Below, piece by piece: positions 1 to 64,000 of a DNA stretch of 64,000 nucleotides (position 1 is its first letter; the number at the start of each line of letters is the position of its first letter). The stretch lies in the NCBI GenBank assembly GCA_963930775.1, contig OZ005691.1, forward strand, positions 3,782,001 through 3,846,000, read 5' to 3'. Under the pieces are notes generated by a model. That model did not search any database, was not told where the DNA came from, and saw only the letters and a list, made by a program, of their open reading frames with translations. Both the position numbers and the translations under genes were made by a program. Origin of the DNA: Cliona cf. orientalis (taxonomy: Eukaryota; Porifera; Demospongiae; Clionaida; Clionaidae).

Positions 1-211
1 ATGATGCAATCAAGGGCTCATCAAGGTGCCACAGAATATGCTAGTGCTAGTACACCTAATGCAAAAATGAACTTAAAGTGAGTAGACTCAATGTGATCTC
101 CTGCCTTGGCGAAAGAGAGCAGTGAGGTGGATATGGCTGCACAGCCCAAGGCAAAGAGCAGGGCTCCCTTGGCTCCCTCCAGCCTGGCTATCACCTCGGC
201 AGCTGCGTCCA
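1..211 (-). pseudogene. Copied fragment of one exon of the PLP enzyme gene
   Basis: On the minus strand this stretch reads as the segment 'MDAAAEVIARLEGAKGALLF' and onward to 'AKAGDHI', nearly identical to exon 2 of the Cys/Met PLP enzyme at 39080-39238. The similarity continues into the adjoining intron (1-30 matches about 38948-38975). It stops at about 211, before the exon's upstream part with the TRWGNP motif. The donor after GDHI is lost: the real gene has GTGAGT there, the fragment lacks the GT. No other exon of the enzyme is nearby. It is a dead copy carried in on a duplicated DNA segment and probably lies in an intron of the cadherin gene that follows. Confidence 0.85.
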
Positions 212-243
212 TACATTACACGAGTCGTGCTGCATTTGTTTGC

Positions 244-3200
244 AGGATGCTGAGCCACTGACGCTAATAACCAGAGTGCAAACTGTTGATCCGGATTTCC
301 AGCTCAATGGAATTGTGGTCTAGCTATACATTAATTTTGAAAACTTGATACTAACCAAGGGACCATTTCAAATCGACCGTGAGAGTGGTGAGATTCAGGT
401 CTGCTCTGGAATGGAGGGAAGACTGGATCAAGAAACAATCCCATCTAATTATGTAGGCATTAAAATGAAGGCATACTTGTGTATTATTATTAATCTGGCT
501 CGAGGGATTGCAATGGTTTTGCATGCATAAAAGCTAAACCTTCTAACTTTTGTGTATGCAGCTGACAGTGGTTGCTAATGACCAGAGAGGTTTTGGGCCA
601 CAAGTGAGATCCACAGTCGGCAGCTTCAGGATCAACCTCCTGGATGTCAACAATAACATCCCAACCTTTACTATGCCCGTGAGTTATTCTTGGAATGTTA
701 AGATACATGGTAACATTATAGATAGGCTCTTCATCTTTTCGCGTACAGTGTACATACATACATTATTTGCCACGCGAAAAGGAGAGAGAAGAGCCTGGAA
801 AGGCTAATAGGAAAAAAAACGCACTTGTGTACTTGCTGTTATGTAGCTGAAACTTGATTATCATAGTTGTACGAGTTCACTCTGAGAGAGGACTAGCTAT
901 ACTATAGAGAAGATCCAGGAGCAATGGAGTCACCTCGACCAGTGTTTGGCCAGGTCGAGGGTACCGATAGGGATATAGACTCCAATACAATCCTCTACTA
1001 TCATGCTCTTGGTGATGGTAAGTCAAACTGAATTACTAAGTTCATAATGCAATAAAAATTTTAATTAATGTATCTGAAAATCAATACAGGTAGCACAAGT
1101 GTTGGTAATTCAAACATCACCGACATGTGACAACCAGTTCTGTGTTAATCTTGTGACGGGAGATCTCATACTCATTGGTTCACTGGTAAGAAGGAAAGGC
1201 CATCATGGTATTACTTGTTTTATGTGATTGTTGATTGGATCAACAGGATCGTGAGACTCAGACATCCTACATTTTCAACCTTGCAGTTAGCAACAATCGA
1301 ATCTTGGAATTCAATGTAGGTTATTAGCTAGTTTGTCTGTTTTTAATGACTTTCTTCTTTTTTTCTTGCCCCTCTTACTCTTCAATAGGACACTACCGGA
1401 GCTCCAGAAGGTAGCTACTAGCTATAATTTTACTAGACTGTAGCTATGTAGAGGTATACTGTCATTGTTGCCGCTAACTTTTAATGCAGGTGCTAGCACA
1501 GGTTCAGTAGCAGTTACTGTGACAGATTACAACGATGAAACTCCGGAGTTCATTCCTTCCACCCTCTCTGCATCTGTTGCTGAGGAGGCACCATTTGGTA
1601 CCACTATCACTACTCTCAGGGTATATAAGAAGTGCATGATTGTGCTGTATACAATGGAATTGCACTGTTCCTGGCCTGATACTAAGAGTTAGTTATAGCC
1701 ATATTATTAATATTATAGCTACAAATGCTTACCTGATGAAAGGTGAATTAGTTACAGGGTATACCTAGAACTCCATAGGAAACTAATGTTGACATACATG
1801 TGCTAATCTTGCAGGCTACAGATGCTGATATTGGCAATAATAGCGTTGTCTATTTCCGTATACTATCCAATAATGTACCATACGTTGTGGATCGTGACTC
1901 TGGTGTTGTGACAACGGCTGGAGTGTTCACTGGTCTGAGCGGTACAATACACAACGTAGAAGTGGAAGCATTTGATAACTTTGGAATCCCTCCCACCAAC
2001 AGAAGAACTGGAATAGTGACTGTGAGTTTCCTAGCGAATAGCTATAATAATATTATTACGTGTAGAGTATTATGGTCTGTATGTAAATGGGTGGATTTTA
2101 AATAGGTATGCTATTTCTCTTGATCGTGCAGGTGAGGATTTACAAGCTAACCGACCAGGTCATCATCACCTTTAAGACAGAAAAAGACTTAGTAGAGAGA
2201 AAGCTTGGTCGTATTCAAAGGTACAGGTGTAAGAGAAAACTTTTAATTATAATGATCTATATAATAATATTATTGTAATCCCCTGATTGATGCAGTGTGC
2301 TGGAGCAAGTCACTGAAGGTGATGTCACCATAACCGAGGTTAGAGTGGAACAAACTGAAGATGGATCAGTTGACACTACAGGGTATGTTGGCTGTATATT
2401 AATTTGTGTACAAAGGAATACCTCACTGTTTTGTATACTACAGCACTGACGTTCTGTTCTTCACGGTTCAACCAGTGAATAATGAAGTCATTTCACCGCA
2501 TACTGTGATCAGGTAAGTCAGTACCAAATTTGGCAGGGAACAAGATAGCTATACATAATATATACTTGGTAGTCACTGGTGGTCAGCCTTCACATGGAGC
2601 CATAATGGTTAATGCAATCTGGGATCGACTGACCACCAAATTTTTCGATTGCTGCTGATAAGCTTCTGACCATCATTTTGTATCTTGTTATCTCAATTCA
2701 AACCCACAGATTAATCGATGCACAATATACAGTAGTCGAGGATGTCTTCACTGACTGTAATGTACAGAAAATTGCGGTAGGATATTATACAGTTGTATGA
2801 AATATTACAGTGTTACCCATTCCTTTGTACAATATCATGTAGGTATTCGTGCCTGACGTAGCAGTAGCGCGTGAAATCCCCTACTGGGTGTGGATTATCC
2901 TGGGGGTACTGGGTCTGATCATCATTTGCCTCTGCTGTTGCTTCCTCATTGGATGTGTCATTGAGCGAAGAAGGTAAATAAAATACCAGATGAGCAACTT
3001 TATTCTCCCGGGTTGAAATTAAACAGTGCATGGACTAGCTGACAATAACCGAAAATCATGCATGTTTGTCTCTTCAGGAATCGAAGATGGAGGAAACAGT
3101 CCACACTACACAAGAGTGAGTGTTACAACTAACAGTAGAGTCTATACACCAACTATATAACCTAATGCCTTAGGTAGTCTTTTTCATGCACGATATCATA

Positions 3201-6200
3201 AATTAAGTAGACTTGCAAGTAGGGACACGCACATTATGCTTTTTAAAGTTCCTATTATGCTATGCTCTAATTCCCAACACCAAATTAATTATGCTTATTG
3301 TTTTGTACCTATTATGCTCTTGGTTCTCTCAATTTTTTGTATTTTGAAACTAATTTCTTTCGAAAATTTGTACGTTATAAAAGCTTTATTTCATAGAAAA
3401 GATAAGCTACGGACATACTAGACTACCTTACTCACTAAACGTTAGAAAAGTGCTATGTACTTGGTCGATTACCTGACTGCCTTATAATTTAATCCTATTA
3501 TGCCGGCATAACAAAACCACCTATTATGCCCAAAGCAATGCCAGCATATTGTGCTTGTCTCTACTTGCAAGGCTCCATGAATGTAGTCTACGTATCATCT
3601 TCCCTTTGAATTTTTACCCAGTAATTTAATAGTCCAGCCTGAGGCATCAAAACTGAATTCTGGAGAAATTGGGAGAATTAGTTAGCTACATGACAGATAA
3701 TCACGACAATAATCTATTATTATGCTTGCAGGCAACACTTCTGAGTTGGAACAGTTCAGCCTGTACAACTACCAAAAACAAAATCCTGCCTACATTTCAC
3801 CGAATGTGGACTGGCCTGACTTAACAACGTGAGTTTACTGGCTACAAAATAGTATACTAGTATTAAATCATGAACACAATGTTAAAGCAATGCTATATAA
3901 TTATAGGAGTGAAGTCACTAGTGTGTCAACCATTGACCAGCCAAACCCTCTCTATGCTTCACAGGTTAGTCATACAACTTCTTTTGATTATAATAATGCA
4001 GCTATATACTACGCACACACGTGCAATTATTATTATTTATTATGGCTTTTAACAGTGTCTGATTAGTAAGTTCCAATTCTGATTAGTAATATTTTCCAGA
4101 ATTTTGAGCAAAAAGTTACAAGTTTTGGCCAGAAATATAAAAATTATTATTGCAAAAATACAAATTGCTATTGTACACACTTTTCTTGATTAATATAGAC
4201 ACATAAGCATGCATGAAAATGGGGTGAAAGCTTGTTTCTTTTGTTTGTCAAATTTTGAAAATTTGCCTGAGCACTCTAAATTTAGTCATATTGCCATTCT
4301 AAATCCTTAATTGTCCTTTTTCCTAGACAGTGACCGGCAGCTTGTTGAAATTGATCAACGAAATCAGAGTAGCAGGCCTCTGCTTGATGATTTTTCTCCT
4401 GTTTCCCGGATCTTGTACTTTTAGTGTCCTTCACGCTGAGCCAAAGTCCCTATTTTAAACATAGTGTCGATATCATATTAGTGCAATGTCAAATAGCATG
4501 CAAGATCACAAATACTTCCAAATGAAGAGGTCCTATTGTACAAATTTGTACACCTTGCCCTAGTCAGGATACAAATTTGTACACCAGTGTACACCTTGGG
4601 CTAGTCAGGATACAAATTTGTACACCTGGTGTACAAATTTGTATCCTGACTAGCCCAAGGTGTACAAATTTGTACACCTTGGTCAAGTTGTACAAATTTG
4701 CATACTGACTAGGGCAAGGTGTACAAATTTGTACACCCTGGTCTGGTCGAGATCTTATAAATATAAAATTGAATAGCTCACAAATTTGAACACCATAGTC
4801 ACTCTAATTAAAGTGCACTACTAAATAACATCAATTCAACGTCCCTGCAGATCACATGCTATGTTTTTTCGATTGTGTTTGTAAATAATGCTACCCGCCT
4901 GCGTTATTGTATTGGATGAGAAATAAATTGCTGTGGCCTAACGGAGGGCTCTTGGAGTTTCATGCATTATCACTGTTCTTTAGATTAGTAGATGGAGGAT
5001 CTCCGATCCAGTGCCACTAGGGTAAGAAAAGTAATACCAGCCTGTATATAGCTGAGCTAGCTAGGGTTGGGAAGTCCAAGACCACCCCACCCCCAATGAA
5101 ACATTGCATGCCCATTGACCCAATCCAATCCCATCTGTTAGCATTTGCCTGCCAGCTCTCTAGTCACTGTAAATAATTTAATCAGCACAAAACTTACTAA
5201 GCTTTCATTGATTGAGTAGCTCTCAGTTGTCTACATGCCATCTCCCCCAATCTTTTGTCTGTATAATTCATACTGGCATTGCTAACGGGTTATCAGTCAG
5301 TGTAAGCATGTCTTCTTGGTCTCATTAAAGTTCTCAGGCAGTCGGATGAAATCTGTATGCAAATCAGTATGATAAATATAAATAATGGGCTAGCATAGGA
5401 TTTTTCAACAAACTGCTGGGATAATTTGGCTACTATTAAAGCTCAGGATACTTTTATATAAACAGCTAAAATTATATGGAAGCTTACCATCCATTAGCCT
5501 CGTACCCAGGCCCTTTGAGGGGGAGGAGGAAAAAGGGCCTGGTACACACTGTATGCGCATGCGTTATTTTCCCAGTAAAAGCTGGGAATTCGTATATCAT
5601 TGGATATTATCCGTATTGCTTCTCCGTATGCTATCCGTGTTATAGATAGTATCGCGGAACTAGCGACCTTTGACCCGTCCGTCTGTGAGGGACCAGAGCG
5701 AAGGCGAGATGGCTGAAACCTTCGAAGAAGCGATGGTGCATGCTCTTGGTTGCATCGGAAAGGCAGGTCTAGCACTTAAGGAGGAACAAAGGAAGGCAGT
5801 GAGGCATATTTTGAATGGTCAAGATACTTTCGTGTGGCTCCCAACTGGTTTTGGGAAATCTATATGCTATGAGTGTCTACCGTTCGCGTTTGATTTCGCC
5901 TTGGGGCGTATACAAAGTTCAGACCTCAAAAGCTTAGTGATAGTCATATCACCATTGAGATCCTTGATGGTGGATCAAGTTGTATCCCTTAAAAAAAGAG
6001 GTGTTTCTGCAGCTATCCTCAGTGGCCATGAAGGTATAGATAAAGATTTGTTAGCTTCAGACACAGATTTGGGCCTTCCAGGGAAGTACAGTCTGGTTTT
6101 TTCTGCTCCTGAAGCAGTAATTGGTTCGGCAAAGTGGCGGGAAAAGTTGCTTACGTCTCCTCTCCATGATAGAGTAGTGGCTGTGGCTGTAGATGAGGCC

Positions 6201-9200
6201 CACTGTGTCTCCAAGTGGTAAGTGTTTAATATAAATAATAGATTATAGTTATTCCCTTTCTTTACATAGGAGTGATTCGTTTAGACCAATTTATGCTCGA
6301 GTTGGGGAGATTCGTGCATTCATCCCACCAGGCACTCCTGTATTAGCTGTAACTGCCACAGTTACCAAAAAAGTGCGACTTGATGTGTGCCGTAAGTTGG
6401 AGATGTCTGAGTACAAATTTGTGTGGGCTTCTCCAGAACGGCCAAACATATATTACGAGGTTCTTCCACGCTCCGATGTTGACACCGATATCAAACCAAT
6501 TGTAGATGACCTTCGCCGCAATAAGCTACAGATGACACGTGTAATTATTTATTGTAGGTCCCTGAATGTGTGTTCGGATTTGTATGCCTACTTTTTATCT
6601 TGCCTTGGTGAGGACAGTTATTTCCCTCCTGATGCTCCTAAAATTAGCGACAATAGACTTTTTGGTATGTATCATGCCAACACCCCAGCCCATAACAAGG
6701 AAGTCATTCTTAACAGCATGCAGAAGGAAGATGGAGTCGTACGGGTAGTATTTGCTACGGTTGCTCTTGGTATGGGTGTCAATCTTGTGGGTGTCAATAG
6801 AGTAGTTCATTATGGAGCACCAGCCTCCATTGACGATTACTTTCAAGAGAGTGGGAGAGCTGGTAGGTCAGGGGAGGCAGCCAAGTCAACGGTATATTGG
6901 AAACCATCTGATGCTCCATTACGTAGAGATACTTTCGATCCTAGAAACGTGGAATTGGCTGCTGTGCGCCACTATTTAGAGAATAATACCAACTGCCGTA
7001 GGCAACAACTGTTGAACTATTTTGATTCTGATTTGTTTAGTACAATACATTGTAATGATAGACTATTATGTTGTGATGTGTGTGCTAGGAATGTAGTGAA
7101 GGAAAGTGTTGATACTGAATAGTAATAATTAAGTTTAACTCTCTGAGTCACTTTCTGCTTCTGAACAGTCTGTAGCATCACTGTCAGATAAATTTCCTTC
7201 ACCTAATGCGTATTTTAGTGCTACTGTTTGTTTTTGTTTCCGTAAAATCCATTGCTCCATTTTGGTCCAATTCAAATTAGATAAAGGATTCTCACTAAAT
7301 TTTTTGAAGTGGTTAAGCTCCCTACCTGTATTAATAGAAAGTATTTTATTTTTGATGAGTACAGCTGCCACCTTAGCAACGTCCTCGTGGTCACTTTTAG
7401 TGCAATGAGCTGATGTGGGTACTGGGACGTTGCTTTCTTGATCAAACCTGTCCCTTATATTGCACAGGGTGGTGACTGAACGAGCTGAACGACTTATTGC
7501 CGTGGCCGTCATGTTGGGTCCCATGTTGTTTATGATCTCCTTAAAAAGCTTATTCATATGTTCGTTGAAAAGATCACAAGGGATGTTTTTCCCCATCCCA
7601 CCATGGGTATTAACAAATCTCTCCCACTTTAGTTGATGTGATAGTGATGGTGGTAGAGTAGCTAGCTGGAACTGCATTCGTAGGGCCTCCCACGCATATT
7701 TCGTTCGCCCAGAAGCATGGAAGTGAAGAAGAAAAACTTTCCAGCAGCATTCCATTCTATCACCATCCCCAAAACCCCATCCATTTTTGAATTCTAGTGC
7801 AAGGGAGGCGAAGTGGCAAAATACGCGAGCATAGTTATACACTGCGTCTTTTGTTTTTGCTATTGGCTTGTGCAGTAATGCCTCCTCGGTTATTGACAAT
7901 GTGTTGATCACTTGCCGTGAAAGCTCTGCAATAAATTGGGATTTTTGTTCCTTTGTTTTGAGTGGTGGTAGGTGTTTTGGTTTGTCATTAGGAGAGTCTA
8001 TTCCCAGCAAATTACAAGCATATGCCACGTAGTGACCTTTCAATACCGTAAACAGAACATCAGTGCAGGCATTCATGTCCTTCTTGGGATCCTTAGCTTT
8101 TGGTAGTCGTCCAAGAAGACCGCAAAGGTGGTAGAATGTGCCATGATCGCTTGATGATGCCTTAAATAGCTTCTTCCATATCACCTGTGATGGTATACTT
8201 AAAATAACTAGGAACTTCAAGGATGATAATAAGGTAGGATGTGTGTGTGTGTACATATTATGTGAGTACATACATGTTTACATATGTGTATCTGTGTGTA
8301 TGTGTGAGCATGTGTGTATGTACATGTATGTGTGTGTGTATGCACGTGTGTGTTTGTTGGTAGTTGCCTAGCAACCAAAGTTTTATAGGCAATCTACCGG
8401 CTATGGGAAGGGGGTGGGTCATCATAAAGAGGTCAACTACCAACAAAATTGTTATCTGACAGTAATTGGGGTGCATTCAACCATGCATCTCATGCACCCC
8501 AATTACTGTCAGATAACTATTATGTGTGTGTGTACATGTTGCTAAAGTTTCTATGCAGTTGTGTGCATTTGATGTTTAAGATTGAGTCACCTTTAAAAAG
8601 CACATGAGGGCATGCCAATCTTCTGTTATTGGTTCTACTAATTGAAGCCTCTCTCTGGGAGTGTCCCCATCCATCAAGTGGCGCTGTGCACAGGCCTGTC
8701 TCTCGCAGGTGAGTTGATCTCCGCCAGAGAGTACTCTTTTGTCGCATGGAAAATCTTCCCCTAAGTATCCCTGCATTGCTTGCATAATTTCCACCATATC
8801 TGCATGTCTAGCTTCATTTTTGGTCAACACATCTAAAAAATATGTATCAGATTTTTCTGCCATACTATCAGAATATTGATGAGGAATGTGTTGTGGGACC
8901 ACTTCAGCACACTGGTTAAGGCATTTGATGTATGCACACAAAATTCTTCCTGCTAGCACTGTGAGATTCATTTTAATGGCATTGATTTCCTCTGCAGTTG
9001 GCAAAAATGATGAAGCATCAAGCTTATGCAAGTTTTCCGTGCTACCGGTTGTTGAAAGAGAGGAATCATACGCACGAGGACGGATGACTAGAAGTGAATA
9101 CATGTGGACTAATGAATGATGATGATTGGACCTAATGTCGCGGACATCCTTGCGTTTATCCACATTATCACCAATAAACTTGATAGGTAAGCCACTAGAA

Positions 9201-12200
9201 ATCCACTTTTTCAGTGGGGCTTCGTGCATGCTGCTGATGTCTGATACAACCTTTAGTGTACCAGTATAACTAAGTGCTACACCGACATGATTGAGCCTGG
9301 CATAGACCTGTATGATTGTATAATTATTTAATTCAATTATCAGCATGTATGTATATGTACAATATGCAGTAACAAACCTGCTTTTGGATGTGTGAGGTGA
9401 AAAGCACCAGGGAAAGTAACGTTTGCAGACCTACCATTTCTCGGTTTCGCTCCTTCAAAAGGACTGCAACTGCTGTGCATATGCCTGGAAAGTGGAAGCT
9501 ACCATGCTTACGGTCATTTCTTGAATCACTTCGACCGACGATCAGTTTCAAGAGCTCCAACAAAAGGGGTGATTTCGCTTCCATCTCACCAATATACTTG
9601 GACCATGTAAACTCTTGGAATTCTTTGAGTGGTGCTTTGCGGAAAGAAGTTGGCTCTGCCCGTCTACAAAGTGCTGTACACTCTTCCTCAATTAGATTGA
9701 ACACCTTATGGACTACAACACCGCATAAGCCTTGATGAGCGATGACTGCCTTGGCAATGGTTTCAGTATTACCACTGGCAAGTGCTCGTCCTAAACGATT
9801 TAGGGAAGGATCAACTGAACAGGTGTATGGTGAGAGTCGGCTAGGGGAAGATACGATTATCTGAAATTTAATGTTCAACCAAGTTTGGAATATTATAGTA
9901 TCAACTTATGGTCAGTTCTTACTTGTACAGACTTATTAGTGCCTTGCATCGTAGGAATGTCTGTATTATTTATTGTTGAAATAAACAGCTGTAGTGCATA
10001 TCATAGTGTTTTATTGTTACCTGGTTGGAGCGTATTTTGTTTCAGTGTTTGAAGAGGGCTACGTGGATGGTCTAGATGTATTATTGTTGTATGTAATTAT
10101 CACAATCATGTATGCTATGTATGGTCTAATACGTACCATTAGGAAATAATCGCTTGCTAGCACCAAAACGCCGTTTGCAAGGAGGTTGGGCTTGACTCGT
10201 AGCTGGAGATACACCTGGACCACTGCTAGTATCCTTGGGTCTCTTTAACTGCCTGCCAATGACTATGTAGGGGATGACAGACAGCCCATGTGATTGTCCT
10301 AACTACAGCTCATGTACATGTACATCTATTGTACCTGTACATGTTGCTTCCCTATAGCTTGTCTTAGCGATTACTCTTAACCGGTTAAGTTTATCATACA
10401 AGGACTTTGCAGAGGACATGCAGTTTCGACAAGCGTACATGGGAAATCCATCATCAGCATCAACTGGAACTTCAAATATGGACCTCAACATAGCAGGAAG
10501 TTGTTTCTCAAGTGATGACGGCGAAAACAAAGCTGTCATATGTTTCCCTTCCTGCCTTTTGCGGCAAAAACGGCATGTATACTCGACTGGTGGTGGTTTG
10601 GACATGGTTTCTCTGATCTGCTACGCGGTACACGCGCGCGTGCGGTCAGCGGTAAGGAACACGGAATTGCATGACCGTGTCACGTATTCCGTAAAATGAT
10701 CCACGTGGCAGCTAACATTTCCGGAGGATTATACAGAGAAATTTACGGAACTTTCGACGCATGCGCATACAGTGTGTACCAGGCCCTTTTTCCTCCTCCC
10801 CCTCAAAGGGCCTGGGTACGAGGCTAACCATCCATTAACTTGGATACCAACGGTCGATCAAGACAGGATTGCTGCACACAGCTGCTGTTCGAGGATATGG
10901 ATTTGAATTTCAATCACGTGACTATCATGCGCTACATATACATGTATTATGTATAGCCAGACCACACCTCCTTTTTTGAGACAGCAGCTGCAGCCAGTGA
11001 AACTTGGAGAGGGCTCATAGGCCTGGACGGCCTGCTGATGCACGATCATAGTAAGTCCTTGTAAAAGTAAATAGCCATAATAGATGGTAAATACTCGGAT
11101 CCGATGATAATAATTTATATTTGATAGCTAGTAGAAAGCACACATTGAGGCTAGACATAGCTAGCTAGTTTCTCAAATTTTACAGAAGCTGGGAAGAAAA
11201 TCATGGAGCCGCCTCGAGAATCTACTACCAGGACTTGAACCGATGGTCACAGTTGCTCCAAGAACAATTGGGACAACCAACTCATGATCAATGAAAGATG
11301 ATGATAACTTCACTTCAAAATGGAGGCCGCACAGTGATGTGCACTCTTTAGCAGGACCCAGGATATAATTGTAAGTATAACAACATTTGGCGTGTATTAT
11401 TAAAGTTCTCGGCTGTTTTGTAATACTCTTATCAGCGTTTGGTTAGCTACACCCTTGAGATAAGATATGGGTCTGGCCCAGAGCTCGGAACTTTTTGCAT
11501 CCACCCTGATCCAGCTATATATGTGTGACTAAGCTTAATGACCCTGTTCCACTATTGTAGAACCGAGTAGGGTGGCTAGGTTTGCTGAATCAACAGCATG
11601 ACCAACAATGGCAGAATGCCCTGTTTGTTTTGGCTATAGTATTATTCATCTGCTCTGGAAGGTGTACAAATTTGTACACCCCATCACACTTATAACCTTG
11701 ACTGGGTGTACAAATTTGTACACCCCATCACGCTTATAACCTTGACTGGGTGTACAAATTTGTACATTCACTTCCAGATTGTACAAATTTGTACACTTAT
11801 GGAATAAACTACATCAAAATGACCATTGTGCTTTTTATTTATCTAGGTTGTTTCTTCTGCTGGACAGACTGTCAGAAGTATAATACATCCTGAAGAAAAT
11901 CCTGCAGCAGGGCAATAAATCTTGAACTACCTCAGCAAATATTTGCACTTGTTCATAAATTTTTAACTACAGTAGTTTTTTTCAGACAAGCACTTTTCTG
12001 GTGCTGTTTTTTGTTCAGTTTTGTGTGATAATTGGCATAAAATTCACTAATCAGAATTGGAACTTACTAATCAGACACTGTTTTTAGGAAATTGAGCTTG
12101 ATATGCCACCTGAAGAAACTGATGTGGAGACAACTTCACGAGTTTCAGGGCTCTCAGGGCTCTCCTCAGAATCACAAGTATACTTCTCTAGCTTTCCCCG

Positions 12201-12593
12201 TTCTCTCCCTTCACCCCTCCCTCTCTCCCACTCCCTCTCTTGCCTTGCCTTCCCCCATGCTCTCCTCCCCTTTTCCTCTTTTTCGATCCACCTCCTCCAG
12301 TCCACACATACATAATACACAATAATATTTTACACATTATTAACTTTCTTTTCACTCTTGCTGTATTTTAGGAGTTTAGAATGGAGATGTACAATGACGA
12401 CGCTAGCTTGGAAGGTCCAGGAGACTTGAGTAGTACTGAGAATCTTGTTGGCCCCTCCCGCAAACATACGTCAACTCCTTACGGCAAAGGTGGTCGCTAC
12501 TCTGACTACGGCACTGATGAAGACATGCTGGCCAGGGCCATCCAGGATACAGACGAGGACGACGATCAAGAGTCAAGGACCTCGTACATTTAG
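244..12593 (+). CDS. Transmembrane cadherin, 3' part (5' end outside the window)
   Basis: Single-pass cell-adhesion protein with extracellular calcium-binding cadherin repeats. Exons I can place: 244-452, 562-678, about 905-1017, 1090-1184, 1247-1315, 1389-1410 (22-nt microexon), 1490-1620, 1815-2021, 2132-2220, 2296-2382, 2444-2512, 2710-2776, 2843-2973 (transmembrane), 3078-3115, 3732-3828, 3907-3964, 12088-12177 and 12372-12593. Cadherin signatures are visible: FQIDRESGEI, LLDVNNNIPTF, VTVTDYNDETPEF, ATDADIGNNS, VDRDSGVV. The membrane helix starts at EIPYWVWIILGVLGL and is followed by a basic stop-transfer run (IERRR). The cytoplasmic tail is short and acidic, ending DDDDQESRTSYI. It has no beta-catenin-binding motif that I recognise. 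From 1247 to the stop all splice phases agree. Upstream there are problems: an in-frame TAG at 321-323, a frame mismatch in exon 1090-1184, and an unresolved junction between 678 and about 905. The intron 3965-12087 is swollen by nested transposons. Confidence 0.85.
4537..4740. repeat. Left cluster of TGTACAAATTTGTACA palindromes
   Basis: Six copies, perfect or slightly degenerate, of the 16-bp palindrome TGTACAAATTTGTACA lie in about 200 bp, interleaved with CTAGTCAGGA / TCCTGACTAG arms. The centre (about 4590-4670) folds into a hairpin with arms of roughly 35 bp. A matching cluster lies at the other end of the outer element. Subterminal repeats of this kind are commonly transposase-binding sites, but that role is inference here. 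Confidence 0.85.
5495..5564 (+). repeat. Left terminal inverted repeat of the RecQ transposon
   Basis: Starts TAGCCTCGTACCCAGGCCC, contains a GGGGGAGGAGG run and ends in TATGCGCATGCG. It pairs with 10759-10826 in inverted orientation. The 9-bp duplication ACCATCCAT lies immediately outside it. Confidence 0.9.
5709..7122 (+). CDS. RecQ-family DNA helicase encoded by the transposon
   Basis: Predicted 3'-5' ATP-dependent DNA helicase of superfamily 2, 453 residues. Exons are 5709-6217 and 6270-7122 with a 52-bp GT-AG intron; the joined length is divisible by three. Motifs in order: motif I LPTGFGKS (about residue 50), Ia ISPLRSLMVDQV, II VDEAHCVSKW at the splice, III LAVTATVTKK, V FATVALGMGVN, VI QESGRAGRSGE, then a RecQ zinc-binding region (NCRRQQLLNYF then CCDVC). 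It lacks the winged-helix and HRDC domains of cellular RecQ proteins, so it is short and ends just after the zinc region. The start is the ATG at 5709, which opens directly into the helicase core. It is convergent with the transposase-like gene inside the same inverted repeats, so it is probably a transposition accessory unwinding DNA at the ends or during repair. It could instead be a captured host gene. Confidence 0.9.
7135..10605 (-). CDS. Putative transposase (DUF6589-type) with N-terminal zinc finger
   Basis: Seven exons: 10335-10605, 10137-10262, 10021-10071, 9923-9960, 9378-9860, 8591-9307 and 7135-8184. All junctions are GT-AG and the sum is divisible by three (911 residues). The N-terminus (about residues 12-75) has a CRFCRK...YACRNC zinc-finger pattern resembling ZAD or THAP-like DNA-binding fingers. 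A basic linker (KRPKD...CKRRFGASKR) follows. The core has FIGDNVDKRKDVRD, GGDQLTCERQ with ERLQLVEPITEDWH, and NIPCDLFNEHMNK followed by a conserved NMGPNMTATAISRS region. This order resembles the DUF6589 family as I remember it, found in many animal and fungal repeats. I infer that the aspartates of GDN and GDQLT and the glutamate of NEHMNK form a DDE-type catalytic triad. The C-terminus is acidic (SDSDATDCSEAESDSES). Intron 6 (8185-8590) contains a GT-rich microsatellite and a 68-bp perfect hairpin. Confidence 0.8.
8236..8360. repeat. GT-rich microsatellite in the transposase intron
   Basis: Impure (GT/AT)n array mixed with TGTATG and TACATG units, inside the last intron of the DUF6589-type gene. 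Its translations are low-complexity and not coding. Confidence 0.9.
8451..8518. repeat. 68-bp hairpin with 25-bp perfect arms
   Basis: The left arm begins GTTATCTGACAGTAATTGGG and the right arm is its exact reverse complement ending CTGTCAGATAAC, with a loop of about 18 bp. It sits inside the last intron of the transposase gene. No target duplication is clear (ATT on the left, TAT on the right). It is probably a tiny palindromic mobile element, or a hairpin functional in the intron. Confidence 0.85.
10759..10826 (-). repeat. Right terminal inverted repeat of the RecQ transposon
   Basis: Inverse of 5495-5564, ending CCTGGGTACGAGGCTA. The downstream copy of the 9-bp duplication ACCATCCAT is at 10827-10835. 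Confidence 0.9.
11660..11796. repeat. Right cluster of TGTACAAATTTGTACA palindromes
   Basis: Four copies of the palindrome. The first three lie in a tandem array with a unit of about 45 bp (palindrome, then CCCCATCAC and CTTATAACCTTGACTG). It mirrors the cluster at 4537-4740 near the opposite end of the outer element. Confidence 0.85.
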
Positions 12594-13392
12594 TGAAAGC
12601 ATTACCACATAAACGTGACAGGTACAGGTTGTAGAGAAATACACATTAAAAATACTTTTTTATACCACAGCTAGTGAGCACACACACACACAGCAGGATC
12701 TGGTATTGTATTTTTTAAATTCTATTATGTATATTATTATTATACAGATAGCAAACAATAGTATTATTATTGTTTTGTACAGCTACAGTAGTACAAGAGC
12801 ATTGAATGCGCAGTGCATAGTTATATCTTGCGCAGGCATTCATAGATATAGATGCGTGTACATGATGATGATATAAAAAATGTACATGTATAGACTCGGA
12901 TGCAATAAATAATTGTACGCAGTGTCATCAGAAATAACACAAACAGCATGATCCACTCGCAATTTTTGGGAAGGTGGCAATTGAATTTAGTGATTCTCGT
13001 TTGAAAGTTTAGTGCACTAACCCACAAACACTCGATCCAACTTGATAATGGCACAACGTGAATCATTGAAGGTTGACAAAAATCAAACAACAACGTTAAC
13101 GATGACTGCAAACTGGCCATTTCACTTCATTATGCATGAAAAATGAACTGCTTCAAAAACTTGATGTCTTGGAATTCAGCTAATGGCATTGGAAAGCGTT
13201 GCGGTAGTGTTTATATATGTATGGTGATGCCATACCAAACCGTGAAATTGAAATTCGCCAACAGTCTTACATACTATTAGGTCCCAACTGAAAAATTTAA
13301 TTCACACCAATAATTATAATAATTAAACTATGACAAACATAGACACCATAAATGAAAGAATCAAACGGCTGATGCGTAAACATTAGTCATGA
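12594..13392. other. Spacer between cadherin and Roc-COR gene 1
   Basis: The first part should hold the cadherin 3' UTR, including a short CA run near 12680. I see no coding region or inverted-repeat element. The genes flanking it are convergent. Confidence 0.6.
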
Positions 13393-16300
13393 CTAGCCTG
13401 ACAATGATTCTTTTAGAGTCCTTGCAAGTTCTCCTTTTTCAATGTCGTGGAGGACCCTTGCCAGTGTGGCCCATGTTGTAGGCTTCCTCCCCCTGCCTTC
13501 CAGCCACTCCTGAAGGATGTGACGGTTGATATTCTCCCCGTTTCTCTGATACTGATGCTCCAAGTCATCAATGTGAGCTGAAGTGTGTTCCCGAAGGAGC
13601 TGTGCACCAAAGTTCTGGTACTTGGAACCAATTTCACGAGGAATGTTGATGTAGCGATCACCAGCTTTGAAGTTCAAAAGTTCAGGCATAGTTGGAATTG
13701 AACCTGTAAAAATGGCATAATAAGAGTATCATCATTATAAAAACACTTTAGGACAGCCAGTATTATCTGCTACAATAGAATATACCTGCTTGCATTTCTG
13801 TTGTATGTTTATCCAACCAAAATAGCTGATTTGGAGAAAACTCATCTCCCTCTCCCTCATTGAAAGTGCAGATCCAAAATCCATCTCCGATGGTAGCAGG
13901 ATGAGGTTCTCCAGCTCCACAAGGACAGAGAAAGGCAAAAGATGGTGTCGAGTTCGTATAGCCTAAGGCGATGTTAGCCTTCTGCAGCCCAGCAGTGATA
14001 GCACGTTTGATTGTCGGGCAGACCTTGCATGCAGCTTGCTTTGAAACTTTCACGTGTAGCTCAAACTGAAGCAAGGTGTCGATGAGTGTCACAGTGCAAG
14101 GTACTTTGACCCCACGAATGGTGAACTGGACGCAGTTGCGGTGAAGGCAAGTGGGAGTGACTGATCCAGCTGACGGCATCTTCAACTTCCATGGTCCCGG
14201 GAAGTGGTTCTCTGGTGAAGTCAAGAAACAGAGAAGAGCACAGAAGATGCCACGACGTGGAGGGCCATCAGTGAAGTGGAGGACAAGTGGTGTGAGATGG
14301 TAGTCATGTGACAGGCGATACTTTGACACATCGTCACGGCCAAGCATTCGAAGAAGGCATGGAACGAAAAATTTTCCTTCAGAATAGTTGGCAAAAATGA
14401 AGAGCTTTCGGCAGAAAACTAACAGGTGTTTTGGCATAAAGAGGCGAGGCACATAGTGCTTTTCGAAATCCTTTTGAGATAGAAAGTCGACAGTGACGAG
14501 AGCATGACTGAAGAACTCTTTCCATGCCTTATCTCCAGCAGTGCGCTTTCTCAAATCGTGATGGACTTTTACGAGCTCAGAGACTTTGTCCAACAGCACC
14601 TGTGGGTTGGTGAAGACAAGGTCTGGAAGAATATCAGGATAGTAGAGGATCAGAGACAGCTCATCGAGGTACATTAGAGCTGCTTCTAGGGTGCTGTCAT
14701 CAAAGTGAAGCCTGCGAGCAACTTCAAGGCATTCATTCTTGTGGAGAAGTCCACGCTGAAGAACGTGAGTGATTTCATCCAGCACAATCTCTAGAGCCAT
14801 CCACGGAAGAGGAATTCGCCTTGGTTTTGATCTGCGCACTCTGTTCCGAACCACTTGTGCCATATCCTCTTCTTCCTGGCCAGGGCACCGTGCATTCATA
14901 GGGAAGAGTATATCCTCAGTATCTACCTGGTAGTAGATGATTTCATCTTTGAAGGCTGGTAGAAGCATTTCTCGCAGCTTCTGATTTTTTGCTTCCCTGG
15001 ATTCCTTGCACTTTCCCTCCTCGTCTTTATGGGTGCCAACGACCACAATCTGTGGAGCATCATCACCTTTATCTTTGCTGGAGCGATGAGAGTGGAGTGA
15101 TCGAAGGCCTTGCTGGAGGAGCTGCTCAGTGGTCAGGTCGGATTCATAAGGAGTGCCCAAGGATTTCCCATTCTCGTAGTACTCGATCATTGGACGGCTA
15201 GAAAGCTCTTCCGATAGTTTGATGACGAACACGATCATAGACATCCTTTTCAAGAAGATGGGTAGGATCTCATGAAATTGAGGCTGCCCTCCACAATCAG
15301 TGATGAGGACCTTACGTAGGAAGGAGATTGGGTCTTCTGACTCAGAGCACTTATCAATCAGCTCAAACATCTTGTCAAGGACCTCCTGGATCACTTTGAT
15401 CACTTTGGGATCGACAGAAGCAGTAGATGGTTGTGCTGCAATACTCGAGCGATCAGCACATTGCTCACTGACTTGGACTGCAGACTGCTTGGCACCTGGG
15501 CTTCGTGGACTTTGTACTTGTTCTCCGCCACTCTCCTCCTGGTTGCTACCTTCCTCACTGGTTGGATCTAGAGCTGGAGTTGCTGCTCCCTGTTTCAACA
15601 CCTCGATCAGTTCCGGTCCGAGTCCCAATTTCGACAGCCATGCACAGATCTTCAGTCGTTGTTCCGACGTGTATTTGAGCCATATCTCCTTTGACAACAG
15701 CATTTGAAAGATGGTTACGGGGCGGGTGGCTATGGGGGTACTGTGTCGAGCTTCGGGTGTTTTTTCTCCTGCGACAACATTCATTGTGCAGGTTTTACCG
15801 ACACCTGCACTTCCGTGGAACAACATTTTATCCACGGAAGCATCTACGAAGCCAAACTTCATTGAGACCTCAAAAAGACGCCGTGATTCACTGGTACCTA
15901 TAAAGATGTGCCATCAATATAATTTTCTAAAAAAAAGCTAACCATTAATTTTATGCTTTTAATATAATTTTAGTGGCAAATCTTTCAATACTCAAGCTGC
16001 ATTCTAGTTTTGTCGATATACTGATAATAACGTTACGTATATTATGTGCCTGAATCATTATACTGTTCTGTATAGCTCGGTAAAGGAATACATTTTAGGA
16101 GACATATAATTTACTCCAAAAGAAAATTTTGTGTATATATACATGTACATTATTATTGTATATTGAACTTTGACTTGTAGTACAAATAAAATATGTGGGT
16201 GACAACACGTATGATAATTTCCCATATAGTATTATAAGTTGTGCTTGCCACATGCAAAACCCACATTCCGTATCAGTTGTGTTCGTCACATGATTGCCAT

Positions 16301-19300
16301 GCCATATATGCAGTGTTGAAACATTGAGCGCTGTTCACTTGCACAGAGGCCAAGGTGAGTTGCTGCTTTATCAGTACTTTGGCTTCATTTTTGTCGCCTC
16401 AGTGAGATAAATGATCCAAGGTGCCGCTGCACTTATGTACTTAGCTATATGCCTTAGTCTTCGGTACCTGAAATGGCCGTGACCATCGCCAAACTTAAAT
16501 CATGTCCCTTAATTCTTATAGCTTAGCCGCTTGAGCTACTAAAGCTCCAGTACAGACTAGGCTCCATAAATATACGACAAATACCTTATAGCCATAGTAG
16601 AACGATACCGTGGAAATACCACTTGTTCATTTCCTTTTACATTGATACTCGTGCTTCACACTCGTAACAATATGTGGCAATGAATTCGTGATATTTCCCA
16701 GTATTGTTGTTCTATTATGGCAATAAGTACATGAATATACATGTAGTATCATAGCTAAAAAGGCAATGAAGGACTTCATGTTATCTAAGATAGCATCATT
16801 GTATATCACTTAATTGTATCATATCCTCCCAAACATAAGCCCTGTCTTTCAGTAGTATGTATGGGAACCCCCCCCCACCCCCCCCCCCCCCCCCCGAGTA
16901 ACCTCAGAGATGAGAGATGACGCCAAAGTTATGTACATGTAGGTGGTGCCATAGCACTAATAATTTGCATGTACCTGTACTGGTGTGATTTCGTGTCCAT
17001 AGTGTATAGCACGAAAAGCACCTCTGTCGGCCCAATATGCACTAGCAGGCGGTCTGGCAGGTTAGGTGCTCGCCAGACCAATATTTTGAGCTATCACAAT
17101 ACATAATACTTTCATAGGTTAAAATAAATTGGAATCTCATGAGCTTGCTAGAGACAAGTTACAGTCAATAATGTGATTATTGAAGAGTATACATCTCACC
17201 TACATGTACACTGTGTACCAATGGTATAGAAGGGGAGGGTGTGTATGAGCCATACTCCCTCCCTAAGCAATTTGTACGGAGAACAAAGAATATTACCCCA
17301 TTAGGAATGTTTCAATCAGTCAATATTTTAATATTTAATTTTTAGTACATCACTGTATGAGCACTCAGTACTCCTCCACACACAGCAGCACATAGTATTG
17401 AACATTATTTAAACAGGCAAAGTAGATGCACTAATTAATACCAATTAGTAGCTATTGCTCAATCTACAACCACTTGGTACTTCAGACGATACATGTACAT
17501 GTTGCCAGATACATATACTACCGTCCTCAAGGGCTTACTGAGCAGTAACAGCCCTTATTAACCCTTGGCGCATGCGCGAGGGGTATGGTAGTCGTTCTCT
17601 GTGTGTGTGTGTGTGTCTGTGTCTGTGTGTGTCTGTCTGTTATCTACATATCTGGTTAATACCATGCAAACAAGGCGCCATTAGACTTTCTACGGCATTT
17701 TTAAGGTCTGATTTGTGTGGATTTCGTTGAAAACGCTTCGTTCAAAAGCTCTGGCGACATTTGCTGACCACCATGGCCTTCTTCGCTTCTTGACGAGCTC
17801 TCAATCGATGAAAGAGACAGCGATGGCTTCATTTCAAGATTAGTGGTGTGTAGTTCTAGCGATAGTTCTTAAAACTTGACTGATTCTTTACCAATCTCAG
17901 TAGGCTATCAACTATGCTTCTTGGCTTTACCATAGATATTATAGACTACGTAAACGTATGTAGTCTATAATACGTTTTACGTATTATTATTACGTAGTCT
18001 ATAATATCTATGGCTTTATTTTGTACTAGATCTGCTGATCTGGCATGCACGTGGTACTATTACGTAATACCGTGCAATCCGTATAGTGCATTCTTGTGGC
18101 TACATAGTATAGTACCACTGTTGCTTGGCTTATAGCTTGAAAATTTGCAACATGCAGACTAGCTATTGCTATTGCGCCGAGGGTTTTGCACTATAGTGCT
18201 TCATTCTATTATAATGCAAGAATGAACTAGGACTCTTCACAGTGCAAGTGAACAACTAACAATCTCCATCAGAAAATTGTATGAAAGTTAAAATCAAAAT
18301 ATTTTTGGTTGGCTTGCATTGGCATTAGCTAGCTATTGTCCTACTTATAGATACAGTGTAGCTAGTCAGTAATAGAGGTTCATCAGTCATCTTACTTGTT
18401 ACGCATAGTAAATGAATGCACAGGAGTGTACATGCATGCATATAGTATGGCTCACTGTGTATAATACTACATATGTGACCGGATTTGGGAAAACCCTCCG
18501 TATGGGATTTTTTCAGAAAATTGAGTTTGATGCATGGTTGATAAGATCTACCAGAGAGCTAACCCGCGTTCAAGTCTTAGGCCGATCGCGCGCTTCGTTG
18601 TGGAGATATAGCGCTTTGTTTGTGATCGCGCCACACCCCCAATAATCGAGAAATTACGGTCTAAAGGCGTTAACTGCTATGCACGCGTGTGGCGTTTCCG
18701 CATACTACGCGTGACCCGGAAATCAATTAAATGGACCTGGGCGGAGCCGTTCGAAATGAACGTAAAGATCGAGCAAGAGTTGAATTTCGTTGTTGACAAG
18801 GACAGGCGATTGTTCTTAGATGCCCAAGAAGCTAAAAAGGTAAGCGAACGTACAGTAGATCGATGAATCTAGCTGTATCTAGGTAGAGAATTCTAATTAC
18901 CGCCCATAGCAACGGGCTCCGTGTACGGTGGCTGTGCCGACTAGATGGGTCAAAATGAAGGCTTATTTCGCCTTCGTATAGCACGACTAGCCTCCGTAGA
19001 AGACGGCAACAGTTAGAAGAAGGGTTGTTCGACATGTATATGACAAAATCTGGACTTTGACAAATTTAGACCTGAGCTACTAAAAACGCGCATTGCGCGA
19101 ATCGCGCGTGGATCCCATACGGAGGGTTTTCTCAAATCCGGTCACATATGTATGCATGCATGTGGAGTATTGAACTACAACAGGGTTATGGTTATGGTAC
19201 TATTGAACTACATACCCTGCACCTACATGTAAACAGGGTTCTGGTACTGTTCTCTTCAGAGTTAGGCCACTTCAAATTAATAGCTTTTTTCTTGGCCTGA

Positions 19301-22300
19301 TAGACCCTCCTTTCGGAAAAAAAATTTGTTAATTTTGATGTCAGATGTCGGGTTTAATTACGTTCTGAGCATGCGCAATAGATTTTTTTGAGATTATTGA
19401 CCTAGGACACGCCCAGTTAATTTACAAGCCGGCCGACCCTATCCTGAGGAAAGGCCAGCCCGAGAAACAGAATACTAAATTGAAGTGGCCTCAGTGATCT
19501 AAGAGTTGGGGGAAGGCACTTGGCAATGTCACTATATAAATTGAAAGCCTCCTTCAACTAAACTATGCACTTGAGAGCCACTGCCTGCACTGTCACTGCA
19601 TTGACAACTGACCAGCAAAGCACAGAATGGCAATCAGTCATGTAGTTGAGGGAAGTGCCATGTAAACACAGACTGGCAAGTTGCAACAGCTGCACACTAC
19701 TACTCCACATACACCTAGAATTAATGCGTACTTTCTCTATGATGACCCTTACCATTTAGCAAAGGAGGGTTGCAACGGATGGACGGGCAGACAAAAATCG
19801 TCGAACGATTGCAGTAACCCTCTGCCTACGCTTTGCGGTGAGGATTAAAAACAATTCAAAGCCCATGCAGTAGCTGAAACGCTGATTCAGAGTAGTCTCG
19901 TGCAGCCAGTCTCTTACACCTCGGGAGGGGGAGGGAGAGAAGTACTATACATCGAGTTGTCCCAGCACCTGGTATGAAGCACAACCAATCAGACTGCATC
20001 TTTATGGCATTACATAGTTTGCGGTGGCGTATCCGACTGAAAACGGACGAGATACTATTGTGCATGGGTATTTATTTTCCATTCACAATTGGATATGCCA
20101 CCGCAAACTAAAGATGCAATCTGATTGGTCGTGCCTCGTACGAGATGCTGGGACAAGTGGATGTATAGCACTTTACCAAACTCTCTCCCTCCCCCTCCCG
20201 AGGTGTAAGAGTCTGGCTGCGCGAGACTAGATTCAGAGATGATCCACTATTTCAATCTTAAGAATAGCGAACACTTTTGACATCCTTTTGATTTGCTTAC
20301 AGATTTGTACTGCAGAAGTGACTACAGACGGCGTTATATTGGCTGCACTGTGGAATACATGATCCAATTCAAAGTAACAAATTTTCATAACGTGTATACA
20401 TGGAACGATTGATGGCCTTTACCAGAAATGTGCGGGTTTTTACATGTACTAACACCCTCAGATTTAGTCAATTAATCTCAGGTAACAGGATTATACCCTT
20501 ACATACATGTACTCAGTTGCCCAGGAGACTGTGGTAAGCTCCCATAGACTCACCTTTGAGGTAATTCATCTGCAGCACCTCCAATGCTCCATGTTGGTCC
20601 CAATAATAAAGTCCACCAGCCAATATCCTCCAGGAAGGGTCTGGGTGGTGATGGAGCCAATAGTCCCAGCAGGCTTGTTTGGCTTGGTCAGTGGTAGGGT
20701 TCTGACTCTCGAGCTCATCATATTTGTTGGGAGGAATACCAATCCAATCAGCCACTTGCTTCCACTGCCGGACATCTTTCATTATGGCAGTGACATTGTT
20801 GAGGGTTAGTGTTGGGTCTATAAAGAGAGGACAGTATCCTGGAGGCAACAGGCATGATGACCATACTGCTCATGCATTCACAGGTAAGAACATAAAATTT
20901 ACATATGTGACAGGATATGAGAAAAGGGACCACTTCGCACATTTCCCGAATTTTCATTTTAAAATGCTTATATCTGTGGAACCATAGCAGCTATGAACTT
21001 CAAACCTGGCATGAACATTCTTACATCATCCTGCTACAATCGCTGCAAATCGCGAGCCCCGCCCACATCCGGTGTGGGCGGGGCGAGCGGGCGTGTCGAT
21101 CGCATTTGAAAATCGCCGTTTTATGCCTCACTTTGGCAGCTCACCGCTCAAGCCTGGGGCACATTGTACATGTACATACACAAGGTTTATTTCAAGGGGG
21201 GCAAGGGGGGGGACTTTTGCCCCCCCCTGGAAACTTAGTTGCCCCCCCTAGAAATTTGTTTGTTGGTCCTTAAAAATATTACTAGAGAGAGAGAGAGAGA
21301 GAAAGAGAGAGATGTAGCTGCATAGTATAACGAAATGGTAGGCTAAAAGGTTGTCATCATCATCATACTAGTCTCGTGCCCAGCCCCCTTTCACGCACGC
21401 GGAGAGAAGGGGTCTGGCCAAACGTGTATAGGGCCCGTATCGCTGAGGAATGTATGATGTCACGTATTTCTGGTGTGCGTGAATAAGAAACGTGAATAAA
21501 TTAACATTCCATTGGGCACCAAGGGTTATATTTCGTACGAACACGCACGCGCACAATCATTAATGTGCATTCCGTTCATGCCCGTGTAGTCATGTGACTT
21601 GATCCGTGCATCTGATTGGCGCGCACTGTACATTGCACGGGCGACACGGGCCCTATACACGTTTGGCCAGACCCCTTCTCTCCGCGTGCGTGAAAGGGGG
21701 CTGGGCACGAGACTATCATCATACATGTATATGCTCTCAGAAGCTACCAGAAGCAATCTCAGGGGTTATAAAATTAAAAATTTTCCTGGGGGAGCATGCC
21801 CCCCAGACCCACTTACATGGGCATGCTTACGTACGCATTGGGCCAATTCATTCCACTTGCCCCCCCTGGAGCAAAATACTGAAATAAACCCTGATACATC
21901 ATACAGAGAGGAGAGTATCCAACTCCAGTATACAATGTACATGTACGTGTACCTACCACAACATCTGATAATACTCATCCTTGGGAATTACTGTAATCCC
22001 AAATATTTCGTTGTAATATTTTCAGACAGCTAGGCTTGTGCGAAAATTAAACGCGCAAAAAATACATACTGTCGCAATATTAATACACGACAATGTGGTA
22101 CAGGGTTGTTTATCTGAAAATTATTTAATGCGAAAAATTATTGCACAAACTATTTGACACGAAATATTCGTGATTTACGGTATACTATTATAGCATAATA
22201 CTGTTATCACATACATGTAATACATGCCTGCACTGTTCTCTTCTCAATAGGGGCTAGGCTTGTGATGACCCTTTACCATAATCACACAACACAGTCATGA

Positions 22301-25300
22301 TACTGTGCATACATGCATGCCGATAATTATCCACACTCATACCAGGTGTTTGGTGGATGTATCTCTTTGCAGCAGTTAAAGCACTCCCCTTCCCCCACCA
22401 GAGAAGTTGACCAGAGAGCCACTTCCAAGAATCAAGAGCATAGGGAGAACACTGCAGCCACCAGATAATCAGTTCATTCCTACGCTCCTCATCATTGACA
22501 CACTCCTGCAGTAGCTTCTCCTGCACACTGGCTGGTACACTGAAGCAGCCCCACAGCTGCCACCACATTTTCACTGTCTCCATCACTGCTGCTAGATTGC
22601 TGTAAGTGAGGCTGGAGTCTGAGAGGGGAAGGAACGGATATACATGCAATTATTGTAACAGACACTCTCATAATATTGCTACGAATCGTGTGTGTGCATG
22701 TGTCTATGTACATGTAATCTTTACTTTGACATGAATTATTCTGTAAATTTGGAAACTTTCAAAGTATTTGCATAGTAAAAATGTACTGTGCACAATATTA
22801 ATGTAGGATTGTTCTTATAATTTCGGTACAAGAATTTCAAGTTCAAAAGTTTCATAATAAAAATTTCCGACCAAATCTACGGTATACATGTCAGGGTTTT
22901 ATCTGGCCCAAAAATTTAGGGGGGGGGGGGGAAACATGGGAGAAGTTGAAGTAATGGGCCGCCTTGGTGGCCCAAGGGGGTAGGTGCGGGAGGGGGATGT
23001 GCCTCCTCCCACGGTAAGCTAAAGCATAAATTAATATTCCCATAAAGGGACCTAAGTAACACTTCAACATAATTAGTCCAGGTGATATATATGCATTTAA
23101 TTGTGAAATCTCATGAATTTTAATGAATTTTTGTAAATTTTTGGGGGGGCCGGGGGAAACACACCCTGCTGGGCTCTATGCAGATAAACCCCTGCATGTA
23201 CATGTACTAACAAGCCATAATTTTTCACCAATAGATAATTTGTCAATTCTGCCATCCGTTCTCATAATAACTTGCAAAACCTTAACTAGCTACTCTTTGA
23301 TAAAGATTACACAGAAGATTTACTGCATAGGTAAAACTTTATTTCACCAAATATTTCTGTAAAGTACATGGAGCTGAACTTGGTAAAAATTTTATCCAGA
23401 AAAAATTCCTGCTATACATGGTACATGTACATGTACAAGAAACAGTAATGGGGGGTGCATGAGGTGTATGGTTAGTGCTCCCAACATACCAGTCAGCTCC
23501 TCACTGTAGTGATAGAGTGTAATAGCACGATCATGTTTTCTCCAGCCTTCAAGTCCCTGTATAATTCCTCTCCACGATGCGAATGGATCTCTGAGGATCC
23601 AGTATCTGATCACTGCTACTTCACATTCCTCATCACTGCGATACTCTCCCCCAATTTCCCTGAGCTTGGAGAGTGGAATGTACAGCACCTTACCAACCTC
23701 ATGCCAGGGTATTCCATGTAGTGCCTTTCTGACATTATCAACAGTCAGACCTGCAATGTGCAACAAGGTGACATCATATACATGACATTATATAATAATT
23801 ATGTACCGTTTTAATCCCACAAGTATGCTCCCCCCTTGCACCTGCACTTTTAGCTCAAGTTCCTACATACGTGGTTTGTCTCACGTATAACCCCCTCTCT
23901 GATGATAAAATGAAGATACCGTATTTTCTCGTTATTAGGCGTATTTCGCTTATAAGCGTATATTCGTTATTAAGCGCATGCTATTTTGTTGGCCTAAGCA
24001 CTCGTTATTAGGCGCATTTCGCATATAAGCGCATACTGATATTATGTGACCATTGACCTCGATATCTGCACGTCTGCTAGCTTGCCCAGGGCTCCAACCT
24101 TTTCAAGTTAGTCGAAATTACGATGGCTACTGTCGATTCTCAGGTTCTTCCAGCAACGAATGCCATTTCGACCTGGGCAACGTGAACGATCGTGCGATCG
24201 ATCGATTGGCCACGCCCCTTAAATGATACCTCGAACGCGCATGCGTTCTTGATGTAGCTATTTTTTGTTAGGCGCATCTCGCTGTTAGGCGCACTTCGTT
24301 ATTAAGTGCAGGTTTTCTTCCTGTGGAGATATAAGCGCATGCGCTTAATAGCGAGAAAATACGGTATTGGAGTCCAAAAGCCAGAAAAAACAGTAGCACA
24401 CTAACCATTTGTGTATTACTTTTCCCAGTGCTAGCATGCAGAAAGGGGGGGGGGGGGGGAGGGGGGGCGTAATTACGGGATTCTACGGTACATAGAGACC
24501 TATGTATACTTACATACAACAAAGTGAAGTGTGTCAGCAATCTTTCACACACATATTATGACATTATGCATAATACTTTTTGTCACAATTGTGTTATAAC
24601 TACAAGTACGTAAGTATCAGATATAGGCGAATCCAGCATAAGGGTACAAGGGGCACATGCTCCCTGCTCTTTTTGTGAGCCACACATGCAAACTATAGCT
24701 ATAAGAGAGGCACAGGAATGTAGACTACAATCACCTATAAACCTGCACGGTTTTTTTGCTCAAACGGCTGAGTCAGTTCGATTTATCACGTGTCAATTAG
24801 TATTAAACAGCAATTTAAGGGGCGTTGTCAACCTTTAGGGGGCATGGTCGTAAACATTTTCGTGGGCACTTCACGCACATAACCCCTCCTACTTCAAATT
24901 CGTCAGAGGTCTATGAGTACACTGGTGTCACATAACATGTACATGTACTTGTACATGGCAAAGCACCTACAGGTAGGTAAAGCAGGAGGCACTGAGTTCA
25001 ACCCAGCAGCTACCCTGGCATATGTACATGTATGAGGGGGATGAAAGATGAACTGGTACAGTTTGGCCAAGGGCCTGAAATAGATTGAAATACTCAAAGA
25101 TACTGGCATACCGTGTTTAATGCATAGGCATCATGCGCAATCAGCGGGAGAGTCTACCCACATCTACTCAAAACTCACTCCAAGATACTAGCCATGCATT
25201 AAAGAACTCAACACTGTGGATTGATAGCTATGTAGTGAGAATTTTGTCCTTATGGTCACCATTGATAATTTGATAGCAAGAGATCTGGCAATTTGTTGAT

Positions 25301-25863
25301 GATGTAATAACGTACTGATTGCTTACCCCTTATTCACGCATGTGGGATAATTAATTTTTACCGCAAAAGTTCTAATTACAGTGCCACTCTAATCTTAGCG
25401 CCACTTGGCATTGGATAATATTTAATTATAGTGCAAAGTACAGTCAGAGGTATGAAAAGTGGTGCCTTTGATTCTTAAACGTTTTAATGGGAGCGCCAAG
25501 CACGATTCTCTTGGCGCTGTAATTAGAATTTTTACGGTATAAAGAATCAGGGCATTAATTGAGCTGCCATGAATCATTCTGCCAAGTCTCACCAGGTTTG
25601 AATCTTTTCTTGATTTCTTGTTCTATTCTTTGTCTATCTTGTCTGGAGAGCTCCATGAGGTATCCATTCTCACTATAGTAGCCTGACTCTTTGGCACCGG
25701 GGGTAGGGGCAGCAGTGGCAGCGGGGCTCACCTCCCTAGAGCTGCCGGGGGAGGAGATGACTCGAGAGCCTTCTGGAGTTGCTGGTTGTTCTCGTTGAAG
25801 CAACGAGTCTTGCCCTGTGTCCATACTCCCTCCACGTTGATCACCAGCTGGCCCCTCTGCCAT
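13393..25863 (-). CDS. Multi-death-domain Roc-COR GTPase, paralogue 1
   Basis: Cytosolic signalling protein of the Roco class, 1164 residues. Six exons: 25593-25863, 23490-23750, 22343-22618, 20554-20817, 13786-15897 and 13393-13703. Every junction is phase 1. Exon 1 gives a low-complexity Gly/Ser/Pro/Ala N-terminus (MAEGPAGDQRGGSMDTGQ). Exons 2, 3 and 4 each encode one death-like domain, recognisable by WILRDPFASWRGII, WWLQCSPYALDSWKWLS and YWLHHHPDPSWRILAGG. Exon 5 holds the Roc GTPase, with P-loop GSAGVGKT, switch II DCGGQPQF and G4 GTHKD, and a 90-residue acidic Ser/Glu insert before DCGGQ. The COR region (LPWMALEIVLDEITHVLQRG, LVFTNPQVLLDKVSELV) and a Cys-containing C-terminal region (FAFLCPCGAGEPH) follow. 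Exon 6 is a canonical death domain (KPTTWATLARVLHDIEKGEL). No kinase or LRR region is present. The open frames are intact. The 4.6-kb intron 4 is full of transposons. A role in innate-immune or apoptotic scaffolding is inference from the domains. Confidence 0.88.
15898..17900. other. Proximal half of the long intron 4 of Roc-COR gene 1
   Basis: No coding exon is visible. It contains a 28-bp C-rich homopolymer tract at 16868-16895 and a (GT)n run at about 17598-17615. GC-rich words near 17560 (GCGCATGCGCGAGGGGTA) resemble the ends of the tandem-repeat element at 26808-27514. Confidence 0.6.
17930..18013. mobile_element. 84-bp palindromic mini-element
   Basis: Arms CCATAGATATTATAGACTAC at 17930 and the exact reverse complement ending at 18013 flank an AT-rich loop that contains further TACGT palindromes. 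The sequence CTTTA occurs directly on both sides, compatible with a 5-bp target duplication. No coding capacity. Confidence 0.7.
18470..19150. mobile_element. 681-bp non-autonomous DNA transposon with TA duplication
   Basis: Terminal inverted repeats of about 38 bp begin CATATGTGACCGGATTTGGG and are nearly perfect (one or two mismatches) at the right end, 19113-19150. TA lies outside each end, as for Tc1/mariner-type insertions. The interior is rich in CpG and CGCG words compared with the surroundings and has no transposase frame. A diverged single end of similar sequence occurs near 20904. It lies in intron 4 of Roc-COR gene 1. Confidence 0.8.
19264..19490. mobile_element. Possible small inverted-repeat element
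   Basis: GGCCACTTCAAATTA near 19264 pairs with TAAATTGAAGTGGCC near 19490. The inverted repeats are short and imperfect and I could not define a target duplication, so this is tentative. Confidence 0.4.
19893..20229. mobile_element. 337-bp non-autonomous element, TAGTCTCG family, 9-bp duplication
   Basis: The ends begin TAGTCTCG[TC]GCAGCCAG and stay inverted-complementary for about 47 bp (through CTCGGGAGGGGGAGGGAGAG). Further arms (CCAATCAGACTGCATC and relatives) make most of the element palindromic. A perfect 9-bp duplication GATTCAGAG flanks it (19884-19892 and 20230-20238). Terminus and duplication length match the RecQ transposon, which probably mobilised it. Confidence 0.88.
21181..21893. 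mobile_element. Inverted-repeat element interrupted by a nested mini-transposon
   Basis: CAAGGTTTATTTCA at 21181 pairs with TGAAATAAACCCTG ending at 21893. Both ends carry runs of G or C (GGGGGGCAAGGGGGG; TTGCCCCCCCTGG). A 347-bp element of another family sits inside (21369-21715), and a short GA microsatellite lies at about 21285-21312. Target duplication is uncertain. A relative with CAGGGTTTTATCTG ends lies at 22893-23196. Confidence 0.6.
21369..21715. mobile_element. 347-bp non-autonomous element, TAGTCTCG family, 9-bp duplication
   Basis: The termini TAGTCTCGTGCCCAGCCCCC are inverted and nearly identical over about 70 bp. A perfect 9-bp duplication TCATCATAC lies at 21360-21368 and 21716-21724. 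The first 16 bases match the RecQ transposon end (TAGCCTCGTACCCAGG) at 13 positions. It has no open reading frame of its own. Confidence 0.9.
22893..23196. mobile_element. About 300-bp inverted-repeat element with G-rich interior
   Basis: CAGGGTTTTATCTG at the left and CAGATAAACCCCTG at the right form short terminal repeats. CATGT occurs on both sides, a possible 5-bp duplication, but such words are common here. The interior holds a run of 13 G near 22919 and GGGGGGGCCGGGGG near 23143. It lies in intron 2 of Roc-COR gene 1. Confidence 0.55.
23919..24364. mobile_element. 446-bp non-autonomous element with TA duplication
   Basis: The ends CCGTATTTTCTCGTTATTA and the inverted GCGAGAAAATACGG lie between TA dinucleotides (23917-23918 and 24365-24366). 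The interior repeats GTTATTAGGCGCATTTCGC-like units on both strands. No coding capacity. It lies in intron 1 of Roc-COR gene 1. Confidence 0.75.
24367..25592. other. Remainder of intron 1 of Roc-COR gene 1
   Basis: No exon visible. It contains a 15-bp G tract at 24445-24459 followed by a second G run, and several ACATGT microsatellite patches (about 24937-24957, 25024-25033). Confidence 0.5.
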
Positions 25864-25929
25864 ATCACCAATCAACACCGTCAGCTAAACGGTCCTACAC
25901 GGCTTCATTCCTACGCCAGGTACAGGTAG

Positions 25930-26003
25930 ATTACAGGGGCTAGGGAGTGTCTGCCTCTATTTTAGCAGCCCCACCCCTTTTAGAAGAGGCGAGGTTTGTT
26001 TCC
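25930..26003 (-). promoter_or_regulatory. 5' flank of Roc-COR gene 1 conserved with paralogue 2
   Basis: A block including GGGGCTAGGGAGTGTCTGCC and CCCCTTTTAGAAGAGG lies 70-140 bp upstream of the start codon and is repeated at 35702-35776 upstream of paralogue 2. Either the duplication simply included it, or it is a promoter or 5' UTR element kept in both copies. Confidence 0.5.
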
Positions 26004-26197
26004 TAATTGGAGCTCATCTACATGTAGATCTACTATGCAAGCTTATGGACATTGTATGAGGCATGTGAGGGGCATGTCCACAGCAGCGGCGGCACTGCAG
26101 CGAAGGAGCAGAGCAAAGTAACTCTAAAGAGAGAAATCACTGCAATGATCTTGCTGGAAACATAGACTCCTTTCGAAAGAAGAACCGCTGGGTCGAG

Positions 26198-26377
26198 ATG
26201 CTTGGCTCTCTGGTCTCGTTTCTCTACACCTGGACGAATATTCTCTTACTGAGAGGTGTGGCTGTGTCCATCATCACGCTGACCTGTGCCAGGTACTTGA
26301 CTCGCCCCTTCTTCATTGGCTGTGAGGTCCCAGAGGCTGCAGTCAAGCTCACTCGTCATTGCTCTAGCTATCATATG
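26198..26377 (+). CDS. Possible first exon of an unrecognised gene
   Basis: An open frame begins at an ATG and reads MLGSLVSFLYTWTNILLL and onward. It is hydrophobic, then has a Cys/Arg-containing stretch (RYLTRPFFIGCEVPEAA). It runs directly into a consensus donor, TAT|GTAAGT, at 26377. I find no matching downstream exon. It might belong to the syntaxin-16 gene at 28165 as an alternative leader, to an unknown membrane protein, or be chance. Confidence 0.3.
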
Positions 26378-26398
26378 TAAGTTTCCCATACTACAGAC

Positions 26399-26446
26399 TA
26401 GTCTCGTAAACCACACGGAAGTAGGAGGGTGTGGTTTACGAGACTA
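26399..26446. mobile_element. 48-bp palindromic element, TAGTCTCG family
   Basis: TAGTCTCGTAAACCACAC and its exact inverse enclose only 12 unpaired bases. The flanks ACTACAGAC and ACTACAGAT form a 9-bp duplication with one mismatch. It is the shortest member of the family defined by the RecQ transposon end. Confidence 0.75.
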
Positions 26447-26807
26447 ACTACAGATAGAAAGATAGTGGTTTGTGAGATTCTGTTTGCATATTAAATTGTA
26501 TACATGTACTATAATTATTATGGATGGATAACAGCAGTTCCCCATAGCCAAATTATCTGTTTTCTGCTGTATCTCTCACTTTGGCTGTATCCTTCACCTT
26601 CATTGTACCATTTTTTTCTGTTATACATGTATATAGCCCACTTTTGAGATCAGCTCTAGTGAGTTAGCTAGCTGTACCTTTGAGAAATGGCTACAACGTT
26701 TTTACAAGTGCATGTGTAAAACCAATTGAGGGGTGGCAGTAACAAAAAGCACCAAAGCAAGTGGTAGTAATGATTTTGAAGAACACTGTGATACTACATT
26801 GTCATTA

Positions 26808-27514
26808 CCCCGCGTGCGCGCATGCGCAGCAGGGGGTAAAGCAATCGGTTTGTCTGTCGTCTGTTGTCTGTTGTCTGTTGTCTGTTGTCTGTCCGCACAA
26901 AAATCGGCAAATCTCAACATTTAGGCAAAAGTAGGATCAATAAATGGACAAAATGATGTAAGACAGCGAAAAAACACCTTCTGTCTCATTCTTAACACTA
27001 GGCAATACCCAGGGAAGCTACAAATCGTGCGAGTATGTCGGACACGCCTACTTCGGACACGCCCACCTAGTACCTCCTAAAGTCTATTGCGCATGCTCGA
27101 GCTGCTCTGTATTTCCAGGGAGTATACTGCGCATGCTCGAGCAGCTCTACAGCATACTTCTAGCTCAAAATTTATGATTGTGGACCTCAGAAGGGAACGA
27201 CAAAGTTCATGAGTAGCAAGCAAGAGATTCAGGGAAGCTACAAATTGTGCGAGTATGTCGGACACGCCCACCTACTAGGGTAGTAGTACCTCATGAAGTC
27301 TATTGCGCATGCTCAAGCTGCTCTAGGGAGTCTACTGTGCATGCTCGAACTGCTCTACAACATACTTCTAGCACAAAATTAATGTCATTTGTGATGATGG
27401 ATCTCAGAAGGGAACAAAAAAGTTCATGAGTAGCAAGAGATTAAACTTCAAAGAATAGAGGTCTCTAGCTAACAAGAGGCATGGCCATGGGTGATATTGC
27501 CATGGCACGCGGGG
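26808..27514. mobile_element. Non-autonomous element with internal 219-bp tandem repeats
   Basis: CCCCGCGTGC at the left and GCACGCGGGG at the right lie between TA dinucleotides. Near the left end is a TGTCTGT-rich microsatellite. The interior is a tandem pair of units, 27010-27228 and 27229-27441, each starting CAGGGAAGCTACAAAT and containing CGGACACGCC, GCGCATGCTC and AGTTCATGAGTAGCAAG. Related sequence (GGGATAAAGTAATCAGTTTG, then TGCGCATGCTCAAGCT) recurs around 57650-58060. Confidence 0.65.
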
Positions 27515-28164
27515 TATGTGCTCTATGAGCTCTAGTTAATTTTAAGTCATCTCTGCTTCACTTCATGAATGCAATGTAGGGAGGTCATGCTCCTGCAGCT
27601 ATTGCCTGTACTACATGTACATGTACATGCATTATGCACACACACCACAGCACACATTCTCACACTAGTCTTGCATGCTCACTCATGAGCATACATCTTC
27701 TGGCATGCTAACTTAGACATACATGTAACAGCTGACGTTAAAACACCATAGATTGTAGTGCTGTGTATTAACTTCTCCTTTCTTTACTCACGAAAACACA
27801 TTATACAATGTATACACGACACACCTAGTATGCTGGTTCGGACATGATAGCTCTTGTTCCAACATGAGGTGATGTGGATGATGATCCAGTACACAGCGCT
27901 TACACCATAGCTCCAGAATGGTGAGCAATAATCATAAACGATAGTCCTACAAATCATCCTTTCTCAAAAGTGTTAGCAGATTATTCCACCCCTATCTCAA
28001 TAATTAAACATGTAGTATTATAAATAATAACAAGAATAGATTATAGAATACTGTGTTGGTGGTATCTATTCCCTCTCTCTTTTTCCCCCTCTACATCTCC
28101 TTCCTCTCCTTATATGCGTGCATAGAGCCTTTATTATGCATATTTTTGCCATTGTGTATTATAG

Positions 28165-28775
28165 GAGTGTGTTGTTGGTGGTGAGGTAAAACCCACGGCA
28201 TCAGTGTTTGGAGAGGAAGAGGAGGAAGATCCACAGGTCCTCTACGACAAGGTCAGTTGAAGTCACTCAATGCCTACTCTCTCTCTACGCACCCATAAAT
28301 ATAATAATAATAATATTATTATTAATATATAGCTACCGACTTAAATGACAGGGGTTCACTCGGCAACAAATGTCGATGGTGGAGAACAGTGTAGCCATGA
28401 TAGAGAGAGAAAAGGAGATAACAGCTATTGTCCAGTCCATCTCAGAGATCAATGAAATGTATCGAGACCTAGCAACAATGGTTGTCGATCAGGTACGATT
28501 GTGTTTGCTACAGTATACCCTGGCATGGACAATACTTAATATTTGTGCTACATCCTGCAATACCATATTAGGGTACGATACTGGATCGCATTGACTACAA
28601 CATCGAGCAGACAGCCCACAAGGTCTCCAAGGGAGTAGAGGAACTAGAGAAAGCAGAGAAACACCAAAAGAGGTCCATCAAACTTATTGTCATTCTAGTG
28701 CTGGTTGTTCTCATTGCCCTGGCTATAGTCACACTCTTCATTTACCAAGTAGTCAAGCATATACAATTTAGTTAA
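28165..28775 (+). CDS. STX16: Syntaxin-16-like Qa-SNARE, C-terminal exons
   Basis: Target-membrane SNARE of the trans-Golgi network and endosomes. Three exons are visible: 28165-28251, 28352-28492 and 28572-28775. They encode an acidic linker ([19 protein letters not shown]), the SNARE helix ([20 protein letters not shown] through [16 protein letters not shown], with the zero-layer glutamine in DQGTILDR), a basic juxtamembrane region and a C-terminal membrane anchor ([15 protein letters not shown]). [12 protein letters not shown] is characteristic of syntaxin 16/Tlg2. The N-terminal Habc exons are not found between 25900 and 28160, which is largely repeats. They may be missed, lie further away, or be absent in a partial copy. 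It sits on the opposite strand between the two Roc-COR genes. Confidence 0.85.
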
Positions 28776-29362
28776 CTGGTATAGTATTATCCAAGTCCAA
28801 GGTGCTTACCTTTCTTCTCAGTGAGATGTGTTCATGTCTGGTGAATATGTCTTTGATGCTTAATAATTAATTTTATTGTTGTATTGTAAAGTATAGTGTC
28901 AAAATTATTGTGTGGTGTTCTCAAGCGGCATGAAGGGGTGGGGATTTAGGTTTGCATTCTTTTGTTCCTATAATGTTGGCCGGGTTAATACTGTATAGCG
29001 GGAAACTATTAACTTTTGCATTTGAAGGAGAAAAATTTCAGGGAATGCTAAACATATCGAATAGGTGGGTGTGGCATGTCTAAAAGTAACTTTCACAGAT
29101 GGCCGGCTTCCGATCAACTTGAGTACATTATATATATATTCTCTCTTGAACATGCATGCATGCCACGGAAAACTGATGTAATGTTGCTGTATGGAGTGGA
29201 GTATTCAATATCCTATTAGACACATGAAATTGGACCTCACAACCACACAAAGCTTAAGTTTAATATTTTAATCTTTAAAATGGGAAAATGTCAGCAATAA
29301 ACTCAAAATCATTAAAATTAACAAGCAAACCAAAAATTACAGAAATAAACAAAAGATGACAA
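28776..29362. other. Spacer, no gene seen
   Basis: 3' flank shared by syntaxin-16 (+) and Roc-COR gene 2 (-), which converge here. AT-rich, without repeats or frames I can support. Confidence 0.5.
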
Positions 29363-32300
29363 CTAATAGTTGGGTGTATGAATGTTGAGGCTGGTTTCAA
29401 TTTTACTTGCTAGTTCTCCCATTTCAATGTCATTGAGTACCCCCACCACCGTACCCCACGACGTAGGCTTCCTTCCTTTGCCGTCTAGCCACTCTTGAAA
29501 AATCTGGCAGTTGATTCTCTCTGCATTCTCATGGAGTTCTCTCTCCAGTGATCTGATGTATCCAAAGCTTTCGTGGAGAAGCTGTGCTCCAAGATTGTGG
29601 TACTTTGTTCCCACCTCCCGAGGTATGTTGATGTGACTGTCACCAGCACGAAAGCGAAGCAGCTCAGCAATCGTCAGAAATGGACCTACATGTAAAAACG
29701 TGTATGAATACAGATTTGTAGTTTGGAAATTTGGAAGAGGATACGGGCTTAGAATGACCATAAGCCAATTCTTTAGCGTATGACAAGTATAGAAGCAATA
29801 ATGTTATGGCCTAGGATGATAAAATAATATATGATAGCCTCAGTTCAAAATAATACCTGATTTTTCTTCTAAAGGAATGTCTCCATCTAACCACAGCTGC
29901 TGATTTGGTGAAAACTCGTCTCCCTCTCCCTGATCAGAAGTGCAGATCCAAAATCCATCTCCAATGGTAGCAGGATGAGGCTCTCCAGCTCCACAAGGAC
30001 AAAGAAAGGTAAAATATGGAGTCAAGCTAGTGTAGCCTAAGGCAATGTTAGCCTTCTGCAGCCCAGCAGTGACAGCACGTTTGATTGTCGGGCAGACCTT
30101 GCATGCAGCAGGCTTTGAAACTTTCACGTGTACTTCAAACTGAAGCAAGGTGTCGATGAGTGTCACAGTACAAGGTACTTTGACCCCAGGAATGGTGAAC
30201 TGGACGCAGTTGCGGTGGAGGCAAGTGGGAGTGACTGATCCAGCTGATGGCATCTTCAACTTCCACGGTCCCGGGAAGTAGTTCTCTGGTGAAGTCAAGA
30301 AACAGAGAAGAGCACAGAAGATGCCACGACGTGGAGGGCCATCAGTGAAGTGGAGGACAAGTGGTGTGAGATGGTAGTCATGTGACAGGCGATACTTTGA
30401 CACATCATCACGGCCAAGCATTCGAAGAAGGCATGGAACAAAATATTTTCCATTGGCAAAATTCGCAAAAATCAAAAGCTTTCGACAAAGTTTCAAAAGA
30501 TTTTCTGGCATAAAGAGACTAGGCACGTAGTGCTCTTTGAAATCTTCTTGAGAAAGGAGTTCGACAGTAACTAGAGCATGACTGAAGAACTCTTTCCAGT
30601 GCTTATCACCAGCAGTTAGCCTAGCGCATTTTCTCAAATCATGATGAACTTTCACGAGCTCAGAGACTTTGTCCAACAACACCTGTGGGTTGGTAAAGAC
30701 AAGATCTGGAAGAATATCAGGATAGTAGAGGATCAGAGACAGCTCATCGAGGTACATTAGAGCTGCTTCTAGGGTGCTCTCATCAAAGTGAAGCCTGCGA
30801 GCAACTTCAAGGCATTCATTCTTGTGGAGTAGTCCACGTTGAAGAACATGAGTGATTTCCTCCAGCACAATCTCTAGAGCCATCCACGGAAGAGGAATTC
30901 GCCTTGGTTTTGATCTGCGCACTCTGTTCCGAACCACTTGTGCCATATCCTCTTCTTCTTGGCCAGGGAACCTTGCATTCATAGGGAAGAGTATATCCTC
31001 AGTAGCTATTTGGTAGTAGATGATCTCATCTTTGAAGGCTGGCAGAAGCATTTCTCGCAGCTTCTGATTTTTTGCTTCCCTCGATTCCTTGCACCTTCCC
31101 TCCTCGTCTTTATGAGTGCCAACGACCACAATCTGTGGAGCATCATCACCTTTATCTTTGCTGGAGCGATGAGAGTGGAGTGATCGAAGCCCTTGCTGGA
31201 GGAGCTGCTCAGTGGTCAGGTCGGATTCATAAGGAGTGCCCAAGGATTTCCCATTCTCATAGTATTCGATCATTGGACGGCTAGAAAGCTCTTCTGATAG
31301 CTTGATGACAAACACGATCATAGACATCCTTTTCAAGAAGATGGGTAAGATCTCGTGAAATTGAGGCTGCCCTCCACAATCAGTGATGAGGACCTTACGC
31401 AGGAATGAGATTGGGTCTTCTGATTTAGGGCACTTATCAATCAGCTCAAACATCTTGTCAAGAACCTCTTGGATCACTTTGATCACTTTGGGATCGACAG
31501 AAGCAGTAGATGGTTGGGCTGCAATACTTGAGCGATCAGTATGCTGCTCACTGACTTGGACTGCAGACTGCTCTGGTTGAAGAGCTGTGGCACCTGGACT
31601 TTGTGAACTTTGTACTTGTTCTCCACCACTCTCCTCCTGGTTGCTACCTTCCTCACTGGTTGGATCTAGAGCTGGAGTTGCTGCTTCCTGTTTCAATGCA
31701 TCGATCAGTTCCGGTCCGAGTCCCAGTTTTGACAGCCATGCACAAATCTTCAATCGTTGTTCCGACGTGTACTTGAGCCATATCTCCTTTGACATCAGCA
31801 TTTGAAAGATGGTTATCGGGCGGGTGGCTATGGGGGTACTGTGTCGAGCTTCGGGTGTTTTTTCTCCCGCAACAATGTTCATAGTGCAGGTTTTGCCGAC
31901 ACCTGCACTTCCGTGGAACAACATTTTATCTACGGAAGCATCTACAAAGCCAAACTTCATTGAGACCTCAAAAAGACGCCGAGATTCACTGGTACCTACA
32001 CACAAGAATGGTGTTTAGCATAAGACTGCAGGATTGAGCTTAGTCAACATCAGCTGCTCTCTCTGCATGTATGCAATAATAATCTGTTTGTGTGCCACGG
32101 ACTATTTTTGACTTCATCAGTTTGAAGTAATGAAATCATCCCATTGATATAATAATATTATAGTTGGCATTAAGTTTGATAATAATAATAATTATACAGT
32201 ATTGTGTATTGTACATGTGTATAATATCATGTGGAAGTACGTTTTTATCTGCAGGGAGAAACTTTTCATCATTTTGCCACGCAAAAACTTTATCACACTA

Positions 32301-35300
32301 ATAGAGGATATGGCAACTTTTACTTACTAATAGTAGCACTACAGAGTCCAGACTCAGTCTCATTGACTCTCTATGCCAGGTATTCATATAGAGAAGGCAC
32401 TCTGCCCCCGGCTCTGCCCCCCGCCCCCCCTAGAAAAAATCTAATGTTAGTTCAAGTTATAACCAGGCATGTTACGACACAAATGCGATCTAACGCAAAT
32501 GTGATCTATCAACACTTAGAAAACTTCGACAGGGAAAAAAAAATCAAAGTGTACGGCAAGATTTGAACCCGCTCTATTCCGTCCCATACATAAGCGCCCA
32601 ACAACTCGGCCACCACCGTTATTGCTGCTGGCAGTCGTTATTTCAACTATTTTATAGACAAATCCTACACAACCCAGCCCCTCCCACACTAACCCTGCTA
32701 ACCATTCACAACCCAGCCCCAGACCTCCCAGCCCCTCCAGTCCACGTATACGCAAACCCTAGAGACTAACCCTGCTAACCATTCGCAACCCATCCCCAGA
32801 CCTCCCACACTAACCCTGCTAACCATTCGCAACCCATCTCCTGACCTCCCAGCCCTCCAATCCATATTGTCCAGCGATCGCGGCGGCGTACATACCGGCA
32901 TATCGCGAACGGGTCGACGTCGGGATCGCATTTGCATCGTTACAAGGCAGCTGTTCACTCCTTATTTGGACCAGGGTATGGTCATGATTGCTAGTTCGTC
33001 CATTTGGGAACATTAGGCTAAGCTTGGTTCAATTGTTCGGTTCAATTAATGGCCGATAGGGTTCTATAGCATAAGAATATAGCAGATATCATGACAAAGA
33101 AAGACATTATTATATCTAAGTCTTCACCGCATGCCAGAAAACTCATGATAATATCATTGTATAGTATAGTAGTTAAATAAAAGGCAAATGTGCTGCGTAT
33201 GTAGATGGGAAGCCTACACAGCACATTGACACCGTAGAACAAATGTAGCACACCATATGTGATGTGAGCAGACCAGCAATAAACCATGCACTTGCCACAT
33301 TATAATAGTGTTAGGTACACAGCCACAGCTGCTTGTAGTGTGCATACTTGTGACCTATATATTATGTATAGTGGTTGCGTACTACAGTTACACTATACTT
33401 TTATTTGACTTCTACTGTAGTCTTGGTTTATTCTGTGGACAACTACAGCTGATCTCTTGTGATAATACTGTCAAAAATCTGTTAGCATCGGTATGGTGAT
33501 AGAGCATTTGCAGCCTAAGATTTGTTTAAGTTGACGGTTTCACAGCCTACAAGTTATAAGATAGTCCTTTCCGTTCAAATACCTGTTGAACAACCTTCCT
33601 AGTTCGATCCATAGCCACCCTGCTATCCTCTTATTGTATATAAGAGGGATGAGGATACCTTGTCCCAAAGGACATGCGTTTTGGAATCAGAGGGTTCCAC
33701 TATACTCACCTTTGAGATAATTCTTCAGCAGCATATCTAATGCTCCATGTTCTTTCTCCACATAAAGTGCATCAGCCAACATCCTCCAGGTGGGGGCTGG
33801 GTGATATTGGAGCCAATAGTCCCAGCAGGCTTGTTTAGCTTGGTCAGTGGCAGAATTCTGCTTCTGGAGCTCAACCCATTTCTTGAATGGAACTCCAATC
33901 CACCAAGCTACCCTCTTCCATCGCTCAACATCTTTCATTATAGCAGCAATATTATTGAGGGTAAGTGTTAGATCTATAAAGTCCAATGTGGAGACGCTGA
34001 GTGCTCATTACATTATTATACTGTACTGTATCAAATTCAGCATGCAAATAAGTAATGATATTGCTCAAGCTTTACCGGTTAGAGTATTCCTATTAAGTAA
34101 TTTTTCAGTCGTTCGGTAAAGGGTGCCGAATAATTAGAAGGGCTGAGTTTTTAGATAGTCATGCATTATTGTGTAACAACCCTTTCCCATAGTGAGCATG
34201 CATGTCATTCTATGTGTGTTATCTATAATACCTGACAATAATATCTGCATAATAATACTGTCATACCAGGTGTTTGATCGATGTGTCTCTTTGCAGCAGC
34301 TAAAGCACTCTCCTCCTCCCAGTAGAGAAGTTGACCAGAGAGCCACTTCCAAGAATCAAGAGCATAGGGAGAACACTGCAGCCACCAGCTAATCAGTTCA
34401 TTTCTATGCTCTATATCATCAAAGCACTGTTGCCTTAATTTCTCTCTCACATTGCGTGATAGTTTGAGATAGCCCCCTAGTCGTCTCACTTCAACTGTCT
34501 CCAATACCACTATAAGGTTGCTGTGCGTAAGGCTGGAATCTGAGGGATGTGGGTAATAATATGCATGGCCCTACTCTGCATTACAATCCCAGATGTTCCC
34601 AAAATAACCCCCCCCCCCCCCCCCATACACAGTACTCTCTCAATAATCATCTAAAGGACAATGTCATCGGTTTTTACCATACCCACTTTAAACAACCTTG
34701 GCCATGGATTATTCCTTGCATATTATCCTCACAGTGCTCAAATTTTCCCATTATTCTGGGTATTACATGTTCGTAAAGCTAGTACTTTTGACAATTTTGC
34801 ATGCTGCTGGACTACGTAACTATCATGTATGGCAACATGCATGATATATACACCACACACACATACACACGTCATAATAATATTTATATAGCTATAGAAC
34901 ATAAGAATTTGTATACGCACCAGTCAGCTCCTCATTATAGTGACGTATTCCAGTACAATGATAATTTTTTCAGTGAGCCTATCTATAATTCTTCTCCATG
35001 ATGCGAATGGATCTTTGAGGATCCAGTATCTGCTCACTGCTGCTTCACGTTCCTCATCACTGCAATACTCTTCCTCAATTTCACTGAGCTTGGAGTCTGG
35101 AATGCGTAGTATCTCACCAATTGTATGCCAGTGTATTCCATGTAGTGCCTTTCGGACATTATCAACAGTTAGACCTGCAATTCAATACCATAAAGTTATC
35201 ATCCTATCATCAATTTAATGTGGTGCAGATGGCTAGCTAAATAAATCTATAGATAATTTGATGTATGAGCCATTGAATCAATGATTGATATAAACCATCA

Positions 35301-35608
35301 TACATCAGATTTCACTGAGATTTCCGACCACCTCTAGTAAATGCTAGCTATATAGAGCTAGTGATTCACAGTGACTCGCCTGGTTTGAATCGCGGCTTAA
35401 TAGTTTCTTGCTCGAGTTCTATTCTTTGTCTCTCTTGTCTGGGCAGCTCTCCTGACTCATTGGCGCCGGGGGCAGTGGCAGCGAGACTCAGGCTAGCCGC
35501 CCCCCTGGAGCTGCCTTCTGGAGTTCCTGGTTGTTCTCGTTGAAGCAACAAGTCCTGCCCTGTGTCCATACTCCCTCCACGTTGATCACCAGATGGCCCC
35601 TCTGCCAT
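29363..35608 (-). CDS. Multi-death-domain Roc-COR GTPase, paralogue 2
   Basis: Same architecture and exon structure as paralogue 1: 35380-35608, 34921-35174, 34267-34539, 33710-33973, 29857-31995 and 29363-29685. The Roc-COR exon is nearly identical over its whole length (GSAGVGKT, DCGGQPQF, GTHKD, LPWMALEIVLEEITHVL). The death exons are much more diverged. Two oddities stand out. The exon 1 donor is GC (CCAG|GCGAGT) where paralogue 1 has GT. Exon 2 is 7 bp shorter than its counterpart, shifting frame near its end (RRIIDRLTEKIIIVLEY) so that TGA falls just before the donor. Because all junctions are phase 1, skipping exon 2 restores a 1075-residue frame without the first death domain. The gene may therefore encode a two-plus-one death-domain protein, or be starting to decay. 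Shorter introns make it half the length of paralogue 1. Confidence 0.8.
32552..32618 (-). repeat. tRNA-derived SINE head
   Basis: On the minus strand GGTGGCCGAGTTGTTGGG matches a polymerase III A box and GGGTTCAAATCTTGCC a B box, at tRNA-like spacing (about 35 bp). An oligo-T run follows on this strand. The acceptor stem does not pair well, so it is a tRNA-derived element, not a functional tRNA gene. Confidence 0.65.
32687..32851. repeat. Minisatellite, about 44-bp unit
   Basis: Three copies of a unit starting ACTAACCCTGCTAACCATTC, followed by CAACCCA and CCAGACCTCCC, with a partial copy before them. Open frames across it are low-complexity repeats and not genes. Confidence 0.85.
34608..34624. 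repeat. 17-bp C tract
   Basis: Poly-C run in intron 2 of Roc-COR gene 2. Comparable tracts of at least 13 C or G occur at 16868, 22919, 24445, 36337, 40009, 44420 and 48483. Confidence 0.9.
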
Positions 35609-35701
35609 ATCACCAATCAACGCCGTCAGCTAGCTCCGAATTACTGCTCGACTGCTTCGTTCCTACGCCATGTTCGTGCATACACTATTTAGGATGCACA
35701 C

Positions 35702-35776
35702 AAATTACGGGGCTAGGGAGTGTCTGCCCCATTTTAGCAGCCACACCCCTTTTAGAAGAGGTGGGGCTTGTTTCCT
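35702..35776 (-). promoter_or_regulatory. 5' flank of Roc-COR gene 2 conserved with paralogue 1
   Basis: Counterpart of 25930-26003, retaining GGGGCTAGGGAGTGTCTGCC and CCCCTTTTAGAAGAGG in the same order, 95-170 bp before the start codon. Confidence 0.5.
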
Positions 35777-35975
35777 CTGCTATGGAGACAATCTATGGAT
35801 CTAACCAAGAATTACTGTTTATTAATCCTAGAACAAGTCACGAAAATTCTGCTACTGTGAAGAGGCAGCAGCCAACACTGTGGGCCGAGTCTACATAACA
35901 ACCATCCATGAGCAGCGTTGTTTACATCAAAATCACATCACAATATTAAATTATGACTGAACAATATCACATAGG

Positions 35976-39804
<3,829 letters not shown>

Positions 39805-39932
39805 GCTGTTGGAGTATCTTTCTCGAGTGCCTCGTGGTTAAAATTAATTTTGTGGGCGTGATGATTGGTGGGCGGAGCTCGCTAATGGAAAGGTCAGAGG
39901 TCATATAGGTTTGTGTGTGCCAGAAGGACAAC
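39805..39932. promoter_or_regulatory. Bidirectional promoter between the PLP enzyme and PEPD
   Basis: The two ATG codons point away from each other with 128 bp between them, so both promoters and 5' UTRs must fit there. No TATA box at a convincing position; GGGCGTG and GGGCGGAGC words could be Sp1-like GC boxes. Confidence 0.65.
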
Positions 39933-42900
39933 ATGGCTGAAGGATCTGAGTGAGCTTCACTTTTGAATTTGAATGTACGTGCATGAAATAATTCTCCTCT
40001 CTCTTTCTCCCCCCCCCCCCCCCTCTTTCCCTCCCCCTCCTTCCAGCCCTGCTCCCGCATTCTCCATGGGGCCTCAGTGTCTCCGCATTCCCATGGAGTT
40101 GTTCTCGACCAACCGTCGTCGTCTTTGTGAGAGGCTTCGTGCTCGAGATGATGTGCCGAGTGCTGGAGCTGTGGTGCTGCTGCAGGGAGGAGAGCAGAAA
40201 CAGCAATACTGCACTGACACGGATATTGTCTTCAGACAGGTACGTGCACATGTAGCTCAGATTGTGGTGTACATGTCGAGAAATTATCAAGTGTCTGTTT
40301 AAGAAGAAGCTTCAGAAAAATTAATATTTATAAGCACCATGCACATAAATTATATGCAACTTCAATGCTGTATATCTGTGTTTAGTTCTCGTTCAACTGA
40401 ATGGTACATGTAGATTCTAAATTGCATACATGTACATGTACATGTACATGTGTATACACGAAGTGAGTACAGTTGGCTTTATTCTTTCTCTTCCTCTGTG
40501 CAGGAGTCCTACTTCCATTGGTTGTTTGGTGTGACTGAGGCTGACTGTTTTGCCACGGTGGACGTGGACACTGAGCATGCCACTCTCTTCATTCCTCGAC
40601 TGCCTGACGACTATGCCACCTGGATGGGACAGTAAGAGACTCCTTTTACAAAGTTTGTACATGTAGCTGTAGACTTCCAATTGTGCTTAATTGTTTAGGA
40701 AACACTGAGTCGATGTCAGTGTTTCCCTAGTAGTGTGTCCCTGAGCTGATTGTGGGAAACCAAAGATACCCACAACACTGTAAACCACTGTTGCAACTGT
40801 CAGCATTTTTGCAAACCAGCCACTCACAAACATGGCAGCGTCCCTTTTAACGGAAACACTGCTATATACTTTTGTGTAGCTACATGTAGCTCTCTCTCTC
40901 CCCCTCCCTCTCCCTCCCTCTCTCTGTCTCTCTTTCCCCCACCGCTCTCTCTCCCTCCCTCACCAGAATCTACCCTTCTGGACACTTCAAAACCAAGTAT
41001 GCTCTTGATGATGTCAAGTACACTGATGAGGTATGGTGCAGACGCAGCCGGTAAATAGATTATCAACAGCTACAGTGCTATTGGCTCATTAAATTTGCAC
41101 AGATTGTGGCCACTTTGAAGGAAAAGGCACCCACTATGCTCCTAACCCTGGTATGGTTCCTGTACTGAACATACTGTATGTACTCTAGAAGTGTGTACAA
41201 TACACAATGACGTCGCCAACCTCCCCTAATCTTGCAAGGTCCTATTTCCATTTTTCAATGTTTCAGTATACAATATTAATATTGAAAAGCTGAAGGTTGG
41301 ACCTGCAGGAGGATGAAGGAAACATTTTATCTAGATTGCAAATTTTATACATGACATTGTACTTCCAATTGAAAAGTGGGAGAGAAGAGTGTTAATTAAT
41401 TCGTATGATTTCATACCATTCCAGAGGGGCTTGAACACAGACAGTGGCAGCTGGAGCAGGGAGGCTGTCTTTGAGGGAATGGGAAAGTAAGTTCTTGTTG
41501 CACTGTTAACTTATAACTTGTCATCTCCTGGTACAATGTATAGTAATAATAATATTACATGTATGACATTGTATATTAATTGTATCCATGTTAGCTAAAC
41601 ATAATTATTTGATACTTCTCAGGTTCAAAGACATGCTCAATAACACCATTCTTCATCCAGAGATAGCTGAATGGTAAGAAGGCTTTCATTGCCCATGCTT
41701 GAAATACTGTAATGAATGATATTTGTAGTTGGCATAGGTATTGTAGTAGTGGGTGTATGTACATCTGAAAACTGCTGTGTACTTATAATGTGGTTGTTGA
41801 CTGTAATCTAATACCCTTTGAGGTTAGTTGGGGTCAGATCAACAGTTCATTTTGATTACAAACAGATGGGGGGTGGATTTAGTAATTAGAGGGCGTAATT
41901 TGATGCTCACAAAATTTAATGTTATTTTAAGCTTTCAAAATTCATCTTTAAGATACACATACTGTACACATGTACATGACATATTGCATCTTTCCATTCC
42001 CCCTTCCCCCCGCCCCTCCCTCCCTCCCCCCCGGCCCCCATGTGTAGCCGTGTGATCAAGACCCCCCAGGAGGTGACGGTGCTACGCTACGTGAACCAGG
42101 TGAGCAGTGCAGCCCACTGTGAGGTGATGAGGATCATCAAGCCCGGCATGAAGGAGTTTGAGCTGGAGAGCCACTTCCAGCACCACTGCTACGCCAATGG
42201 AGGAATGAGACATGTCTCCTACACTTGCATTTGTGCAACGTGAGTTGGTACACCCCTTAAATAATAATTATTATTGTTGATTGTGAATACACTGTATGTT
42301 GATAAGCTCCTTCTGCTCTAAGTGTATTCAAGATTGAGCATTGCCTTTTCATATTCATAGTAATACATGTACTGTACATGCATGCGGGTGCCCTGGGTTT
42401 CTTCTCTTCTAGTTGGCTTACTAAGTTAACGTAGATCAATGAGATGAAGGATCTTAGACTAGTATAGTTGGCTGCTGTCAATAATATTATAGAGATATGG
42501 ATGAATTCATTGATGATCTACTCTAGCTCTAACATGTGGTTTGTATACATATAGTTGTGCCTGCATGAGCACACGTTGATTTGGGGATAGTTCCACTGGA
42601 GACTGCCATTTCTAAACCTTAATGTTGTATCATACATGTATTAATTTTTTCTCTTGCAGTGGTCACAACTCAGCCACCCTCCACTATGGCCATGCTGGAG
42701 AACCAAACGCCAAAACCGTTAAGGATGGAGACATGTGGTAAGAACAGTATGTACATGTATATACATGTATGTAATATGCTTGATACTCGTGGCCTAGTTA
42801 CTATAACCCATACATGTACATGTACGATTGTATGCGGATAAGTTTCAAATCGTAAGATTTGTGACAATTAAACTGTAGAGTCTACTGGTGTACATGTACA

Positions 42901-44406
42901 TGTACATAATAGCTGATGTTTAACGTAATTCTTTCTTCCATTTAGCCTGTTTGACATGGGTGGAGAGTACTGTTGCTATGCCAGTGACATCACCTGCTCC
43001 TTCCCTGCCAACGGCAAGTTCACTGAGGACCAGAAGATTGTCTACAACGCTGTACTCAAGGCCAGCAGAGCCGTCATGGCAGCTGTTAAACCAGGTGTGT
43101 GTAAATTAAAACAGAATGTACCTTAATGGGGGTACTAATATTTGATATTTCTGCGGATTGCTCCTACTTGCTAACATTAGCTATATGTATGTACATGTAC
43201 ACGTGTATACATGCATGTATACTATGGAGCATTAGAATTTATGTACCATTTCTGTGTATGAACAATGCTCACAAACTGGGCCAAAATTGCGGAAAATGTG
43301 CCTGATTATTTTCAGATACGTATGTTTCTCTCATACACCCATAAATACACACCTGTACACACATGCATTGTGTACATACACGAACACACATCCACACAGG
43401 AGTGTCTTGGGTGGAGATGCACAAGCTGGCCGAGCGAGTTGAGCTGGAAGAGCTGAAGAAGGTCGGTCTTGTTCACGGAGAGGTGGAGGAGATGATGAAG
43501 GTGAGGCTGGGCGCTGTGTTCATGCCCCACGGCCTCGGCCACTTCATGGGAAAGGACGTTCACGATGTTGGAGGATACCCTGAGGTCAGTCAAAACACAC
43601 TGCTGCACTGTTAAGTAGTGATGATACTATTGTTGTAGCTATAATTATAGCCTGTGTGATTGGTCTAGTGACCGTTGGCTGCATACATGTACATTGCCAG
43701 CAGTTTTCTTTGACTGCAGCATTCATGCATACATTCCAATATTCTCTAGGTATATACTTGTAATGTGAAGATCAGTTAGCATGACATTGTATAAATTTAA
43801 AGTCCATATACATGTACGTGTACCATTAGTTTTGTAATTTTTTGCATGTACGAGTGTGTGTGTATATGTAATTAAGGACCTTGTGAAGTGTTCTCTTATC
43901 CTACTTGCCTGGCTACTGGGCACTAGGGAGTTGAGCGGATCAATGAGCCTGGTCTGAGATCTCTGAGGACGGCCAGGGTCTTGAAGGAGGGAATGTGCCT
44001 CACCATTGAGCCAGGGATCTACTTCATCAACCATGTAAGTATAATAATATTATTATTATTACAGAAGCAGAAATTACACACTTGAAATTCCCAATGCTAG
44101 CTACCATACTTATAAAATACCTACTATTACACAGTATGGACTTTGATACCATTCTGAGCATATACATGTCGAGTGGTGCAGGAATAGATTCATGCAAAAT
44201 TAATGCATATCGAGCTGTCATATATATACGTAGGTAGGATACTTATGTGGTGTGTTATTTAATTTTTTTCTTCAATATACATGATTGTACGTGCATGTAG
44301 CTGTTGAACAAGGCTCTACTGGATCCTGCTCAAAGTTGTTTCATCAACAGAGATATGCTGTCCAGATTCAGAGGATCTGGAGGGGTAAGTATCTACCATA
44401 GTTATT

Positions 44407-44437
<31 letters not shown>

Positions 44438-44736
44438 GGGGGGTTCCCGACAGAATCTGATATCATTTTAGTCAGGTTGCATATTATCGGGATAGCTATA
44501 ATAGAACCCTACCTGGTTGCATATATAAAATTCACTACTTGCCAGATTTTCCTTGATATGGTCACATGTACTATACTGCACATGCATGCATTCAGGTTCG
44601 TATTGAGGATGACATTGTAGTGACGGGTAGTGGTATGGAGCTGCTGACCAACGTCCCCCGCACTGTGGAGGAGGTTGAGGCTTGGATGCAGCGGGGAGAG
44701 AAGACCTGGACACCTCCAACTCCTCCCGCCTCTTAA
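39933..44736 (+). CDS. PEPD: Xaa-Pro dipeptidase (prolidase)
   Basis: Cytosolic metallopeptidase that splits dipeptides with C-terminal proline. 499 residues in 14 exons: 39933-39949, 40047-40239, 40504-40631, 40967-41030, 41103-41150, 41425-41486, 41623-41673, 42048-42239, 42660-42737, 42946-43094, 43400-43584, 43927-44034, 44301-44384 and 44596-44736. It matches animal PEPD end to end ([51 protein letters not shown]). All five ligands of the two-metal pitta-bread site are visible: the two Asp in [19 protein letters not shown], His in HGLGHFMG, Glu in IEPGIYF and Glu in VRIEDD. An AATAAA polyadenylation signal lies at 44805. Intron 13 carries a 24-bp G tract (44420-44443) just after the donor of exon 13. 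Complete and intact. Confidence 0.97.
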
Positions 44737-45127
44737 CACTAACAGATAAAAATATACTTCAACTTGAATTGTGAAGTATAATACATGTACACAGGTTTTT
44801 CTGAAATAAACTAGTACGTTTGTACATGTACATGCTATGCTGACCCCCAATGATTATTCTATTTTGTGATTATCCAATATCGTCGTATGTTCACAGGAGT
44901 ATCAAGCTATAGTCTGCAATAATACTGTGAGTAGCATACCTTGGTATTACCCAAAACCAATGCAAAATCTACACAATACTGATAATTACTAGGGTACATA
45001 CTCTCACATTTGACCACTTCCTCAATGCATGAATAATAATTACTACATGTCATATGATCGGAAAAAGGCACAGGCTTGAACAAGCATACTATAGATTAGA
45101 AATTTAATAGCAAATTCCACCAGGATC
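44737..45127. other. Spacer between PEPD and the papain-fold genes
   Basis: PEPD 3' UTR with AATAAA at 44805-44810, then AT-rich sequence that should include the promoter of the following gene. No frames or repeats to report. Confidence 0.5.
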
Positions 45128-45856
45128 ATGTCAAAAGAACAATATCGTGAAAACCATAACATCCGTTCTTCGATTCTCTCTTCAGTTATTAGTTCTGGGT
45201 CTGGTTCCAGTATTTCTCCCTTGTCTAGCCTTCAAGCAACAGGACAAGCAGCAGCATCAGCCGCTCAAGGAATCCATCTGCAGCCCCAAGCTGAAAGAGA
45301 CAATGAAAATCCCTCAGATACTGTGAATCCAACTTGTACACCTTTTGTGCAGCAAGTGCAAACCAATCCAGTCTATGGGTCTCTGGTGCATGCCATTTCA
45401 GAGTATGAGGTAAGACTTGTCCATGGCAAAAAGCAGCTCCACTGGTTTCTCCTGGTCAAGATGTTTCGATCTAAACTACCGTACATGACTCTAGAGATTT
45501 CAACGACCGACCTATGTGATCTGATTCCAATTTTGCGCTCTGTTAGTAGTGATCATGAGAACAAAGAAATTTCCAAATCACAGGACCTGGTTGAAGATCC
45601 AATGTGTATCACGGATACTGGTATTTACAAAGGAGCTTTGTATGATTTATGCCAAATTGCCGACAGAGTTGTCGAAGAAATGAAGAGCTACAACTTAGTA
45701 ACCAGTAACTGTCAGCATTTTTGCAATAACCTATTGAGGAAGATTGGAAAGAAAACGTACCCCATGACAATTGGTCGCATGACCAAAGAAAAGGAATTTG
45801 ATTATTATTCTAATATTATCTCAAGCGATGTTCCAGCTTTGGTGTGCCCAAATTAA
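45128..45856 (+). CDS. Permuted papain-fold (LRAT/PPPDE-like) protein, no death domain
   Basis: Intronless, 242 residues. After a low-complexity Ser/Gln-rich N-terminus (to about residue 75) comes a globular region. It has LVHGKKQLHWFLLVK near residue 100 (candidate active-site His) and LVTSNCQHFCNNLLRKI near residue 193 (candidate nucleophile Cys in an NCxxFCN motif). The order His then NC-x-x-F-C, with a helix after the Cys, is that of circularly permuted NlpC/P60 enzymes such as LRAT and PPPDE proteins. These act as acyltransferases, thioesterases or peptidases. No signal peptide or membrane segment. Substrate unknown. It lies 517 bp upstream of a paralogue on the same strand. The family assignment rests on motif pattern only. 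Confidence 0.65.
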   Translation: MSKEQYRENHNIRSSILSSVISSGSGSSISPLSSLQATGQAAASAAQGIHLQPQAERDNENPSDTVNPTCTPFVQQVQTNPVYGSLVHAISEYEVRLVHGKKQLHWFLLVKMFRSKLPYMTLEISTTDLCDLIPILRSVSSDHENKEISKSQDLVEDPMCITDTGIYKGALYDLCQIADRVVEEMKSYNLVTSNCQHFCNNLLRKIGKKTYPMTIGRMTKEKEFDYYSNIISSDVPALVCPN

Positions 45857-46372
45857 CTCGTAGTAACGGTTACGTTTTTCGATCCTTTAATAATAATAAT
45901 AATAATAATAACTGTGCAATGCAATGATTGTCAGATAAGTCAGTGTATATACATGTTGGTGTATTGTTTCTTTTTGTTGTTGGATCATGGTGAACTGTGA
46001 TCGAATCTGATTCCCGTTCTATGGTGTGCACTGACATCGACAAGGCCATGTGGGGTCTGGGGACAAGACTAGTTGTTAACAGATGCCAAATTCCAGTCAT
46101 GTGTATGGCATGCATGTCCCAGCTGTGAATCTGCAGATTATAATTAATTACATCATAGACGTAGCTAGGGCATCCAATGATGTAAACACCATTTATCTCG
46201 TTTATACAATGTGGTATGTTGTTTGTATAGTTTTATCTATGTTGGTTTTGGGGATTGATCGATCCTCCCCTATTATATCAGCCACACCTTACACGAAATT
46301 CTAGTAATAGAGTGTCTCTGCATACAGGGCCTGAGGCGGTTCAAATTTTTAATAGAGTTGCAAGGCAACAAT
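45857..46372. other. Spacer between the two papain-fold genes
   Basis: Contains an (AAT)n run at 45886-45912 and a possible 5' UTR splice acceptor TGCATACAG at 46319-46327 before the second gene. No other feature seen. Confidence 0.45.
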
Positions 46373-47392
46373 ATGAGCTCATCGTTTCATAGCGTGTTAT
46401 CAAAGGCACCAAGTTTTGGATCGAGTCCATCAAGTTTCAATGGTACATGTTTGGCAAGCGGTAGCTTTTCCTCTCCAACTGCAAGAAAGGATGCAGCACC
46501 TGACAGAATCTCTGGCCGTCCATTTGTTGAAATGATAAAGGAACATGGTAGCTATAAGCTTCTGTCACGATCACCAACTCATTACAACGTTAAACTTGTC
46601 CATGGAACAACTACCAATCTTCACTGGTATATACTTGTAAAGATAAAAGATTCTGATTTGCCGTATATCACATTTGAGATTACAACATCAAATATGAAGA
46701 ATTTGATTCAAACCATCCGAAATGTTATACCTGGTGGCATATGGGGGCATATTTTGTTACAAAACCCTCAAGATATTGGTACGTATGAAGGAACTCTTCA
46801 TGACTTGTGTTGCCTCGCTGATGAAGTAATTACGGACATGGTAACCTACCACCTTGTGAGCAATAACTGCCAGGATTTCTGCAACAAGTTACTACAGAAG
46901 ATGAACATCATAGACAGCCCATTCCCCACAACATTCCACATGGACAGTACCAAACCAGATCATGAACGGTCCACATTCGACTGCTTCAGTGTTGTCCTGC
47001 ACAAGGCTTACAATGTGGCACTAAAGAAAGCACCGGGCGTGGTAGCAGCTGCAGGGGCTGCTGTAGTGGGAGGAATCGTGGGTGCTCCAACGCATGAATA
47101 TGACCACAAACAACTGCTGAACAATCTCCAACCTATCTGTAAAATTCTAAAGTCGCAGGCTTCAAAGTGGAAGGAAATCGGCAGGAAACTTTCCATAAGT
47201 GGTGAAATACTGAGCAAAATAGAAACCGAAAATGGTGGACTACAACACCAATGCTTGCGTGAAATGCTTAGGGAACATCTCTCACAGGTTCACTCGTATG
47301 AAAGTTTAGCTGATGTAATTGGCGAATATAAAGAGTCGCTGTCGGTAAAAATTCGTAACTTAACAGCACATGGACAGCTAACAATAAACTAG
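46373..47392 (+). CDS. Permuted papain-fold domain fused to a death domain
   Basis: Intronless, 339 residues, start at the ATG of MSSSFHSVLSKAP. The enzyme-like domain repeats the motifs of the upstream gene: LVHGTTTNLHWYILVK near residue 75 and LVSNNCQDFCNKLLQKM near residue 163. A Gly/Ala/Val-rich linker (APGVVAAAGAAVVGGIVGAP, residues about 221-240) could be a membrane-inserting helix. The C-terminal 80 residues form a death domain (ASKWKEIGRKLSISGEILSK, CLREMLREHL, SYESLADVIGEY). A papain-like effector joined to a death adaptor suggests recruitment to a signalling platform, perhaps with the death-domain Roc-COR proteins nearby. That partnership is inference. Confidence 0.7.
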   Translation: MSSSFHSVLSKAPSFGSSPSSFNGTCLASGSFSSPTARKDAAPDRISGRPFVEMIKEHGSYKLLSRSPTHYNVKLVHGTTTNLHWYILVKIKDSDLPYITFEITTSNMKNLIQTIRNVIPGGIWGHILLQNPQDIGTYEGTLHDLCCLADEVITDMVTYHLVSNNCQDFCNKLLQKMNIIDSPFPTTFHMDSTKPDHERSTFDCFSVVLHKAYNVALKKAPGVVAAAGAAVVGGIVGAPTHEYDHKQLLNNLQPICKILKSQASKWKEIGRKLSISGEILSKIETENGGLQHQCLREMLREHLSQVHSYESLADVIGEYKESLSVKIRNLTAHGQLTIN

Positions 47393-47559
47393 AAATGATT
47401 GCATAGTAATTTTCAACTTTACTGTCGATTAATTTTATGAATATAATATATGATCAACACCATGCTATATAATTATTATGATCTTGATCAGTGCCCAGAG
47501 CCCAATAGGTCGAACATGATTGGTAAAGGGTCGTTAACATACTAACTAGGATATTATCT

Positions 47560-50500
47560 TTAAACTTTACACACTGTTCTGATGAAGTCAGTTCCTGAGA
47601 TCAGATTTGGTGAATCCAGTGAGCCAGCACCCATTGCCACACCCCCTTCATTCACATGGACTGGCTTAGTTCGAAGAATGTAGCCACCTTCCTTGTTCAT
47701 CAACACCCTATCCCCTTTCCTGCGTGGTGCAAGTACACACAATAAATATTATGTATTAATTTGAGATCAATACTGGAGTACTAATATTATAGGCACTGTA
47801 ATAAAAATTAGTATTGTATACAATGATGATATCAATGGATACACATTAGCACTCCACACCTAACAAAAATTCCAAACACTCCAAGCTCAGAGATCAGCGG
47901 CAGTGGTTCAACGGCAACTGCTCCAGAGTGAAGTATGAAGCCAGGCTGGGTTGGAGGGTTGACTCTGTCCATTAGAATATAGGCCTCCCTTTCACTGGTG
48001 CTGCCAACCTTTTGAAGAAGAGTCTTCACCTCTTCTCCATAGTAGTTGTTACCTACGTAATTATAATGGCAATACACAATGTCAACCATGTCTGCCATGG
48101 TGGTATACATGTACAAAAGGCATATTTTTTTCCAAGTATTGCCCATTGCAATTCAGTTACTGGTTCTTCAGAAGGAGGAAACCATCGCATGTCCCAGTAA
48201 CTTTAGTAGCTATTCTCTGTGTACTCCTCAAAATCCATTCTACGTGTACGTATAGTGCCCTATGATTATTCTGTGACAACTGCAATCCTTCTATAAAATT
48301 AATGTACGTACATGTATGTACAACTGCTTACCACCTCCTTCTCTCTGTGGCTTGGCTACAAATTTCTCGGGTTCCCTCAATGCCATCTCAACTGCTCGAT
48401 CACCTTCCTCTCCCTAGGTTAAGGAAGATCTGACTTGGGTACAATGTAAAATCACAAGGAACTAATCCAAACACCACCCGCTCCCCCCCCCCCCCCCCCC
48501 CCACACACACGCTTTCATAGCTACTTATACCAGGCAATTCTATTACATGTATATATATCATACACAAAGCATGATCACTGAAACGTCAATATTGAATAAT
48601 CACTTACCAGCTCTAGAGAATATAGACCAGCAAAAGTCGACCTTATTTTTGCTACTGATGATGCATCCGTGATAAACCTGCAGGATGATCATTATTAATT
48701 ACTACCCCGTGGATCCCATTGTAGAAGTGTGCTCTTGCCTCTCGATGGTTCCTTTCTTGGCCAGTACTTGCTGCATCTTCTTTGTTCCCACCAGCTGGTG
48801 AGCTAAAGATGGACAGCTACTAGCTCGGGAATGCTCCATCAATCGTCTGGCCTCCCATTCCTATAGCAAGCATACAATCTATAAGAGTGACTGCATACGG
48901 TGTTACCAAGGTATTACATGCACGTATGTGTATGTACCTTGTCAGAAGGGTAGTCATTTGGAATGTATCCAGCCCTGTAGTAAACCACTGCTATCTCTTC
49001 GCCAGACCTAAAAATGATAATAACTATTACACATCATTAGCAATGCTGACTGTAATAATATTAGGCTCAAAAATTCTGGATATAATCAATAGCTCAGCCA
49101 GCTAGACCCTTGCTAAGAATAGGAGAGGGAGAGAAGGTTTAGCTGGCCAGATTAGGATAAGGTACTATGTTTCTGTGGAAACAAGACTAGTACAGTTCTT
49201 ACTTCAGCAGGAGTTCCTTATCAGATCCTAGATATGCCTCCTGGCTGATCTCAGTGAGTGTCTTCCGAATTGAGACTATATGATACCTAATCATGAGAAT
49301 AGAAGAGAAGTCCCATTAATTAAACAATAATTAAGGTATCGTTTGATTTGTACTAGCCTTGTCCATAGATCAAACTCCAGTGGTCTCTGGTCGTATATGT
49401 TTCTTTCGTTTGGTTGAACAATGAATAATACACAGCTTTCCTTTCCACTGCAGCAAAGGACATGATACAATGACTAATTCCAGTGCCATCGAAATTTACT
49501 TGCTTGATATTTTGGAGATAAACTATAGTACATGTAAGTAACATACTGTAGAGCAGTTCCCAACAAATTGAAATCACAGAAATAAACTTGATAGGATCAT
49601 CATTATAAAAAAATGAAATTTGGTGAAAGCAGACCACCAAACTGCCCCCAAATTTAATTTCATACCAAAATTTAATTTTCTGGCTGTGCAGTACACGTAA
49701 AAATTATTGCAGGTATTCTCATTAATTTTATTTTCTCACTTTTGTTTAGGAGTATACTCCTTCCAAGCAGTTGCTATTCCATCAGCAATACTATTGAGAC
49801 AAGAATTTGGAGGAATCTGTAGCGGGAAAAAGAATCATCACCATAATCTATCTCTTTCTCCCTCTCCTTTTCTTCCTCCTCTCACCCAATTCTACACACT
49901 TCAAAGGTTAATACATGGATGTTAACATGCTAACTACGTACTTTTGCTTCTTCCTTTTCACAGTAACGGCTCTGTACATACCTGCAAAGATTTAGTTAGT
50001 ATAATGGCATGATGTGCTGGAACCTCTCTATAAGGACACCCCTGAAACATAGACTTCAATTTTAAGGGATACCACTCCTGATTTTTCAATGTTTGGGAGT
50101 GGGCTACCTAGAGAGAGATGTCACTACCCCTACAGTCGGGATGCTTTAAGCTGTCCCAACAGTGTCGGTGGTAGACAGACTCCATTATTTAGAAACAAAG
50201 GACATTGGTCTGCTAATGTCACTTACTGTTGAAGATTCTGTATCTTGTCCTGAGTTAGCGCAAAGAAGCTAGATGAGATGGTGTTGATCTCAATTTGCCT
50301 CAGTCTCAGTTCTCTGTCACAGGTGACACAGTCCACCATATAGTCAGACCGAGTCAATCCAAGAACACAAGTCTGCAACAGTTTTCAAAAGACCATTGTT
50401 ATAATTTTGGTATCAAGAGATGATTATCACTAGCCAGAGTGAACGGTACAAGTGCATTACATACATGTATACTGTACAGTATTCTCCCCAAGAACAATTC

Positions 50501-51461
50501 ATGTGTATGCGCATCATGGTTGGAGCATGGCCTTTGGTCACATCAAAGGCTTTGGGTCTCTTTCCTTTCCCACATCAAAGAAAAACTTGTACTTCATGGA
50601 GGGTTGCAGGGTCGCCATGCACCAATGCTGCATGAGGAGAACACTGCTGCCTGCCACCGGCACCTGAAGGCTCCACCTTCAATAATAATGTAGCAACAGA
50701 AAGCTGAGGTCTAGGAGCCCTGGAAACAAGGCTCTCTAGCTGCTGCTGAGGGTTCTCTAGCTCGCCAAATTGTCAGCCCACAATAATGTAATATACACGG
50801 AAGCCACTGAGCATAATGTAGGTAATGCATGACAGGAAATTGGATACTGTTCGGTAGTAACTGCTCTACTGATACACATCCTCTTATATTAAAATTATTA
50901 CAGTAAAATTAATACTGCTCTACTTCAGTTGGTGAAACATCAAATTTGTAACACAATCTCACCTGAACACTGACATTTTTCACTTCTTGGTAGAGCTGAA
51001 AGAGTCGCCTAGTAAAATTATCATGCTTGACCACACTAGAAGGAGGGAAGGAGAGAGAGAGAGTTGTGAAGGGAGGGGGTGGATTCATCACTTTCTATGT
51101 AGTACTACTCATCAGGCATGGCTTGAAGCAGATAATTTATTCGAACATCCACGGTTACAAGAGTAAATAATATTATTTACTCTTGACGGTACAGATACCT
51201 TTGCAGTGCATTCTCCAGGAACTGCTCATCTCTACTGACATGATCCACCAAACTATTGATGTCAGCTGCAATCGAGCAAGCCAAGTCAAACAGCTCTCTC
51301 GGAAACAGAGATGGAGTGAGAGTGACAGAAACATTGGTGACTGTTTCATCACTGGGATCACGAGTAGCTTTGACAAGGAGGCCCTGCTGGATGGCATAGT
51401 CCTTGATGGCTGAAATGTTGACACTGGACTTCCACCACTCTTGCTTGGACGACGGCTCCAT
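47560..51461 (-). CDS. GSS: Glutathione synthetase
   Basis: Cytosolic ATP-grasp-like ligase joining gamma-glutamylcysteine and glycine. 483 residues in 13 exons: 51199-51461, 50963-51035, 50227-50372, 49942-49981, 49758-49816, 49358-49447, 49203-49286, 48938-49007, 48739-48860, 48608-48677, 48332-48413, 47860-48052 and 47560-47719; the frame closes exactly. Recognisable blocks: [20 protein letters not shown] (substrate contact), [50 protein letters not shown] (glycine-rich ATP loop), [11 protein letters not shown] and [18 protein letters not shown] at the C-terminus. Introns 6 (AAG|GCTAGT) and 9 (GAG|GCAAGA) start with GC, where the duplicate at 57249-60817 has GT. Length equals the animal enzyme. 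A decayed copy lies downstream. Confidence 0.96.
48483..48502. repeat. 20-bp C tract
   Basis: Poly-C run followed by (CA)n in GSS intron 10. Confidence 0.95.
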
Positions 51462-52171
51462 CACTTTGATGAGTGTTCAGGCAGTGTCAGCATATTAATA
51501 TGTTCGCTACGCGTGGCAACTATTAGGTAAAGGTCATCAGATATCTGCGCGCTGTTCGGTACAGGGGTGGTTCGGTACGTACGTGTCTTCATGATTACAA
51601 TATTCCATTCTACCGTTAACGCGTTCCCATTCCTCACCGATGAGGTAATTAATGATGAAATGATGATGAAAGTTATGATGTATTTGCAGTGAACATGGCT
51701 TCAAAATTTTTAGCTCGCATGACAGGGTGTTGGGACCCAGAACTCTTCTCTACTCTCAGACTCCCGATGATCCGAGTCTAGTCTGCGACTAAGTATCGTA
51801 CTGTACCGTGAACCCACTACATTGACGACCTTTACCACACACACCACTTCCACTATACAGTTACTGAGGACATGGTCAAGTTTTCATAAACTTGGCAAGT
51901 AAGCAAATTTTTTTGTCTTTTGTACAAAACCACACAATTATTCCTCAAAATTTTAAGCAATACACAGTAGTGAAACAAAATTACGTCATGAAAGGGGAGG
52001 ATTCACTAACAATTAATTAGTCACATAAAATTATTTAGTAGCCACCTAGTTACTAATACTACAGAGATCAATGGAAAAGTTTATAGCAGAAAATTATCCC
52101 TCAATTCATTTTGGTAGTTGCTTTATTTTGTATATTTAGCAGAAGCTGGTATGGTAATGGGTCGAGGAGTA
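51462..52171. other. Spacer between GSS and the membrane protein gene
   Basis: 5' flank of GSS and 3' flank of the beta-helix membrane protein gene. 51912-52171 is repeated at 60906-61150 as part of the segmental duplication. No gene seen. Confidence 0.6.
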
Positions 52172-55100
52172 TCACTGATCATGCGGTTCAAGTTCAGGAT
52201 CTTCAATTCGCTCGTGAACAATGTCATCATCATCAATGATCTCATTGATGACATCATTGCCTTGATTTCGTCTGCACTTCCAACCAGCACTGAGACAAGA
52301 CTTGACCAAACTCCACACAACAATGACACAAAATTGAGCAAAAGTGATTCCAATTGACACCATAAGCAATTTTGACCTTGATTCATAAGAGTCCCACCTA
52401 TACAGAGTTCCAGAACTCAAGATAATAAGGTTCAGTAAGGTAGAACTTTCTAGAATTCTCACATCAACTTGGTTGTAAACATTTTTGATCGATATCAAAT
52501 AAAATAAAAGGGCTATGAACAGGAACAGTGCAAACACATTCAGTTCTGGATTTTCCACTGAGGTTACCGTGAGTAGAATCAGGAGTATTCCTCGAACAAG
52601 AAGCATTATTCCAAACCAGTATTGGTGCTTATACTTCAAAGGAGAGAAGTAAGCATCATAGACAGGAGCTAGCTTGTTGATCCACTTGAGTGGCCTTAGA
52701 TTAGACACTCTTCTCAAAGGCTGAATGAACAGAAGCAGGAGTGTGTAGGGAAGCCACAGGAACACAAGAGTAGCAATGGCTGCTACGAAAAGGTAAACAT
52801 GAGGGCGCTGGCAGTAGCGTAGGTTTCCATCGAGGTACCACACGGCATAGGAAGTGTTCTGTGGGTACTGTGCTATCACTGCAACTGAGGTGGCATCTAT
52901 CACAGTACGAAGGAGCTTCATGTAAGATAAAAGGAAGAGTGTGACTAGAAGAGGAACAGCTCTACTACCGATAAGGTTAGTGAGGCGAGAGGAGTAGTGG
53001 CAAGCAATAATGATAACACCAGCAATGGCCCAGATGTAGAATGGGAACAGAAACTGTAGCCATGACTTCCAATAAGCATCCAGTCCAACAAAGAAGCAAG
53101 TCTCGATTCCAAAATCCAAGTTGAGCCAGGCAATAAAAACTTGAAGAAATATGAATAAATAATTTGTTCCAATGTCTGCGGGAAAGAGTATTATTTTATA
53201 GGCCCATACAATGTTAGCATAGAAGATGACTCCATTAATGAGTCCTTGAGTGGCAGTGAGGTTGAGTGCAAGGATCAAGAACGCAAGGAGGACACCAGCA
53301 GCAGCAAAGGCAAGCAGGAGTGCCACGCTATGACTGTTAGGACATTCAATGCACCGAGAAGATCCAATTGCCAGGCTAAAGCTGTCCATGCAGGCACCAC
53401 ACAGGATGCCGGTTCGGTTGGAGGCACACTGCTTGCTGGGATCATCTCCAATATTGATTGTTTTGTTGCCTGAGTTGCAGTAGAGTAGGGGACAGAATCT
53501 GTTGTACATGATACCAGTGCTATGACCCTCATTGAAGGTTCCATCCACCCACACAGTACCATTCCACTGCAGGAGACCAGTTTTGTTTTTTACTAAACAA
53601 CTGAAGCCGTTATTAGCCAAGACAGGATAACAGCTGCATGTGGTTTCATCATGATTTAGAATCAGTCCTGGAGGGCAGCCTGGGAGTAAGGTGATGTTTA
53701 TGAAAATTGGGGTTGTTAGGAGATTAGAAAGGATACAACCAGACTGATTACACAAATAATGGGATATTAGAGAGTTGAGTCTCTCTTTATAGCTAAAGAT
53801 ATCATAATCCGTTGATTCATTGTTTATGTAACCAGATACTGGCAGAGATGATGTTTGTAGCAATAAAAGTTCATAATCACGTTTTGAGTAAACTGTATAG
53901 TTGAAAGGAATACAATTTTTACTGCCGATTACCAGCTGCGATTTGTCTCGTTTTGAGAGAAAATCAGAATAAAGGGATCTGGCATGGATCGTACCAACTG
54001 TAGTTCCAAAGTCATAACCCACTATACATGCAGGTAATGTGATAGTTTCACCACGATAAACACTGGTATTAGTGAAAATGTACGAGATATTAGCACACTG
54101 TGGTTTACCATTGGAGTCACAGAGACACACACGCTGAGGAGCAGAGGATACTGGAGATAGGGTCTTATTGAATTTGAAGCCAGGGTCAAAGGAGATGTTA
54201 ACGTATCCATCAGGTTCTTTACCTTGAATAGAACAGTGAGGTTTTCCTTGTTCATTCACATAGCCTATGATACCTCCAGAACATGAGTAATCCCTTACAC
54301 TTGCTCCATACATGTGGTGACCAACACCATATTGCGCATAGTTTCCTATAAAAGATACTTTAGCAGAGTAGTCCGTGATCATGAATATACAAGGTTGTGA
54401 AGACTGAGAATACACTGCTCCACCAACATCAAATGCTGTGTTATTTATGAACTGAATACTTGACTGATATCCCACTGTGGTCATGATTAATGATGGCATG
54501 GTATTATGGAGAGCACCTCCTTGAAATGCAGAGTTGTTGAAAAGGAGTAATTTGGAATAATTGCCAACAATGATAGAGGGGTGGACACCTGCATCTATAT
54601 AAAATGCACCACCTCTCACTTCTGCAGAATTTGTGATGAAATTTATTGATTTATTAGTGTTGATGATAATGGTGCTATAAGTAAAATGTATTGCTCCTCC
54701 ATATGTTGCTCTATTGCTGTAAAATTCAATACCACTTGTGTTCACGTGAACAGTTGAATTCACTAACCTTAGAGCTCCACCACCTTTAGTTGCACAGTTG
54801 TGACTGAAAATCAGGCTTGCTTCACTGTCAATAATCAATGTTCCACTTGAGAGTATAATTGCTCCACCACCTTTGGCATGGTTGTATGTAAATATCACAT
54901 GTGATTCAGCACCCACAGTAATCATTCCATCCCACATGAACACTGCTCCACCGGAATATGCAGCAGCATTATTCATAAAGACCACCCTTGCTTTATCACC
55001 AATGTGCATCATTGCATTTTTCCCATACACTGTTCCTCCACAACCACCGCATGTTAGGTTGACAAAGCACACAGTTGCACCTCTTGTGATCTTAAGTGAA

Positions 55101-55888
55101 GATTTGATCTCAGACTGAGTGGTTTCTAGATACACTGCTCTACTTGATGAATTCGAAATGGATATTATCCCTGGAGTACCGTTGGTGAAGTTAACATTTC
55201 CTGCTAATGTTACTACACTAGAAAGGGCAGTGATAATTGAAAAAAATTCATGTCTGTATGACTGAAATGTGCTATTGCTCACAATTATCCCATCACTAAG
55301 ATTACTCATAACAAAGCAGTTTTCTTTGAATATACAGTTGTCCAGTAAAGCTTGTGAGTGTCTGCCTGTAATATTGATGAAGGATAACCTTTCATTTATG
55401 CCAGGGTAGCCATGGAAGTTGGAACTTTTCACTGTAATGTGGCTCTCTGTAAGATATATCACAGGACAGCTCATTGTCAGGGTTATAATGTTTACAAAGC
55501 TGACATTGAAGAACCGAATAACTGTGCACTTGGGTTCGCCAACAAACTGATGGTCAATGATGACGTTCTCTCTGGAGTCTGCAGCTCCTTTCATGACAAA
55601 TGAGTGAAGATCATGTACAACCAAGTCCTTTGTATAGTTGTGGACTCCACACATGAACATCAGCGTTATATTGATATGGTCTGGTGAAAAGAGCTCACTG
55701 CTATGCTCGACTAAGTAGTCCATTGTGTGACAGAGCTGACCAGGTGGACAGCTGCTGTTTCCATGGCAAGAGCTGAGAGGCTCTGTAGGTGAGATGTAAT
55801 AGACCACATCCTTCTTAGTCTCAGCTAGTACATAAATCAGCCCAAATAATAATATTATTAAGATGGGGGAGAGAAAGAAAGTCTTCAT
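52172..55888 (-). CDS. Beta-helix (PMP-repeat) multi-pass membrane protein
   Basis: Single-exon gene, 1238 residues, starting MKTFFLSPILIILLFGLIYV (signal peptide); the first GTG in frame is ignored. The ectodomain is rich in N-glycosylation sites (NIT, NVS, NSS, NYS). Residues about 280-495 carry seven repeats of the form FxxN...GGA[IVLF], for example FMNNAAAYSGGAVF and FYSNRATYGGAIHF, as in bacterial polymorphic membrane proteins and other right-handed beta-helices. A cysteine-rich juxtamembrane region follows (TCSCYPVLANNGFSC, CASNRTGILCGACMDSF, CIECPN). Residues about 850-1190 hold nine to ten hydrophobic helices starting VALLLAFAAAGVLLAF, then a short acidic tail. Similar multi-pass proteins occur in marine invertebrates, but I know of no function. 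The tail ends LEPHDQ. The duplicate reads on to DTPRPITIPASAKYTK, so copy A has lost about 15 residues through a 1-bp shift near 52183. A receptor or adhesion role is inference. Confidence 0.85.
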   Translation of the reverse strand: MKTFFLSPILIILLFGLIYVLAETKKDVVYYISPTEPLSSCHGNSSCPPGQLCHTMDYLVEHSSELFSPDHINITLMFMCGVHNYTKDLVVHDLHSFVMKGAADSRENVIIDHQFVGEPKCTVIRFFNVSFVNIITLTMSCPVIYLTESHITVKSSNFHGYPGINERLSFINITGRHSQALLDNCIFKENCFVMSNLSDGIIVSNSTFQSYRHEFFSIITALSSVVTLAGNVNFTNGTPGIISISNSSSRAVYLETTQSEIKSSLKITRGATVCFVNLTCGGCGGTVYGKNAMMHIGDKARVVFMNNAAAYSGGAVFMWDGMITVGAESHVIFTYNHAKGGGAIILSSGTLIIDSEASLIFSHNCATKGGGALRLVNSTVHVNTSGIEFYSNRATYGGAIHFTYSTIIINTNKSINFITNSAEVRGGAFYIDAGVHPSIIVGNYSKLLLFNNSAFQGGALHNTMPSLIMTTVGYQSSIQFINNTAFDVGGAVYSQSSQPCIFMITDYSAKVSFIGNYAQYGVGHHMYGASVRDYSCSGGIIGYVNEQGKPHCSIQGKEPDGYVNISFDPGFKFNKTLSPVSSAPQRVCLCDSNGKPQCANISYIFTNTSVYRGETITLPACIVGYDFGTTVGTIHARSLYSDFLSKRDKSQLVIGSKNCIPFNYTVYSKRDYELLLLQTSSLPVSGYINNESTDYDIFSYKERLNSLISHYLCNQSGCILSNLLTTPIFINITLLPGCPPGLILNHDETTCSCYPVLANNGFSCLVKNKTGLLQWNGTVWVDGTFNEGHSTGIMYNRFCPLLYCNSGNKTINIGDDPSKQCASNRTGILCGACMDSFSLAIGSSRCIECPNSHSVALLLAFAAAGVLLAFLILALNLTATQGLINGVIFYANIVWAYKIILFPADIGTNYLFIFLQVFIAWLNLDFGIETCFFVGLDAYWKSWLQFLFPFYIWAIAGVIIIACHYSSRLTNLIGSRAVPLLVTLFLLSYMKLLRTVIDATSVAVIAQYPQNTSYAVWYLDGNLRYCQRPHVYLFVAAIATLVFLWLPYTLLLLFIQPLRRVSNLRPLKWINKLAPVYDAYFSPLKYKHQYWFGIMLLVRGILLILLTVTSVENPELNVFALFLFIALLFYLISIKNVYNQVDVRILESSTLLNLIILSSGTLYRWDSYESRSKLLMVSIGITFAQFCVIVVWSLVKSCLSAGWKCRRNQGNDVINEIIDDDDIVHERIEDPELEPHDQ

Positions 55889-57248
55889 TTTTTTCACTAT
55901 ATTATCAGCTCTATTTTTTCAATACAGTGCTTATCAAGAACTTAAAGGTGCATGCACAGACACACAGCTAGCGAGGCTCAGTAGTATTGACTTAAGTACA
56001 GCTGGTCAAGCGTGGGTGCATGCATACATATATTATTATAATATTATACGTATATATATAATAATATAATATTATTTTAAATAATAAAATAATATATAGC
56101 TAGCTAGTAAAAAATAAACAGTCATTCAACCCCATAATATTATTATTAATTGGTTATCTCAATTTCATTTCGACATAACAAAGTTTGTTGGAGACTCACT
56201 GGTTGCTATTTATTTTTTTCAGCAAGCAGAGTGATTCAATGCATGCAGAGGAGGGTAAATTATTCTTAATGGCCGATTAAACCTTTAAGGTACTCATTTT
56301 AATGTTTACTAATTTCGTACAGTGTGTGTGTGCGTGCGTACGTATGTAGAGAAATTAAGAAGCAGAGCTAATTACAGATAGTATGGCAGCAAATAGTACA
56401 CCCCCTATCTGTGATCTGGGAAACATGTTACTCTTCTTCATGTTTTCCAGAACTACGATATAATTATGCTCTATTCGACAAGGACAGTCCCCCACTAAAT
56501 CACTAATGCCAAGATCAAAAGGCTTCAGGAACCTAAATTATAATTTCGACCATCTTCCCTTAGTTAATTCCCCTCAGTGCCTAGCAAACAGCAGGGAACT
56601 TATACTTTATAGCATGTTACATGGTGGGCAAGAGGCTCCCCTGCTGGGTTTTTTTTGGTAGCTGTATCCTACCTATATATGCCATACATCAAAGCTACCA
56701 CCAGCTGAGGTACAGCTACTATAATGTCATAATATTATACAGGTACCTGGCCCAGCTCAGTGGACACCACATTTTAGCTTAATTTGAGAAATATGTGCCC
56801 CTCTACAAGTTAGTGCTGTATGAGCATTTTAGCCCTGTGGCCAATAATATTATTGTTGAATTCCAAGCTACTAGCCACTGAGGGGAAATTAAGGAAGATG
56901 GTCACAATCAATTAACCATGATTAATAATTGGTCACTAATTTAGGTTACTGATCTTGGCATTAGTGATTTAGTGGGGGAGCCCTTGTTAACCCTGCAGAG
57001 ATTCGTACAGTGTCATAGTTACTGTAGTATCCTGCGTAAGTGCCCAATTGCAAGGTCACTTGAACAACTTGCAATTCTGGTCCATATATGGGTACTTATC
57101 CAGGATACTACAAACTTACCGGTGGACTATGCAGCTACTACGAAAAATTTAGCTATGACAGACAATTAATTCCGAGAGTGCATGCATGCGCCCTGACAAT
57201 TCTTTTGCTACTATTGGATGTAATTTTTATTGACTAGGATGTCTAGCG
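55889..57248. other. Spacer between duplicated blocks
   Basis: Promoter side of the membrane protein gene, then very AT-rich sequence (56027-56100) and a fold-back element (56488-56979). No gene seen; small open frames have no family features. Confidence 0.6.
56488..56979. mobile_element. About 490-bp inverted-repeat element
   Basis: TCCCCCACTAAATCACTAAT with the following GCCAAGATCA is matched in inverse at 56950-56979. The complementarity continues more weakly inward (AACCTAAATTA, GACCATCTTCC, CCCCTCAGTG) and perhaps outward (ACAAGG). Target duplication undefined. Non-coding. Confidence 0.65.
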
Positions 57249-57796
57249 CTAACTAGCTACACTGACTTTACACACTGCTTTGATGAAGTCATTTTCTGGG
57301 ACCAGGTTTGGTGAGTCTAGTGATCCTAAGCCAACAGCAAGCCCGCCTTCATTCACATGAACTGGTTTAGTTCGAAGAATATAGCCAGCTTCCTTATTCA
57401 TTAACACTCTATCCCCTTTCCTGCATAAGAAGGGTACAACTTTGGATAATGCCACCTTCATAAAATTTAATTTTGAAGTTGTAGCTTGTACTAGTATAGC
57501 TGTTTACAAGTAGCTATATATACATAATATACTTAGTGACATATATATGTATTATATGACATCTCCCTGTCTTCAGGCTCCTTCCATGCACCCCATGTCT
57601 CTCTCTCATTAATATTGCATGATAATCATACTTTAATGATATAATTACCAAGGGATAAAGTAATCAGTTTGTCCGTCTGTCGTCGTCATTATCGTTGTTG
57701 TCGGTACGAAAATTGCCAGATCTCGCGTTCTAGGCATCTGTGTGTGCTGTAAGCACAACCAATCGACAGATATCAGTGAAAAACTGGTTTGTACGT

Positions 57797-57890
57797 TCGT
57801 TCTTGTTACACCAACACTGGCAGAATAGAATAATAATAATAATATTCTTGCCATTATTCTATTCTGCCAGTGTTGGTGTAACAAGAACGA
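57797..57890. repeat. 94-bp hairpin with about 36-bp arms
   Basis: TCGTTCTTGTTACACCAACA with the following CTGGCAGAATAGAATA is matched exactly in inverse on the other side of an (AAT)n loop. It lies inside sequence related to the element at 26808-27514. Confidence 0.8.
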
Positions 57891-58562
57891 GCATACTCAA
57901 TATCTTGGTTTGTACATACTTCGAATTGCTCAAAAGGCTTACTAGTGCTACAAATGGTGCATTTTCTGTTCAGCATGCCTGTGGTTTATCAACCACACCC
58001 ACTCTTTTAGCATAATAGTATGCTGATGTGACTGCGCATGCTCAAGCTCAATGTTGGAAAGGCTCGTCAAGTCATAAAACTGCCGCAGAGTATTGCAATA
58101 CTGCACTACAGTGGCTATACAGAGTGTGCGGAGTATGTGCTCTACAGACCTCTAGTATTTATTATGTTAACCTTATATACCTCCAATACATACCTAACAA
58201 AGACTCCAAAGACTCCAAGTTCAGATGTAAGTGGGAGTGGTTCAACAGTCACGGCACTAGAAGGGAGCATATAGCCAAGCTGAGTTGGAGGATTGATCCG
58301 GTCCATTAGAATGTACGCCTCCCTTTCACTGGTGCTACCAATGTCTTGAAGAAGAGTTTTTACTTTCTCTCCGTAATAATTATTACCTGAAATAGTTTGC
58401 AATTGATAGCATGATAGTTACATCAATATCATCATAAAAAGATTTGACTTACCGCCTCCTTCTCTCTGTGGCTTGACTACAAATCTCTCAGGCTCCCTCA
58501 AGGCCATCTCCACTGCTCGATCACCTTCCTCTCCCTAAAATATGATTAGCAGTAACTGTTAA

Positions 58563-58921
58563 TAGCGATTCCGGACGATCGACCTAGGCGCATAAAAGCA
58601 GTTATAACTCAGCACCGGAGGGGATTTACAACAAAAAACAAAAATCACAAGATAGCTTAGGAAATTTTCTTTCATTTAAGCCTCGAAACAAGCAAATCGG
58701 TTGAGTACACGCCTTGCAGATTTAATTTTTAGCTCTATGGAAAAATGTATGGAAAAACAATAATCGGCGCGTAAACCGGGCACACTTCAACCTTTCAACA
58801 AAAAACACATATCGCTGAATAGGCCTCACCGAGTGGAAGCTCTTGACACCTTAACCATATAAATTGCTATTGCCACCAGTTTGCACCATTGAGCCGAAAA
58901 GTTAGGCGTCCGGAATCGCTA
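58563..58921. mobile_element. 359-bp inverted-repeat element with 7-bp duplication
   Basis: TAGCGATTCCGGACG at the left pairs with CGTCCGGAATCGCTA at the right. CTGTTAA is duplicated directly outside (58556-58562 and 58922-58928). It lies within an intron of the GSS pseudogene and is absent from the intact gene's intron. No coding capacity. Confidence 0.75.
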
Positions 58922-59479
58922 CTGTTAAGTTAGCCAGTGCACGCAGTTGCTCCGTCAGCTCATTTAATTTGGAGCATTCAGTTAGCTATGTATACGTATT
59001 CAGAGTGGTTTCTCAATAAATCACTTCAAGGTTGACATACGTACATAATCTTGAGTGGCTCTCCAAGTATAGCAGCTATAATTATGGTCAACATACCAGT
59101 TCCAGTGAATAAAGACCAGCAAATGTTGATCTTATCTTAGCTGCTGCAGTTGTGTCAGTGATAAATCTGTGTGATTATCATAAACAATACATAGACGTAC
59201 GTAATCCCAAATAATTATTATTATCAATGAACGATTCATTAATGCATGCTATGTACGTCAATCATTATTGTATTTTGTACTATGACTAGAGTAAACATCA
59301 AAGGCACCGCCTGTAGTATATACAATGTAAACCACTGTCTGTCCATTGTGCAAACTGTGGAGTAACCACAGCCATGGTATAACTGCCATATACTACAGCT
59401 GGCAGATAACGCGTGTATTTGCTATGGACATAGAGCCGTGGTATAACTTCCATATACCACGGTTGGTGGTCATAGTATA

Positions 59480-59675
59480 ATTAAGCCACTTAGACTATAG
59501 CCTTATCGTGAATTATTTGAATTGTACGCTCGAGGCGTGCATTTAAACCACTCGACTTTGCCTTGTGGTTTAAATGCCCGCCTCTCGCGTACAATTCGCC
59601 TCGTGGTTTAAATGCACGCCTCGAGCGTACAATTCAAATAAACCACTCAAGGCTATAGTCTAACTATAACATACA
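59480..59675. mobile_element. Fold-back element of about 190 bp
   Basis: TTAGACTATAGCCTT at the left and AAGGCTATAGTCTAA at the right enclose long arms (ATTTGAATTGTACGCTCGAG against CTCGAGCGTACAATTCAAAT) and a third partial copy of GTGGTTTAAATGC. It lies in an intron of the GSS pseudogene. Confidence 0.65.
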
Positions 59676-61103
59676 GCATATATAGGACTCTATGCTACAG
59701 GCATAAGGAAGAGTAGTACATGAAGTCACTAGTACTGTGGCAATGATATGCCTGACTCTAAGGACTGTCGCCATACTGAATACCGGTAAAAGACACCACT
59801 GCATGGCTCTTACCTCTCAACCATTCCTTCCTTTGCTAGTAGCTACTTGCTGGATCTTCTTTGTCCCTGCCAGCTGGTGAGCTAAAGATGGATAACTACT
59901 AGCTCGGGAATGCTCCATCAATCGTCTGGCCTCCCATTCCTACAATAATTAGCAAAGCAGTATCTTAGTAAAGATTGTTGAGATTATGTGTGCACAATAA
60001 ATATGGTTGGCTTTGCAATAATATTATTTTTTATACCTTTTCAGTGGGGTAGTCTTTTGGAGAGTATCCTGCTCTATAATAAATTGCCGCTATCTCTTCA
60101 CCATGCAGACCTTGGATATAATCGTGTGACACATGCAGTAATGTTTATGACGAGGATGCATTAATCATGAGGAGTACAGTAAGTCTTATTTACTTCAATA
60201 AAAGTTCTCTGTCAGGTCCAAGATATATATGCCTCCTGACTGATCTCCATGAGTGTCTTCCAAATGACTGGAATATGATGCCTGCATGTGCACAATATGT
60301 AATTACTTGTCTATTATTATTGTACTCTCGTATAGCTAGGCTTAGTATACCTTGTCCACAAATCAAACTCCAAAAATCTCTGATCATAAATGTTCCATTC
60401 ATTTGGTTGAATCACAAACAACACATAGCTATTATTGATTTTAGGTAGCTATGCATGATTTAAATATTATTTATAAGGTATGTATAATACCATTGTTTAG
60501 TATTGTGATACTCCTTCCAAGCAGTGGCCATTCCATCAGTGATACTATTGAGACAGGAATTCGGAGGAATCTATAACAAAGTATGTGGGTCACAATTAGA
60601 TGAGATGCCTAGCTACTCTCTCTCTCTCTTACTCCCTCTCTTTTATTTTCTCTCTCTCCCCTTGCTCTCTTCCTCTCTCACTCCTTCTCTCCTTTGTTCC
60701 TCTCTCCCCTGCTCTCTTTTGCTACACTTCTCCTTTCCATCTCACCAATAAGTTATGTTACTATTTACACATATTTCAGCTTGATCTTCTTGCTTGCAGT
60801 ATCGGCTCTGCACATACCTGTAAAGAAAATTTGCAGTCATGATGCCATAGCAATTATGACAATAAGGAAGAGGTAATCACTATCTCCTATGCATATATCT
60901 TTTGTGCAAAACCACACAATTATTCTCAAAATTTTAAGCTATACACAGTAGTGAAATAGAATTACGTCATGAAAGGGGAGGATTCACTAACAATTAATTA
61001 GTCACATAAAATTATTTAGTAGCTACCTAGTTATTAATACTACAGAGATCAATGGAAAAATTTATAGCAGAAAATTATCCCTCAGTTCATTTTGGTAGTT
61101 GCT

Positions 61104-63892
61104 TTATTTTGTATATTTAGCAGAAGCTGGTATGGTAATGGGTCGAGGAGTATCATCGATCAGCGGTTCAAGTTCAGGATCTTCAATTCGCTCGTGAACC
61201 ATGTCATCATCATCGATGATCTCATTGATGACATCATTGCCTTGATTTCGTCTGCACTTCCAACCAGCACTGAGGCAAGATTTGACCAAACTCCATACAA
61301 CAATGACACAAAATTGAGCAAAAGTGATTCCAATTGACACCATAAGCAATTTTGACCTTGATTCATAAGAGTCCCACCTGTACAGAGTTCCAGAACTCAA
61401 GATAATAAGGTTCAGCAAAGTAGAACTTTCTAAAATTCTCACATCTACTTGGTTGTAAACATTTTTGATCGATATCAAATAAAATAAAAAGGCTATGAAT
61501 AGGAACAGTGCAAATACATTCAGTTCTGGATTTTCCACTGAGGTTACTGTGAGTAGAATCAGGAGTATTCCTCGAACAAGAAGCATTGTTCCAAACCAGT
61601 ATTGGTGCTTATACTTCAAAGGATGTAAGTAAGCATCATAGACAGGCGCTAGCTTGTTGATCCACTTGAGTGGCCTTAGATGAGACACTCTCCTCAAAGG
61701 CTGAATGAAAAGAAGTAGGAGTGTGTAGGGAAGCCACAGGAACACAAGAGTAGCAATGGCTGCTACGAAAAGGTAAATATGAGGGCGCTGGCAGTAGCGT
61801 AGGTTTCCATCGAGGTACCACACGGCATAGGAGGTGTTTTGTGGGTACTGTGCTATCACTGCAACTGAGGTAGCATCTATCACAGTACGAAGGAGCTTCA
61901 TGTAAGATAAAAGGAAGAGTGTGACTAGAAGAGGAACAGCTCTACTACCGATAAGGTTAGTGAGGCAAGAGGAGTAGTGGCAAGCAATAATGATAAGACC
62001 AGCAATGGCCCAGATGTAGAATGGGAACAGAAACTGTAGCCATGACTTCCAATAAGCATCCAGTCCAACAAAGAAGCAAGTCTCGATTCCAAAATCCAAG
62101 TTGAGCCAGGCAATAAAAACTTGAAGAAATATGAATAAATAATTTGTTCCAATGTCTGTGGGAAAGAGTATTATTTTATAGGCCCATACAATGTTAGCAT
62201 AGAAGATGACTCCATTAATGAGTCCTTGAGTGGCAGTGAGGTTGAGTGCAAGGATCAAGAACACAAGGAGGACACCAGCAGCAGCAAAGGCAAGCAGGAG
62301 TGCCATGTTATGACTGTTAGGACATTCAATGCACCGAGAAGATCCAATTGCCAGGCTAAAGCTGTCCATACAGGCACCACACAGGATGTCGGTTCGGTTG
62401 GAGGCACACTGCTTGCTGGGATCATCTCCAATATTGATTGTTTTGTTGCCTGAGTTGCAGTAGAGTAGGGGACAGAATCTGTTGTACATGATACCAGTGC
62501 TATGACCCTCATTGAAGGTTCCATTCACCCACACAGTGCCGTTCCACTGCTGCAGGAGACCAGTTTTGTTTTTTACTAAACAATTGAAGCCATTGTTAGC
62601 CAAGACAGGATAACAGCTGCATGTGGTTTCATCGTGATTTAGAGTCAGTCCTGGAGGGCAGCCTGGGAGTAAGGTGATATTTATGAAAATTGGGGTTGTT
62701 AGGAGATTAGAAAGGATACAACCAGACTGATTACACAAATAATGGGATATTAGAGAGTTGAGTCTCTCTTTATAATTAAAGATATCATACTCCGTTGATT
62801 TATTGCTTATGTAACAAGATACTGGCAGAGATGATGTTTGTAGCAATAAAAGTTCATAATCACGTTTTGAGCAAACTGTATAGTTGAAAGGAATACAGTT
62901 TTTACTGCCGATTATCAGCTGCGATTTGTCTCGTTTTGAGAGAAAATCAGAATAAAGGGATCTGGCATGGATCGTACCAACTGTTGTTCCAAAGTCATAA
63001 CCCACTATACATGCAGGTAATGTGATAGTTTCACCACGATAAACACTGGTATTAGTGAAAATATATGAGATATTAGCACATTGTGGTTTACCATTGGAGT
63101 CACAGAGACACACACGCTGAGGAGCAGAGGATACCGGAGATAGGGTCTTATTGAATTTGAAGCCAGGGTCAAAGGAGATATTAACGTACCCATCAGGTTC
63201 TTTACCTTGAACAGAACAGTGAGGTTTTCCTTGTTCATTTACATAGCCTATGACACCTCCAGAACATGAGTAATCCCTTACACTTGCTCCATACATGTGG
63301 TGACCAACACCATATTGTGCATAGTTTCCTATAAAAGATACTTTAGCAGAGTAGTCCGTGATCATGAATATACAAGGTTGTGAAGACAGAGAATACACTG
63401 CTCCACCAACATCAAATGCTGTGTTATTTATGAACTGAATACTCGACTGATATCCCACTGTGGCCATGAGTAATGATGGCATGATATTATAGAGAGCACC
63501 TCCTTGAAATGCAGAGTTGTTGAAAAGGAGTAATTTGGAATAATTGCCAACAATGATAGAGGGGTGGACACCTGCACCTATATAAAATGCACCACCTCTC
63601 ACTTCTGCAGAATTTGTGATGAAATTTACTGATTTATTAGTGTTGATGATAATGGTGCTATAAGTAAAATGTGTTGCTCCTCCATGTGTTGCTCTATTGC
63701 TGTAAAATTCAATACCATGCACTTGTGTTCACGTGAACAGTTGAATTCACTAACCTTAAAGCTCCAGCACCTTTAGTTGCACAATTGTGACTAAAAATCA
63801 GGCTTGCTTCACTGTCAATAATCAATGTTCCACTTGAGAGGTAAATTGCTCCACCATGCACTTGTGGCATGGTTGTATGTAAATATCACATG
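61104..63892 (-). pseudogene. Truncated, frameshifted duplicate of the beta-helix membrane protein gene
   Basis: About 95 percent identical by eye to 52130-54900. An 872-codon frame runs from 63722 to 61104 with the cysteine-rich region, all membrane helices and a longer tail (DTPRPITIPASAKYTK) that is probably ancestral. Upstream the frame is broken by two 4-bp insertions, both ATGC after ACC (63717-63720 and about 63857-63860). Homology to the parent ends at 63892, where sequence starting CATAGGCGGCGGAAGGAAG takes over, likely another repeat. Signal peptide and first repeats are therefore missing in the window. A short product could still be translated but would lack a secretion signal. Confidence 0.82.
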
Positions 63893-64000
63893 TCATAGGC
63901 GGCGGAAGGAAGTTCTATTTGGGGGGGCAGATAACCATGCATTGCGCGCGAAGCGCGCGCGAAATTTTTGGACCACGCCCACTTAATTGAAGTTTAAAGG
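63893..64000. other. Unrelated repeat-like sequence at the window end
   Basis: Breaks the homology of the duplicated block. It contains GGCGGCGGAAGG, a G run and the palindrome GCGCGCGAAGCGCGCGC. Probably the end of a repeat that continues outside the window. Confidence 0.5.

Follow-up and report, generated by a model that had tools for sequence, protein, structure and literature searches.

The demosponge Cliona cf. orientalis carries, within the 64,000-nucleotide stretch of DNA analyzed here (the window; contig OZ005691.1, positions 3,782,001 to 3,846,000), a 5,332-bp element at window positions 5495 to 10826 that pairs a RecQ-type helicase gene with a gene encoding a zf-AD and DUF6589 protein. 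We interpret this element, with a probability of roughly 0.87, as an autonomous AcademH-type DNA transposon whose zf-AD and DUF6589 protein is a DDE-type transposase. The assignment to AcademH follows the published description of helicase type and target site duplication (TSD) length rather than a sequence comparison with Academ transposases, and we infer that DUF6589 is the Academ-type transposase. The element is well preserved and probably autonomous, and it probably represents a fresh example of AcademH, not a new system.

Ends and target site of the element

The inverted arms of the element (5494-5564 and 10757-10827) are 100% complementary over 71 nt, which corresponds to terminal inverted repeats (TIRs) of 70 bp plus one flanking base. 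The inverted ends of the original prediction are thus present and perfect, but they are longer than the "about 65 bp" given there. The predicted perfect 9-bp duplication is found as a direct repeat, ACCATCCAT, on either side of the element (Table 1). The host sequence around the element is itself repetitive, the left flank having 16 matches genome-wide including the window's own, and at all six of the other host-repeat places that were fetched the two flanks are joined with a single copy of the target. The 9-mer is intact at four of these empty sites and is interrupted by a 3-bp insertion at two. Because the empty sites join both flanks with the target present once, the ends of the element and its TSD are fixed. 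Tandem arrays of the palindrome GGTGTACAAATTTGTACACC lie to both sides of the element, at 4547-4743 and 11661-11766.

Table 1. Coordinates of the element's features in the window. TSD, target site duplication; TIR, terminal inverted repeat.
Feature	Position	Strand	Basis
Left 9-bp TSD, ACCATCCAT	5486..5494	.	Target present once at 6/6 fetched empty sites
Left TIR, 70 bp, TAGCCTCGTACCCAGG...	5495..5564	+	100% complementary; same TIR in 24 paired short copies among 27 loci
Helicase exon 1 (motifs that we take to be Walker A, DEAH box and RecQ-like aromatic loop)	5709..6217	+	GT-AG splice, Pfam
Helicase exon 2 (Helicase_C, RecQ_Zn_bind), stop 7120-7122	6270..7122	+	Splice model, Pfam
Final exon of the DUF6589 gene, with CDLFNEHMNK and the candidates for the third acidic residue (D604/E608); stop 7135-7137	7135..8184	-	
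Exon of the DUF6589 gene that bears GDN (D208) and GDQLT (D358)	8591..9307	-	
DUF6589 gene, upstream exon, 161 aa	9378..9860	-	
zf-AD exon, includes the start codon; 3' splice boundary approximate	10336..10605	-	PF07776, E 2.8e-9
Right TIR, 70 bp	10757..10826	-	100% complementarity to left arm
Right 9-bp TSD, ACCATCCAT	10827..10835	.	Direct repeat; empty sites

The two genes of the element

Splicing of two GT-AG exons gives a helicase of 453 aa, the length that had been predicted, with Pfam matches to DEAD (6.7e-19), Helicase_C (4e-14) and RecQ_Zn_bind (8.5e-8). Pfam lists neither an HRDC nor a winged-helix match in the 453-aa protein, as the original prediction had also stated, and it lists no Helitron domain in the proteins of the element. 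Helitrons are not known to have TIRs or TSDs, and they possess an HUH nuclease; the element resembles them in encoding a helicase, and differs from them in its TIRs and TSDs and in having no Helitron domain listed.

The partner gene is convergent with the helicase gene, 12 bp separating the two (7122 to 7135), which agrees with the predicted layout of two convergent spliced genes. Three of its GT-AG exons are open and give a firm 749 aa. Pfam matches DUF6589 (E 2.8e-53) in the partner and zf-AD in its N-terminal exon, so its description as a zinc-finger DUF6589-like protein stands. Its predicted length of 911 aa was not reproduced: splice windows of limited extent were enumerated into 1,404 GT-AG models, none of which reached that length. 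With the zf-AD exon added and the three firm exons fixed, full length is 844-884 aa, a range rather than a single value because the first splice junction is ambiguous. Positions 8238-8540, within an intron of this gene, hold a TG-rich microsatellite together with an inverted repeat of 34 nt and may be a small insertion of later date.

Several other open frames lie in the window. Two single open frames on the minus strand (13766-15913 and 29843-32014; 716 and 724 aa) are alike over at least their first ~50 residues and have weak matches, below the Pfam cut-off, to Roc in both and COR-A in one; they may be duplicates of one Roc-COR GTPase-like gene. Two further minus-strand frames, of 1,248 aa (52175-55918) and 874 aa (61107-63728), contain Chlam_PMP-type repeats and possibly encode large repeat-containing proteins that are secreted or lie at the surface. 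On the plus strand, at 45095-47389, two frames have partial matches to the PPPDE peptidase (Peptidase_C97), only the first above the cut-off, and the second also has a weak Death domain.

Short and two-gene copies in the genome

The genome searched comprises 216.8 Mb in 149 contigs, and the pairing counts given below cover this one genome. A query with the left end returned at least 41 matches (the best 40 of 930 first-look candidates were scored), a lower bound on copy number. Both ends were sought at 27 loci and a pair of ends was present at 24; two of these (L067 and L068) are the same site in reverse complement, leaving 23 independent. All but one of the 24 paired short copies are 613-647 bp long, and their TSDs are an exact 9 bp in 17, an exact 10 bp in two, 9 bp with one mismatch in three, and lacking in two. 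Every copy with resolved ends starts TAG[CT]CT, which supports the shared ends that had been anticipated.

Nine two-gene copies, including that of the window, have TSDs, six of 9 bp and three of 10 bp. The copies with TSDs CACTGATCA and ATGTATGCTG belong to one family, 99.3-99.4% identical, and those with ACCTAGTCTA, CATTCAACAC and ATCAAATCT to another, ~98.9-99.9% identical, all with clean ends. Clean ends are also seen in the copy with GGGGGAGGG, which has a low-complexity flank, and in those with CTAAAATTT and ATAGCAACA. Since copies ~99% identical occur at different sites in both families, the unit moves whole, and two related families show recent movement of complete two-gene copies. Fourteen two-gene or DUF6589 places were opened, five of them without a resolved end pair: at D31, L076, L077 and L081 no paired ends were found, and at L083 the boundary is not fixed. 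Across five diverged copies the inverted ends measure ~49-97 bp, lengths that come from seed counts and are not all exact.

The nuclease of AcademX elements is of the XPG type. The genome has only four matches to XPG_I, so there is no sign in it of an AcademX family.

Pairing of the helicase and DUF6589 genes

Queries with the helicase and with its partner returned at least 120 matches (best 93 of 430 candidates scored) and at least 81 matches (best 60 of 454), respectively. Among the matches listed in the close search there are 39 partner loci, of which 36 have a helicase within 3 kb, convergent in 36 of 36. Two of the three loci with no listed helicase were opened; L076 does have a helicase, and L077 is truncated and has none. 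The Pfam DUF6589 model gave 122 matches in 102 clusters, and at least 60 of these clusters have a listed helicase, again always convergent (60/60). The other 42 have none among the matches listed; five of them were opened, and a convergent helicase was found in all five, at ~21-52% identity per matched piece. Conversely, 20 of 80 helicase clusters have no adjoining DUF6589 cluster among the matches listed, some of which do pair in the close search. The predicted co-occurrence of the two genes is therefore widespread in this genome. Convergent pairing holds in every lineage opened, down to ~21-35% partner identity, the exception being the truncated L077.

Loci L080, L081 and L082 form a deep DUF6589 lineage, ~21-35% identical per piece, in which the convergent helicase is again present; at L080 and L082 the inverted ends, whose lengths by seed count are 81 and 97 bp, start TAGCCTCGTCCCCAG, and the TSDs are 9 bp long. 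Locus L031 (C4:11303500-11312400) has a pair of DUF6589 genes from different lineages, ~45-59% and ~24-40% identical per piece, on the same strand and ~2.5 kb apart, with a helicase just beyond the second (C4:11312595).

The histories of the two genes are correlated. Across 16 loci their identities give a Mantel r of 0.88 with near-identical pairs kept, and none of 5,000 permutations was as high; r is 0.78 over the 117 pairs left after removal of pairs with at least 90% helicase identity and of the outlier D32. One mismatch, between L012 and L043, where the helicases are 93% alike and the partners 72%, speaks against strict co-inheritance.

Selection was assessed from substitution rates. Compared over 370 codons with the copy at C5:7340054-7341207, the helicase has a dN/dS of 0.27; two further close pairs give 0.48 and 0.21, and a close pair whose members have stop codons gives 1.34. 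For the DUF6589 gene, the close pairs that have it give 0.24, 0.62 and 0.82. Silent sites are saturated in distant pairs, where dN is 0.17-0.48 for the helicase and 0.25-0.57 for DUF6589. Together these values suggest long-term constraint, with mixed evidence in the short term.

These data bear on whether the helicase could be a passenger gene, captured once and with no role in transposition, which we regard as very improbable. The close-pair dN/dS ratios are not uniformly low, and short copies without the helicase have moved (23/24 are 613-647 bp), as a passenger would allow, although the helicase could have been supplied in trans. Against a passenger stand the pairing seen in every lineage opened other than the truncated L077, the correlated histories, and the helicase dN retained by distant pairs despite saturated silent sites.

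Candidate catalytic residues

The original prediction proposed that the GDN, GDQLT and NEHMNK blocks of the partner could form a DDE triad, and the acidic residues of these blocks are strongly conserved. An alignment of 30 rows of relatives, which by our count represent 21 genome places in the locus list, retains D208 in all 12 rows that cover it, D358 in 22 of 22, D604 in every one of the 30 rows, and E608 in 29 of them. This conservation of D208, D358 and E608 fits a putative D-D-E triad; D391 and D604 are equally conserved. Six deep loci were also compared, one of which (L032) is among the 30 rows. D391, D604 and E608 are kept in all six, and three have G in place of E390, which speaks against a catalytic role for E390. 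By profile alignment, L082 has H at the position of D208, and D208 in L081 and D358 in L080-L082 fall outside the match; by eye, L080 and L082 have YDNLN and VGDQLTCK blocks at the corresponding places. The proposed acidic residues are largely conserved in the deepest relatives.

Pfam gave no DDE-family match for the partner by sequence. Of two alignments used in a sequence-profile search of the PDB, the first returned three weak unrelated matches (E 0.12-1.4) and the second none. No DUF6589 relative turned up when viral contigs and prokaryote genomes were scanned by pattern with the last-exon alignment.

Discussion

The combination of TIRs, a RecQ helicase, a DUF6589 partner and 9-bp TSDs that the original prediction described is present, but the proposal of an undescribed mobile system is not supported, given what is already in print. 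A RecQ helicase has been reported in Academ (PMC3627910), and the literature describes AcademH as helicase-encoding with TSDs of 9 or 10 bp (PMC10045372). The original prediction had pointed to Academ as a lead but was unaware that the TSD length agrees. AcademH is found in three fungal phyla (PMC10799480), and the paper that defined it names animals and fungi in its title (Kojima 2020, Mob DNA 11:15). The element agrees with AcademH in that it is a DNA transposon bounded by TIRs, encodes a RecQ-like superfamily 2 helicase and makes TSDs of 9 or 10 bp. No difference emerged in the passages of the published description that were compared, and the convergent layout, zf-AD and DUF6589 lie outside those passages. 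AcademX belongs to the same superfamily according to the passages compared, which describe it as nuclease-encoding with TSDs of 3 or 4 bp (PMC10045372); the element shows neither this nuclease nor the 3-4 bp TSD.

It is improbable that the element instead belongs to a separate, undescribed superfamily in which a TIR element with a DUF6589 transposase gained its RecQ helicase in an event unconnected with Academ. Such an origin would accord with the lack of any mention of DUF6589 found in the literature searched, with an Academ assignment made by description and not through a sequence link between DUF6589 and Academ, and with PDB and Pfam searches that returned no known transposase. The helicase type and the 9-/10-bp TSDs nevertheless agree with AcademH as published in the parts compared, and it would be less parsimonious to posit another family with this rare combination.

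Kolobok elements duplicate TTAA, against 9-10 bp here. This counts against a KolobokH-like element, with a Kolobok transposase beside its helicase, which we consider scarcely credible. The likeness lies in the gene pair: in the passages compared, KolobokH of fungi has a RecQ helicase beside the Kolobok transposase, and the red-alga element Kolobok-1_CCri has its helicase on the complementary strand (PMC9587614). The C/DxxH motif described there as common to Kolobok and four other superfamilies (PMC9587614) is absent from the window protein, with zero matches between D358 and E608, taken as the catalytic residues, and DUF6589 is the sole confident domain of the region.

For the AcademH reading we propose the following mechanism. 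The zf-AD and DUF6589 protein, as a DDE-type transposase with a putative RNase H fold, would bind the 70-bp TAGCCTCGT... ends and then cut there. The ends would be joined to a target cut with a stagger of 9 bp, sometimes 10 bp, and host repair would fill the stagger to produce the duplication. Strand opening, whether at the transposon ends, in the target or in the gapped product, would be the task of the RecQ-like helicase that the element itself encodes, and this helicase may be needed often enough to have been retained as a linked second gene. A bolder and rather unlikely version makes the helicase an obligate partner that sets the length of the duplication and the route of transposition; the latter might be partly replicative, with DUF6589 nicking the ends, unwinding freeing single strands, and joining giving the 9-/10-bp stagger. 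If the helicase were such an obligate partner, DUF6589 would be the unnamed catalytic family behind an entire class of transposons in animals and fungi.

The analysis ties DUF6589, an unnamed Pfam family, to a probable transposase role. With ~100 DUF6589 loci (102 clusters) in one genome, at least 60 of them helicase-linked, together with near-identical two-gene copies and short clean-ended derivatives, Cliona cf. orientalis offers a good system for asking why such a transposon retains its own RecQ-like helicase.
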